DNA from: Alopecurus myosuroides
Taxonomy: Eukaryota > Streptophyta > Magnoliopsida > Poales > Poaceae
Direction: 5' to 3'
Assembly: GCA_028641055.1 (NCBI GenBank)
Contig: CM054063.1
Span: 41,797,304-41,861,303, forward strand
DNA length: 64,000 bases
The position numbers and the translations under genes are program-made. Each line of letters starts with the position of its first letter. Positions within the stretch are counted from its first letter, which is position 1. This document shows, in pieces, positions 1 to 64,000 of the stretch. The notes under the pieces were generated by a model. It did not search any database. It was not told the origin of the DNA and saw only the letters and a program-made list of their open reading frames with translations.

Positions 1-1030
1 CTTGTTGAATATTATTCCAAGGTCTAAATTAAGGAAGAGGTGAAACACTTAATAAATTTCCCTAAAAGATTATCAGGAAAAAGAGGCATTCTTAGATGCT
101 TCACCAAAATATTATCAAATGTTTTTCCAACCTTGAAAGATTAAAAACAAAAGTATTGGAGAGCTTTGACTTGATATCTCCAGTCACATAAAGATTTTGG
201 CAAAGCATTATTAAGAAAAAATGCCAAGTGCTTTATTAAATTGAACTTTCAATATTTCCAGAAACAGGAAACTCAAACAAGTTACTATTGGAAACTTTCT
301 TCAAAGGATCTGAAATTGATACCAGTGCTTCCTTATATCAAATAAGGAACACACACAAGAGGATACCAAAAATTGAATCCATTAAAGTCCTGAAAACATG
401 ATTTTTCTCCACAGCAACATTTGGAATTTTGAACAAGTTTGTTCTACAAACTTTTTCAAAATACCATGAAATAAATACCACATGCTCTATATCTCAAATA
501 AGGATGAAACCAAAAGGGCACACGTTTTTGAATATTTTATGTTGCCAAAAACCCCTGTTTTCTAAACATCACCTTTTTGAAATTTGAACAAGTTTGTTCT
601 ATGAAATAACTCAAAATGACTTGAATTTTCTACCACACAAGGAACACACCAAGTAAGGAATGTGTGACAAAAATTATCATTTTTGGAAGCTCCTAAGTAG
701 TCTAATAAATTCAATGTCCATTTATGTCAAAATTGAAATTTGAACAACTTTGAACTATTAAGTTGATCCAATTGAGCCAATTTTCACATATGTTGTGCAT
801 CTCAACTAATAAGAATTTTGGTTAAAAGTATTTCTAATTATGACTTTGCTTGCCTAGTGAAAACAACATTTTTCAGAGAGGAAAAGGGTGTCTTTGTAAT
901 TTCCAGAAAATAGCTAGGGACCTGTTTGTGAGCTGAGTCACCTTGTCCTTCTTCTTCCTGTAGCTGCAGTGGAAGGCATGGCTGCCCATGCTCCATGCCT
1001 TCGAATGGAAGCTTTCTTGGTGGATAAAAA
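1..1030. other. AT-rich unclassified background, no gene seen
   Basis: This stretch is strongly AT-rich. It contains several degenerate copies of a phrase resembling 'gaacaagtttgttcta' (near 425, 590 and 730), typical of non-coding parts of grass repeats. No open frame of useful length or recognisable protein is present. It is contiguous with 1031-2732 and, across the copia insertion, with 13449-15711, so it is probably part of an older non-coding element or its long untranslated region. I cannot assign a family. Confidence 0.5.
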
Positions 1031-1130
1031 CCCCCCATGTGCACCCTACCTGCCCCCTCTCTCTTCCCCTCGAAGTTTCTCTCTCTCTGCTAATTTTTTT
1101 TCCAACCCGAAACCCTAGCCGAGGACCTCG
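1022..1130 (+). promoter_or_regulatory. Possible TATA promoter and CT-rich leader
   Basis: A TATA-like 'ggataaaaac' at about 1022-1031 is followed by a C/T-rich tract (about 1045-1100) and then 'aaaccctagccg', a composition common just downstream of plant transcription starts and in LTR R/U5 regions. The GC-rich region to about 1960 follows. No convincing protein starts here. An LTR-like or retro-pseudogene promoter is more likely than a host gene. Confidence 0.3.
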
Positions 1131-1242
1131 CCGTCGATTCGGCCGTTTCAGAGCTCACCGGCGGCCGCCATGGGCCTCATCCTCTCCGCTTCATCGTGCT
1201 GAGCGTCTGTGCAAAAGGAATCGTGACGGGATGCCTCGAGGA

Positions 1243-1624
1243 GCCCGCGCCGTCCAGTCTTCTTCCTCAGGTCCGGCGAGCTCCGACGGTAGATCGCCGT
1301 CGACTCGCGCCCCCTCCGTCCTCGCCGTGTGTCCCCGCGCGTCTAGGGTGAGCATGCACACCTCGACGTCCCTTTTCCCCTCTCGCTTGCTCTCTGGATC
1401 GTCGCCGCGTCGTGCTCGCATTTCGGCCGCCGCGCCCGCGCCGTCCAGTCTTCTTCCTCAGGTCCGGCGAGCTCCGACGGTAGATCGCCGTCGACTCGCG
1501 CCCCCTCCGTCCTCGCCGTGTGTCCCCGCGCGTCTAGGGTGAGCATGCACACCTCGACGTCCCTTTTCCCCTCTCGCTTGCTCTCTGGATCGTCGCCGCG
1601 TCGTGCTCGCATTTCGGCCGCCGC
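1243..1624. repeat. Perfect 191-bp tandem duplication
   Basis: The 191-bp unit at 1243-1433 is repeated immediately at 1434-1624. I found no mismatch between the copies. The unit is GC-rich and contains the phrases 'gtccggcgagctccgacgg' and 'gtctagggtgagcatgcac'. The duplication makes overlapping open frames on both strands (identical 76- and 89-residue minus-strand starts), which I regard as artefacts. Perfect identity implies a recent slippage or unequal-exchange event, or an assembly duplication. Confidence 0.9.
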
Positions 1625-2732
1625 GCTGCGTCGTTGCTGGTTGCTCTCTGGTGGCTCCCCGGAAGTGGCGCTGCCCCTAGATGGTTGCCCGTGTCGTGGG
1701 CAACATGTGGGTAAGTTTTAATAGCTAAGTGGTGGCCGGATTCGCCGTATACGACCTCGCCGGAGTTCCTCCCGCCGGCGGGTGACGCGGGGTGGCGTCA
1801 GCGTCGCCTTGACCGCGCGGGAGCGGTCAAACCTGCACGTGGGTCGCGCTTGCCTGTGTGGCTGCCACCGTGGCCGCCTGGCCCGCTGGTCAGCGACAGC
1901 GGCTGGATCTTGCCGCAGTGAAAAATGTTCTGGCCAGCCCAATAGTGGATCTAGCCCATCCATAGTTCATTTTCCATTTAAATGTTTCCAGAGAAGGTAC
2001 ATGTTTACTTTTGGCCATAAAAGCTAACCTAAAAGATGAATTTGACCAAGATAAAATTCACAGTTGTAAAGCAACTAAATCTAAACCATCTCCAATTTGT
2101 AGATCTACTTTTGGACTTATACATTAGACATGAAAAATGTTTTGGCAACTGGTACGAGAAACAGCAAAATGAGCACCATTTTAAATCGACAACTCAGAAT
2201 GAGGTGTATACAATTGCATTGGAAAGACCTTGAAATTTCCTAACAGGAGCAATTAACTTTGCTTCCAAATTCCTAGTATTTTTGAAATGGCATGCAATTT
2301 GGTAAAACACCAGAGAGCATTTTGGTGATTTTTATAAAATCATTAAAATGATTTTTGATGCAAACTCAATTGGATGGTCTTGTATATGTTTAGGTCTATC
2401 CAAACCTAGCTGGGTTTAATTTTTAGAGAATCGTAGAAAATTTGGTGGACAGATCTTTAATTTGCATGTTTCTGCCATTTTGGCATTTTAGGTATTTAAT
2501 TTGAGTGATCATATTTTTGTGTTGCAATGTTATTTTCTAGCATGTACAAGTTATGTGCACTTGTTTTCTAAGGGTTACTTAGCTATTTTAGCATGTTATA
2601 TTGTGTGGACTTGAGTTGAGAAGAAATACGATTTATGATAGTATCATATGTTTTATCTCTAGTTTATACTTGCATAGCTTTTTGAGTGATGAATTGATGT
2701 GCAAGCACTTGGATTGTTGTGTTGATAGATTG
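1625..2732. other. Unclassified background left of copia insertion
   Basis: GC-rich to about 1930, then AT-rich. No recognisable coding sequence. It ends in the 5-bp target site gattg (2728-2732) that recurs at 13449-13453 on the far side of the copia element, so this sequence was originally joined to 13449 onward. Confidence 0.5.
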
Positions 2733-4386
2733 TGAAGGGTTCGTTGCATAGAAAACAAAAAATTTCCTACGCGAGAGACACCCGAAAGGCCAAGATCTAA
2801 TCTAGGAGACGAAGTGCAACGGGCAACGAGAGGGTTAAGGAGAACACATACCCTCGAAGACTCAAAGTGGTACGAGATCAAATCTCGTTGTTGGCGTAGT
2901 CGTACTCACACCGATCCCGATAGCGAGAAGATGAGCACCGCAATCCGGCGGTGCATCCGTGATTGGTCACACGTACGGTTGATGACGACCTCCGTTCCCT
3001 CGTTCCAGCGGGGCGCGGAAGTAGAGGATCCCTCGGAACTGCAGCAGCACGACGGCGTGGTGGTGAAGAAGAATCCCACGGTCAGGGCTTCGCCAAGCCG
3101 GAGACCATGGAATGGAGCAGCGGGTGGAGGGAAATGGAAGTGGACAAGTGTGTGGAGGAGGGAGAGCTCTCACCCTCCTTTTATAGGAGAGGGGGGAGGC
3201 AGCCCAAGGGGGGTGCGGCCAGCCCATGGGGGTGCCCCCACCTCTTCCCTCATCATGTGAGTGGACACTCCACTCACCTCCACTCATTTTCCCATTATTT
3301 CCCACTTGGAAAATCCAAAGGTTTTCTTTTAATAAATAAATAAAACCTTTTTTATTTATTTATTTCAGCATTTGTTAATTCTATTAACAAACTTTTGCAT
3401 ATAGCACCTCGAATGATTTGTTAATTCTATTAATAACCATTCGACGAAAAACCCCTTGAACTATTTCAATTTTCCCCGAAACAATTTCGGTGCTGCCCAA
3501 AATATTCTTCGATATTCCGTATCCTCTCAAACGCGTCATCGAACCTTAAGTGTGTCACCCTACGGTTCGCGAATAAGATAGACATGATCGAGACTCCTCT
3601 CCGATCAATAATCAACAGCGGGATCTGGAGATCCGTGAAGACTCCTATATATTCAACGATGACTCTCGTGATCGTGTGAACCAACAACGCCGTGAACTAT
3701 TCCCTTTGTCTCGCGATATTTTACTTGTCCGAGATTCGATCATTGGTATCAACCATACCTTTGTTCAATCTCGTTACCGACAAGTACTCTTTTCTCGTTC
3801 CCGTGATATAACATCCTTGTGATCATATCACGTGCTTGCAAGCGGTTTCGATGTGATATCACCGAGAGGGCCCAGAGTATATCTCTCCGTCATTTGGATG
3901 GACAAATCCCACTCTTGATCCATGATCCTCAACTAATACTTTCCGAATACTCAACGACACCTTTATAGTCACCCTGTTACGGTGTGACGTTTGATGCCAT
4001 CAAAGCACTTTTCCGGTATCAGTGATTGACATGATCTCATGGTCTAAGGAATAAGTTACTTCGTGTGTTTGATATAACAATGTAAACTAAATGACTTGAT
4101 CGCATTGCTATATTCTCTTTGGGTATATGTTCATCACATCATTCTTCTAATGACATGACCCCGTTATTAATAACATCCAATGTTCATGATCAGGAAACCT
4201 TGATCATCTATTAATCAACGAGCTAGTTAAAAGAGAGGCTTTACTAGGAACCATTGTTTGTTTATTAAGCACACATGTATCAACGTTTCCGGTTAATACA
4301 ATTCTAGCATGAGAAATAAACATTCATCATAAACAGGAATAAGATAATAACCATTTTATTATTGCCTCTCGGGCATATTCCCTTCA
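2733..4386 (-). repeat. Copia 3' LTR (left copy)
   Basis: 1,654 bp, TG...CA ends with the short inverted repeat TGAAGGG/CCCTTCA. It is about 99% identical to the right copy; differences include a cluster near 3044-3054, and single-base or indel changes near 2768, 3349, 3384 and 3760. Open frames inside (for example 2814-3260 and 2967-3305) recur in the other LTR and are not genes. Confidence 0.93.
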
Positions 4387-5409
4387 GTCTCCCACTTGCA
4401 CTAGAGTCAATATTCTAGTCTGTGAGCACTTAACACATATGGCGTTCCAGTGTTATTACCATGCTTCGCATGTGGTAAACTTTATCAAAAAGATCTGAAC
4501 TGTTCAGGTCCTTATTGTATTTGCATGTTCTTTGCGTCTACACGCATCACTCATTCTCTAATGAGATGGCTTTGTATATATATGGTCAATCGGTGAAAAC
4601 TTAAATCCTCAGCTTAAACTGATGTCACTAACATTGTGAAAATGTAGCTTCATAGTGTTAGCATTCTTGGAAATTCACAAAGTTCCGGCGATACCTTAAT
4701 TCCTCAGCTTAAACTGATGTTACTAACATTGTGAAAATGTAGCTTCAAAGTTTCAGCATTCTTGGAAATTCACCAAGTTCAATAAAGAACTCCTTGACAC
4801 AAAATACGCTTATTATCAGTTGTCAACACAACGATATACTTTAGCCTTTGTTGTAGTATCTCTCACAATATTTTAATTTTGAAGCTCTTTCAAATCCAGC
4901 ATGGAACTTTCTTCCATCCTATTGTGCTACCCTTCATCACACATTTTAATTGAGATAAAACTTCTTGAATAAATGACAAGACTATTAGTGTAACATATTA
5001 CAACTAATATTTTGTCATTACTACATGGGAAAACATATCCTTAGCATTTCTAAAATGACACAAGGATCTCTCCACTGTTGTCTAATCATCATATGAATTA
5101 TCCTGCTATAACATATTATAGCATAGGACTCATCTGGTTGTGTACATAGCATGGAAACATGACTTGGAAATCTTAATTTCAATGATGCTCATCATGTGTC
5201 AAAACACATGAATCTTGCTCAATTATTTTCCATGTGACAAGAACTCCTTCTTATCATTTTTATATTGACTTACTTCAATATTTCATCTATGTAATTTGGC
5301 TTCAATCATATCAGGCGCTTCAATCCATCTTTTATAGATATCGAAGCCCAATATCTTCTAAGCCTTTCATCAATATGAAATCGAAAATCTTAACCGTGTT
5401 AATTTAAAA

Positions 5410-5480
5410 TAGATATTTTCCAATCAACCATATGTCATCTACATAAAGTATTGGAAATATGTCATAGCGCTCCCACTTAA
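5410..5480 (-). pseudogene. Relic of copia reverse transcriptase
   Basis: Reading the minus strand gives ILYVDDIWLIG, with the YVDD catalytic box encoded at 5434-5445. Immediately downstream on the same strand (toward lower coordinates), fragments such as ILGFDIYK recall the conserved copia block after YVDD, broken by stops and frameshifts. This supports the Ty1/copia call and the minus orientation. The remaining internal region (4387-9383) gives no continuous gag, integrase or RNase H frame, so the element cannot make its own enzymes. Confidence 0.7.
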
Positions 5481-8400
5481 TTTCTTGTAACTTTACAAGC
5501 ATCTTTATCGTTCATGATGGAATCAAACTCTTTTGATAACTTCATTAAGGTAAAGATTTCAACTTCGTTATGCTCACTTCAACCATTGAAGTGTGCATAC
5601 CTTTCTAGCAACCTTTTGAATTTTACAAAAATATCAGACTGTGTCAAGTACACATCCTTGATCAAACTTCCTTGAGAGGAGAGTTGGTTTTGTTATTCAA
5701 CTTACATATCATAATATGTAATCTTTTGCTAGAACTATCCGCAAAGACTAAGCATCACTACCGAAGATCAAAATCTTGTAGTAGTGAACTCTTTGAACTT
5801 CGTCGAAAACAATTTTTCGATAAGTACAACTTTCAAAGGATGTAAAATCCATGTCTTTGTCGCTATATAGACCCTTTTGCTATCGTTAGGCATCATGCCT
5901 ATCGAAAACACTACCAAGTCACATACTTGATATTCATACAAGGATACTATGGCGGATATAATGACTCATAGTCAATTTTACGAAGTCAGGGCCCATCATT
6001 TGCTTCCTTTATAAGGTCCAGGTCCTTTTGTTGTCAAAACAACACTTTACACTTAAACCACAACTTGTTCTAAGTACAAAGTTTTTGGACTTTACTGGTA
6101 CAGTTTGCAAACTCATTTGAAGTATCTACAACATTTGTAGTGTCTTCTACTTAGTCAAAATAGTAAACCCCGGAACAACTTCCAGTGCTGCGCTACTCTT
6201 GACATGATAACGAAGATTCTCTAATCTCGTTGAGTTAGTACTGTGCTCCCACTCACTTGTTTCGCAAGAGCTACTTTCTCGAGAAATCAACCCTTTCTGA
6301 CAAACAACATTTGTCTTTTGGTTCGGTGATAGGAGAAATACCCAATGTTTTAATTGGGATAACCTTATAAACATATATTTATCCTATTTTGGTTGTAAAC
6401 ATTTTACACATGCTATGCATACCAAAACTTTAGAAAGTGACAATTCGGGTCACTACCCAAACCATATCTTATATGTTGTCAATTTCAGCGGATCATGATG
6501 GTGCTCTTTTCAGTGGAAAAAACGGTTGTCACTAATGTATAAACTACAAAATTATAATGGCATTTTTATTAATCTTACCATGTCAAACAAGGTTTGATTT
6601 TTGTCTCTTGAATACTCCAAACTAATGTGGGATATTCGAGAAGTATAAGTTGTAGAACAATTCTCCAACTTCTCAGATGTTTTGCTAAACTTGTAACTCA
6701 AAATTTATTCTTTATGATCGAATCACAAATACTTGATTATCTTGTTACAATGATTTTTACTTCATATTAACAACCTTTTGAACCAATTCAAAATGTCAAA
6801 CTCCGTTCCCTTTAAATAGATATACTCACATATCTACTCAAATCGTCGACAGAATTTAATGAAGGAAAAAATTAATCCACCATACATGACTACACATAAT
6901 GGACTATATACATCAATATGTATAATCTCCACTAAATTAGTCGTCCATTCTACTTTGGCCTATGAACGGAATTCTAGTCATCTTTTGGAAGAGGTCTCAC
7001 AAGCGTCAATTTATTCAAAATAAAAATGACTCCGGAAGTCCATCAATATGGAGTTCCTTCATATTTTCCTTTCCGATATGAACTAAAATGGTGCTGTCAC
7101 AATTTAAGTGAAACTCTTTCACGTCTTGCAACGTTTAGCATTTAGTTTTATAGATGTTTACTTTACCAACATGATTTATATTAACATATCCATCAATTAT
7201 GGAATATGGTCATAGTTTGAACAATCTCATTTGTTCTCACAAAAAAACTAGAACAAAATAACAACTTATTAAGTTCTTCAAATAAATATTGACTGTTTGG
7301 TTCGATACGACAATGAACACAATAACACATTATTTATATTCTTGTCATAATCGATTCCACATCTATTACTAGTTTCTTTTAGGCCCTTGTATTTCTTGCA
7401 TTGCGTTGCTTTGTATGACAACGCATACCAACCAATGTGGTATCAAAATACCCAAAAATACTTTGTCAACTAGTAATACATCTATAACTTGTATATCAAG
7501 CATATACTCCTGAGCTGGACATTCCAGTTATCTTCTTTTTCTGCCATATATCCTTTTGTAATTCTATTTTCAATATTCCCTTTCCTTTATAGAAGAATCA
7601 TTCAACATCAAACAATGCTAGTCTTACTAGCTCATTTTCTTTGACGTGTTAGTCATATACTATCACCCATTGAGTCATACTTTGAGTTTGATTGTTCTAC
7701 TAATATCACCATATTAATAATATTCTTCTAGATTCCACTCTTAGCAATCTCCAAGTAAGGTAAACGACTTTACACATACTTTTAATCCATCACATCATAA
7801 CAATTTTATGATTAAGCTACTATAGCTCGAAGGAAGGAATTTTAGTGGATAATTTTTAGCGCCCAACTTCTTGGAATATTCAAACTCCTAGCGTCTTCAA
7901 TCATTGCATATATTCAGATAATATAAGCAAACATTGTCACGCTAAATTTGCATATATTCAGATAATATAAACAAACATTGTCACGCTAAATTATACTCAG
8001 TCATGTTGCCACAAATACGTTTCTAGATATCAATATATCTTTCACTTGATTGTTTCTGAAAACAACTCTTTTCAGTTCCTAAATCACCTTGATCAAAAAA
8101 ACATTATTTTGAAGATAAAGTAATAAGGAAACAACCATGACTCTGGATTCTAAGTAGGAATTGGTTGCTCTTTAGATCAATCAATCATTAACCATATGGA
8201 GCTAGGTAGGAAATACGAAAATTATACAATAGGACTCAATTTTAAATTTCACTAATACGATACCAATCTTAAATGGTATTTACCAGATCATAACAGTTAT
8301 ATCTCAATTAACAATCTAAGTGTAAGGTAGTTATGTGGATGCCAATGACTACTACAAGTTGTGCAAATTCACTTTGATTTGTTGTTCATGATAAATAAGT

Positions 8401-9383
8401 TCAAGTTAATTCAAAATTAAGCCATGAACTCCCACTCAAAAACAACATCCCTCTTAGTCGTCTTTAGTGATTACACGAACCAAATTCACTACACCAAAAC
8501 CGATCATCACGTGAGATGATGTAGCTTCAAAGGCGAACATCGACATGTTCATCATATCATCCATATGACTCATGCTTTACCTTTCGGTTACGTGTTCCGA
8601 GGCCATGTCTGTACATGCTAGGCTCGCCAAGTAGAACCGTAGTATTACGTGTGTTTCAAGGCCATGTCTGTACATGCTAGGCTTGAAAACACCCGTTGTA
8701 TGCGAACGTTGAGTCTATCACACCCGATCATCACGTGGTGTCTCGAAACGACGAACTTTCTTAACGGTGCATACTTAAGGAAGAACACATTATTATCTTG
8801 ATATTAAGTGAGAGGGATCATCTTATAATGCTACCGTCACTATCTAAGCAAAACAAGATGCATAAAAAGGATTAACATCACAAACGTCACATGAAAGGAT
8901 AACGTGATATGATATGGTCCTCCTTGCACTTGATCCCCATCATGTGCATCATGGTATGATCTCCATCATTCCACCGGCGTGGTACCAAGTACCATGGTAC
9001 CCAATCTTGATTGTCCATCAAGAAGAAGACAATCATATGGATACCTTCCGGTATATCAATAATTTACAAAATAGATCATCTCATAATCAAATTTGTAATA
9101 TTGACCATATCACATCACATGCCCAGCAAAAACTAGTTAGACGCCTCTAAATTCTTTTTGCATATTTTACGTGGCTTAGGGCTTTCGATGATAGAACCGT
9201 TCATAACTACGAACATCAACCACAACGTTGATAAACACATTTTTAGCAACCCTTCGTAGATTAGATCTTAACTATAGTAGGAGAAACAGACACCCCCTCA
9301 GTCACAAGTGAGACAATTCTCGCGTACATGGTACATGTAAACTTAGTCCGGGGCAGCTTCATCCTACTATGCCACTAAGATCA

Positions 9384-11692
9384 TCTATACCTAATAATAA
9401 AGGCGTTAAGGCTTCCTTGGTTTGGTTTGGTTTGGTAGGTCATTGAAACTACCCCTAAAGTTGCACAAAAATTACTAATTGTGCCATTGGTAAGTTACCT
9501 ACCGCATCGTTTCCTACTCCATGGTTAATTCAATCGCCAAAAGTCCCGGTTTCCCCGTTGGCTACGTGGTTGGATCAGAGTCCGATCCCAAAAAACGATA
9601 TGTCTGCATCACGTTTCAATATGTCTGTCGTTTGTCCCGAAACCTAGTCAACTCTTCACGTGATGGGACAATGGCCGCTCTCATCGGCAGTCCCCCGTGA
9701 CCGTGTCGTGCTTGAACGTGGTGGAGAACACAAGCTGCAGTTATATCATGGAGAGCACGACGTGGGCACCGAACGAGAGGTAATGTTTACCAGCAGTACA
9801 GGTCCTCCCCGCCAAGCTTCTCGGCAACCGGAACGAGCTCCACGAGAAACAGATCGAGCACTCCGTCGACCAGATCAATCGCCTGACTGTCGGATCGAGC
9901 TCTCTAGCGAACGATCTCCATTACCGGATGTTGCTTTGAGGCAGGGGCAAGCTCTGCAATCAACCCCCATGACCGGCTGTTGCCATGGGCGAGCTCCCGC
10001 GGGAACGATCTTTGCGAAGCAAAATCCACAATCTGAATTGATGGACCTCCGATTTGTTGGGAAGGAATTTTTCCGTGGGCTACGAAGAGAGAGAGAATCG
10101 GAGGGGCTGCAAAAACATACAAAGTTCAAGGGGAAGGAGACGATGGGTCAACGAAATCTACCAGGATGGGGACCCACTCGACTGGCCTGTTATCCTTCAC
10201 TTCCAGAACACGGTCCTTGATCCGTGCCGAGGACACCGGCCTGACGGACGAGAAGTCGTGAAGTAGTTGCTTGACAGCCTGAGGTTGACGAGGCAGCCAG
10301 CCAGGACCGTGAAGTTGCAGAGCGCGTCAAGGACCTACCCGTAGAGTTTTGAATCGGCCCCAGCCATCGAGTATAATCCGACGACCACGACGAGGTAGTT
10401 CCTTGTGAGATGACGCACACTTCAATCCCGACCGGATGCACACGTTCTGTAAGCCATGGAGCCAACCTAGCACTTTGATCGATTTCCAAGCACTCGCGAA
10501 GCTGATCTTCCGAAAGCCGATTCCAGCAAGTCCGTGATACTGATGCTGAGTGGGGTGGGCGACCCTGCGCTCGGCCAGTGATTCCGGCAAGTCCGTGCTA
10601 CAGGTTCGGTCCAGCGGGTCACCGGGCCGGACCGGACCCATTGCATCTTGAGCACTGGCCAACGGCTGCGTGTACTTTCTTATGGACGACGAGACTCGAT
10701 AGCGAGGCGTTTTGGTGCTTGACACGCCAACGGTTGCGTGTAGAGGGTGATGAACGACGAGAACAAGGCATACCTCCTGGTGCTCGACTGCTTGACAGCA
10801 TGAGGGAGCAGTAGGACGGAAACATGTGTGTCAACAAGAGCAGGAACAGAGAGCTTTGGATCGTCTCGACAGGAACAAGAGCACCGAAGGAAGATGGGAA
10901 AGGGAGGAGGTCAGGTACTTGACCAGGTTGCAGTCACGGATGTGGTTTAGCTGTTTAATTTCAGTTTGTGTAGTGCTATTGGTTGAGGTCGGTGAGGGTC
11001 GCCGCAGGCGTGCTAGGTGCTCGACAAAACTTCAGAGTTTACATATTGTCTTGAGTCAGTTGGTAAATGAACGTAGCCTAGGCACGATGTATTGATGGAT
11101 GAGTGTGTTTGAGTTTGTAATTTAAAAAAAATCAATTACATGTTGCCACTAGCACAAATGTTTGGAGTGGATATAACAGAAAAAATATAGATTAATATAA
11201 TTGGTGAATTGAGGTTAGCATCAACGTTTTTCAACAATAAGTTTACATTTTTATTTCTCTTCAGATCTAATGCACGAGTATGTTTATCTTTTCTTGACTA
11301 AAAGGGAGAGACGACAACCACGTTGGGTAAGTATATTTTTAGATGGTTGGTGGACAGCGGCAATGAAGGGGAAACACGATACGTGGTGGCGCATACAACG
11401 AATCCGTACATAATTAAGATGGGAACAACAACGAAAATTGGGGAGCATAGAGCGGCTAGGAGATTTCTCCAAGGGTCATGTTGCCAATTTTATTTTAGGC
11501 ATTCTAGGGTCCGGTGATTTTCTCGTCGGTTTCGTGGAAAAATTGGTCTAGAATAAATAGTAAGACAGAGAACCAAGCAAGTTTTTCGATCCCATTCCCG
11601 AACATTTGGATCTGTCTGGTTTTGCTGGACAAACCAGGGATATTTAAGTTAATTTTTAATCTCCCGTTGCAACGCACGGGCATGTTTGCTAG
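9384..11692 (+). mobile_element. Grass-type Helitron inside the copia element
   Basis: The left end is TCTATACC preceded by A (9383). The right end is CTAG (11689-11692) followed by T (11693), which is the expected A/T insertion site with TC...CTRR ends and no target duplication. A hairpin-capable CCCGT...ACGGG (11663-11680) lies about 8 bases before the terminal CTAG, as in Helitrons. Removing it rejoins the AT-rich copia leader. No Rep/helicase gene is seen, so it is non-autonomous. Its interior is much more GC-rich (about 9650-10850) than the surrounding copia sequence. Confidence 0.82.
9650..10850. pseudogene. GC-rich Helitron cargo, possible captured gene pieces
   Basis: This interior segment has mixed open frames of 60-190 codons on both strands, none complete. 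On the minus strand near 10200-10430 a hydrophobic stretch (NYLVVVVGLYSMAGADSKLYG, then a stop, then LDALCNFTVLAGCLVNL) looks like a piece of a membrane-protein exon, but I do not recognise the family. Short repeated phrases ('gtgatactgatgctgag', 'attccggcaagtccgtg') suggest internal duplication. It could equally be old intergenic DNA carried along. Confidence 0.35.
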
Positions 11693-11780
11693 TAAAATAC
11701 TCAAGGAGGCAATAACATGATCATCAACGCCCACATACACCTATGTGTTCTACCCGTACAAAACATCTACGCATAGATCC

Positions 11781-11794
11781 GGCTCTGATACCAC
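11781..11794 (-). other. Copia primer-binding site (initiator tRNA-Met)
   Basis: On the minus strand the sequence next to the LTR reads TGGTATCAGAGCC, the standard copia site complementary to the 3' end of initiator tRNA-Met. It is separated from the LTR (starting at 11795) by one or two bases. It fixes the right-hand LTR as the 5' LTR and the element as minus-strand. Confidence 0.9.
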
Positions 11795-13448
11795 TGAAGG
11801 GTTCGTTGCATAGAAAACAAAAATTTCCCTACGCGAGAGACACCCGAAAGGCCAAGATCTAATCTAGGAGACGAAGTGCAACGGGCAACGAGAGGGTTAA
11901 GAAGAACACATACCCTCGAAGACTCAAAGTGGTACGCGATCAAATCTCGTTGTTGGCGTAGTCGTACTCACACCGATCCCGATAGCGAGAAGATGAGCAC
12001 CGCAATCCGGCGGTGCATCCGTGATTGGTCACACGTACGGTTGATGACGACCTCCGTTCCCTCGTTCCAGCGGGGCGCGGAAGTAGAGGATCCCTCGGAA
12101 CTCCAGCAGCATGAAGGCGTGGTGGTGAAGAAGAATCCCACGGTCAGGGCTTCGCCAAGCCGGAGACCATGGAATGGAGCAGCGGGTGGAGGGAAATGGA
12201 AGTGGACAAGTGTGTGGAGGAGGGAGAGCTCTCACCCTCCTTTTATAGGAGAGGGGGGAGGCAGCCCAAGGGGGGTGCGGCCAGCCCATGGGGGTGCCCC
12301 CACCTCTTCCCTCATCATGTGAGTGGACACTCCACTCACCTCCACTCATTTTCCCATTATTTCCCACTTGGAAAATCCAAAGGTTTTCTTTTAATAAATA
12401 AATAAAACCTTATTTATTTATTTATTTCAGCATTTGTTAATTCTATTATAAAACTTTTGCATATAGCACCTCGAATGATTTGTTAATTCTATTAATAACC
12501 ATTCGACGAAAAACCCCTTGAACTATTTCAATTTTCCCCGAAACAATTTCGGTGCTGCCCAAAATATTCTTCGATATTCCGTATCCTCTCAAACGCGTCA
12601 TCGAACCTTAAGTGTGTCACCCTACGGTTCGCGAATAAGATAGACATGATCGAGACTCCTCTCCGATCAATAATCAACAGCGGGATCTGGAGATCCGTGA
12701 TGACTCCTATATATTCAACAGTGACTCTCGTGATCGTGTGAACCAACAACGCCGTGAACTATTCCCTTTGTCTCGCGATATTTTACTTGTCCGAGATTCG
12801 ATCATTGGTATCAACCATACCTTGTTCAATCTCGTTACCGACAAGTACTCTTTTCTCGTTCCCGTGATATAACATCCTTGTGATCATATCACGTGCTTGC
12901 AAGCGGTTCCGATGTGATATCACCGAGAGGGCCCAGAGTATATCTCTCCGTCATTTGGATGGACAAATCCCACTCTTGATCCATGATCCTCAACTAATAC
13001 TTTCCGACTACTCAACGACACCTTTATAGTCACCCTGTTACGGTGTGACGTTTGATGCCATCAAAGCACTCTTCCGGTATCAGTGATTGACATGATCTCA
13101 TGGTCTAAGGAATAAGTTACTTCGTGTGTTTGATATAACAATGTAAACTAAATGACTTGATCGCATTGCTATATTCTCTTTGGGTATATGTTCATCACAT
13201 CATTCTTCTAATGACATGACCCCGTTATTAATAACATCCAATGTTCATGATCAGGAAACCTTGATCATCTATTAATCAACGAGCTAGTTAAAAGAGAGGC
13301 TTTACTAGGAACCATTGTTTGTTTATTAAGCACACATGTATCAACGTTTCCGGTTAATACAATTCTAGCATGAGAAATAAACATTCATCATAAACAAGGA
13401 ATAAGATAATAACCATTTTATTATTGCCTCTCGGGCATATTCCCTTCA
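11795..13448 (-). repeat. Copia 5' LTR (right copy)
   Basis: 1,654 bp, same termini as the left copy, followed directly by the target duplication GATTG. As the 5' LTR it should carry the element's promoter, reading leftward, but I could not place a convincing TATA box. Confidence 0.93.
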
Positions 13449-15711
13449 GATTGGATCCAGTACCATGTTGGTACTGATATTGTGATGGTATCACCTCTTC
13501 TAGCTTGCACTTGAGTTGGTAGAGAAGCATGAGTAGTTTAGTCATCACTATGAAAATGTTGGAAAAATTCTCTCATGTGTAGAATTTTTGGCATAAACAT
13601 TTGTGGTTGTGTAGCCACATATTTTTATGTTGTGTTCATAGGACCAGTAGAATTTTTATGATGTTTTTATGAGTACTTGACCCCTAAAGTTTTCACTTGT
13701 GTGGGAATAATAGCATGAGTAGCATTACCTTGCTTATTTTTAGCACCCTATTATTTTCTACTAGTATGGTCATTGCACTAGATGCTAGTTTAGTCTTTTG
13801 TTAATTTTTAGAAAGTATGACCATAGTCCTTGTGACCTCTTAATGCTTTGTTATGCTAGTGTAACACCCACTTGTGTCATTGCATTTTTGGTTGAAACAT
13901 TATTTCCCCCACACTAGATGTGTTTCCTTAATATGGTTCTCTAATTAATGAGTGCCTAGTATTTTTGCCTTGGGCTTTTGAGTGCTAAATAAAAATTTGT
14001 ATGCTTCTGTTTGTAAGTGGTTGTAATCATGTGTGGCTTGCTAGGAAAAATCATCTTTGGGGTGTTGTTTGATTCCTCTAGTAATGCCCTTTTTATTACC
14101 ACTAGTATGTAGGAGTTGCCCTGCAAATTGATGCCTTGTTTTATTAAATGGGATATTTTTGTTATAGCAAGTATAGATGTTTTTAACTCCTGTTTTTATG
14201 ACATGGACCCTCTGGTTGGATTTCAATTAGTTGATTGAAATGCATCCATTGATTCTTCATGTTTGAGTAGTACTAGTTTCCCTAGCATTCTGTATTGAAT
14301 TTTTCCTGCCAACTTGTGTTGGTAGATATTTGTGTATCCTAGCATGAGGACATGTTTTCATTTCCCATTGTGATAACATGGTTCCTTGTTTGCATTTTAG
14401 TACTTTACTTATTATGCATGCTTTCATAGCAAACCCTTAGTAGAAGCATATCTATAGGATTCCTCCTTTTTAGTAATTGTTTCTATTGTTCTCACTATGA
14501 GAATTGTGTGTTTTGTAATGAGTCTATTGCCTTGTTGCACTTGTGTAGGCTCACTGATTTGTAAAAGTAACTTTTTCAAATCATGTATCTTATTTATTCT
14601 TGGTGTGAATTTAGGCTTAGTAGATTAGCTACCTTGTTCTTTTTGTGGTTGGTTGATAGACCCATTGTCATGATTATTGTTGTGCATGTTTTGTATACTT
14701 TTAGTAGTCTCACCTATGTGAAACTAAGTGTATTTTTGGGTTTCTTAAATATCTTGGTATGAGAGTGGCACACCCACTGAATCCATGATATTGAGGTTGT
14801 GAGTTATGTTCCTCCAACCTTGAGCTGTCTTGTTAAATGGCATGTCTGCCAAGTGTGTTTGTTTGATTGTTTGCCTAAATTAATAATTGTGTGATTGGTT
14901 ATTATTACTTTCCTTGCTGTATTTATTGTTATGTATTGTTGCTTGCCTTGATTGGTTTTTAATGTGTGTCCGTTATTCTTTTTACGACGTTAGAAAACGA
15001 AGAGGAAGGGAGTGTCGTGAAGCTCTGTTTCAAGTTCCAGTCACTCCAAAACCAGGGACACAAGGAGTTACCAGGCAAGCCATTCTGATGCTTGCTGATA
15101 CAATACTTATCATTATCTATCATGCATGTTTTACCTCTGAAGTTTTACCAAAAGTTGATTATCAAAAATATTTTTGATGTGGCTATTACTACTATACTAG
15201 TATATAGGTTACTATTATGCCAGTAGTTAAACTTGGTAATACCAAGCCCATAAGCCACCATATGGTATTTATTACCATCAAATATACTAGTCCCTAAGTG
15301 GACACCCTAAAATTGTGATTTTACAAAACAAGGCTTTACGGAAAAACCCGGAGAAAAGGAGGATCCTTATTCTCCGGAGGAATGTGGAAGTGGTCATTTT
15401 TGAGAACTTGGTGTTTTAAAAAATGACACAGAACCTAGTCTTTGCCGGACAACCTTTACCGTACTGCTACCCTACCCCAACATGGGCACGGGGCTTAACT
15501 TGAAGTATGTTCTTGTTAGTGTGTGTTCTATCTCAATCGCTATAAGGGACGTCGTACCCTCGAACCGAATGTCGTCAAAGCTCCCAATGTTGAGACATAA
15601 AAGTGTGGGATTCATTTTCCCTCTGGATGCAGCAGTTGGGGCTCTTGGCTTGGCGGGGATTAGCCCGGTGCCGGGGATGCGGACACTCGACTGAAGAGAT
15701 AGACATGTACT
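13449..15711. other. Unclassified background right of copia insertion
   Basis: AT-rich sequence continuing from 2732. Short open frames (for example 14887-15177, 15482-15694) show no recognisable domain. The style (many T-rich tracts, 'gtgtgtgttctatctcaatcg') suggests non-coding repeat sequence. At about 15712 it joins abruptly to the gag region of element A, with no LTR or target duplication, so this is a deletion or recombination junction. Confidence 0.5.
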
Positions 15712-16740
15712 CAGCCTGCTCGCGCACCCGCTGCCCGGCCTCCAGCATTCCCGAGAAGAGAAAACGTCAACCAGGTGGCTTTAGGAGCCAACCGCTACTT
15801 CAACAACGACGGCTACCGAAACAACAACAACAACGACCGCAACCGCAACAACAACAGAGGTAGCAACAACAATGGCAACAATGGCGATGAAGGCCGCAAC
15901 CAGTACCAGGAGCATCACGAGAGCTATATGATCTTCACCTCTGAGCCCGTCGACAAGTAGTCTCAGCATAGGCGTGCCATCGAGGTCAATGCTGTGATCC
16001 CTGCTGTTCCTCACTACCTGCACTGGTGCAACCAAGAGATCACGTGGTCCAGAGCTGATCATCCAAAAGTGATGCCCAACCCGGGTAGCTATGCCTTGGT
16101 GCTGGAACCCACCTTCTTGGGTACTCAGAAGAACGTCAGATTCAGCAAGGTGCTGATTGACAACGGCAGCAGCATCAACATCGTGTACAGAGACACGCTT
16201 GAGAAGCTCGGAATGGCCGAGAACATGCTGCTACCCAGCAGAACCACTTTTCACGGCATTGTGCCAGGAGTCTCTTGTTCTCCAATGGGCCGCGTGTGGA
16301 TAGACTTTCTATTCGGCACTAGGGAGAACTGCCGCACAGAGAGCCTGTAGTTCGAGGTAGTTGATCACCAGAGCCCCTACCACGCCCTACTCGGCAGGCC
16401 TGCTCTGAGCAAGTTCATGGCCTCTACTCATGCTGCATATTTGAAGATGAAGATCCCTGGTCCTCATGGAGTCATCACCATCTATGGTGATTACAAGAAA
16501 TCTATGGAATGTGCCTCTGCTGGTTCTCAGTTGGCGGAGTCCATGGTGATTGCTGCCGAGAAGAAGAAGATGTACGAGGTGGTGGCTATGGCACAATCCG
16601 CGCAAGCTGGCACGCCTGGCATGCCGAGTTCCCAGTACGAAACGGCTTTCCAGGCATCCCAGGAGACAAAGAAGGTCCAGGTCGACCCTGAGTTCCCCGA
16701 CCGCGTTTCCATCATTGGTTCAGGGTTGGGGGAGAAATAG
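15712..16740 (+). pseudogene. Element A gag (3' part) and protease remnant
   Basis: Homologous to the C-terminal part of the gag-protease of C. It contains an Asn-rich segment (about 15815-15880), then the aspartic protease core VLIDNGSSINIV at about 16153-16188. In-frame TAG codons replace glutamine codons at 15958-15960 (VDK*SQH) and 16348-16350 (ESL*FEV). The last TAG at 16738-16740 is different: it sits at the conserved gag/pol boundary found in B and C. The N-terminal 70% of gag is missing. Confidence 0.88.
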
Positions 16741-19700
16741 GAAACCGAGCTCATCCACTTCCTCCGTGAGAATCGGGACGTGTTCGCCTGGTCCAATGAG
16801 GATCTACCAGGTGTCCCGTGGGAGTTGGTTGAGCACTCGCTACATGTGCGTCCTGACGCCAAACCAGTGAAGCAGGCTATGCACTGCTTCGGAGATGAGA
16901 GAAGAAGGCCATCGGTGATCAGATCACCAAGCTGCTGATAAGAAATTTCATCATGGAGGTGTTGCATCCGGGTTGGCTAGCCAACCTAGTCATGGTTGAG
17001 AAGAAGAAGGAGGACCCCAAGGCCGCTACCGCGTGGCGCATGTGTGTCGACTACACCGACTTGAACAAGGCCTGCCCCAAGGATCCATTTCCGCTACCCC
17101 GCATCGATCAGGTGATCGATTCTACTGCTGGTTGTGAGCTTTTGTCTTTCATAGATGCCTACTCTGGTTTTCATCAGATAGCCCTCAACCCTGCGCTTAT
17201 TGCTATCGTGTCATGTGCTTTGGGTTGCGGAATGCTGGTGCTACTTATCAGAGATGCATGCAGAAATGCTTGCATGATCAACTCGGCAAGAATGTGCAGG
17301 TGTACGTAGATGACATTGTCATCAAAACGGATAAAACACATACTCTGCTTAGTGACCTGGAGGAAACTTTTGAAAATTTGTGCAAGTATAAGATGAAGCT
17401 TAACCCGAGTAAATGCACCTTTGGCGTCCCGGCTGGCAAGCTGCTCGGCTTCTTGGTATCCAGTCGGGGCATTGAGGCCAATCCTTCAAAGATAAAAGCT
17501 ATTGAGAGCATGTCTTTGCCGAGATCCCTGAAGGATGTGCAAAAATTCACTGGTTGCTTGGCATCTCTGAGTCGTTTCTTGGGCAGAATGGACGAGAAGG
17601 CCCTGCCTCTATATCAGTTGATGAAGAAAAGCGACAAGTTCGTCTAGACACCGCAAGATGATGTGGCATTCAATGAGCTGAAGGCAATGTTGGGTAGCGC
17701 TCCCATCTTGGCTAGTCCGCTACCCAAAGAGCCAATGCTGCTATACATTGCCGCTACCAATCGGGTAGTCAGCGTGGTAATTGTGGTGGAGCGAGAAGAG
17801 GAAGGCAAGAGTGTGCAACGGCCAGTATATTATCTCAGCGAGGTGCTGTCCAGCTCCAAGCAGAACTACCCGCACTATCAAAAGATGACCTACGGCGTGT
17901 ACCTAGGCGCCAAGAAGCTGAAGCACTATTTCCAGGAGCATCCTATCACTGTGGTGAGTTCTGCTCCCATCTCGGATATCATGGGCAACAAGGAAGCAAG
18001 CGGCAGAGTAGCCAAGTGGGCAATCGAGCTGGCCGCGTACGCTCCTGCATATGCGAGAAGAGAAGCCATCAAGTCACAAATTCTGGCGGAGTTTCTGGTG
18101 GATTGGGCTGAGGTGCAGTACGAGCCTCCTACTCCAGTATCCAACTACTGGAGGATGCATTTTGATGGCTCCAAAGTGAAGGAGGGCCTTGGCGCTGGCG
18201 TAGTGCTTACGTCACCCAAGCGAGATCAACTCAAGTACGTGCTGCAAATCCATTTCAAGGCATCCAACAACGTAGCAGAGTACGAGGCTGTAGTACACGG
18301 TTTGAAGGTGGCAAAGGAAGTTGGAGTGCAGCGCATCATATGCTATGGGGACTCGGATCTGGTGGTGCAGCAAGTTTCTGGTACTTGGGATGCTCTGAAT
18401 GCCAACATGGCGTCATACCGCTTCCTGGTGCAAACCATGACGGGATTCTTTGAAGGCTGCGAGTTCCAACACATCCACCGAGCAGAGAACGAGGCAGCTG
18501 ATGAGTTGTCCAAGTTGGGGTCTTCTCGGCAATATATTCCGGCTGGGATTGCCTTGGAGCATTTGAGAAAGCCATCCATCAAGCCATCCCCCAACTCGGA
18601 GTCCATCTTCGTTCCTTCTCTGCCTAGTGAGGAAGCTGTTCCATTGGAGATTGACTGGGAGGGTGCAAAACAGGACCCGGGGACTGGCGCCTGCAACCCG
18701 AGGACTGCCCCTCCTTACTCGGGGACTTCCCCTCTCAACTCGGGGACTGTCACATTCATTGAGGAGGTTCTTGCCAATCGCTCAGGGCTGCAAAGACGCG
18801 CCCCAAACTCAGAAGAAGATGCGATGACGGCTGTACCGATGGAATTGGACGAACCGGTGTTTCCCACGCGGGAGACACCGAGTTGGGCTATGCCCATATT
18901 ATCCTTTCTAAGGGACGGCACCCTACCCAATGATGAGGTTACCGCAAGGCAAATTCAGAGAAGATCCAAGGGCTACACCATCTTCACAGAAGTGCCGCAT
19001 AAAAGAAGTCCCACTGGTGTGTTGCAACGCTGTGTGGAACCGGAAGAAGGAGAAGAGATTCTGGTGGAGATACATCAAGGAGAATGCGGACATCACGCCT
19101 CTTCTCGGGCTTTGGTCAAGAAGGATTTTCGGCACGGTTTCTTCTGGCTCACTGCCTTGAAGCAGGCTGAAGATATTGTAAGAAAGTGCAACGGCTGCCA
19201 GAGATTCGCAAGTAATATCCACATGCCTGCTTTCGAGTTGAAAACCATTCCCGTTACTTAGCCATTTGCTGTTTGGTGTTTGGATATGGTTGGTCCCTTC
19301 AAGCCGGCTAGAGGCAACATGACTCACATCTTGGTCATGGTTGATAAGTTCACCAAGTGGATCGAAGTGAAGCCTATTCGGAAATGTGATGGAGCCAGTG
19401 CTGTAAGTTTCCTGAAGGATGTGATCCTGAGATACGGCTACCCGCACAGCATCATCACGGATAATGGCACAAATTTCGCTGAGGGTGCCATGCTGAGATT
19501 CTGCAGAGATAAGCACATCCGGCTAGATGTCGCGTCTGTCGCGCATCCCGCCTCCAATGGGCAGCTGGAAAGAGCAAATGGCATGGTGCTTTCAGGCATA
19601 AAGCCAAGGCTGATTGAGCCGCTGCTGAAAACACCTGGGTGTTGGTTAGACGAGTTGCCAGCGGTGTTGTGGAGTCTAAGGACTACCCCTAACCGGTCAA

Positions 19701-20148
19701 CCGGCTACACACCATTCTTTTTGGTTTATGGAGATGAGGCCGTGTTGCCAATTGACCTAGAGCATGACTCCCCCCGAGTAACCCTCTACACTGAGGCGGA
19801 GGCGAGAGAAGCTCGAGAAGATGACGTTGACCTGCTAGAAGAAGAAAGAGAGCTTACTCTGTCACGTTCAGCTGTTACCAGCAAAACTTGAGGCGTTATC
19901 ATAGCCGGAAAGTAAACCCAAGGGTTTTCCGAGAAGGAGACATGGTCCTTAGGCTCGTGCAGCGCACAACCGGGATGCACAAGCTATCCCCTCCATGGGA
20001 AGGGCCTTTCATTGTGAGCAGGGCTCTACACAATGATGCCTATTATCTTGTCGACGTACAGCCACCACAGAAGAACATGCCGGATAAAGCTGGGGAGGAT
20101 TCTAAGCGCCCTTGGATTGTAGCTCTACTCCGTCGCTTTCATTCGTGA
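16741..20148 (+). pseudogene. Element A pol remnant (RT-RNase H-second RNase H-integrase)
   Basis: RT begins in the gag frame after the TAG. A one-base loss near 16902 shifts the frame, and a deletion of about 40 bp near 17192 removes RT residues that C encodes between NPA and the YRVMCFG block. The YVDD box is readable near 17303-17314. A stop interrupts the RT tail at 17645-17647. RNase H and the second RNase H (FDGS near 18160, GDSD near 18350) plus integrase (Zn-finger region near 19090-19200, TDNGTNF near 19460) follow in 17663-19261, then a stop at 19259 and a shift to 19280-19891 and 19888-20148. Not functional. Confidence 0.9.
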
Positions 20149-20815
20149 GCAAAAATGTGTATGTACTCTCTTATCCGAGTTAAACTCCTACTCTGCAATC
20201 TGAAATTGAACTCGGGGACTGCCCTCGTCCAGCTAGCTCTGCGTGTTTCTATTCCGCTTTACCTTTGTCTAATCGGTTGCTCTGCTCAGAATTTCAGAGG
20301 TACATTTAGTACTGTGTTTAAACCTAAAAGCAAACTCTTTGACTCTGCTGCTGTTCGAAACCCGGCTTCATGGCAAGCAAGAGAACAAGCTAGAGGTCAA
20401 TGAGCACAAGAAAAATGACTAAGGAAAAGAGGAGTGCAGGAATCGAGTAGAGCGTTCTTTGCTGCTGTTCGTTAACTCTTTTCGGCTAAGTGGTGGGTAG
20501 CGTTACTATGAATGTTTCTAAGTGGCTAAGTATTTGAAACTCCAACTTTAAACTCTTGTGACTCGACTACCAAAAAAATAACAAGTTGCAGGTAAGAGCT
20601 GAGATAAAAAGGAAGAGCGGATAAAACATGCAACTCGGGGACTTGCATGATAACGCAACCCGGCATCAAGCCAGAATTGCTCAAATTAATGAACTTCAAA
20701 CTTCAAGGGAAATAAAACTGAGTAGCAACGGAAACGATAATTGTTTAATACATATGCACCCGGCATCCGGGGGATCTGATAAAAGTTTTGGAGCATAAGT
20801 GTTTTCAGGAGGTAA
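20149..20815. other. Element A spacer between pol and antisense gene
   Basis: About 670 bp without coding potential. It holds two copies of the phrase CTCGGGGACT (near 20213 and 20636), which resembles the polypurine tract before the 3' LTR. The equivalent spacer is conserved in B (35559-36228) and C (52370-53043). It should contain the 3' ends of both the pol transcript and the convergent antisense transcript. Confidence 0.6.
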
Positions 20816-23800
20816 CTAATTGGAAGTAGCAGTGTTATCCAAGTTGGCATTGGCAGCATCGGTCTCGGTCTTGGCAGTGGCTTGCTCGGAGGTGGCAGTG
20901 ACCACCGAGATGGGATCGGTAGCTGAAGTGGAAGCAGCGGACTGCATGCGGAGTAGCGCCGCATCGTCAAGTGCAGCGCCAGAGGACGAGCCCAGCTCGG
21001 GAGCCGCATCTTGGATCACCATCTCGGTGGTGATGGTGGCATCTTGGCTTTCAGTGTCCGGCTCCTCGTCGCTATCCGGAGCAGCCTTGCCCTTCCCCTT
21101 GGCACCAGTGTTTTCGAAGCAACTCAAGTCATCCGACTCGGTGTCCTCGTCTTCGTCTTCGTCTTCATCTTCATCTTCACCCTCGCTTTCCGCCTCGGTG
21201 TCAGGCTCGGTGAGGCCGTCGATGAAGAGGGCGGTGTCCGCGTAGGAGGCGATCTCGTACGCAACTGCCTTGCGGCGAGCCACACAGTTGGAGTCGGACT
21301 GCCACTTCGAGTTCTGGCGCATCTCAAGAATGGTGTCGAGGTTCATATTCTCATACCAGCTGCATATGAAGAGAAGTAACAGATCGGCGCCTGCCCGAGC
21401 ACCGGACGCACGCCATTTCTTCAACTCGGCCTTTGCACCGTTAAGCTTATCGGCGAGCGCGCGGATAGTCTTTGGCGCAGACTCACGAGGCCAGAATAGA
21501 TCGTGCAACTTGAAGGATGTGGACACCAGGCTGGTTCCCAAGCCCCTAAGCTGACGGAGCTGCGAACCGATGCTCGTAAGATTTTCCTCAATCGTAGACT
21601 TGGTGCTCACGGGCAATCCTTTCTCAGCTCGGCTTTCTTGAGCTTTGGCCAAGCCAGGGGTTCTAACCGCGCAGAGGTCAGGGAAGATATCTGAGAAAGC
21701 TATCAGAAAGAGTCAGAAATGGAAACATAGCGGAAATGAAGCCGAGTAGGAAAGAGAAGAAGGGAGCAGCCAAGTACAGAGAAGCGAAAACTTACTTTTA
21801 AGGTCAATGAGTAGCGCATGCAGCTTGTTCTTCCAAGTTTCCTCATCCGCAACATGCACGTCTTCAATTTTACGGCAATTGGCCAGCTGGAGCATGAGGT
21901 CCGCATTGCTTTTCTTCAACACCTCGATTTCCATCTCGAGGGCCTTCTCCTTAGCTTTGGCTGCTGCCTTCACTCGGTCCTTCTCGGCGGCCTGGTTTAG
22001 GGCATCTTGGAGAGTGTCTTTCAGCTTGACCAGCATCTCCTCAAACTCGGCGCACTCAGCGTCTCGTTCTTTCTTCAGCTCTGCTTCTTGGGTGGCCAGC
22101 TGCTGCTGCACCTCGGCAGGTTTCAAGCAATCGAGATGCTCTTCCCGGAACTGCTTGTTCTCTTCTGTGGAAAGAATAGCACGATGAGCAGACTAACAAA
22201 TGAAAAGGAGGAAAACAAGCAGAGTAGACGGCAACTCACCTTCCAATTGCTTGATGGTGGTCTCAGCAGAAGCAACAAAGACATGGCAGTGTTCGTGCTC
22301 CTTTGCCATCGCCTGAAATTTGCCTGCAGAGTACAAGGAGTTAGAGCAAAGAGAAAACAAGGGCGTAAACACAAAACGCATTAACCGAATAGCTAGGCGC
22401 TTACTCTCAGTTTCTGAAATTTGGAGGGCACGATCAACCGCAGCCTGCTCCGTCTCAGCGTCACTCTTGCGCTCCTTCTCCAGGGCCTCAATGCGCCTCT
22501 TTGCGATGTAGTGATTCCAGAGCAGCCGCCGGAACAGGTTCGTCCTCTTCATGAGGCTATTTTGTGAAGAAGAAAGAAAAGGAGTTAGACAGTGTTTTAA
22601 AGATTTGGCCCGAGAAGACGGCAACTCGGTTGAGTACTCGTCTACTCGGCCCGAATCTCGGGGACTGGGTAGTGGCTAAGCAGAAAAAGAAGATGGCTAA
22701 AAAGAAAAAGAAGAATAGAAGAGAAGAAAAAGTCGCAACTCGGAACAAAGCAAACGAAACTTACAGCGTATGTCTGCTCAATGTCTTCGGCAGCTTTGCG
22801 GTGAACGACCAGCTTCGCGGCCAGCGTGCTTGTGTTGGAGGCAATAGTCATGGGAGTGTAGCCCATGTCAGCTTTGTTCCAGTCGATACACCAATGGTCC
22901 AGCGGGCCCACGGTCATGCCATCCCAAGTCTTGTTGCCATGGACGACGCTTTCCCACACCTGGTCGATGAAGCCTACTCGGTCAATCATCTGCTCGAGCC
23001 CCTCGGATTGCACCTCAGTCTCTTGGACCTCGCGTGAGTAGAGCGCAAGGGTTTTCTTCTTCTCCGACAAATTGGAATCTACCGCTTTGGCCTGGGCGCC
23101 CTTCGTAAGGGCGACCCGCTGCTCGCCCTTGCTCAACTCGATACTATGCTGCTTGGCCATCTGCAGCATGTAAGGCAGGAAGCTGGGTTGCGGCTTTTGA
23201 GCGCTCGATCCCTCGCCTGCGCCAGCGGAACTGCCAGAAGCGCCAATCGTAAGCTATGCGCTCTTCGCAGCAGCCTTCCCGGTTGATTTTGGCGGCGGCA
23301 TCATAGCAGCATCCTGCGCAGCGTTGCGCGGTGGATTCCTACGAACTGGGACGTCAGACTGGATGGCCTTCTTGCCGGCAACATCCGTCTGAGAAGAAGT
23401 CTTCTTAGCGCCTTGCTTGGGAGGAGGGCTCGACGCGGTCTTCTGTGTGCTCTGCTTAGCTGGAGGGCTTGGTGCAGGCTTGGTCTTCTTCGCTGGTCGT
23501 GGAGGGCTTGGTGCAGTAGGTGGAGTAACCTGCTAGGTAGGCGGCACAGGGGGCCGGCTACTCGGCGCAGCGTCCGGGCGCGCTTGGCCCTGCAGGTCTT
23601 GCTCCACCGCAGTCGTCTCAACCCGCTGCTCGACAGCGGGATCGGGTCGTACATCTTCTGTTTTTTCTACCCGCGGATGGGCCGCAGGGTCATCTTGGAC
23701 AGCGGCTTCGTCTTCTGGCTGCTCCAGATTCTGATCTTGCCGCTCAAGGGCGGCATGGTCTTGGTACTCTGCATCTTGTGCGATATTCTCCCTAGCTGAG

Positions 23801-25826
23801 GCAGCTGGGGGAGAAGGGAGTGTTTTGTCCTGAGCAGCATCCTGCGCATTCTGTTCTGCGCGGGCCTGCTGCTCCTGGTCCATGTCTTGGGCACCAGCAC
23901 CCGGGTCCTCGGCGTTGGTGTTTTCTTCTTCTTCCTTCCTGCGAGAGGGCGCGCGCGTCCTATCCCGTGTTGCTGGCTCATCCTCGCCCTCGGAAAGATC
24001 AATGAGCGCCTCGAGGTCGATGGCTGATTTTCTCTTGGAGGTGGAGGGAGCCGCAGCAGCATCGGCATCCAAAGGATCGCTGAAGGAGAAAGGGAGTTCA
24101 GAAAAAGAGGAGGGGAGGAGAACACCGAGAAGCAGCAGCATAGTGTGATTTAGAGGGAAATTACTTACCCTTTGCGGGTAGGAAGTGGCCTTCTGACGGA
24201 AACCTTCTTCTTCTTCTCGGGCTTCTTGGCCTTTTTGGCAACAGGCTCTTGGGCACCGCTACCAGCCCTCTTCCGAGTGGTAGGAGAAGCCACAGCGACA
24301 GGATCGACGTCGAGGACATCCTCGTCTTCCTCGTCCGCCTTAGGGTCATCTGCAGGGTAGAGGAGAAAAAGGAGTTGAGAAACGAAAAGGGAAATTGGAT
24401 TGCGCTACTCGCAACTAGAGAGGCGAACTCAATCACCTTCTTTGTCGTCCTCGGACCAGTCCCGAATGGACGCATCAGCTTGGTGCCTACCCGACTGATC
24501 GGCGCGAGGGACACAGAGGGTGGCCTGTGTGTCATAGGCGGTCTCGTCGTCCTCTTCCCGATCTTTGCTCCAATTGGCCTCGAAGCGCTCCTCATTTTCA
24601 ACGCGCTGACGATCAATGTGCTGGAAAGACAAGCAGGCAATACAAATCAGTTGAGCACAAGGCTAAGGAATCCTACCCAGTACGGAATGCCAACATAAAG
24701 CATATAAGGCCAGAAACTCCTACTCGGAATAGCATGCAAACACAACGCATATTTGGCTAAGATTCTCTACTCAACGTGGCGTGCAAACACAAAGCACATA
24801 AAGCCAACGAGATGCTAGTATTGTTCTACTCGGCGCAACATGTGAAGACTAAGCATACTAAGCTGGAGAGCCAACTACTCGGTATCAGAATGCAGAGACA
24901 AAGAGTAAAGGACTAACCTCCTCCATTGGCTTGTCGCGGCTATACGGCGCAAAGGCGTATTGCCAGTTGTCGGTGAGGCCAGTCATCATGATGGAACGCG
25001 CCCAGACGGCTACATCCGCTGTGCTCAGCTCGAATGTGGTGGTCCTCGTGCAGTCCCTGTTGCCTCCCATGTAACACATGATGTGGGTACGGCGCTGAAG
25101 CGGGAGCACTCGCCGCGAGATCCAACACGCGTTGGGATCATCGCGTTTGAATCCCAACTCCCTCAGCTCGGCGAGGCGCTTTTCGATCTGAAGGATATCG
25201 CCTTGCAGCCTCGGCTTGTATCCCCAATTCTGCTGGGTTGGTGGCGTGTTCGTCCACTTGGGGAGCCCAATCCGGTCAGTGACTTGCGCTCCTTCTTCAG
25301 CAGGAACATTCTTGACATAGAGGAAGGTGCGCTGCCACTTGCGCACCGTGTCGAGCCCCTTGATGCGCGGGTGGTTGACGGAGCCGCGCTGCAACATCAT
25401 TGCGCTTCCCGTCTTCGTCATGCTGCGGGAGCTCTCTGTGCTTCCGGACTTGGGGACGCTCTGCTTCCGGAAGATGAAGTAGCGCGCCCAGGTATGCACC
25501 GTTGGGCGCACACCCAGGAACGCCTCGCAGACCACGGCGTGGTACGCGAGCATCACCACGGCGTTGGGAGGCAGGTGGTGCGGCTGCAGCCCGAAGTGGT
25601 TCAGGAAATCCTTGAAGAAATCCGAAACGGGCAGGCCGAATCCTCGCTTGAAGTGGGCGAGGAAGACGATGAACTCGTCCGCCTCCGGCGTGGGGACGAT
25701 TTCGCCGTCCGGCTGCCTACACCGCATGCCGGGAGGAACACGGCGGGTATTTACCAACCATTGGCAATCCTCCGCCGTGACCTCAGATCCCGCCCAACCG
25801 GCGCGGGCGTCGTCATCGCAAGCCAT
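20816..25826 (-). pseudogene. Element A antisense gene, eight exons, broken
   Basis: Exons by GT-AG boundaries and alignment to C: 24918-25826, 24437-24620, 24169-24349, 22765-24079, about 22405-22561, 22240-22323, 21796-22164 and 20816-21690. Exon 1 encodes the N-terminal transposon-type domain (GLQPHHLPPNAVVMLAYH) and is open. Exon 4 has two in-frame stops (near 23535 and 23253). The exon 5 acceptor has changed from the CAG seen in B to CAA, so splicing there is probably lost. Exon 8 encodes a long Asp/Glu run (near 21150-21190) and ends in TATSN. A TATA-like box upstream (near 26015) reads GATAAATA, weaker than in B and C. Function unknown. Confidence 0.8.
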
Positions 25827-26487
25827 GGAGAGGAGATGATTTGGTGGAAGATTTCATGGAGTTTCGAATAGAGGGAGTGCTCTCAATCTCTCCGGCGTCG
25901 CACGGAGTAGCGGCACAGCAAGGATGCGCGGCGGCGGAGTGGTCTGCGGCGGCGGAGAAATGAAGGGGCAGGAAGTGAATGCGAGCAGGAAAGAGAAGGA
26001 GGAGTTACCGAGGGGGTATTTATCTCTCCCCTCGGGTTGCCGTTACCAGCGGAGTTAGTGGGATCAGTTGTGCGTGGAGATCTTGCGACATGGGATGCGA
26101 GCCCGTTAGAAACGCACACAACGCATATTGCGCGTGTAACCGGGCGCAATTGATCCCACGTCGAGATCGTGGGCTGATAACTGCGGTTGAAGTGACCTAA
26201 CGGGACAGTGGGCCCAGGTCGCAGTGATGGGCGCGTGGCCTGTCATATCCTAGGCACCGAGGCGTCGGGGGTACGAAGGCTCGACACGTGCCCAGTAGCG
26301 ATGCGGAGGGATGGATTTGCTCTGCCACGCCGAGATTCTGTTCGAGATTTCACAAAGTCGTTTTACTCGGCGACAGAGAAGGGAAATGGTGCTACCCGGC
26401 ATCCTACGGTTCAAAGACAAAGATTTGTTTTAAGCTGGAAGAGCCCAGTGAACAAGTTCGCAGGACTCAACCAGCTTCGGGGACTAA

Positions 26488-27343
26488 TGTCGGGGGGTTA
26501 CCCCCGAGTAGGGGTAAGGCAGGTGCTAAAGGAAAGATCAAAGGAGAGGTTTGGCTGAGTAGCTGGCTACCCGGTACTCGCTACCCGGTTGACTATTATC
26601 CGGCCGTACCTGCTAATGGCCAGAAGGAAGAATCAGGGAAGTTACATTATTCCGAGTAGAGGATATGGTGTGAGTAGAGGAAGTGAGTTGCTACTCGGGC
26701 CAGAAGTCAAAGGACCCACTCTGACACAGGATCCCACGTATCCTGGGTCCGTACTGGTGCACTGTTCATCTGCAGAGCGCGTGCTTATCCGCGCCAAGGT
26801 GTCAGCAGGGCGGCGCAAGTTAGGGGTCCTACCCTGTGGCCGTGACAGTGATAACAGATCGTCATCTTGGTTTTGCACAACGACTTTCTACACAAGACAA
26901 ACTAGGAAGCCAAAGCTGTCAGCGAGAAGCTGGAAGTGTGCAGTGTGCACACTATGTCGACATCTGTTTGTACTTTTCCCTCTTGGATGTATTCGGCTGG
27001 GCACCAGTATATAAGGTGCCCTGCCTCCTCCTGTGTGAGGGTTGCTGATTTGGAGAGAACACTTAGCTCACACGTCACGTAGAGAGCAGGGTGGCTACTC
27101 GGCTGTAAGCCAAAGTTGTACCGTGGCTACTCGGTGACACACACTTAAAAGGAGAGAAAGGCAGGAGTAGGGGTTTTACCTCCACACGAGGGCCCTGAAC
27201 CTGGGTAGATCTTGTTGTTTGCAGTGCTTGATTCACCCCACACGCGGCTACTCGCTGCGTGATCCCTCCCCGAGCACCTCCAGCGTCCATCGACCCCAAA
27301 CAATTAGCCATCCTATGGCATCTGCCGTGACACCACCACGACA
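26488..27343 (+). repeat. Element A 3' LTR
   Basis: 856 bp, begins TGTCGGGGGG and ends CCACCACGACA, giving the inverted ends TGTCG/CGACA. It has a TATA box (TATATAAG, 27008-27015) and, near 27150-27210, the conserved 'ttttacctcc...aacctgggta' block. It is preceded by the purine-rich phrase CAGCTTCGGGGACTA, the likely polypurine tract. The following five bases are AGGAT, but the matching left target copy is lost with the 5' end. Confidence 0.92.
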
Positions 27344-29116
27344 AGGATCGACGGGAAGGTCCGAGTACGCCTCTTCCAAACAGGTGACTCCATGCGCCAG
27401 CGCGAACTTGATGCATGGCAGTCTTCGCCCCAGACTCCGACTGAGCAACCGCGTAGGTGTCAAGGAGATTGCACTCCGAGAAAATCTTCAAGAGATCACC
27501 TAGCGCAGGTGGAGACACGGTGTCGACTAGAAGGCGACCGTGAAGCTGCGTCATCACTCGAAAGGCATCGCCAATCAGGGTGCAAATCCCTTCGGCGTGC
27601 TTCCTGAGCTGGGCGCAGGACTCGGTCAGCGCATCCACCCGTTGGACCCCAGGAAGCTCCAGTGGGACGCCCAGAAGACCTGCAAAGGAAAATATTAAAA
27701 CCTAAGGACCTATCAGACCACCATAAGACGACAATAGACCAAAAGCAACTTAACCGTAAAACGTTTGGCCAGAGGATCAAGGAAGTCGACAAGGTCGGAG
27801 TCCGCCTTGGTGCATGCCTCCTCCAGATTCTTCAGAGCATCCTGGGCGGCCGCAAGCTTTCCTTCGAGGTCAGCCGACAACATGCGGGAGGACTCAAGTT
27901 CCCGTCGAGTAGCTGCCAACTGAGCCTCTTGAGAAATTGCCCGAGTGGAGGCATCCGCCTTCTCGGCCTTCATAAACTCAACTTGAGCTACGCAGCAATG
28001 GTTATCAGAAACGAAGAGATTGGCAGAAATAAAGAGATAAACATGGAGGAAGGGGATAAACTTACTTCGAAGGAGCTCATTTTCGGTGGCGAGTCGATCC
28101 CGATCTGAACGAAGAGTCCCGCATTCCGCTTTGGCAAGAAGGACACGGCGACCAACGACCGCAAGGGAGTCGATGAGGGACTGCAAAGAACATGAAGATA
28201 GTAGAATTAGAAAAGAGAAACTTGAGCCTATACACGATTGAAAACATTCGAGTATAGCCTCGGGGGCTACTCCCATCGGGAGCACTGTCGTGCACCCGAT
28301 AAAGCAAGAAGAAAGGACAAGGTCTACATCTTTGAGCCTGTAGCCAATCGCATGTGATCAACTACAGCCTCGGGGGCTACTCCCATCGGGAGCACTGCCG
28401 TGCACCCGATAAAAAACAGATACAAACTGACAAAATACTGAAGAAGCAAGCAGCAAAGTTTACCTGGCCTTGGGCGAAGGAAAGGGGATCCGTTGAGCTA
28501 CCCGACACCTCCTTCGGAGTCGAGGCCCCAGCAGCAAAACTAGGAATTCTGTATTCCGTAGTCACCGCGGTGGGGGCTACACTCGACGAATTCTGCACGG
28601 TGTCGGCGGTAGGGGTCCCACCCGCGATTTCAAGTTTCTTCCTCTTTTCGAGAGGAAGGGAAGAGACAAATCTACAAGGGCTGATAGCTTGCAGACTACA
28701 ATGAAGGCAATATGTCAAAAGACGCGAAAGGAAAATGTTCGACTAAGAACAAGAAGAAAAACTTACTTGTCGTCATCTTCATCGTCCAACATATCCGCAT
28801 TCCAGGCGGTTTGGATATTTGGAAATGAAGGAGAAGGGGCGCGCGTGCGCTGGAGGGTCACGATGAGGGGCCCCTTCCTGGGCGATTCCTTGTCCAAGGA
28901 GTTATCCTTGGAGGTGGCCTCGTCGTCCTCCACTCGACGGCGTTTGCGGTGGAGAAGACCGCTACCCGAATCCGCCATGCCATCCGAGGAGTCACGCTTG
29001 GAGCTCGAGGAGGCATTAGCAACACTGGTATCGGCTGGGCCGTCCAAGTTACTCGTCAACAAATCCGAGGCCTCCTCCCCAGACATTGGTGGGTAGCAGG
29101 TGGCCACGGTTAGGCT
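27344..29116 (-). pseudogene. Element D antisense gene, downstream exons
   Basis: Five putative exons follow GT-AG rules on the minus strand: 28767-29116, 28464-28671, 28066-28180, 27763-27987 (donor weak) and 27344-27679, the last truncated by A's LTR. The protein pieces are acidic/Ser-rich (near 28770-29100, with KRRRVEDDE), then coiled-coil-like (CGTLRSDRDRLATENELLR; QLAATRRELESSRM), then a helical C-terminal region. Upstream exons are at 59752-60221 and 43970-44465. The style matches the antisense genes of A-C, but sequence identity is low, so this is a diverged relative. Confidence 0.65.
28255..28415. repeat. Duplicated polypurine-like motif in a D intron
   Basis: Two near-identical copies of 'cctcgggggctactcccatc' followed by 'gggagcactg(t/c)cgtgcacccgataaa' occur at about 28258-28306 and 28369-28413, inside the intron between exons ending at 28464 and starting at 28180. 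CTCGGGGGCTACT is also the motif directly before D's 3' LTR (61386-61398). Confidence 0.75.
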
Positions 29117-29214
29117 CTACAAAGTAGACAGAAGAAAAGCGAGAGAGAAATTCAGTCGACCAAATTTCAGAACAAGGAAAGAAATGAAGACAGAGGGAAA
29201 GATAAACTTACTCG

Positions 29215-29219
29215 GGTGG
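29215..29219. repeat. Target duplication GGTGG, left of element B
   Basis: GGTGG at 29215-29219 is repeated at 43965-43969 on the other side of element B. This five-base duplication proves B is a complete, uninterrupted insertion. Confidence 0.93.
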
Positions 29220-30087
29220 TGTCGTGGTGGTGTCACGGCAGATGCCATAGGATGGCTAAAGATGTGGGGACGATGGACGCTGGAGGTGCTCGGGGAGGGA
29301 TCACGCAGCAAGTAGCCGCGTGTGGGATGAATCTAGCCCTGCAAACAACAAGATCTACCCAGGTTCAGGGCCCTCGTGTGGAGGTAAACCCCTACTCCTG
29401 CCTTTCTCTTCTTATATTTGTGTCTCACCGAGTAGCCACAGTACAGGTTTTGCCTACAGCAGAGTAGCCACTCTTCTCTCTAGGTGAAGATCTAGGGTTT
29501 CCTATCGTGTGTCCAACCATCCCGTGTCATCGTCCCTCGCGCAGGAGGGGGCATGGCACCTTATATACTGGTGCCCAGCCGGATACAGCCAACATGGAAA
29601 AGTACAAACAGATGTCGACATAGTGTGCACACTGCACACTTCCAGCTTCCCGCTGACAGCTTTGGCTTCCTAATTTGTCTTGTATGGAAAGTCGTTGTGC
29701 AAAACCAAGATGACGTTCTGTTATCACTGCCACGACCATAGGGTAGGCCCCCTAACCTGCGCCGCCCTGCTGACACCCTGACGCGGATAAGCACGCGCTC
29801 TGCAGATGAACAGTGCATCAGTACGGACCCAGGATACGCGGGATCCTGTGTCAGAACGGCTCCTTTGACTTTTGGTCCGAGTAGGAACCCACTCCCTCTA
29901 CTCGGACCTCTTCCTCTACTCGGAAGATTATAACTTCCTTGATTCTTTCTCCTGGCCATCAGCGTGTACGGCCGAATAGCAGTCAACCGGGTAGCGAGTA
30001 CCAGGTAGCCAGCTACTCTGCCAAACGTCTCTTCTGATCTTGTCCTTAGAACTTGCCTTTACCCTTCTCGGGGGTAACCCCCCGACA
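29220..30087 (-). repeat. Element B 3' LTR (left copy)
   Basis: 868 bp, TGTCG...CGACA ends. A TATA-like TATATAAG is readable on the minus strand (near 29571). The purine-rich tract lies just right of it (about 30088-30105), as expected for a minus-strand element. Confidence 0.92.
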
Positions 30088-30599
30088 TTAGTCCCCGAAG
30101 CTGGTAGACTCCTGCGAACTTGTTCACTGGGCTCTTCCAGCTTAAAAACCAATCTTGTCTCTGAATTCTAAGATGCTGAGTAGCACCTCCGAGTAGCCCT
30201 CAACTCTGGCTTTAATCTCTCTCTTCCGAATAGAACCATTTCTCTTCTCTGTCACCGAGTAAAATGACATTGCGAAATCTTGGATAGAATCTCGGCGTGG
30301 CAGAGCAAATCCATCTTTCCGCACAGCAACTGGGCACGTGTCACGCTCTCGCACACCCAACGCCTCGGTGCCTGGGATATGACAGGCCACGCGCCCATCA
30401 ATGCGACCTGGGCCCACCGGCCCGTTAGGTCACATCAGCTGCAGTTATTATCCCACGATCTCGACGTGGGATCAATTGCGGCCGTTACGCGCGCAAACTG
30501 CGCTGTGTGCGTTTCTAACCGGCCCACAGCCCACGTCGCACGATCTCCGCGCACAACTGATCCCACTAACTCCACAAGTAACGGCAACCCGAGGGGAGG

Positions 30600-30607
30600 T
30601 ATAAATA
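30600..30607 (+). promoter_or_regulatory. TATA box of B antisense gene
   Basis: TATAAATA at 30600-30607, followed by ACCCCCTCGGTAACTCC and a C/T-rich leader, lies 185 bp upstream of the antisense ATG (30792). The same box is at the equivalent place in C (58314-58321) and, mutated, in A (near 26015). Confidence 0.65.
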
Positions 30608-30791
30608 CCCCCTCGGTAACTCCTCCTTCTCTTTCCTGCTCTCATTCACTTCCTGCCTCCTCGCCTCTCCGCCGCCACAGAGCACCCCGCCGCCGCACAT
30701 CTTGCTGCGCCGCTGCTCCGCGCGACGCCGGAGAGACCTCGAGCACTTCTCCCACCCAATCTCCACGAAACCACAAAATCCTCTCGTCTCC

Positions 30792-33700
30792 ATGGCGCGC
30801 GACGCCGGATGGGCTGGATCCGAGGTCACGCTGGAGGATTGCCAGTGGCTGGTGAATACCCGCCGCGTTCCTGCCGGCGTGCGCTACAGGCAGCCGGACG
30901 GCGAACTCGTTCCCACACCGGAAGCGGACGAGTTCGTCGTCTTCCTCGCCCATTTCAAGCAAGGATTCGGCCTGCCCGTCTCCGATTTCTTCAGGTCCTT
31001 CCTCAACCACTTCGGGCTCCAGCCACACCACCTGCCTCCCAACGCCGTGGTGATGCTCGCATACCACGCCGTGGTCTGCGAGGCGTTCCTGGGTGTGCGC
31101 CCCACGGTGCACACCTGGGCGCGCTACTTCTTCTTCCGGAAGCAGAGCGTCCCCAAGACTGGAAGCACGGAGAGCGCCCGTAGCATGACCAAGACAGGAA
31201 GCGCGATGATGCTGCAGCGCGGCTCCACCAATCACCCGCGCATCAAGGGGCTCGAATCGGTGCACAAGTGGTAGCGGTCCTTCTTCTACGTGAAGAATGT
31301 TCCTGATGAGGAAGATGCGCCACTCGTGGACCGAATTGGGCTTCCCAAGTGGACGAACACGGCGCCCACTCAGCAAAATTGGGGATACAAGCCACCGCTG
31401 CAAGGCGATATCTCCCAGATTAACAAGCGCCTCGCCGAGCTGAAGGAGTTGGGGCTCAAAAGCGACAATCCCATCGCCTGCTGGATTTCTCGGTGAGTGC
31501 TCCCGCTACAGTGCCGTACGCACATCATGTGCTACATGGGAGGCAACAGAGACTGCACGAGGACCACCACATTCGAGATGAGCAACGCGTATGTGGCCGT
31601 CTGGGCGCGCTCCATCATGAGTACCGGCCTCACCGACAACTGGCAATACGGCTTTGTGCCGTATAGCCGTGAGAAGCCAATCGAACAGGTTAGCACTTTA
31701 TGCTTTATCTCTGCATCCTGATACCGAGTAGGTGGCTTTCCAGCTTAGTATGCTTAGTCTTTGCACGCTGCACCGAGTAGAACACTTACTAGTATCTTCT
31801 AGGCTTTATGTGCTCTGTGTTCGCACGCCACGTCGAGCAGAACACTTACTAGTATTTCCTAGGCTTTATGTGCTTTGTATTTGCATGCCCTGTCGAGTAG
31901 AGAACCTTAGCAAAATATGCTTTGTGTTTGCATTCCGTACCGGGTAGGATTCCTTGTATTGCTCAACTAATTTGTATTGCCTGCTTGTATTTCCAGCACA
32001 TTGCTCGCCAGCTCGCTGAAAACGAGGAGCGCTTTGAGGCCAATTGGAGCAAGGACCGAGAGGAAGATGACGAGACCGCCTATGACACCCATGCCACCCT
32101 TTGTGTCCCTCGCGCCGAACAGCAGGGTAAGCACCACGTCGATGCGTCCATTCGGGATTGGTCCGAGGACGGTGAAGAAGGTGACTGAGCTCGCCTCTGT
32201 AGTTGCGAGTAGCACAATCTAATTTTTCTTTCCACTTCTCAACTGCTTCTTTTCTTCTACTTTGCAGACGACGCCGATGCTGACGAGGAAGACGAGGACG
32301 TCCTCGACGTTGATCCGGTTGCGGTGGCTGCCCCTACCACTCGGAAGAGGGCGGGTAGCGGTGCCCAAGAGCCCGCCGCCAAGAAGCCGAAAGACGAGAA
32401 GAAGAAGAAGGGTAAGTAGTTTCCCTCTAATTTACATCTTGTTATTGCTTCTTGGTGTTCTTCTTCCCCTCCCCTTTTTCGGAACTTCTTTTTTCTCTTC
32501 AGCGATCCCTTGGACGCTGATGTTGCTGCTGCTTCCACCAAATCCAAGAGGAAACCCGACATCGACCTCGAGGTGCTCATCGATCTCTCTGAAGATGAGG
32601 ATGAGCCAGCAGCACGGGATAGGACGCGTGCGCCCTCGCCCGTGAAGGAAGAAGAAGAAGGCACCAACGCCGAGGATACGGCCGCTGGTGTCCAAGACAT
32701 GGACCAGGGGCAGAAGGCCCGCGCAGAACAAGTGCGCAGGATACTGCTCGAGACGAGACCCCCTCTTCTCCCCCAGCTGCCTCAGCTGGGGAGAATACTG
32801 AACAAGATGTCGAGTACCAAGACCACGCCGCCCTTGAGCGGCAGTAAGAGAACCTGGAACAGCCGGAAACTGAAGCTGCTGTTCAAGATGACCCCGCGGC
32901 CCAGCCGCGGGTAGAAGAACAAGGAGAAGTACGACCTGCAGAGCCAAGCGCAACAGGACGCTGCGCCGGGTAGCCAGCCCCTTGTGCCGCCTACCCAGCA
33001 GGCTGCTCCACCCACTGCACCAAGCCCTCCGCTGCCAGCGAAGAAGACCAAGACTGCACCAAGCCCTCCAGCCAAGCAGAGCACTAAGAAGACGGATGCC
33101 GCCGGCAAGCAGGCCATCCAGCCTGATGCCCCAGTTCGCAAGAATCCATCGCGCAACACTGCGCAGGATGCTGCCAAGATGCCGCCACCAAAACTACCCG
33201 TGAAGCCTGCCGCGAAGACTAGGCAGCTTACCATTGGCGCTTCTGGCAGTTCTGCTGGCGCAGGCGCAGGATCAAGCGCTCAAGAACCGCCTAGCTTCCT
33301 GCCCTACATGGTGCAGATGGCCAAGCAGCACAACATCAAGTTTACCGCGGGCGAGAAGCGGGTCGCGCTTACGAAGGGCAAGCAGGCCACGGCGGTGGAC
33401 TCCAAGTTGCTGGATAAGAAGAAAGCCCTTTCGATCTACTCGCGCGAGGTCCAAGAGAATGAGGTGCAGTCCGAGGGGCTCGAGCAGATGATTGACCGGG
33501 TAGGCCCATCGACGTGGTGTGGGAGAGCGACACGCTTGGAAACAAGACCTGGAATGGCCTGACCTTGGGCCCGCTGGACCATTGGCGCACTGATTGGAAC
33601 AAGGCGGACATGGGCTACAATCCCATGAACATTTCGTCCACCACGAGCACACTGGCCGCGAAAATGTTCGTTCACCGCAAAGCTGCCGAAGACCTCGAAC

Positions 33701-35558
33701 AGACCTATGCTGTAAGTGTCGTTTGCTTGTTCCGAGTTGCCACTTATCTTCTCTTGTATCCTGCATTTTCTCCTTATCCGTTACCCAGTCCCCGAGATTC
33801 GGGCCGAGTAGACGGGTACTCAACCGAGTTGCCGTCTTCTCGGGCCAAATCTTCAAGACACTGTCTAACTTCTTTTCTCTCTTCTCCACAGAATAGCCTC
33901 TTGAAGACGACAACCCTTTACCGGCGGCTGCTCTGGAATCACGCCATCGCCAAGAGGCGCCTTGAGGCCCTGAAAGCAGAACGCAAGAGTGATGCTTTTA
34001 CGGAGCAAGCGGCCCTGGACCATGCCCTCCAACTTTCAGAACTCGAGAGTAAGCTTCTAGCTATTCGGTTAATGTGTTTTGTGCTTACGCCCGTATTTGC
34101 TCTTTGCTCTAACTCCTTCTACTCTGCAGGAAAATTCAAGGCGATGGCAGAGGAACACAAACATTGCCATGTCTTCGTTGCTAATGCTGATACCACCATC
34201 AAGAAGATGGAAGGTGAGTTGCCGTCTGCTCTGCTCATTTTCCTCCTTTTCCTTTGCTACTCTGCTGACCGTGCTATTCTCTTCGCAGAAGATAACAAGA
34301 AGTTTCGTGAAGAGCATCTCGACTGTTTGAAACCTGCTGAGGTGCAGCAACAGCTGGCTAGCCGAGATGCGGAGATCAAGAATGAACGCGACACCGAGCG
34401 TGCCGAGTTCGAAGTCATGCAAGTGAAGCTGAAGGCCGCTCTCGAGGATGCCTTGGAGACCAGGATACTGAGCGCAGCCAAAGAGAGGACGCTCGAGACA
34501 GAGATCGCGGTGCTGAAGAAGAGCAACTCGGACCTCATGCTCCAGCTGGCCAATTGCCGTAAAGTTGAAGACATGCATGTTGCGGATGAGGAGGCTTGGA
34601 GGAGAAAGATGGAAGCTCTACTCTGCGAGCTTAACAGTAAGTTCGCGCTTCTCTGCACTTGCTCGTTTCCTTCTTCTTCTGTTTGGTTTGATTTGCATCT
34701 CTTCTCTGCCTCCGTTTCTAATCCTTTCTGATAGCATTTTCAGAAATCTTCCCTGACCTCTGCTCGGCTTGCACACCTGCCCTAACGAAGGCGCAAGAAA
34801 TTCGAGCTGAAAAAGTATTGCCCACGGATACCAAGTCTTCAATTGAGGACAATCTCATGAGCATGCAGGCACAGCTCCAGCGTCTTAGCGTCTTGGGCAC
34901 CGACTTGGTGTCCACCGCCTTCAAACTTCATGATCTGTTCTGGCCCCAAGACCCTGTGCCAAAGACCATCCGCGCGCTCTCCGAGAAGCTCAACGGTGTC
35001 AAAGCCGAGTTGAAGAAATGGCGTGCATCCGGAGCTCGGGCAGGCGCCGATATGCTACTCCTCTTCATTTGCAGCTGGTATGAAAACTTAAATCTCAATA
35101 CCATCCTTGAGCTGCACCGGGACTCGAAGTGGGAGTCCGATCCCGACTGCGTGACTCTCCGCAAGGCTGTCGCGTATGAGATCGCCTCCTACGCGGATAC
35201 CGCCCTCTTCATCGACAGCCTCACCGAGCCTGACACCGAGGCGGAAAGCGAGGGTGAGGATGAAGATGAAGACGAAGACGAGGACACCGAGTCGGAAGAC
35301 TTGGGCTGCTTTGAATACACAGGTGCTGAGGAGGTATCCGGGAAGGGGAAGATGGTGATCCAGGATGCAGATCCTGAGCTGGGCTCGTCTTCTGGCGCGG
35401 TCCTTGACGACGCGCCGCTACTCCGCACGCAGTACACTGCCTCTACTTCGGCTACGGACTCTATCTCGGTGGCCACTGCCACCTCTGAGCAAGCTGGTGC
35501 CAACCCTGAAGCCGATGGCGCAAATGCCAACTTGGAGAATACTGCTACTTCCAACTAG
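30792..35558 (+). pseudogene. Element B antisense gene, eight exons, broken
   Basis: ATG in CCATGG at 30792. Exons by GT-AG boundaries: 30792-31688, 31997-32180, 32268-32411, 32503-33711, 33892-34048, 34130-34213, 34289-34636 and 34744-35558. Exon 1 encodes the transposon-type N-terminal domain (LQPHHLPPNAVVMLAYHAV) but has TAG at 31272-31274 and TGA at 31494-31496. Exon 3 is shortened at its end relative to A. Exon 4 has frameshifts. Exon 8 retains the KKWRASGARAGAD block and an Asp/Glu run. The gene cannot make the full protein, but its splice sites remain almost all intact. Confidence 0.82.
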
Positions 35559-36228
35559 TTAACTCCTGAAACACTTATGCTGCAAACTCTTATCAGATCC
35601 CCGGGATGCCGGGTGCATATGTATCAAACAATTATCTTTCCCGTTGCTACTCAGTTTTTATTCCACTTTGATGTTTTATACTTAGTATTTGAGCAATTCT
35701 GGCTCGATGCTGGGTTGCATTATGATGCAAGTCCCCGAGTTGCATTTTTTATCCACTCCTCCTTTTTATCTCAGCTCTTACCTGCAACTTGTTGCTTTTT
35801 TGGTAGTCGAGTCACAAGAGTTTAAAGTTGGAGTTTCAAATACTTAGCCACTTAGAAACAGTCATAGTAACGCTACTCATCACCAAGCCGAAAAGAGTTA
35901 ACAGAAAAGCAGTAAAGAACGCTCTACTCGGTTGCCACACGCTTCCTTTCCTTTGCAATTTTTCATGTGTTCATTGACTGTTTAGGTTGTTCTCTGGCTT
36001 TCCATGAAGCCGGGTTGCGGACAGCAGCAGAGTCGCAGAGTGTCCGGTGAGTGTAAACACATTACTTTGTACGCTTTTGAAATTCTAAACATAGCAACCG
36101 AGTAGACAAAGATACAACAGAATAGAAACCACACAGAGCAAGTTTGGACGAGGGCAGTCCCCGAGTTCAATTTTGGATTGCAGAGTAGGAATTTAACTCG
36201 GTTAAGAGAGTACATACACATTTTTTGC
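35559..36228. other. Element B spacer between antisense gene and pol
   Basis: About 670 bp, the counterpart of the spacers in A and C. No coding potential. It separates two convergent genes, so both transcripts probably end in it. Confidence 0.55.
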
Positions 36229-39200
36229 TCACGAATGAAAACAACGGAGTAGAGCTACATTCCAAGGGCGCTTAGATTCCTCTCCAGCTTTATCCGGCCT
36301 GTTCTTCTGTGATGGCTGTGCGTCGACAAGATAATATGCATCATTGTGTAGAGCCTTGCTCACAATGAATGGCCCTTCCCACGGAGGAGATAGCTTGTGC
36401 ATCCCGGCTGTGCGCTGCACGAGCCTAAGCACCATATCTCCTTCTCGGAAAACCCTTGGGTTCACTTTCCGGCTATGATAACGCCTCAAGTTTTGCTGGT
36501 AAACAGCTGATCGTGATAGAGTAAGCTCTCTTGCTTCTTCTAGCAGGTCAACGTCATCTTCTCGAGCTTCTCTCGCCTCCGCCTCAGTGTAGAGGGTTAC
36601 TCAGGGGGAGTCATGCTCTAGGTCAATTGGCAACACGGCCTCAGCGCCATAAACCAAGAAGAATGGTGTGTAGCCGGTTGACCGGTTAGGGGTAGTCCTT
36701 AGACTCCACAACACCGCTGGCAACTCGTCTAACCAACACCCCGGTGTTTTCAGCAGCGGCTCAATCAGCCTTGGCTTTATGCCTGAAAGCACCATGCCAT
36801 TTTCTCTTTCCACCTGCCCATTGGAGGCGGGATGCGCGACAGACGCGACATCTAGTCTGATGTGCTTATCTCTGCAGAATCTCACCATGGCGCCCTCAGC
36901 AAAATTCGTGCCGTTATCCATGATGATGCTGTGCGGGTAGCCGTATCTCAGAATCACATCCTTCAGGAAACTCACAGCTGTGGCTCCATCACATTTCCGA
37001 ATAGGCTTCACTTCAATCCACTTGGTGAACTTAACAACCATGACCAAGATGTGAGTCATGTTGCCTCTAGCCGGCTTGAAGGGACCAACCATATCCAGAC
37101 ACCAAACAGCAAATGGCCAAGTAATGGGAATGGTTTTCAACTCGGAAGCAGGCATGTGGATCTTACTTGCGAATCTTTGGCAGCCATTGCACTTCCTCAC
37201 AATATCTTCAGCTTGCTTCAAAGCAGTGAGCCAGATGAAGCCATGCCGAAAAGCCTTCTTGACCAGAGCCCAGGAAGAGGCGTGATGCCCACATTCTCCT
37301 TGATGTATTTCCACTAGAATTTCTTCTCCTTCTTCCGGTTCCACACAGCGTTGTAGCACGCCAGTGGGACTCCTCTTATGCAGCGCTTCTCTGAAAATGG
37401 TGTAGCCCTTGGATCTTCTCTGAATTTGCCTTGCGGTAACCTCGTCATATGGCAGTGTGCCGTCCTTTAGAAAGGATAATATGGGCATAGCCCAACTCGG
37501 TGTTTCCCGTGCGGGAAACACTGGTTGGTCCACTTCCATCGGAGCAGCCACCACTGCGTCTTCTTCTGAGTTGGGGTTGACTCTCTGCAGCCCCGAACGG
37601 TTTTCAAGGACTTCCTCAATGAATGCGACAGTCCCCGAGTTGAGAGGGGCAGTCCCCGAGTAAGGAGGGGCAGTCCCCGGGTTGCAGGCGCCAGTCCCCG
37701 GGATGGAGACTGCAGTCCCCGGGTCCTCTTTTGCACCTTCCCAGTCAATCTCCATTGGAACTGCTTCTTCGTTAGGCAGAGAAGGAACGAAGATGGACTC
37801 CGAGTTGGGGGATGGCTTGATGGATGGCTTTCTCAAATGCTCCAAGGCAATCCCACCGGGATGTACTGCCGAGAAGACCCCAACTTGGACAGCTCATCTG
37901 CTGCTTCATTCTCTGCCCGGTGGATGTGTTGGAACTCGAAGCCTTCAAAGAATCCGGTCATAGTTTGTACCAGGAAGCGGTATGACGCCATGTTGGCATC
38001 CAAAGCATCCCAAGTACCAGAAACTTGCTGCACAACCAGATCCGAGTCGCCATAACATATGATGCGCTGCACACCAACTTCCTTGGCTACCTTCAAGCCA
38101 TGTACCACAGCCTCGTACTCTGCTACGTTGTTGGACGCCTTGAAGTGGATTTGCAGCACGTATTTGAGTTGATCTCGCTTGGGTGACGTGAGCACTACAC
38201 CAGCGCCCAGGCCTTCCTTCACTTTGGAGCCATCAAAGTGCATCTTCCAGTAATTGGTTGCGGGAGAAGGAGGCTCGTACTGCACCTCAGCCCAATCCAC
38301 AAGAAATTCCGCCCGAATCTGAGACTTGATGGCTTCTCTTCTCGCATACGCGGGAGCGTACGCGGCCAGCTCGATTTCCCACTTGGCTATTCTGCCACTT
38401 GCTTCCTTGTTGCCCATGATATCCGAGATGGGAGCCGAGCTCACCACAGTGATAGGATGTTCCTGGAAATAGTGCTTCAACTTCTTTGCGCCCAGGTACA
38501 CGCCGTAAGTCATCTTCTGGTAGTGCGGGTAGTTCTGTTTGGAGCTGGACAGCACCTCAGTGAGATAATATACTGGCCGCTGCACACTCTTGCCTTCCTC
38601 TTCTCGCTCCACCACAATCACCACGCTGACTACCCGGTTGGTAGCAGTAATGTATAGCAGCATTGGCTCTTTGGGTAGCGGACTAGCCAAGATGGGAGCG
38701 CTACCCAACATCGCTTTCAGCTCATCGAATGCCACATCAGCTTGCGGTGTCCAGACGAACTTTTCGCTTTTCTTCATCAACTGATACAGAGGCAGGGCCT
38801 TCTCGCCCATTCTGCCCAAGAAACGACTCAGAGATGCCAAGCAACCAGTGAATTTTTGCACATCCTTCAGGGATCTCGGCAAAGACATGCCCTCAATAGC
38901 TTTTATCTTTGAAGGATTGGCCTCAATGCCCCGACTGGATACCAAGAAGCCGAGTAGCTTGCCAGCCGGGACGCCAAAGGTGCATTTACTCGGATTCAGC
39001 TTCATCTTATACTTGCGCAAATTGGCAAAAGTTTCCTCAAGGTCACTAAGCAGAGTATGTGTTTTATTCGTTTTGATGACAATGTCATCTACGTACACCT
39101 GCACATTTTTGCATGCATCTCTGATAAGTAGCACCTGCATTCCGCAACCCAAAGCACATGACACGATAGCAATAAGCCCCGTACAGGGTAATGAAAGCAG

Positions 39201-39655
39201 TCTTTATTTGATCAGCAGGGTTGAGAGCTATCTGATGAAAACCAGAGTAGGCATCTATGAAAGACAAAATCTCATAACCAGCAGTGGAATCGATGCGGGG
39301 TAGCGGAAAGGGATCCTTGGGGCAGGCCTTGCAAGTCGGTGTAGTCGACGCACATGCGCCATGCGGTAGCGGCCTTGGGGTCCTCCTTCTTCTTCTCAAC
39401 CATGACCGGGTTGGCTAGCCAATCCGGATGCAACACCTCCATGATGAAATTGCTTATCAGCAGCTTGGTGATCTGATCACCGATGGCCTTTATTCTCTCA
39501 TCTCCGAAGCGGCGCATACTCTGCTTCACTGGTTTGGCGTCAGGATGCACATGTAGCGAGAGCTCAACCAACACTCTCGGGACACCTGGTAGATCCTCAT
39601 TGGACCAGGCGAACACGTCCCGATTCTCACGGAGGAAGTGGATGAGCTCGCTTTC
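36229..39655 (-). pseudogene. Element B pol remnant
   Basis: Reading minus strand from the amber codon: RT starts in the gag frame (RENRDVFAWSNEDLPG). Near 39335 a short loss shifts the frame, and near 39290 a 12-bp loss within a repeated ATCGAT removes four residues. Near 39115 a 26-bp deletion flanked by 'aat' removes residues just before the YVDD box. RNase H and second RNase H are open in 37833-39164 (FDGSKVKEG; CYGDSDLVVQQ). Integrase is open in 36601-37845, with HHCC region and core, although TDNGTNF has become MDNGTNF, losing no Asp. The C-terminal part is at 36229-36489 after another break. Confidence 0.9.
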
Positions 39656-42600
39656 CTATTTCTCCCCCAACCCCGAGCCAATGATGGCAACACGATCGGG
39701 GAACTCAGGGTCGACCTGGATCTTCTTTGTCTCCTGGGATGCCTGGAACACCGTCCCGTGCTGGGAACTCGGCATGCCAGGCGCACCACCTTGCGCGGAC
39801 TGCGCCATAGCCACCACCTTGTACATCTTCTTCTTCTCGGCAGCAATCACCATAGACTCCGCCAACTGAGAACCAGCAGAGGCACACTCCATAGATTTCT
39901 TGTAATCGCGAGAGATGGTGATCACGCCATTGGGACCAGGGATCTTCATCTTCAAATATGCAGCATGAGTAGAGGCCATGAACTTGCTCAGAGCAGGCCT
40001 GCCGAGTAGGGCGTGATAAGGGCTCTGATGGTCAACTACCTCGAACTGCAGCCTCTCTATGCGGCAGTTCTCCCTCGTGCCGAATAGAACGTCTATCCAC
40101 ACTCGGCCCATTGGAGAACAAGAAACTCCCGACACAATGCCGTGGAAAGTGGTCTTGCTGGGTAGCAGCATGTTCTCGGCCATTCCGAGCTTCTCAAGCG
40201 TGTCCCTGTACACGATGTTGGTGCTGCTGCCGTTGTCGATCAGTACCTTGCTGAACCTCACGTTCTTCTGAGGACCCAAGAAGGTGGGATCCAGCACAAA
40301 GGCGTAGCTACCCGGGTTGGGCATCACCTTAGGATGATCTGCTCTGGAGCACGTGATCTCTTGGTTGCACCAGTGCAGGTAGTGAGGAACAACAGGGATC
40401 ACATCATTGACCTCCATGGCTCGCCTGTGCTGAGACTGCTTGTCGGCAGGCTCAGAAGTGAAGATCATATACCTCTCGTGATGCTCCTGGTACTGATTGC
40501 GGCCCCCATCACCCTTGTTACCATTGTTGTTGCCCCGGTTGTTGTTGTTGTTGTTGTTGTTGCGGTTGCGCTTGTTGTTGTTGTTGTTGTTGCGGTAGCC
40601 ATCGTTGTTGAAGTAGCGGTTGGCTCCTAAAGCCACCTGGTTCACATTTTCTCTTCTCGGGAAAGCTGGAGGCCGGGCAGCGGGTGCGCGAGCAGGCTGC
40701 ACATTGGCATTCGTAGCTGGAAGAGGAGGAGGAGGAGGCAGGCCCTCATTCTTGATCTCTTCCCACCAACTGCACTGCCGAGTAGTGTGGTTGGCAGGTC
40801 TAGCAGGATGCTGAGTATGGAAGCTGCATGGGCCATCCTTCATGTCCTTGAAGACAAAGTTCTGAACAGGACCCGAGTTGCCGCTACCCTGCTGGGGAGC
40901 ATTGTACGGCTTCTTGATGCCTTGGCCCTGATTCTGGTTCTGCCCATACTGGGCTCCAGCAGTTTTTGGCCTCTGGCTACTCCCAGCTCCGGTAGCCACA
41001 TCATTCACCTCCTCAGGATCGTATCGGGTATCAATCCGGTCACCTCTGTGCTTGTTGCGGAACTCATTGCGCTTGTTGTTGTTGTAGCTCCTTCTCGGCT
41101 CTGCAGCATCAAGAAGAGGCTGAGTTGGGTCGCCGAGTGCATATTGATCCGCAATCCGGATGGTCTCAGCGAGAGTACTCGGCATCTCTCTCTGCAGCCT
41201 TTGCCACAACATGCTGCCATGCCTGCAGCCTTGCGCGAACCAAGTGATGGCCTGGGCCTCGTTTACACCTTCACAGGTGTTCCTCAGAGTACTCCACCGA
41301 GTAAGATACTCTCGGTCCGTCTCCTCTTCCCGCTGCCTGCAAGCGGATAGTTGCTGCGGCCTATTCGGCCTCTGGTAGGTGCTGGTGAAGTTGCTGACAA
41401 AGGCCTCCGCGAAGTCAAGCCAGCAGTTGATGCTGTGCTTGGGCAGGTTGTTGAGCCAAGTTCTTGCTGGTCCTTCTAGCATCTGCGGGATGTACCGCAC
41501 AGCCCATCTCCGGTTGCCGCCTGCAATGTGCACGGCTGTGACATAGTCATTGAGCCAGTCTTCCGGCTTGGTGCTGCCGTTGTAACGCTTGGTCCCCCTA
41601 GCGAGCTGGAACTGCTTCACGGATGGCTCTGTCATGATGCGTGGGCCAAAACAATCTGGGCCAGGAGGACCCTTGCTCTCGAGTTGCGCGGACAGATTGA
41701 TCCTGTCCAGCTTGTACCTGGCATCACTAGGCTCCAGCACACGCTCACCCACGCGATCCGTGATATCATAGCCAGCCAACCCCATAGCCGAGTAGCCATC
41801 ATCATATCTGTCCACCTGCACTACTGCAGGTTGCTCCATCGGGTTGGCGGCTGGCGCGATAGCACGCGGCTGCTGCCTCTGCCGAGTAGGCTGAGCAATC
41901 TGATGCCGAGAAGGGCCGGGGCGACCTTCATCTCGCGTCTGGCTATGAGCTTTATGGGCTTGATAGCCTGCTCCTGCAGCGTTGGTTTTTGACCGGACTG
42001 TCGCGGCACATCTTGCTGTTTCGCGGCGACAGCCGGGTCGTACACCTGCATCTGTCTATCTCTACCAGAGTACCCACTCCGGTCCTTCTCACGGCTGGGA
42101 TGCGGTGATGAGGCTTGATCGTTAGATCTGACCGCATGCGAATGCACCACCTGAGAAGCTCCAGCACCCGGATTGGCTTTCCGGAACTCCTCGTTCTGCC
42201 TAGCAGCCTCTAGCACTAGGTCATTGAGCCTCTCCTGCTGCCTAACGCGCGCGTCGCCAGCGAGATGCGGCAACTCAGCAGCTACAGCCTCAGCGGCTCT
42301 AAGGGTTTTGGCGGGGGTGCGGTATCTAGGCCTGGTGGAGGTGTTTGCGGTGGCAGATTGGCTAGGAGCCTCTACAACTGTCGCCATCTCGGCGCCTAAG
42401 TTGCGACGCGTAGCGCCTACTTTGCTAGCCTTCCTAGCAACGGGAGTAAAGCCGTGGGCCTTCTTGTACTCGTTCTGATCTAGGTTAAGCTCAAGCCTAA
42501 CCTTATCCAGCTCCGCCTGCTCCGCGAGCAACTCCTGGCGTTGCCGGTTGAGCTGCGCCCTCATGGTCAAGAGCTCAAGCTCTGTGGGAGGCGGCATGCC

Positions 42601-43125
42601 CATCCGCGCGGCGGATGCCGGTATCGTCGGAGTAGTGGAGAGGGGGAGATTGTAGTCCTTCTCGTAGGGCTTGTGGGTCTTCCCGCCAGCACTCGAGCCA
42701 GCGAGATCCTCGATGACGCCCGCGGCAGCAGCCGCACCCTTCCCGGCATCAGCAGCCAGGCCGGCCACCATCACCTCCACACTGTCCGCAGAACGACCAA
42801 TCGGCCTTCCGCGGGCAGCGATGACAGCAGGGGGATCTTCCGCGACGTGCACCTGCTCGGGGTATTCGCGGACGACAGTGGTGGCGACGTAGACGAGGTG
42901 CGAGCCGAAGGAGAGCACCGTGCCGCCTTCTGGCATGGCCCTACTGCCGAAATCGCCGGCGTTGTCGATGACGAAGTCGAAGGAGCCGAATCTATGGACA
43001 AGGCCACATATTACGCGCTCCCCCGTAGCAGAAATGGATCCCGTCCGAACGTAAACTCCAGCCAGCGCCGCTGGTTGCCCCACGGTGGGCGCCAACTGTC
43101 GTGGTGGTGTCACGGCAGATGCCAT
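39656..43125 (-). pseudogene. Element B gag-protease, one frameshift
   Basis: ATG at 43125 lies inside the 5' LTR, and the frame runs across the primer-binding site (MASAVTPPRQLAPTVGQ). The first segment (43125 to 41821) ends early because of a one-base difference from C near 42000. The second segment (41839 to 39656) carries the gag core, a Cys/His cluster, an Asn-rich tract and the protease motif DNGSS (here DNGSSTNIV). It ends in TAG at the same place as in A and C. The rest is well preserved, so a single event inactivated gag. Confidence 0.9.
43079..43096 (-). other. Element B primer-binding site (tRNA-Lys)
   Basis: On the minus strand TGGCGCCCACCGTGGGGC directly follows the 5' LTR after two bases (gt...). 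It is the exact complement of the 3' end of plant tRNA-Lys(CUU) including CCA, from memory of that tRNA. C has the same site. Confidence 0.8.
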
Positions 43126-43964
43126 AGGATGGCTAAAGATGTGGGGACGATGGACGCTGGAGGTGCTTGGGGAGGGATCACGCAGCAAGTAGCCGCGTGT
43201 GGGATGAATCTATCACTGCAAACAACAAGATCTACCCAGGTTCAGGGCCCTCGTGTGGAGGTAAAACCCCTACTCCTGCCTTTCTCTTCTTATATTTGTG
43301 TCTCACCGAGTAGCCACAGTACAGGTTTTGCCTACAGCCGAGTAGCCACTCTTCTCTCTAGGTGAAGATCTAGGGTTTCCTATCGTGTGTCCAACCGTCC
43401 CGTGTCGTCGTCCCTCGCGCAGGAGGGGGCAGGGCACTTTATATACTGGTGCCCAGCCGGATACAACCAACAGGGAAAAGTACAAACAGATGTCGACATA
43501 GTGTGCACACTGCACACTTCCAGCTTCCCGCTGACAGCTTTGGCTTCCTAATTTGTCTTGTATGGAAAGTCGTTGTGCAAAACCAAGATGACATTCTGTT
43601 ATCACTGCCACGACCATAGGGTAGGCCCCCTAACCTGCACCGCCCTGCTGACACCCTGACGCGGATAAGCACGCGCTCTGCAGATGAACAGTGCACCAGT
43701 ACGGACCCAGGATACGCGGGATCCTGTGTCAGAACGGCTCCTTTGACTTTTGGTCCGAGTAGGAACCCACTCCCTCTACTCGGACCTCTTCTCTACTCGG
43801 AAGATTATAACTTCCTTGATTCTTTCTCCTGGCCATCAGCGTGTACGCTCGAATAGCAGTCGACCGGGTAGCGAGTACCGGGTAGCCAGCTACTCTGCCA
43901 AACGTCTCTTCTGATCTTGTCCTTAGCACTTGCCTATACCCTTCTCGGGGGTAACCCCCCGACA
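43097..43964 (-). repeat. Element B 5' LTR (right copy)
   Basis: 868 bp. The minus-strand TATA box (TATATAAA) corresponds to 43438-43445. Followed on the right by the target duplication GGTGG. It carries the gag start codon (43123-43125) about 28 bases before its end. Confidence 0.92.
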
Positions 43965-44465
43965 GGTGGCGGAGGCCTTGACGCCTCGAAAGCTGCGACC
44001 CTGCAGTCGGGGGAGGTTTCGCACACCTTCGAGCTGGTGATGGCCGCGATCTTCTTCTCGAACTCGACGTTCGAGAGCTCTTCGCGACTCACGCGACTGG
44101 GGTCTTCAGTGCCCTGGTACTCCCACATCGTGGAAGGCCTGTCATGTAGGGGCTGAATCCTGCGCTTGAGGAAGATGCTCGCCAGGCGCAGACCATTCAG
44201 CACAACTCCGGCGGCTTGGTCCCGTAGGGCAACCACCTTGGCGAGTAGCAGCGTGACTATCTGGTTTTCTTCAGCCGACAACTTATGCGCCCAGGACATC
44301 CGCTTCTTCAGAACAGCGAATGGGTTGAATTTCTGGATTCCATCCGAGCTGTTGTCGGTGACGAAGAACAACTTCCTTCTCCACCCTTGAGCGGAGTCAA
44401 TGAAGTGCATCCCGAAGTAGCTGACGTCCGATTTTGCCTGGATTCCGAAACCGCCGGTGCGTAGC
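43965..44465 (-). pseudogene. Element D, piece 2: middle of antisense exon 1
   Basis: Between B and C lies 501 bp of element D that is open on the minus strand. It encodes a helical segment (AEENQIVTLLLAKVVALRDQ, then GLRLASIFLKRRIQPLHDRP) that continues the N-terminal domain encoded at 59752-60221 and ends at a donor site read at 29212. The flanks are B's GGTGG target duplication on the left and C's GTAGC on the right. Confidence 0.75.
44461..44465. repeat. Target duplication GTAGC, left of element C
   Basis: GTAGC at 44461-44465 recurs at 59747-59751, immediately after C's 3' LTR. The perfect five-base duplication defines C as a complete insertion of 15,281 bp. Confidence 0.94.
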
Positions 44466-45375
44466 TGTCGGGGGGTTACCCCCGAGTAGGGTAAAGACAG
44501 GTGGTAAAGGCCGCGTACAAAAGAGAGGTTTGGCCGAGTAGCCGACTACCGGGTACTCGCTACCCGGTCGACTGCTACCCGGTCTCACCTCAAGATGGCC
44601 AGAAGGAGATATCAATCAGTTTCTACCATGTCGAGTAGAAGGTTTGGCCCGAGTACAATTGGCGGGAACATTTGGCGGGAAACTACTCGGGCAGGAAGTC
44701 AAAGGAGCCGTTCTGACACAGGATCCCGCGTATCCTGGGTCCGTACTTGGCAGCATTCGAACTACTGTTCACGTGGGGACGGCCTGCCTGACAGTGACAG
44801 CATGGAAGCAGTCGGTGGCAGGATAAGGGGGCCCTACTCTGTGACTAGGTACAGTGATACCAGTCTGTCCCCTAGTTTTGCCCAACGACTTTACAGAAGC
44901 AGCCAAGACCAACGACCAAAGCTGTCAGCGGGTACTCGGAGAAAGGACAGTGTGGACACTATGTCGACACTTGTCTAGGATTTGGACGTATCCGGCTGGG
45001 CACCATGTATATAAGGTGCACCGCCGCCTCCTGCGCGAGGCATGCTCATATGCTCCCATAGTGGCTCACTAGAAACCCTAGAAACCCTAAGTTCTTGACC
45101 TAGCTCTACTCGGAGAGGGGCAAGGGGCTACTCGGTAGCGTTACTATTTGTACTGTGGCTACTCGGTGAGACACCGTAATACATAGAGAAAGGCAGGAGT
45201 AGGGGTTTTACCTCCTCACGAGGGCCCTGAACCTGGGTACATCGTGTTGTTTGTGTTGTGTGGATCTTACCTCACGCGGCTACTCGTCGCGTGATCCCTC
45301 CCCGGACACCTCCAGCGTCCATCGTCCCCACATCTTTAGCCATCCCATGGCATCTGCCGTGACACCACCACGACA
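44466..45375 (+). repeat. Element C 5' LTR
   Basis: 910 bp, TGTCGGGGGG...CCACGACA. TATA box TATATAAG at 45008-45015, so transcription should start about 30 bases downstream, within the GC-rich 'ccgccgcctcctgcgcg'. The R/U5 part includes the block 'ggggttttacctcc...gaacctgggta' (45191-45240) shared with D's LTR. The gag ATG is at 45347-45349. The 127-codon open frame at 44595-44978 is identical in both LTRs and lies in U3; I do not regard it as a gene. Confidence 0.94.
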
Positions 45376-48300
45376 GTTGGCGCCCACCGTGGGGCAACCA
45401 GCGGCGCTGGCTGGAGTTACTGTTCGGACGGGATCTTCATCTGCGGAGCGCGTAGTTTGTGGCCTTGTCCACAGATTCGGCTCCTTCGACTTCGTCACCG
45501 ACAACGCCGGCTGTTTCGGCGGCAAGGCCATGCCGGAGGGCGGCTCGGTGATCTCCTTCGGCTCGCATCTCGTCTACGTCGCCACCGTCGCCAACGATGC
45601 CTACCCCGAGCTGGTGCACGACGCGGAGGATCCTCCCGCGGTTGTTGCTGCTCGTGGAAGGCCTGCATGCAGCTCTGCGTGCTGCGCTGAGGTGATGGTG
45701 ACGGGCGTGGCGGCAAACGTGGGCGCAGCTGCTACTGGCGCTGCGGCCGTCGTCGAGGAGGTTGACGACCCGCCCGCGGGTGGCAGGACCCACCGGCCTT
45801 ACGAGAAGGAGAGCAACCTGCCACCTTCCACGTCTACGGTCATCCCCGCGTCTGCAGCGCGAACCGGCATGCCCACGCCCACCGACGTCGAGCTCCTAGC
45901 CGTGCGGGAGCAACTCGAGCGGCAACGCCAGGAACTGCTCGCCGAGCAGGCGGAGTTGGAGAAGATCAGGCTTGAGCTGAGTCTAGACCAGCTCGAGTAC
46001 AACAAGGCTCACGGCTTCACGCCGGTGACCAGGAGGCCTAGCAGGGTAGGCGCTACGCGGCGCAACCTAGGCGCCGAGATGGCGACTGTTGCGGAGGAGC
46101 CCGCGCAGTCCGCCACCGCGAACACCTTCACAAGGCCAAGGTATAGCACACCCGCCAAGACGCTGCGAGCTGCGGAGGCTGTGGCTGCCGAGTTGCCGCG
46201 CCTAGAGGGAGAGGCGCGTCGCAGGCAACAGGAGAGGCTTGGCGAGCTGGTGCTGGAGGCCGCCAGGCAGAACGAGGAGTTCCGGAAGGCCAACCCGGGA
46301 GCTGGAGCTTCGCAGGTGGTGCACTCGCACGCGGCTAGATCTAACGATCAAGCCTCATCTCCGCATCCTAGCCGCGAGAAGAGCCGCAGCGGGCGTACGG
46401 GGAGAGACAGGCAAATGCAGGTGTATGACCCGGCTGCTGCCGCGAAACAGGTTGTTGTGCCGCAGCAGCCCGGGCAGGAACACAACGCTGCAAGAGCAGG
46501 CTCTCAAGTCCATCAAGCTCAAAGCCGTGTCCGAGAAGCCGCACGTCCGGGTACTTCTCGGCAACCCGCAGCTCCGCCTACTCGGCAGAGGCAGCAGCCG
46601 CGCCCAGTGGCACCAGTCGCCAACCCGGTGGAGCAGCCAGCTGCTATGCAGGTGGATAGGTATGATGATGGCTACTCGGCTATGGAGATGGCTGGTTATG
46701 ACATCCATGACCGTGTCGGTGAGCGCGTGTTGGCGCCTGGAGATGCAAGGCACCAGCTGGACCGTATCAGCTTGTCGGCGCGGCTTGAGAGCACGGGTCC
46801 TCCTGGCCCCGAGTGCTTTGGCCCGCGCATCATGAACGAGCCGTCCGTGAAGGGCTTTCAGCTCGCAAGAGGCACCAAGAGCTACAATGGTAGCACCAAG
46901 CCTGAAGATTGGCTCAACGACTACGTCACCGCGGTCCATATCGCGAATGGCAACAGGAGATGGGCGGTGCGCTATGTGCCGCAGATGCTAGAGGGTCCAG
47001 CTCGCACTTGGCTCAACAACTTGCCCAAGAACAGCATTAACTGCTGGCTGGACTTCTCGGATGCCTTCATCAGCAACTTCACCAGCACCTACAAGAGGCC
47101 GAATAGGCCACAGCAGTTGTCGGCTTGCCGGCAGCGAGAAGACGAGACGGACCGCGAGTACCTTACTCGGTGGAGCACCTTGAGGAACACCTGTGAGGGC
47201 GTGAATGAGGCGCAGGCCATCACTTGGTTTGCGCAGGGTTGCCGACATGGCAGCATGCTTTGGCAAAGATTGCAGAGGGAGATGCCCAACACCCTGGCCG
47301 AGACCATCAAGATTGCGGATCAGTACGCACTCGGTGATCCTACTCAGCCACTGATGGATTCCTCTGAGCCGAGAAGAAACTTCAACAGCAGCAAGCGCAA
47401 CGAGTTCCGCAACAAGCGCCGAGTAGATGCTCGGTATGATCCCGAGGAGGTGAATGCAGTGAATATCGGAGGCGGTGGTGGCCAAAGGCAAAAACCTGCT
47501 GGAGCCTACGGGCAGAACCAGAACCAGGGCCAAGGCAACAAGAAACCGTTCCGCACTGCGCAGTCGGGTAGCGGGAACTCCGAGCAGCCGAAGAAGTTTG
47601 TCTTCGATGACATGAAGGATGGCCCATGCAGCTTTCATACTCATCACCCCTCAAGGCCTGCGAACCACACTACTCGGCAATGCGAATGGTGGGATGTGAT
47701 CAAGAGTGATGGCTTGCCTCCTCCACCTCCTCTGCCAGCCGCGAATGCCACTGTTCAGCCTACTCGCGCTCCCGCAGCTCGGCCGCCAGTCTATCCGAGA
47801 AGAGAGAATGTCAACCAGGTGGCTTTAGGAGCCAACCAGAACTTCAACAATGAGAGATACCGCAACAACAACAACAACTACAACCGCAACAACAACAACA
47901 GAGGCAACAACAACTATCAGGGCAACAACAATGGCAACAATGGCAACAATGGCAACAACGGGGGCAATGGCCCTAACCAGTACCAAGAGCACCATGAGAG
48001 CTATATGATCTTCACTTCCGAGGCAGTCGACAAGCAGTCACAGCACAGGCGGGCCATGGAGGTCAATGCAGTGATCCCGGCTGTACCTCACTACATGTAC
48101 TGGTGTGACCAGGAGATCAGGTGGACTCGGGCAGATCACCCCAAGGTGATGCCCAATCCGGGTACCTATGCCTTGGTGCTGGATCCCACCTTCTTGGGCC
48201 CCGAGAAGAATGTGAGGTTCAGCAAGGTGCTGATCGACAACGGCAGCAGCATCAACATTGTGTACAAGGATACACTCGAGAAGCTTGGCCTGGCCGAGAA

Positions 48301-48817
48301 CATGATGCTGCCCAGCAAGACCACTTTCCATGGCATCGTGCCCGGGATCTCCTGCAACCCGGTTGGCCGAGTGTGGATTGATGTGCTATTCGGTACTCGG
48401 GAGAACTGCCGTACTGAGCGTCTGCAGTTTGAAGTGGTGGATCATCAAAGCCCCTATCATGCTCTACTCGGCAGGCCTGCTCTGAGCAAGTTCATGGCCT
48501 CCACCCATGTGGCTTACCTGAAGATGAAGATCCCCGGGCCCAACGGCATCATCACCATCTCGGGAGATTACAAGAAGTCCATGGAGTGTGCCTCTGCTAG
48601 CTCTCAGCTGGCGGAATCGATGGTGATTGCTGCCGAGAAGAAGAAGATGTACGAGGTGGTGGCCATGGCTCAGTCCGCACAGGCTGGAGCACAAGGTGTG
48701 CCGAGTACTCAGCATGGTACTGCTTTCCAAGCTGCCAAGGAGACCAAGGCAGTCCAGGTTGACCCCGAGTTCCCGGAGCGCGTGGCCATCATTGGTGCCG
48801 GGTTGGCCGAGAAATAG
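45347..48817 (+). CDS. gag-pro: Element C gag-protease polyprotein (1,156 aa)
   Basis: Starts at ATG in CCCATGG at 45347 inside the LTR and reads through the primer site (PPRQLAPTVGQPAA). An upstream in-frame ATG at 45251 exists but lies in a poorer context; start choice also follows B. Order: Pro/Ala-rich N-terminus with a coiled coil near residues 185-220; retrotransposon gag core about residues 520-650 (WLNDYVTAVHIANGNRRWAV); Cys/His cluster about residue 760 (CSFHTHHPSRPANHTTRQC), possibly replacing a usual zinc knuckle; Asn/Gly-rich tract about residues 830-875; aspartic protease core with DNGSS at residue 964 (DNG rather than DTG/DSG). It forms the capsid and processes the polyprotein. 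Ends in TAG at the gag/pol boundary. Confidence 0.93.
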   Translation: MASAVTPPRQLAPTVGQPAALAGVTVRTGSSSAERVVCGLVHRFGSFDFVTDNAGCFGGKAMPEGGSVISFGSHLVYVATVANDAYPELVHDAEDPPAVVAARGRPACSSACCAEVMVTGVAANVGAAATGAAAVVEEVDDPPAGGRTHRPYEKESNLPPSTSTVIPASAARTGMPTPTDVELLAVREQLERQRQELLAEQAELEKIRLELSLDQLEYNKAHGFTPVTRRPSRVGATRRNLGAEMATVAEEPAQSATANTFTRPRYSTPAKTLRAAEAVAAELPRLEGEARRRQQERLGELVLEAARQNEEFRKANPGAGASQVVHSHAARSNDQASSPHPSREKSRSGRTGRDRQMQVYDPAAAAKQVVVPQQPGQEHNAARAGSQVHQAQSRVREAARPGTSRQPAAPPTRQRQQPRPVAPVANPVEQPAAMQVDRYDDGYSAMEMAGYDIHDRVGERVLAPGDARHQLDRISLSARLESTGPPGPECFGPRIMNEPSVKGFQLARGTKSYNGSTKPEDWLNDYVTAVHIANGNRRWAVRYVPQMLEGPARTWLNNLPKNSINCWLDFSDAFISNFTSTYKRPNRPQQLSACRQREDETDREYLTRWSTLRNTCEGVNEAQAITWFAQGCRHGSMLWQRLQREMPNTLAETIKIADQYALGDPTQPLMDSSEPRRNFNSSKRNEFRNKRRVDARYDPEEVNAVNIGGGGGQRQKPAGAYGQNQNQGQGNKKPFRTAQSGSGNSEQPKKFVFDDMKDGPCSFHTHHPSRPANHTTRQCEWWDVIKSDGLPPPPPLPAANATVQPTRAPAARPPVYPRRENVNQVALGANQNFNNERYRNNNNNYNRNNNNRGNNNYQGNNNGNNGNNGNNGGNGPNQYQEHHESYMIFTSEAVDKQSQHRRAMEVNAVIPAVPHYMYWCDQEIRWTRADHPKVMPNPGTYALVLDPTFLGPEKNVRFSKVLIDNGSSINIVYKDTLEKLGLAENMMLPSKTTFHGIVPGISCNPVGRVWIDVLFGTRENCRTERLQFEVVDHQSPYHALLGRPALSKFMASTHVAYLKMKIPGPNGIITISGDYKKSMECASASSQLAESMVIAAEKKKMYEVVAMAQSAQAGAQGVPSTQHGTAFQAAKETKAVQVDPEFPERVAIIGAGLAEK
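45377..45394 (+). other. Element C primer-binding site (tRNA-Lys)
   Basis: TGGCGCCCACCGTGGGGC begins two bases after the 5' LTR. It is complementary to the last 18 bases of plant tRNA-Lys(CUU) with CCA. It is also translated as part of gag, so its sequence is under double constraint. Confidence 0.85.
48815..48817 (+). promoter_or_regulatory. Conserved in-frame UAG between gag-protease and pol
   Basis: The context is GAG AAA TAG GAA. The frame is open before (to 45347) and after (to 52369). The same codon in the same context is in A (16738-16740) and B (39656-39658, minus). Related gypsy proteins, as I recall them, run through this place without interruption (GAGL..K.E..L..FLREN.DVFAW), so the TAG replaces or adds one codon. 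Termination suppression would give a gag-pol fusion at low level. Confidence 0.75.
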
Positions 48818-51800
48818 GAAAGCGCGCTCATCCACTTCCTCCGTGAGAATCGGGATGTTTTCGCCTGGACCAATGAAGATTTACCAGGAGTCCCGAGGGA
48901 GTTGGTTGAGCACTCTTTGCATGTGCGTCCTGACGCCAAGCCCGTGAAGCAGGCCTTGCGCCGTTTCGGGGATGAGAGAAGGAAGGCCATCGGTGATCAA
49001 ATCACCAAGCTGCTGATCAGTAACTTCATCATGGAAGTGCTGCACCCGGACTGGTTGGCCAACCCGGTCATGGTCGAGAAGAAAAAGGAAGATCCCAAGG
49101 CTGCCACCGCATGGCGCATGTGTGTCGACTACACCGACTTGAACAAGGCATGCCCCAAGGATCCTTTCCCGCTACCTCGCATCGATCAGGTGATCGACTC
49201 CACTGCCGGCTGTGAGCTGTTGTCTTTCATAGATGCTTACTCTGGTTTCCACCAGATTGCACTCAACCCTGCTGATCAAATAAAGACTACTTTCATTACC
49301 CCGTACGGGGCTTATTGCTATCGTGTCATGTGTTTTGGCCTGAGGAACGCGGGTGCAACCTATCAGAGATGCATGCAGAAATGCTTGCACGACCAACTCG
49401 GCAAGAATGTGCAGGTGTACGTAGATGACATTGTCATCAAAACGAATAAAACACATACTCTGCTTGCCGACTTGGAGGAAACCTTTGCTAACCTACGCAG
49501 GTACAAAATGAAACTGAATCCGAGTAAGTGCACCTTTGGTGTACCAGCTGGAAAGCTACTCGGTTTCCTGGTTTCTAGTCGGGGCATTGAAGCCAATCCG
49601 TCTAAGATAAAAGCTATTGAAAGCATGTCTTTGCCGAGATCATTGAAAAATGTGCAGAAGTTCACGGGTTGTTTGGCATCTCTGAGCCGTTTCCTAGGCC
49701 GAATGGGCGAGAAAGCTCTGCCTCTGTACCAGCTGATGAAGAAAAGCGACAAGTTTGTCTGGACCCCGCAAGCGGATGTGGCATTCAATGAGCTGAAAGC
49801 AATGTTGGCTAGCGCTCCTGTCCTGGCTAGTCCGCTACCCAAGGAGCCTATGCTGCTATACATTGCCGCGACTAACCGAGTAGTCAGCGTGGTGATAGTG
49901 GTGGAGCGAGAAGAAGAAGGCAAGAGTGTGCAGCGCCCTGTGTACTATTTGAGTGAGGTGTTGTCGAGCTCCAAGCAAAACTATCCACATTACCAGAAGA
50001 TGACATATGGTGTGTACCTGGGCGCCAGGAAGCTGAAACATTACTTCCAGGAGCATCCCATCACTGTTGTGAGCTCGGCTCCCATTTCTGACATCATGGG
50101 CAACAAGGAGGCAAGTGGCCGAGTAGCAAAGTGGGCAATTGAGCTAGCCGCGTATGCTCCCGCGTATACGAGAAGAGAAGCAATCAAGTCTCAGGTACTG
50201 GCGGAATTTCTTGTGGACTGGGCCGAGATGCAGTATGAACCTCCCGCTCCAGTTTCCAACTATTGGAAGATGCACTTTGATGGCTCAAAGGTGAAAGAAG
50301 GCCTTGGTGCTGGCGTTGTGCTTACATCGCCCAAGCGGGATCAGCTCAAATATGTGATGCAGATTCATTTCAAGGCATCCAACAATGTAGCCGAGTACGA
50401 GGCAGTGGTGCATGGTTTGCGAGTAGCAAAGGAGGTTGGTGTGCAACGCATTATCTGCTATGGCGACTCAGATCTGGTGGTGCAGCAAGTCTCAGGTACC
50501 TGGGATGCCTTGGATGCCAACATGGCGTCGTATCGCTTCCTGGTGCAGTCAATGACTGGGTTTTTCGAAGGCTGTGAGTTCCAGCACATTCGCCGAGCAG
50601 AAAACGAAGCAGCAGACGAGCTGTCCAAGTTGGGATCTTCTCGGCAGTCCATCCCAGCAGGGATTGCCTTGGAGCATTTGAGGAAGCCATCCATCGAGCC
50701 TTCCCCCAACTCGGAATCCATCTTTGTTCCCTCTCTGCCAAGTGAAGAATCAGACCCAATGGAGATTGACTGGGAGAGTGCTGCAGGGAACCCGGGGACT
50801 GCCGTCCTATACTCGGGGACTGCCGTTCCCTACCCGGGGACTGCCGTCCTATACTCGGGGACTGCCGTTCCCTACCCGGGGACTGCCGTTCCCTACCCGG
50901 GGACTGCCACTCCCTACTCGGGGACTGCCATTCCTTACTCGGGGACTGCCGCCCTTAACCCAGAAGCAGTTGCATTCATTGAAGAAGTTCTCGCCAATCG
51001 ATCTGGGCTGCAGAGAAGCGCTCCTACTCCTCCTGTGCAACCACCAGAGCCTGTCCCAATGGAAATGGACGAACCAGTGTTTCCCGTGCGGGAGACACCG
51101 AGTTGGGCAATGCCCATATTATCCTTTCTAAGGGACGGTACTTTACCTGAAGATGAGGTGACTGCGAGGCAGATTCAGAGAAGATCCAAGGGCTACGCCT
51201 TAGTCCGAGACGTGCTGCACAAGAGAAGTGCCACTGGTGTGCTGCAACGCTGTGTGAGCCCAGAGGAAGGAGAAGAAATCCTGGTGGAGATACATCAAGG
51301 GGAATGTGGGCATCACGCCTCTTCTCGGGCTTTAGTCAAGAAAGCTTTTCGGCATGGCTTCTACTGGCTCACTGCATTGCAGCAAGCTGAGGACATTGTG
51401 AGGAAGTGCGCCGGCTGCCAGATGTTCGCAAGTAAGATTCACATGCCAGCATCCGAGTTGAAAACAATTCCTATCACATGGCCTTTTGCTGTTTGGTGCC
51501 TGGATATGGTTGGCCCTTTCAAGCCGGCTAAGGGCAATATGACACATATCTTGGTCATGGTGGACAAGTTCACCAAGTGGATCGAGGTGAAGCCTATTCG
51601 GAAGTGCGATGGAGTCACAGCCGTGAAGTTTGTGAAAGATGTGATCATGAGATATGGCTACCCGCACAGTATCATCACCGACAACGGCACCAACTTTGCA
51701 GAGGGGGCAATGGTGCGATTTTGCAGAGATAAGCATATCCGACTAGACGTTGCGTCAGTCGCGCACCCTGCCTCCAATGGGCAAGTTGAGAGAGCGAATG

Positions 51801-52369
51801 GGATGGTACTGGCAGGCATCAAGCCGAGGCTGATTGAGCCACTGCTGAAAACACCTGGGTGTTGGCTAGAAGAGTTGCCAGCGGTGTTGTGGAGTCTAAG
51901 GACTACCCCTAACCGGTCAACCGGCTACACGCCATTCTTCTTGGTATACGGGGCTGAGGCCGTGTTGCCAATAGACTTAGAGCATGACTCCCCCCGAGTA
52001 GCCCTCTACACTGAGGTGGAGGCGAGAGAAGCTCGAGAAGACGACGTTGACCTGCTTGAAGAAGCAAGAGAGCTGACTCTGTCACGTTCGGCTATCTACC
52101 AGCAAAACCTGCGGCGCTATCATAGCCGAAAGGTGAACCCAAGGGTTTTCCGAGAAGGAGACATGGTCCTTAGGCTTGTGCAGCGCACAGCCGGGATGCA
52201 CAAGTTGTCTCCTCCGTGGGAAGGGCCTTTCATTGTCAGCAAAGCGCTGCACAATGACGCGTACTATCTTGTAGATGTGCGCCCATCGCAGGCGAACAGG
52301 GCAGATAAAGCTGGAGAGGAAACCAAGCGTCCCTGGAATGTAGCTCTACTTCGTCGTTTTCATTCGTAA
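48818..52369 (+). CDS. pol: Element C pol: RT, RNase H, second RNase H, integrase (1,183 aa)
   Basis: Same frame as gag, with no own ATG near the start, so expression probably depends on passing the TAG. Reverse transcriptase: YVDD encoded at 49418-49429 (about residue 201). RNase H: about residues 340-420. A second RNase H of the archaeal-like type known in Tat elements: FDGS about residue 486, AEYEA, GDSD about 549, ENEAADELSKL about 594. Then a linker of 8-residue repeats (about 656-711). Integrase: H-H near 830 and C-x2-C near 865, catalytic Asp 896, Asp 955 and Glu 991 (D-x35-E), C-terminal domain ending LLRRFHS. The enzyme copies element RNA and inserts it. All key residues are present. 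Confidence 0.94.
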   Translation, partial: ESALIHFLRENRDVFAWTNEDLPGVPRELVEHSLHVRPDAKPVKQALRRFGDERRKAIGDQITKLLISNFIMEVLHPDWLANPVMVEKKKEDPKAATAWRMCVDYTDLNKACPKDPFPLPRIDQVIDSTAGCELLSFIDAYSGFHQIALNPADQIKTTFITPYGAYCYRVMCFGLRNAGATYQRCMQKCLHDQLGKNVQVYVDDIVIKTNKTHTLLADLEETFANLRRYKMKLNPSKCTFGVPAGKLLGFLVSSRGIEANPSKIKAIESMSLPRSLKNVQKFTGCLASLSRFLGRMGEKALPLYQLMKKSDKFVWTPQADVAFNELKAMLASAPVLASPLPKEPMLLYIAATNRVVSVVIVVEREEEGKSVQRPVYYLSEVLSSSKQNYPHYQKMTYGVYLGARKLKHYFQEHPITVVSSAPISDIMGNKEASGRVAKWAIELAAYAPAYTRREAIKSQVLAEFLVDWAEMQYEPPAPVSNYWKMHFDGSKVKEGLGAGVVLTSPKRDQLKYVMQIHFKASNNVAEYEAVVHGLRVAKEVGVQRIICYGDSDLVVQQVSGTWDALDANMASYRFLVQSMTGFFEGCEFQHIRRAENEAADELSKLGSSRQSIPAGIALEHLRKPSIEPSPNSESIFVPSLPSEESDPMEIDWESAAGNPGTAVLYSGTAVPYPGTAVLYSGTAVPYPGTAVPYPGTATPYSGTAIPYSGTAALNPEAVAFIEEVLANRSGLQRSAPTPPVQPPEPVPMEMDEPVFPVRETPSWAMPILSFLRDGTLPEDEVTARQIQRRSKGYALVRDVLHKRSATGVLQRCVSPEEGEEILVEIHQGECGHHASSRALVKKAFRHGFYWLTALQQAEDIVRKCAGCQMFASKIHMPASELKTIPITWPFAVWCLDMVGPFKPAKGNMTHILVMVDKFTKWIEVKPIRKCDGVTAVKFVKDVIMRYGYPHSIITDNGTNFAEGAMVRFCRDKHIRLDVASVAHPASNGQVERANGMVLAGIKPRLIEPLLKTPGCWLEELPAVLWSLRTTPNRSTGYTPFFLVYGAEAVLPIDLEHDSPRVALYTEVEAREAREDDVDLLEEARELTLSRSAIYQQNLRRYHSRKVNPRVFREGDMVLRLVQRTAGMHKLSPPWEGPFIVSKALHNDAYYLVDVRPSQANRADKAGEETKRPWNVALLRRFHS
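50785..50955 (+). repeat. 24-bp minisatellite in pol linker
   Basis: About eight tandem units of roughly 24 bp of the type 'cggggactgccgttccctac' encode repeats like SGTAVPYP between the second RNase H and integrase. A has about four units and B about five at the same place, so the copy number changes between copies without breaking the frame. Confidence 0.88.
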
Positions 52370-53043
52370 GCAAAGATGTGTATGTACCCTTTCATCCGAG
52401 TTGAAATTCTACTCTGCAATCTAAAATTATTCTCGGGGACTGCCCTCGCCCAAAATTGCTCTAAGTGTTTTTACTCGGCTTGTTCCTTTATCTATTCGGT
52501 TGCTTCACTTCAGAACTCAAAAGTGCATTGAGTACTGTGTTTAAACCTATATGCCAACTCTTCGACTTCGCTGCTGTCCGAAACCCGGCTTCATGGCAAG
52601 CAAGAGAACAAGCAAAAGGTCAATGAGCACACGAAAATCGCTAAGGAAGAAAAAGTGCAGGAACCGAGTAGATTGTCGGTTACTTTTTGTTCCTTGTTTT
52701 CGTCTTCTCGGCTAGGTGGTGGGCTGCGTTATCATGATTGTTTTCTAGCGGCTAAGTATTTGCAGTCTTGTTCTTTGATTCTTGTGACTCGAATACCAAA
52801 CAAGCGACAAGTCGCAGGTAGAGCAGAGATGAAAAGACAGGGTGAATAAGAAAAGCTACTCGGGGACTTGCATGGAAACACAACTCGGCATTAAGCCATT
52901 GTCGTCCAAATTGATTAATGTCAAATAAAACTGAGTGGGCATAAAAACTGAGTAGCGAGCGAAAACAAATATTGTTTGATACATATGCTCCCGGCATCCC
53001 GGGGATCTGATAAATGTTCAAGTTAAAAAAGTTGCAGGTGGCC
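52370..53043. other. Element C spacer between pol and antisense gene
   Basis: 674 bp without coding sequence between two convergent genes. It holds CTCGGGGACT twice (near 52433 and 52859), resembling the polypurine tract. Both transcripts should end or overlap here. Confidence 0.6.
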
Positions 53044-56000
53044 TCAGGTTGAGGAGGCAGTGTTCTCGGCGCTGGCATGGGCAGTTGTTTCCTCGACGGC
53101 TGTCTTGGCAGCAGTTTCTTCGGCGGTGGCTTTCTCGGCAGCTTCTTCGTTGTTGGTGGCGCCCGTTTCCGCCTGCATGGCGGCGGACTCATCCACCTCA
53201 ACATCATCCTGGGTGGCCGTCTGCTCGGATGTAGCTGTGGCCACCGAGATGGGGCCTGGAGCCGAAGAGGAGCCAGCGGTGTGGCTAGGAGGTGGCACCG
53301 TGTCGTCAAGAGCAGCACCCGAGGAGGTGCCGAAGTCGAGTGGCTCGCTGTCGATGTGCGCCCCTTCGTCTTCATCGCTACTCGCGACGACGGTGGCCTT
53401 GCCCTTCCCAGCTTTGCCCTTGGGAGATTCGAAGTACTCCCCAAGTTCCTCCTCATCGTCATCTTCGTCGTCCTCGTACTCGGTGTCGGGTTCGGGGACG
53501 CCATCGATGTAGACCTCCGTCTCGGCGCACTCTGCGACATCATATGCAATCTGCTTGCGCAAGGCCACGCTGTCGGCATCAGTCTCCCACTTGGAGTTAT
53601 TGCGCTTCCCGCGGATGAGCTGCATATCCAGGTTCTCATACCAGGACGCAATGCAGAGAAGCATCACGTCCGCACCAGCACGGGCTCCGGAGGCTCGCCA
53701 CTTCTTCAACTCGGCCTTCACGCCTTCCAGCTTGAGGGCGAGCGCCCGCATGCTTTTTGGCTCAGGATCATGGGGCCAGAACAGCCGGTGGAGCTCAAAG
53801 CCCGCATGCATCAAATCAGTCCCGCAGCCGGCCAGCTGTTCGAAGTAACCTTTGAGCACCACCAAGCTGTCCTCGATATCAGCCCTGGTGTCAATCGGCT
53901 CACCCAGCGAGAGGCGAACTGCTCGGGCCTTGGCTATCGTGGGCGCAGAGGTAGACTCAAGACGAGGCCAAATATCTGAAATAGCAAGTGGCAAGATCAA
54001 AAAACCTAGATAGAAAAAAGGAATCCGAGAAGGAATAAGACCGAGAAGAAAAGATGCAAGGAAGAAAAGAACTTACCGACTAGTTGGCGGCGCAGCTGCT
54101 GCAGCTTGATTCTCCAGGATTCCTCGTTGCTAATCTGCTTTGATTGGACCTGGCGCAGGGTGTCCATCTGAGCGAAAAGATCAGCATTGGTTTTCTTCAG
54201 AGTCTCGCACTCAGCCTCGAGGGCCCTCTCCTTGGCCTTGAAAGTGGTCTCGGCCTTGGCTTTCTCGGCGATGGCCGCGTCCCTCTCGGAGCCAATCTTC
54301 ACGGCGTCTTGGAGTGCTTGCTGAAGTCGGAGCTGCAGGGACTCCATCTCGGTGGTGTGGTCCTTCACCAGGGCTACGGCCTGGTCAGACAGCTGCTTTT
54401 CCACCGCTGCTGGCTGGACGCAATCTTGGTGCGCCTCAGCAAATGACTTATAATCTTCTGCGAAAAGATAAGATGAGGTCAGTAAGCGGGCAGAGAAGAA
54501 CCGAGTTCAAGGACATACCGAGTAAAACAGCAAACTCACCTTCAAGTTTCTTTATGGTGGCCTCGGCGTTCGCCACGAAAGCGCGGCACTTCTCGTGCTC
54601 GTCGACTAGGGCCTTCAGGTTAGCTGCAGAGAAGGAAAGGTTAGTGCCAAAGAAAGCAGGAGCGGGCGTAAAAATAAAACGCAGAAACCGCGTAGCTAAA
54701 AGGCCTACCCTGCACTTCAGCCAGCTGCTGGCTGCTCTCATTGGCGTTTTTGCTTGCGGCCTCGGCATCTGCCTTCTCTTTCTCCAGTGCGGTGATGCGT
54801 CTCCTGGCGATGGAGTGGTTCCAGAGAAGGATGCGGTACAAGTTGGTCCGCTTGAGAACGCTATCCTGAAAACCGAGAAGAAAATGAGTTAGGCAAAGCA
54901 GAGAAGATTCGGTCCGAGTAGGAGGCTACTCGGAGAGTATCCACCTACTCGACCCAAATCTCGGGGACTGGGAGTGATGGTGAGAAAGAAGAAAGGCGAG
55001 TAGAAGAGAAGAAAATTCAACTCGGAAAAGGCAAAAAGACTTACTGCGTAGCTCTGTTCGATATCTTCGGCATTCTTGCGATGCAAGAACATCTTGGCTG
55101 CGAGGGTTGCGGTATCGGTGGAGACGGACATGGGCTGGTGTCCCAGGTCGATCTTGTTCCACTCCACGCGGTAGTGGTCGACGGAGCCAAGGGTCAAGCC
55201 GTGCCACTTCTCCTCACCGAGAACCCCGCTGTCCCACTTGGCGCTGATGTAGCCGACAGTATCCAGTACCTGCTCAAGACCCTTGGAGGTTATTGGCTTG
55301 TCTTGGGGTCCTCGAGAAGCAATATTGACGGGTTTATTCTGGGCTGGATCGAAGGGAGGAGTATTCCTGGCTACTGCTTTCCTCCCCTTCTGAATAGCTA
55401 CAGCTTTATCTTGGGGAGGGAAGCCGATGCTATGTTGGTGGCTAACCTCAATCATATATTCCGGGTAGCAAGGCTGGCCAGCAGCGCGAGCGCCCGCAGA
55501 GAGTGCAGCAGGAATCGGGCCGGAGTCGCGGATCACGAGTGCTCCGCCTGCAGATGCGCCTTGCTCTCTGGCCCTTTTCTTCGTCTGCTCCTTCTCGATC
55601 TTCTGCTTCTCGGGGTCCTCGGGTTTCTTCCCCTCTGTCTTGGCCTTTGCCTTCTCGGCGACTGCTTCCTCGGCAGCTCGCTTCTCGGCTTTCTTCTGTT
55701 CAGCCCTGGCCTTCTTCTGCTCGGCCTTGGCTCTCTCAGCAGTTTCTTTCTCGGCTTTGGCCTTCTCGGCGGCTTCCTCCTTGGCCTTGGCCTCCTCGGC
55801 AGCCACCTTATCGGCAGTCTTCTTCTCAGAAGGGCCCTTCTCGGAGCAGTAATCCCTCAGAGCGTCAAGGGCCCGTTGCCTGGTTACTCGCCCAGGAGGG
55901 CTGGAGGTGTCCTTACTCTGTGGCGACAAGGAAGATGTCGGCGGTGTAGGGTCTTGCGCAGTTGGTGGCGCTGCAGACCCGTCGCCCAGGGCAGTTTCTA

Positions 56001-58153
56001 GCTGGGCGCTACTCGGAACGCCGCCTGGCAACGGATAAACATCCGTGACGGTGGCGTCCGCAGCGGTGTTGTCTCCTACTTGCTGCTCGGCAGCAAGATT
56101 GTCTCGTGCACCAGCCTCTGTGCTGGTTTGCTCTTGTTCTACTTCAGGCCGCTCGGGGGCGGCAGTGTCTGGCATATCCTGGTCTCGGACCTCCTCGGCA
56201 TTGCTAGCCGGAGGAGAAGGTGGTCTTTCGGGGTGGACGGCAGCGTCCTGAGCTACCGCTTCTGATCCTGCTCCCTGAGCGGAAGTGATCGGTGCTTTGG
56301 CGGCAGCAGCGTGGGCAGTGTTGTCCTCCTCGTCGTCATCGACGTTGATCAGAGGAATTGGAGTTTCCTTGGCTTGGCCGGATGCGCAAGCGGCGTTCAC
56401 GTCCAGGGGAGCTCTGCGGAAAGAGGAGAAGGGAATCAGGAATTGGAAGAAAATGGGGAAAATGGTACTGCGCGAGAAGAAAGACGACCGGGAAGGAAGC
56501 TTACGCGGTAGTGGAAGAGAGCTGTTTCCTCTTTCTCTTCGTGGTGAGCTTGGTGGGCTTCTTCTTCTCGGGGGTCTCTCCCTCCTCGGCGGGCTTCTTC
56601 TTCTTCTTGGCAGGGGGCGCTTGTGCTTCGCCGCCTGTCCGTTTGCGGGTTTCGGGAGGGGCAACCGACAGAGGCTTGACGACAAGGGGCGCATCGCCCT
56701 CGTTCTCGCCCTCATCCTCGTCGTCCTTCCCCGCAGCGGCCTCATCTGAGAAATTCAAAGGAAAGAAGAAGTGAATCAGAAATAGCAATACAAGGAGTTG
56801 ATGCTTCCCGGAAACAAGCAAGATGAGGATGCTATTACCGTCAGAGCCGTCGTCCGCCCAAGTGTTAAGGACGTCGCGTTTCTCGGGAACGGGGCTGCTC
56901 TGCTCCGAGTCATCAGAGGGGGGTACATCATCCTCCTCGCGATCCTTGGACCAGTTGTCCTCGAAGACCTCGCTGCTTTCAGTGAGCTGGCGAGTAAGAG
57001 TCTGAAAGGCAGAGAAGGATCACAAGTTAGCCGAGTACCAGAAAAGAACTCTACTCGGGTAGGCGTGCACCCACGAAGCACACTGAGCCTAGGCTTTTTT
57101 CTAAGTTTCCTACTCGACGAGGCGTGCAGGCACAAAGCACACTAAGCCTAAGGCGATTTAGCTAAGTGTCCTACTCGGTGCACAAGGGGATTGCTAGTCG
57201 AGGCGAAAAGAGAAGTTATCTACTCGGAAGGCAGAGACGAAAACAGAGTAAGGGAGACGTACCCGTAAGATTGGAGTCCTACGGCTGAACGGGAGGAACC
57301 CGTACCGCCACTTCTCGTTGAGGCTGGTCTTCAGGATGTTCCTGGCAAGCCGGGGAACGTCAGCGTCGTCGATCTCGACGGTGGTGGTCCTGGTGCAATC
57401 GCGAGGCCCTCCCATGTAACACATGAGGTGGCATCGCTCCTGCAGAGGGAGCACCCGGCGTTTGATCCAGCACGCTACTGGATCGTCATTCCTGAGGCCA
57501 TGCGTCTTCAGCCAGGCGAGTTGCGTTTCTATCTCGGTGGCATTCTCGTCGTTGACGGGCTTCTCCTTCCAATTCGACCCGAGTGGAGCACGCTTGCTCC
57601 AAGGGGGCAGGTTGATCCGATCGTCGACGGGGGCTCCATCAGCGGCGGCAACGTTCCTCACGTAGAAGAACGTTTGCTGCCACATTCGGCAGGAATCCAG
57701 CCCCTGGATGCGGGGGTGGTTCGTCCCGTTCCGCTGCACCATCATGGCGCAGCCGACGTCGGTGGCGCGGGGAACGCCCGCGCTGTCCTTCTTCCCGACG
57801 GATTGCTGGCGAAGATGGAAGTAGTGGAGCCACGTCTCCACGGTGGGCCTGATGCCGAGGAAAGCCTCGCACACCACGGCGTGGTATGCGAGGAAAACGA
57901 CTGCATTGGGCGGCAGATGGTGCATCTGCAGCCCGAAGTGATTCAGGAACTTACGCATGAAGTCCGATGCTGGCAGCCCGAACCCGCGCTCGAAGTGGGA
58001 CATGAACACCACGCGCTCTCCGTCCCTGGGCTTGGGCACGACCTCGTCGCCGGGTGCCCGGCACTCCACGCCGGGGGGAACCCTTCTCTCGTTCACGAGC
58101 CAGGCGAGGTTGGCTTGGGTGATGGAGGAACCGGCCCAGCAGGACTTGGCCAT
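53044..58153 (-). CDS. Element C antisense gene, eight exons, intact (1,405 aa)
   Basis: ATG at 58153 (ACCATGG). Exons: 57263-58153, 56839-57001, 56505-56745, 55045-56413, 54709-54865, 54540-54623, 54077-54457, 53044-53975; all introns GT-AG. Summed exon length is 4,218 bases, exactly 1,406 codons with the stop, and phases agree at every junction. Exon 1 (residues 1-297) resembles the 'putative gypsy type transposon' domain (Transposase_28), with HFERGFGLPASDFMRKFLNH and LHYFHLRQQS. Exons 2-3 are acidic then basic (PAKKKKKP, possible nuclear signal). Exon 4 has a long Ala/Glu/Lys coiled coil. Exons 5-7 are further coiled coil. Exon 8 has KKWRASGARAGAD and acidic runs. No transposase catalytic site is seen. 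Role unknown; a nuclear or chromatin-related accessory protein is a guess. Confidence 0.85.
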
Positions 58154-58313
58154 GGTTGCGAGTGGAAGAATCGGAAATCAAACGGGGTTGGTGGTGGAGC
58201 GAGTCCGCGGCGGCGCAGAGGCTAGCGCGGCGGCGGAGCGCTCGGTGGCGGAGAAGAACGGGAGGAAGAAGAGGAAATGAGCAGGGAAGGGGAAAAGAGA
58301 GTTACCGCGGGGG

Positions 58314-58321
58314 TATTTATA
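58314..58321 (-). promoter_or_regulatory. TATA box of C antisense gene
   Basis: Minus strand TATAAATA (58314-58321) in the context GGTATAAATACCCCC, 161 bp upstream of the ATG. B has the same sequence in the same place. It lies about 515 bp inside the 3' LTR and points away from it, so the gene appears to have a promoter separate from the LTR. Confidence 0.68.
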
Positions 58322-58818
58322 CCTCCCCAGCGAGATTACCGTTACCGCTGCGGGAGTGGGATCGATTGTGGCGTGTGGTGGGTCCTGTGGCCGGCTAGAA
58401 ACGCACACACGCGAGAACCGCGGGCGTAACGGCCGCATTGGATCCCACTACAAGATCGTGGCCAGTAAATGTACTTGATGGGACATGACGGCCGGTGGGC
58501 CCACGGCGTGAAAACTGGACACGTGGCGTCGTGTCCTGGGCAACCAAACGACAAGGTCGTGGATGCTTGACACGTAGGCAGAGCCTGCGTGAAGGGCTGG
58601 ATGTTGCTCTGCGCTGCAGAGGCTCAGTTTGCGAAATTTCGCTAAGTCTTTTTACTCGGATACAGAGTAGAAAACCAGTGCTACTCGGAAAGGGGAGACT
58701 CAAGATACTTTCCGGATAGCTACTCGGAGGACCTACTCGGCATCTTGAGGTTCGATGGCTGAGATGCAAAGGCTGGTTTTAAGCTGGCAGAGCCTAGTGA
58801 ACAAGTTCGCAAGACTCA

Positions 58819-58836
58819 ACCAGCTTCGGGGACTGC
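58819..58836 (+). other. Element C polypurine tract region
   Basis: AACCAGCTTCGGGGACTGC directly precedes the 3' LTR. The G-rich core CGGGGA is the likely plus-strand primer. The same phrase precedes the 3' LTR in A (26471-26487) and B (30088-30105, minus). Confidence 0.6.
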
Positions 58837-59746
58837 TGTCGGGGGGTTACCCCCGAGTAGGGTAAAGACAGGTGGTAAAGGCCGCGTACAAAAGAGAGGT
58901 TTGGCCGAGTAGCCGACTACCGGGTACTCGCTACCCGGTCGACTGCTACCCGGTCTCACCTCAAGATGGCCAGAAGGAGATATCAATCAGTTTCTACCAT
59001 GTCGAGTAGAAGGTTTGGCCCGAGTACAATTGGCGGGAACATTTGGCGGGAAACTACTCGGGCAGGAAGTCAAAGGAGCCGTTCTGACACAGGATCCCGC
59101 GTATCCTGGGTCCGTACTTGGCAGCATTCGAACTACTGTTCACGTGGGGACGGCCTGCCTGACAGTGACAGCATGGAAGCAGTCGGTGGCAGGATAAGGG
59201 GGCCCTACTCTGTGACTAGGTACAGTGATACCAGTCTGTCCCCTAGTTTTGCCCAACGACTTTACAGAAGCAGCCAAGACCAACGACCAAAGCTGTCAGC
59301 GGGTACTCGGAGAAAGGACAGTGTGGACACTATGTCGACACTTGTCTAGGATTTGGACGTATCCGGCTGGGCACCATGTATATAAGGTGCACCGCCGCCT
59401 CCTGCGCGAGGCATGCTCATATGCTCCCATAGTGGCTCACTAGAAACCCTAGAAACCCTAAGTTCTTGACCTAGCTCTACTCGGAGAGGGGCAAGGGGCT
59501 ACTCGGTAGCGTTACTATTTGTACTGTGGCTACTCGGTGAGACACCGTAATACATAGAGAAAGGCAGGAGTAGGGGTTTTACCTCCTCACGAGGGCCCTG
59601 AACCTGGGTACATCGTGTTGTTTGTGTTGTGTGGATCTTACCTCACACGGCTACTCGTCGCGTGATCCCTCCCCGGACACCTCCAGCGTCCATCGTCCCC
59701 ACATCTTTAGCCATCCCATGGCATCTGCCGTGACACCACCACGACA
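58837..59746 (+). repeat. Element C 3' LTR
   Basis: 910 bp, one difference from the 5' LTR noticed. TATA box at 59379-59386. Followed by GTAGC (59747-59751), the target duplication. Confidence 0.94.
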
Positions 59747-59751
59747 GTAGC

Positions 59752-60221
59752 GGCTCGCCAGGCTCATTCTCTACTCGCGACTTCTCGCGGAAGACGCGGA
59801 TCTTGAAGAGGGCCTTCCAGAGGCCCCAATGTGGGCGGATGCCCAAGAAGCACTCGCAAAATACAATGAAGCACGAGATATGTTGCACTGCATTTGGAGG
59901 CAGATCGTGGAGCTGTATGCCATAGACATACATCAATGCCACGAGAAAGGGGTAAAGAGGAAAGGAGAGTCCGCGCGACACGTGGTCCGTGAAAACCACG
60001 TGTCCCTTCGCGCGGGGATTGGGTACCTACTCCTTCTTGCCGAGGCGCACCCGTTTCTCAGCTTCCGGAGGCAGCAACCCCTCGCGCTGCATCTCCTTGA
60101 TGCTCTTGTTGGTGGTGTTGGGCGAGCGCTAATCGCCCGAGCGCGGTGCGGGTGGCGCAGGAACTTCTTCTGACGCCCTCGACGATGAAACGACGGCGCT
60201 GCACTTCTTGCCTCCCGCCAT
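59752..60221 (-). pseudogene. Element D antisense gene, first exon (5' part)
   Basis: ATG at 60221. The minus-strand frame encodes a Ser/Pro-rich N-terminus, then a domain like exon 1 of A-C: LSFPLYPFLVALMYVYGIQL, HDLPPNAVQHISCFIVFCEC and GIRPHWGLWKALF, the classic pattern of the gypsy-type transposon domain. Two in-frame TAG codons (near 60131 and 60030) make it a pseudogene. The exon continues at 44465 and then 29219. Confidence 0.78.
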
Positions 60222-60326
60222 TGGCACTGGTGCGAGCTCGAGGAGAGAGGAAGTGGAGAGCAAGGAAGATGAAGAACGAAGAAGACGCAGGTTGGGGAAA
60301 TTTTCACCGTTTCACCCAAGGCCTGC

Positions 60327-60333
60327 ATTTATA
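60327..60333 (-). promoter_or_regulatory. TATA box of D antisense gene
   Basis: TATAAAT on the minus strand at 60327-60333, about 106 bp upstream of the ATG. Its position and spacing match those in B and C although the surrounding sequence is different. Confidence 0.5.
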
Positions 60334-60877
60334 CACAGAGCCGGTCGATCCTGACCGCTCACTGAGCCACGTGGCATCCATCGCGGCCGCCGCGTGCGAA
60401 GGCGAAACAAAAGGACGGCGGATGCTGTTTCGTGCCACGATCCTAACAGTGGATCGTGCGCATTTACTGCGCGCATTTCGCGTAAAAACCGGGAATGACG
60501 TCTCGTTTCCGGTCAAAAAGCTGACAAGGTGGGCCAGCACTTCTGCTCTCGCTCCGTCACGTCCCATCGGGAGGATGAAAGTGCGCCATGACGTCATAGC
60601 GTGCATCATCAAGCTGGAAAATATTTCGAATGAAAAGTCCAAGCACGAAAATAACTTCGTATGGACAAATTATGGCGTGAAATTTCTTTCACAGGAAAAC
60701 AAGACCCTAAACAAGAAAACTCTTCGTATGGGCATAAAACTCCAAACACTAAAATTCTTTCGTATGGACAAAGATAGCTTGGTTTTGATATCTAGGAAAC
60801 CACAAACTCAAAACTACGCGAGTAGGCATATCCTGCCACTCATTCACACGATGTCTACACATCATAGACCTGGATTG

Positions 60878-62447
60878 TTCAGCCGAAAAGGTACATCCGG
60901 ATGCCATATTCTTTCGAATATGAAGGTAAGACCCAAAAGATCTTTCTTGAGGGCCTGGAATCGCACTCAAGCTGCGTCCTCTGGTACAATTCCGTGTCAA
61001 CAACACGAAGAAAAATCCTAGCGGACGCGCCGGGTACCCCCATAGGTTAAGTTCGACTCGGTAAGACCACTACGGCCCAGTTGCAATGATCACCTCATCG
61101 GGTTCGAGTCGGAGGTCTCGAATCTGTGTAGGCCAGAACTGTTTTTGCCCTAGTTGCAATTAAGTGGCCCTGATCTTTCGGGAGAGCCAAGCTGCTGCGC
61201 GACATCCTTCTGTGATAAACAGCCACAAAAACAGACACTTTCATTACTCGATACTCGGGTGTAAATGCTCATCACATAGGGTACACACCCTCCAAACAGG
61301 AAACGACCATAATGGTTATCCGAAAGAAAGTGGGATGAAAAATCTGACCGTCTACTCGATTGGAAAAATCCCAATCGAGCAAACGCTCGGGGGCTACTAA
61401 TGAAGGGATGGATCTTGGACCCTGCCTGTAAGGACACCCCGTCTTAAGCCCAAGGTTAAGGCCCAAGAAGGGAAGCCCTCGGAGTGTTCTGGAAGGCCCA
61501 CTTGAAGCCCACCCGCAATGTCTTGGGGGCTAAGTTAGGAAACTTGTAACCGACATAGGGTTAGAGACCGAGTCCTCTCCGGGTAGGGTTTGAGACCTCG
61601 CCACCTATATAATGCCAGGAGAACCACCGGAAGAGGACCAAGCAATACCGCACCACCAAAGCCTTGAGCTCGAGATCGTACTCTCGACTTGAGCAACCAC
61701 CATTGTAACCGATCTATTCGATAATACAGATCGACGGAGGCAGGAGTAAGGGTTTTACCTCTACGAGGGCACCGAACCTGGGTAAATCGTGCCCCCTGCC
61801 TAGCAGACGATCGTCACCACGCTCATGGGTTCTCCTATTCGAAACCCTATGGGTTCACCCAAGGGATTTGTTGAGTCACATATTCGACACTAGGGCTTGG
61901 ACCAGGTAAGCTCACTCGTCAGGTCCGGAAGTCGTCCCCTTGTCAGTAACCCCCGAGTGTTTGTTCGACTGAGAATAGTCGAGTAAGCACTCAAATCCCA
62001 TTTCTGGAACTCACGACTGAGTTAGTCGAATAATTGATCTGAAGGGTGTGTACCCTGTGTGAAATGTACTTGAGTATCGAGCAATAAGTTTGTCTTGTGT
62101 TTTCTTTTTTCGCAGAAGGGCATGGCTCAGTCGCTTGACTCTCCCGAAAGATTAGGGCCAATTAATTGCTCTCCCGAAAATAGTTCTGGCCTACGAAAAT
62201 TTGAGACATTCGACTCGAACTCGGTGAGGTCATCATTGCGACTAGGACGTGGAGGACTTACCGAGTCAAACTTAACCTTAAAGGGGTACCCGGTGCGTCC
62301 GCTAGAATTTTTCTTCGTGTTGTTGACACGGAAAATTTACTGGAGGACGCAGCTCGAGTGCGATACCAGGCCCACAGGACAGATCCTTGGGTCTTACCTT
62401 CGTACTCGAAGAATACGAAATTCTGATGTGCCTAGTCAGCCGAACTA
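60878..62447. repeat. Inverted repeat: facing 3' ends of elements D and E
   Basis: The left arm (about 60878-61396) is matched by the reverse complement of the right arm (about 61958-62447). Shared blocks include 'gggtacacaccct' (61280-61292; inverted near 62044), 'gatctttcgggagag' (61172-61186; inverted near 62139) and 'gtgtcaacaacacgaagaa' (60997-61015; inverted near 62311). Identity is roughly 75-80% by eye. Each arm ends in a purine-rich CTCGGGGG tract toward the centre, so two related gypsy 3' ends face each other around about 0.55 kb. Confidence 0.8.
61401..61889 (+). repeat. Element D 3' LTR (right boundary uncertain)
   Basis: Begins TGAAGGGATG just after CTCGGGGGCTACTAA. It has a TATA box (CTATATAATG, about 61603-61612) and the 'ggcaggagta...ttttacct...gaacctgggtaaatcg' block (61737-61786) shared with the LTRs of A-C. 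The right end is set at ATTCGACA (61889) because it gives a TG...CA pair, but no target duplication or second copy confirms it. Confidence 0.5.
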
Positions 62448-62567
62448 TCCATGGTGAGATGATGTGTTAGTACATCACAATGCGGAGTTGTGGGAGCCGC
62501 AGACTCGCGATATTCTTTTGGATGCGTAGCAGGTGCTGCCTTTTGTTTCCGAATAGTGGCGAGTGCC
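61890..62567 (-). mobile_element. Element E: minus-strand gypsy 3' end fragment
   Basis: In minus orientation the sequence before 61946 ends in AACACTCGGGGGTTAC, a polypurine tract, followed by TGACAAGGGG, a possible LTR start (61945 down), of which only about 55 bp remain before D's LTR. The 0.5-kb part to 62447 is homologous to D's pre-LTR region. No coding sequence. Cut on the right by element F at 62568. Confidence 0.55.
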
Positions 62568-63147
62568 TGATACGTCCATTTTGCATTGTGTATTTGGCTA
62601 CTAATTGTGGGGTTTCCGGAGCGACAGAAATCTAAACCCCCGTTAGGAAACCAATGCACGAGGGAGCGTAGAATCCCGGAGTTTTAAGGTTGTGGTTAGA
62701 TTTATCTTAATTACTTTATTGTATTTGCGGATGCTTGCGAGGGGTATAATCATAAGTATGTATTAGTCCTAGTTGGTTGGTGCATTAGCATAGGTTCACC
62801 CACACAACACTTCACGAACCAATGGATATTAATCAACCGTAACGAAGCAAAATCACTTGACAAAATTCCCATGTGTCCCGAGAACGTTTGGCAGTCATAA
62901 GTAACTCAACCGGCTTGTCCTTTGCTCTCAAAAGGATTGCGCCACTCGCTGCAATATTATTTACTGCTCTTTATTTGCTCGCACTTTATTTATCTGCTAT
63001 ATCCAAAACAACCAAATACCAGTTTACTAGTGATTACAGTGAATTGTCTATCCAACATGCTTGTCAACACCTTCGGCTCCTCGTTGGGTTCGACACTCTT
63101 ATTTATCGAAAGTATTGCGATACACCCCCTATACTTGTGGGTCATCA
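62568..63147 (+). repeat. Element F 5' LTR, short
   Basis: Begins TGATACGTCCATTTTGCA and ends GGGTCATCA. At 580 bp it is much shorter than I expect for this group (over 1 kb), so an internal deletion is likely. The target duplication would be GTGCC (62563-62567); its partner lies outside the window. Confidence 0.75.
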
Positions 63148-63158
63148 AGACTATTTTC

Positions 63159-63177
63159 TGGCGCCGTTGCCTGGGAG
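63159..63177 (+). other. Element F primer-binding site (tRNA-Asp type)
   Basis: TGGCGCCGTTGCCTGGGAG matches the usual Athila primer site TGGCGCCGTTGCCGGGGA with one mismatch, 11 bases after the LTR. Confidence 0.85.
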
Positions 63178-63260
63178 TGAAGCGCTATTGGTAAGTGGAA
63201 TTGGTAAGAGAAACTTTATTCTGAGTGTTTTTTTTCTTCTGTCTCCTGCTTTATTTCAAT

Positions 63261-64000
63261 ATGGATAATACTTTTGATTGTCTGTTTAGAGGTACTACTA
63301 CTATCACTTCTAGGGTAGTAAGTGACCTGTTATCTGCTGAATTAGATCCTCATAGAATACCTATGAATATTAATGGACATGTTATGGATAACTGCTATTA
63401 TGGTGATGTAACTGTCCATCCCGGTGATCATTTGCTCTTTATACATGAATTATGCGAGTTATTCAAGTGTGCAGGTATTACAATGGATCAAGTTAAAAGG
63501 AAATTATTTTATTTATCGCTGAAAGGAAGAGCCATTGAATGGTTCAAATTACCGAGGAATGGTGAATCTATTGGATGGGAGGAAATTGTCCCTCTCTTTT
63601 ATTCTAAATTTTATCCTCCTAGTGAGATTCATAAAGACCGGAATCAAATCTATAATTTCTGGCCTCATGATGGAGAGAGTATTGCCCAAGCGTGGGGGAG
63701 AATGAAGTTATTAATGCTCAAATGTCACGTTCATGAACTCCCGCGTAATATTATTGCCAATATTTTTTATGCAAGGCTTTCTCTTCATGATAAGGATTTA
63801 TTGGATGCTTCTTGTTCTGGTTCATTTACATGTATGAAGGAATAAGCTAAATGGGATCTTCTCGGTCGTATTCAAGAAAACACTAAAGGATGGGAGAACG
63901 ACAAAGTTAGAAAGTCAGGTATAAATTATGATTATGAATGCATTAAATCTTTTATGGGTACCAAGGATTTCTATGATGTTAGTGCTATTTGTGGTCTTGA
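63261..64000 (+). pseudogene. gag: Element F gag, interrupted by TAA, runs off the window
   Basis: ATG at 63261. The product contains the gag core motifs KLFYLSLKGRAIEWFKLP and WEEIVPLFYSKFYP, as in Athila-group gags. TAA at 63843-63845 interrupts it; the same frame then stays open to the window end (KWDLLGRIQENTKGWENDK), so this is a point nonsense change in an otherwise collinear gag. The protein packages element RNA in intact relatives. Whether later parts survive cannot be seen. Confidence 0.85.

What the first reader, a model, noticed from the sequence alone, without database searches (positions are those of the whole stretch)
53044..58836. Intact eight-exon antisense gene with its own promoter inside a young retrotransposon
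Seen: eight minus-strand exons with GT-AG introns join with correct phases into 1,405 codons; a TATA box lies 161 bp upstream of the ATG; the gene sits between pol and the 3' LTR of element C. Introns in a retrotransposon are unexpected because they are removed when the sense transcript is copied. An antisense gene avoids this, since its introns are not recognised on the genomic RNA. Known: antisense ORFs at this place exist in Tat-lineage elements such as Grande and Retand. Inferred: this one is a full host-style gene unit with conserved purpose. Its product has a transposon-type N-terminal domain and long coiled coils and has no assigned function.
Basis: partly seen in the sequence, partly recalled or inferred. 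Interest (0 to 1): 0.88.

Follow-up and report, generated by a model that had tools for sequence, protein, structure and literature searches.

The report
Spliced antisense gene inside a retrotransposon
A young, probably grass retrotransposon carries on its reverse strand a split gene with seven introns that selection appears to have kept, and the element is studded with one short DNA word that this gene's protein might use to recognise its own element.

Summary
Eight minus-strand exons (58153-53044) join into 1,405 codons in an element whose LTRs differ at one aligned site. Two diverged copies in the window (46-48% amino-acid identity) keep the introns: 6 of 6 alignable donors in each, 5 of 6 and 6 of 6 acceptors. 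dN/dS between those copies is 0.38 (exon 1 0.21). So this is a selected, spliced gene by inference; no RNA was available. Antisense TRP28 (PF04195) genes are a known Retand hallmark, and an own promoter is reported for Grande gene23. I saw seven conserved introns described in none of my literature searches; a December 2025 review says plant LTR elements generally lack introns. Beyond the finding, the three elements are studded with one octamer, CCGAGTAG (13, 20 and 33 copies against about 0.3 in shuffles; none in the 19.75 kb tested outside), dense in LTRs and introns, nearly absent from C's antisense exons, and in non-coding parts more conserved between C and the others than its surroundings. 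[quoted passage not shown] That link is a hypothesis; I have no binding or methylation evidence.

The parts
57263..58153 (-). Exon 1 of the antisense gene, 297 codons, carries PF04195 (Transposase_28/TRP28) at residues 48-116
56839..57001 (-). Exon 2
56505..56745 (-). Exon 3, with lysine-rich runs that look by eye like a nuclear localisation signal
   Evidence: no NLS predictor was run
55045..56413 (-). Exon 4, variable linker (A-B dN/dS 0.54) then a more conserved block (0.30)
54709..54865 (-). Exon 5, helical/coiled-coil-like by eye
54540..54623 (-). Exon 6, helical/coiled-coil-like by eye
54077..54457 (-). Exon 7, helical/coiled-coil-like by eye
53044..53975 (-). Exon 8, conserved C-terminal domain also found in Lolium and Festuca proteins
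57002..57262 (-). Intron 1, with a 59-bp x 2 tandem repeat and three exact CCGAGTAG
56746..56838 (-). Intron 2
56414..56504 (-). Intron 3
54866..55044 (-). Intron 4, 73-75% identical to A and B, more than any exon (52-64%); two exact CCGAGTAG
54624..54708 (-). Intron 5, 69-73% identical to A and B
54458..54539 (-). Intron 6
53976..54076 (-). Intron 7
58315..58321 (-). TATA box TATAAAT of the antisense gene, the same in B, GATAAAT in A
58322..58836 (-). Presumed antisense promoter region, 72% identical to A and B (exons 52-64%)
44466..45375 (+). 5' LTR of element C; six exact CCGAGTAG
58837..59746 (+). 3' LTR of element C
45203..48817 (+). stop-to-stop gag frame of C, ending in TAG (Pfam shows gag; protease presumed, no Pfam hit)
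48818..52369 (+). RT-RNase H-RVT_3-integrase frame of C, same frame as gag
50790..50955 (+). 21-bp x 7.8 coding tandem repeat in pol, built of CGGGGACT and variants of CTACTCGG
20818..25826 (-). Copy A of the antisense gene, seven introns, decayed (two in-frame stops, one lost acceptor)
30792..35558 (+). Copy B of the antisense gene (element B on the minus strand), intron sites kept, decayed (four stops, two frameshifts)

Best explanation
An accessory gene of a Retand/Tat-type Ty3 retrotransposon, transcribed from its own TATA promoter on the strand opposite to gag-pol and spliced through seven introns. The introns persist through retrotransposition because the genomic RNA carries their complement, which the spliceosome does not read. 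The product (TRP28 domain, basic NLS-like stretch, variable linker, presumed coiled coils, conserved C-terminal domain) most likely enters the nucleus, oligomerises and acts in trans on copies of its own element. My preferred mechanism is recognition of the octamer CCGAGTAG, dispersed through LTRs, introns, promoter region and pol, to keep or regain transcription against host silencing, as VANC proteins do for VANDAL transposons. Shown by sequence: exon joining, intron conservation, purifying selection, the octamer, its non-coding bias and its conservation. Inferred: splicing, expression, promoter use, nuclear location, oligomers. Hypothesis: the protein binds the octamer, and binding counters silencing. 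My split: real selected spliced gene 0.93; octamer is a selected cis-element 0.75; bound by this protein 0.35; anti-silencing role 0.25.
For: Gene: 1,405 codons. Introns conserved. A-B dN/dS 0.38 (bootstrap 0.32-0.45), exon 1 0.21 (0.13-0.30), exon 8 core 0.27 (0.16-0.44); third-position excess 28/19/63 in exon 1. Of the 95 grass proteins found, 57 match both an exon-1-wide stretch and the C-terminal domain; the first stretch ends at residue 294 in 71 (exon 1 ends at 297); the C-terminal stretch starts at 1097 in 8 of the 57, the commonest start (exon 8 starts at 1096), in the others mostly elsewhere. Octamer: A 13, B 20, C 33 against shuffle maxima of 2, 2 and 3 in 100; outside 0; no preference beyond the eight bases; C non-coding 16 in 3,159 bp against antisense exons 1 in 4,218 (Fisher p about 1e-5). 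Non-coding motif columns beat non-coding background: C-A 74/85 against 0.65, C-B 81/88 against 0.65; GC-matched random windows reach the observed value in 0.0008 and 0 of 5,000 draws; exonic motif copies show no such excess. LTR: C-A 0.96 against 0.73, C-B 0.91 against 0.74. Fast protein: C-A identity 0.46 against pol 0.91.
Against: No RNA, protein or methylation data. Pfam shows no other family than PF04195, the exon-1 model has no fold match in the PDB, and sequence search of the PDB gives only weak hits, best E 0.016 to long-helix proteins outside TRP28; DNA binding rests on a prediction reported in PMC11963269 and on analogy. The octamer also occurs in gag-pol (10 in 6,870 bp). Its orientation is biased: 14 of 55 on the element-sense strand, p about 4e-4. 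Between A and B motif columns are no more conserved than background (0.86 against 0.85). All three elements share one octamer, so co-variation of protein and octamer is untested; the diverged TRP28 fragment D has none in its presumed pieces. A second octamer, CGGGGACT, is dispersed too, 28 of 28 in sense orientation, so dispersed words here can have other causes; counting one LTR only, a word of that family outranks CCGAGTAG in C. The promoter region is no more conserved than LTRs or the 3' flank (72% against 71-74%). The C-terminal tail has dN/dS 0.85 (0.52-1.48).
Confidence: 0.4

Rival explanations
1. The protein is a nuclear accessory factor of retrotransposition (import of the pre-integration complex, RNA export or integration targeting), and CCGAGTAG is unrelated to it, for example sites for a host factor that drives the LTR.
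For: NLS-like runs; nuclear location reported for Grande gene23 and roles like retroviral accessory proteins suggested (PMC7264820, passages). The octamer is conserved in LTRs.
Against: A host LTR activator does not explain sites in antisense introns, the region upstream of the antisense gene, and pol.
Confidence: 0.3
2. The antisense transcript, not the protein, matters: it pairs with genomic RNA and tunes copy number or feeds siRNA. The reading frame is a passenger.
For: The gene span (about 5 kb) is complementary to the genomic RNA; PMC7264820 raises dsRNA as a possible role (passages).
Against: dN/dS 0.21-0.38, third-position excess and conserved splice sites point to selection on the spliced protein.
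Confidence: 0.07
3. The octamer is a by-product: a word spread by local tandem duplication and recombination among elements without function.
For: It sits in a tandem repeat in intron 1 and in variant form in the pol array; a second word, CGGGGACT, is also dispersed; orientation bias; no excess conservation between A and B.
Against: No sequence preference beyond the 8 bp; non-coding motif columns more conserved than non-coding background between C and A or B, while exonic copies are not; strong non-coding bias.
Confidence: 0.2
4. Dead relic: the open frame of C is intact only because C is young; the gene has no present function.
For: A and B are decayed.
Against: A and B diverged with dN/dS well below 1 and C, from another branch, is intact.
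Confidence: 0.05

Closest known systems
Retand-lineage TRP28 antisense ORFs (PMC11963269, Vicient 2025; part 1 of 5 of the text and passages seen)
   Same: Antisense, between pol and 3' LTR, PF04195 domain; pol-to-LTR length here 6,467 bp, inside the reported 2,933-6,566 bp.
   Different: That survey counts ORFs; words beginning with 'intron' do not occur in its main text. Here one eight-exon gene joins TRP28 to a C-terminal domain, with intron positions conserved, in elements with a dispersed octamer.
Grande gene23 (Gomez-Orte 2013; title and review passages seen, paper not held)
   Same: Antisense accessory gene with its own promoter; nuclear product.
   Different: Whether gene23 has introns I could not check.
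VANC proteins of VANDAL DNA transposons (PMC5735166, PMC10398659; passages seen)
   Same: Element-encoded gene with exons and introns, protein with conserved and highly variable parts, short family-specific motif in non-coding parts, partly in tandem repeats.
   Different: No sequence relation found by Pfam; different element class; here most motif copies are single; no binding or methylation data.
Introns in plant LTR elements: Ogre, EVADE (PMC12786077, passages seen)
   Same: Introns and splicing in an LTR element.
   Different: Those introns serve subgenomic RNAs of the element's own transcript (that they are sense-strand is recalled); here all seven are antisense.

Membership tests
Retand/Tat-lineage element with TRP28 antisense ORF | ORF antisense to gag-pol between pol and 3' LTR | tested here: met
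Retand/Tat-lineage element with TRP28 antisense ORF | PF04195 domain in the antisense product | tested here: met
   E 9.4e-21, 74.3 bits against cut-off 26.2
Retand/Tat-lineage element with TRP28 antisense ORF | long pol-3' LTR region (2,933-6,566 bp in PMC11963269) | tested here: met
   52370-58836, 6,467 bp
Retand/Tat-lineage element with TRP28 antisense ORF | reverse transcriptase clusters with Retand in a tree | not tested
   no reference RT set at hand; only the domain order RT, RNase H, RVT_3, integrase was seen
Retand/Tat-lineage element with TRP28 antisense ORF | antisense transcription from own promoter (reported for Grande gene23) | not testable with these tools
   only a TATA box shared in B and nearly in A, and a region as conserved as other non-coding parts
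VANC anti-silencing system | protein homologous to VANC | tested here: not met
   by Pfam only: PF04195 and nothing else; that VANC belongs to another Pfam family is recalled; no VANC sequence was compared directly
VANC anti-silencing system | short motif accumulated in non-coding parts of the element | tested here: met
VANC anti-silencing system | motif arranged in tandem repeats | tested here: inconclusive
   59-bp x 2 repeat in intron 1 and a 21-bp array in pol with motif variants; other sites lie outside the arrays listed
VANC anti-silencing system | protein binds the motif and removes DNA methylation | not testable with these tools
   needs EMSA, DAP-seq or ChIP, and methylomes
LTR element with sense-strand intron (Ogre/EVADE type) | intron in the gag-pol transcript | tested here: inconclusive
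   gag and pol are open single frames that need no intron, but sense splicing cannot be excluded without RNA; the seven introns described here are antisense

The most novel reading that the evidence does not exclude
A self-recognition and anti-silencing system in an LTR retrotransposon, independent of VANC. An antisense, intron-bearing gene that retrotransposition cannot strip of introns makes a fast-evolving nuclear TRP28 protein. The protein binds CCGAGTAG sites scattered over its own element's LTRs, introns and pol, and keeps copies of its family open for transcription. TRP28 genes would then be the answer to what Retand antisense genes do, and element lineages should carry matching pairs of TRP28 protein and octamer.
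Probability: 0.25. Interest if true: 0.92.

Novelty: new variant of a known kind. Interest (0 to 1): 0.72.

Why it matters
According to PMC11963269 nearly all recently active Retand clusters carry a TRP28 antisense gene of unknown function. Showing that it can be a spliced, selected gene explains how introns can live in a retroelement, and means that surveys based on single ORFs may split or truncate such genes. The CCGAGTAG finding turns an open question (what does the protein do?) into a direct test: does it bind this octamer, and do protein and octamer co-vary across families? If so, LTR retrotransposons evolved sequence-specific anti-silencing on their own.

Tried and rejected

Flaws in my own scripts: one search prints '20 shuffles' where five were run (repeats it with 100); the r=0 rows are a bug and that call is not used; one search's aligner placed one spurious intron in B. 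One search used a background that mixes exons and introns; one search repeats it with non-coding background only, which is the one to trust. dN/dS values come from translation-guided alignment of decayed copies (codons with stops dropped); C-A and C-B synonymous sites are near saturation, so only A-B ratios should be leaned on.
Full report
WHAT WAS CHECKED. The finding claims an eight-exon minus-strand gene of 1,405 codons between pol and the 3' LTR of element C. I located the exon borders and joined them: 4,218 nt, 1,405 codons and a stop, no internal stop, seven GT-AG introns of 82-261 nt. Exons run 57-63% GC, introns 37-50%. Element C is young and structurally complete as far as seen: LTRs 99.891% identical over 914 aligned bases, target-site duplication GTAGC, Pfam gag in one open frame and RT, RNase H, RVT_3 and integrase in the next, the two parted by one in-frame TAG. 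Pfam shows no protease.

IS IT MORE THAN CHANCE? The window holds two further copies of the gene, A (minus, 25826-20818) and B (plus, 30792-35558), in other elements of the same type. They share 591 of 1,276 and 588 of 1,236 aligned residues with C. A spliced protein-to-DNA aligner that I wrote, with freedom to put introns anywhere, returned in A seven introns with the same phases as in C, six at the same residue and one 5 residues off; in B six at the same residues and phases, missing intron 3 and adding one spurious intron. On the three-way DNA alignment the donor GT is present in A and B at all 6 alignable introns. The acceptor AG is present at 5 of 6 in A (intron 4 has AA) and 6 of 6 in B, allowing a one-base shift at intron 1. 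Intron 3 is present in both as GTAAGT...CAG, displaced by about 20 bases at its donor. Exonic GT and AG of C survive in A and B at only 26-32%. Introns at these places therefore predate the split of lineages that are about half different in protein.

SELECTION. Between A and B (1,182 codons, 68% identical residues) dN/dS is 0.38, bootstrap 0.32-0.45. By region: exon 1 0.21, exons 2-3 0.34, first part of exon 4 0.54, second part 0.30, exons 5-7 0.34, exon 8 core 0.27, C-terminal tail 0.85 (0.52-1.48), not distinguishable from neutral. Differences in exon 1 fall 28/19/63 on codon positions 1/2/3 (chi-square p 4e-7). The gene evolves far faster than the rest of its element: C-A amino-acid identity is 0.46 here, 0.91 in pol (1,131 codons) and 0.84 in the 340 gag codons that A keeps (C-B gag 0.80 over 1,149), and dN is 0.49 against 0.05 in pol. 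C-A and C-B synonymous sites are near saturation, so I lean on A-B.

UPSTREAM REGION AND PROTEIN. The sequence from the TATA box up to the LTR is 72% identical between C and each of A and B, against 52-64% in exons; the 3' flank (71-73%) and LTRs (73-74% outside motifs) are as conserved, so this does not single out the promoter. The core GGGGAGGTATAAATACCCCC of C is in B; A has GATAAAT. Exon 1 carries PF04195 (E 9.4e-21); nothing else in the protein matches Pfam at E 0.01. Residues 353-430 hold lysine-rich NLS-like runs in C, and shorter ones in A and B. Coiled coils and NLS were judged by eye. Searches found 71 and 87 proteins, 95 in all, every one named from Lolium multiflorum, L. perenne or Festuca glaucescens; the first search scored only the 7,994 candidates sharing most words. 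Of the 95, 57 match both an exon-1-wide stretch and the C-terminal domain. The N-terminal stretch ends at residue 294 in 71 of 95, next to C's exon-1 end at 297. The C-terminal stretch most often starts at 1097 (8 of 57), next to C's exon-8 start at 1096, but 1123, 1128 and others are almost as common. These are annotated gene models whose RNA support and exon borders I have not seen; they support the joined architecture, not each junction. The exon-1 model (pTM 0.73) has no relative among solved structures.

WHY INTRONS CAN BE THERE. The genomic RNA that is packaged and copied carries the reverse complement of these introns (CT...AC), which the spliceosome does not cut; that is established splicing knowledge, not a result here. 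C's near-identical LTRs show a recent round of reverse transcription, with all introns in place. A December 2025 review says that plant LTR elements generally lack introns, naming Ogre and EVADE as exceptions (PMC12786077, passages). The 2025 Retand survey has no word beginning with 'intron' in its main text. The 2020 review asks that antisense and spliced transcripts be looked for (PMC7264820, passages).

THE OCTAMER. While comparing introns I saw that intron 4 is more conserved (73-75%) than any exon and rich in the word CCGAGTAG. It is the most frequent octamer in the 45 kb that hold A, B and C (66 copies). Per element: A 13, B 20, C 33, where 100 dinucleotide shuffles give means of 0.25-0.33 and maxima of 2, 2 and 3, and a third-order Markov model expects 1.4-2.5; the 19.75 kb tested outside hold none. 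By over-representation score it ranks third, third and first among octamers of A, B and C (second in C if one LTR is left out) and is absent from a control LTR element at 2.7-13.1 kb. Bases beyond the eight show no clear preference, so these are separate sites rather than copies of one long repeat. In C the non-coding parts (one LTR) hold 16 in 3,159 bp, the antisense exons 1 in 4,218 bp (Fisher p about 1e-5), gag-pol 10 in 6,870 bp (p 0.002 against non-coding); introns alone 5 in 892 bp. A's antisense gene has 5 in introns and 2 elsewhere, B's 3 and 0.

IS THE OCTAMER SELECTED? In LTRs motif columns are 0.96 (C-A) and 0.91 (C-B) identical against 0.73 and 0.74 elsewhere. In the gene region, with non-coding background only, they are 74/85 (C-A) and 81/88 (C-B) against 0.65; GC-matched random non-coding windows reach the values seen for C's sites in a fraction 0.0008 and 0 of 5,000 draws. 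Columns within a site are not independent. Copies inside exons show no excess (9/24 against 0.58; 4/8 against 0.58), and between the closer pair A and B there is none either (48/56 against 0.85; LTR 0.92 against 0.87). Sites are also gained and lost: 4 of 6 C LTR sites are exact in A, 2 of 6 in B; in the gene region 2 of 11 and 4 of 11. Some sit in local tandem repeats: 59 bp x 2 in intron 1, and variants in a 21-bp x 7.8 array coding a pol linker. A second word, CGGGGACT, which lies at the 3' LTR edge, is dispersed too, but 28 of 28 copies are in sense orientation, as expected of an RNA or priming signal. CCGAGTAG occurs both ways with a bias (14 of 55 on the sense strand, p about 4e-4), which fits double-stranded DNA better but not perfectly.

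MECHANISM. VANC proteins of VANDAL transposons bind short family-specific motifs accumulated in the non-coding parts of their own elements and cause loss of DNA methylation; they have highly variable regions, and their target regions form tandem repeats that diverge rapidly (PMC5735166 and PMC10398659, passages). The parts found here (a selected but fast-evolving gene, a likely nuclear product, a private octamer in LTRs, introns and upstream region) are what such a system would leave. TRP28 is not a VANC relative as far as Pfam shows, so the claim is 'works like', not 'is a'. PMC11963269 reports that a predictor gives TRP28 DNA-binding capacity. I put binding of the octamer by this protein at 0.35 and an anti-silencing role at 0.25. 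Rivals are an import or integration factor with an unrelated octamer (0.30), and a functionless octamer spread by duplication (0.20).

NOVELTY. The antisense TRP28 gene and its own promoter are known kinds. I saw seven conserved introns and the octamer described in nothing that my ten library searches listed or that I opened. That library holds open-licence papers only, and the key Grande paper is not in it, so an earlier report of introns in gene23 cannot be excluded.

Noticed in passing
43965-44465 and 59752-60150 (minus): Both flanks of element C match exon 1 of another, more diverged TRP28 gene (D; 37.7% identity to C over residues 12-115), so C sits inside it; element B (TSD GGTGG) abuts the same piece, its other side is not recognisable. 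The presumed D pieces hold no CCGAGTAG but the 7-mer CGAGTAG four times against 0.38 expected.
   Followed up: partly
48815-48817: gag and pol of C are in one frame parted by a single TAG; B's gag frame ends at the same residues, so stop-codon readthrough is possible.
   Followed up: no
A, B, C; e.g. 50793-50940, 52434, 52861, 54962, 58827: Octamer CGGGGACT occurs 28 times in the window, all in element-sense orientation and all inside the three elements; it equals the sequence at the 3' LTR edge, perhaps extra priming-like sites.
   Followed up: partly
50790-50955: 21-bp coding tandem repeat (7.8 copies) in pol of C between the RVT_3 and integrase regions; A and B show fewer CGGGGACT units there.
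   Followed up: partly
54866-55044 and 54624-54708: Introns 4 and 5 of the antisense gene are more conserved between elements than any exon, which suggests a function at the DNA or sense-RNA level.
   Followed up: partly
1243-1624: 191-bp perfect tandem duplication.
   Followed up: no
2733-13121: Direct repeats about 9.06 kb apart, probably LTRs of another element, without the octamer; used as a control.
   Followed up: no
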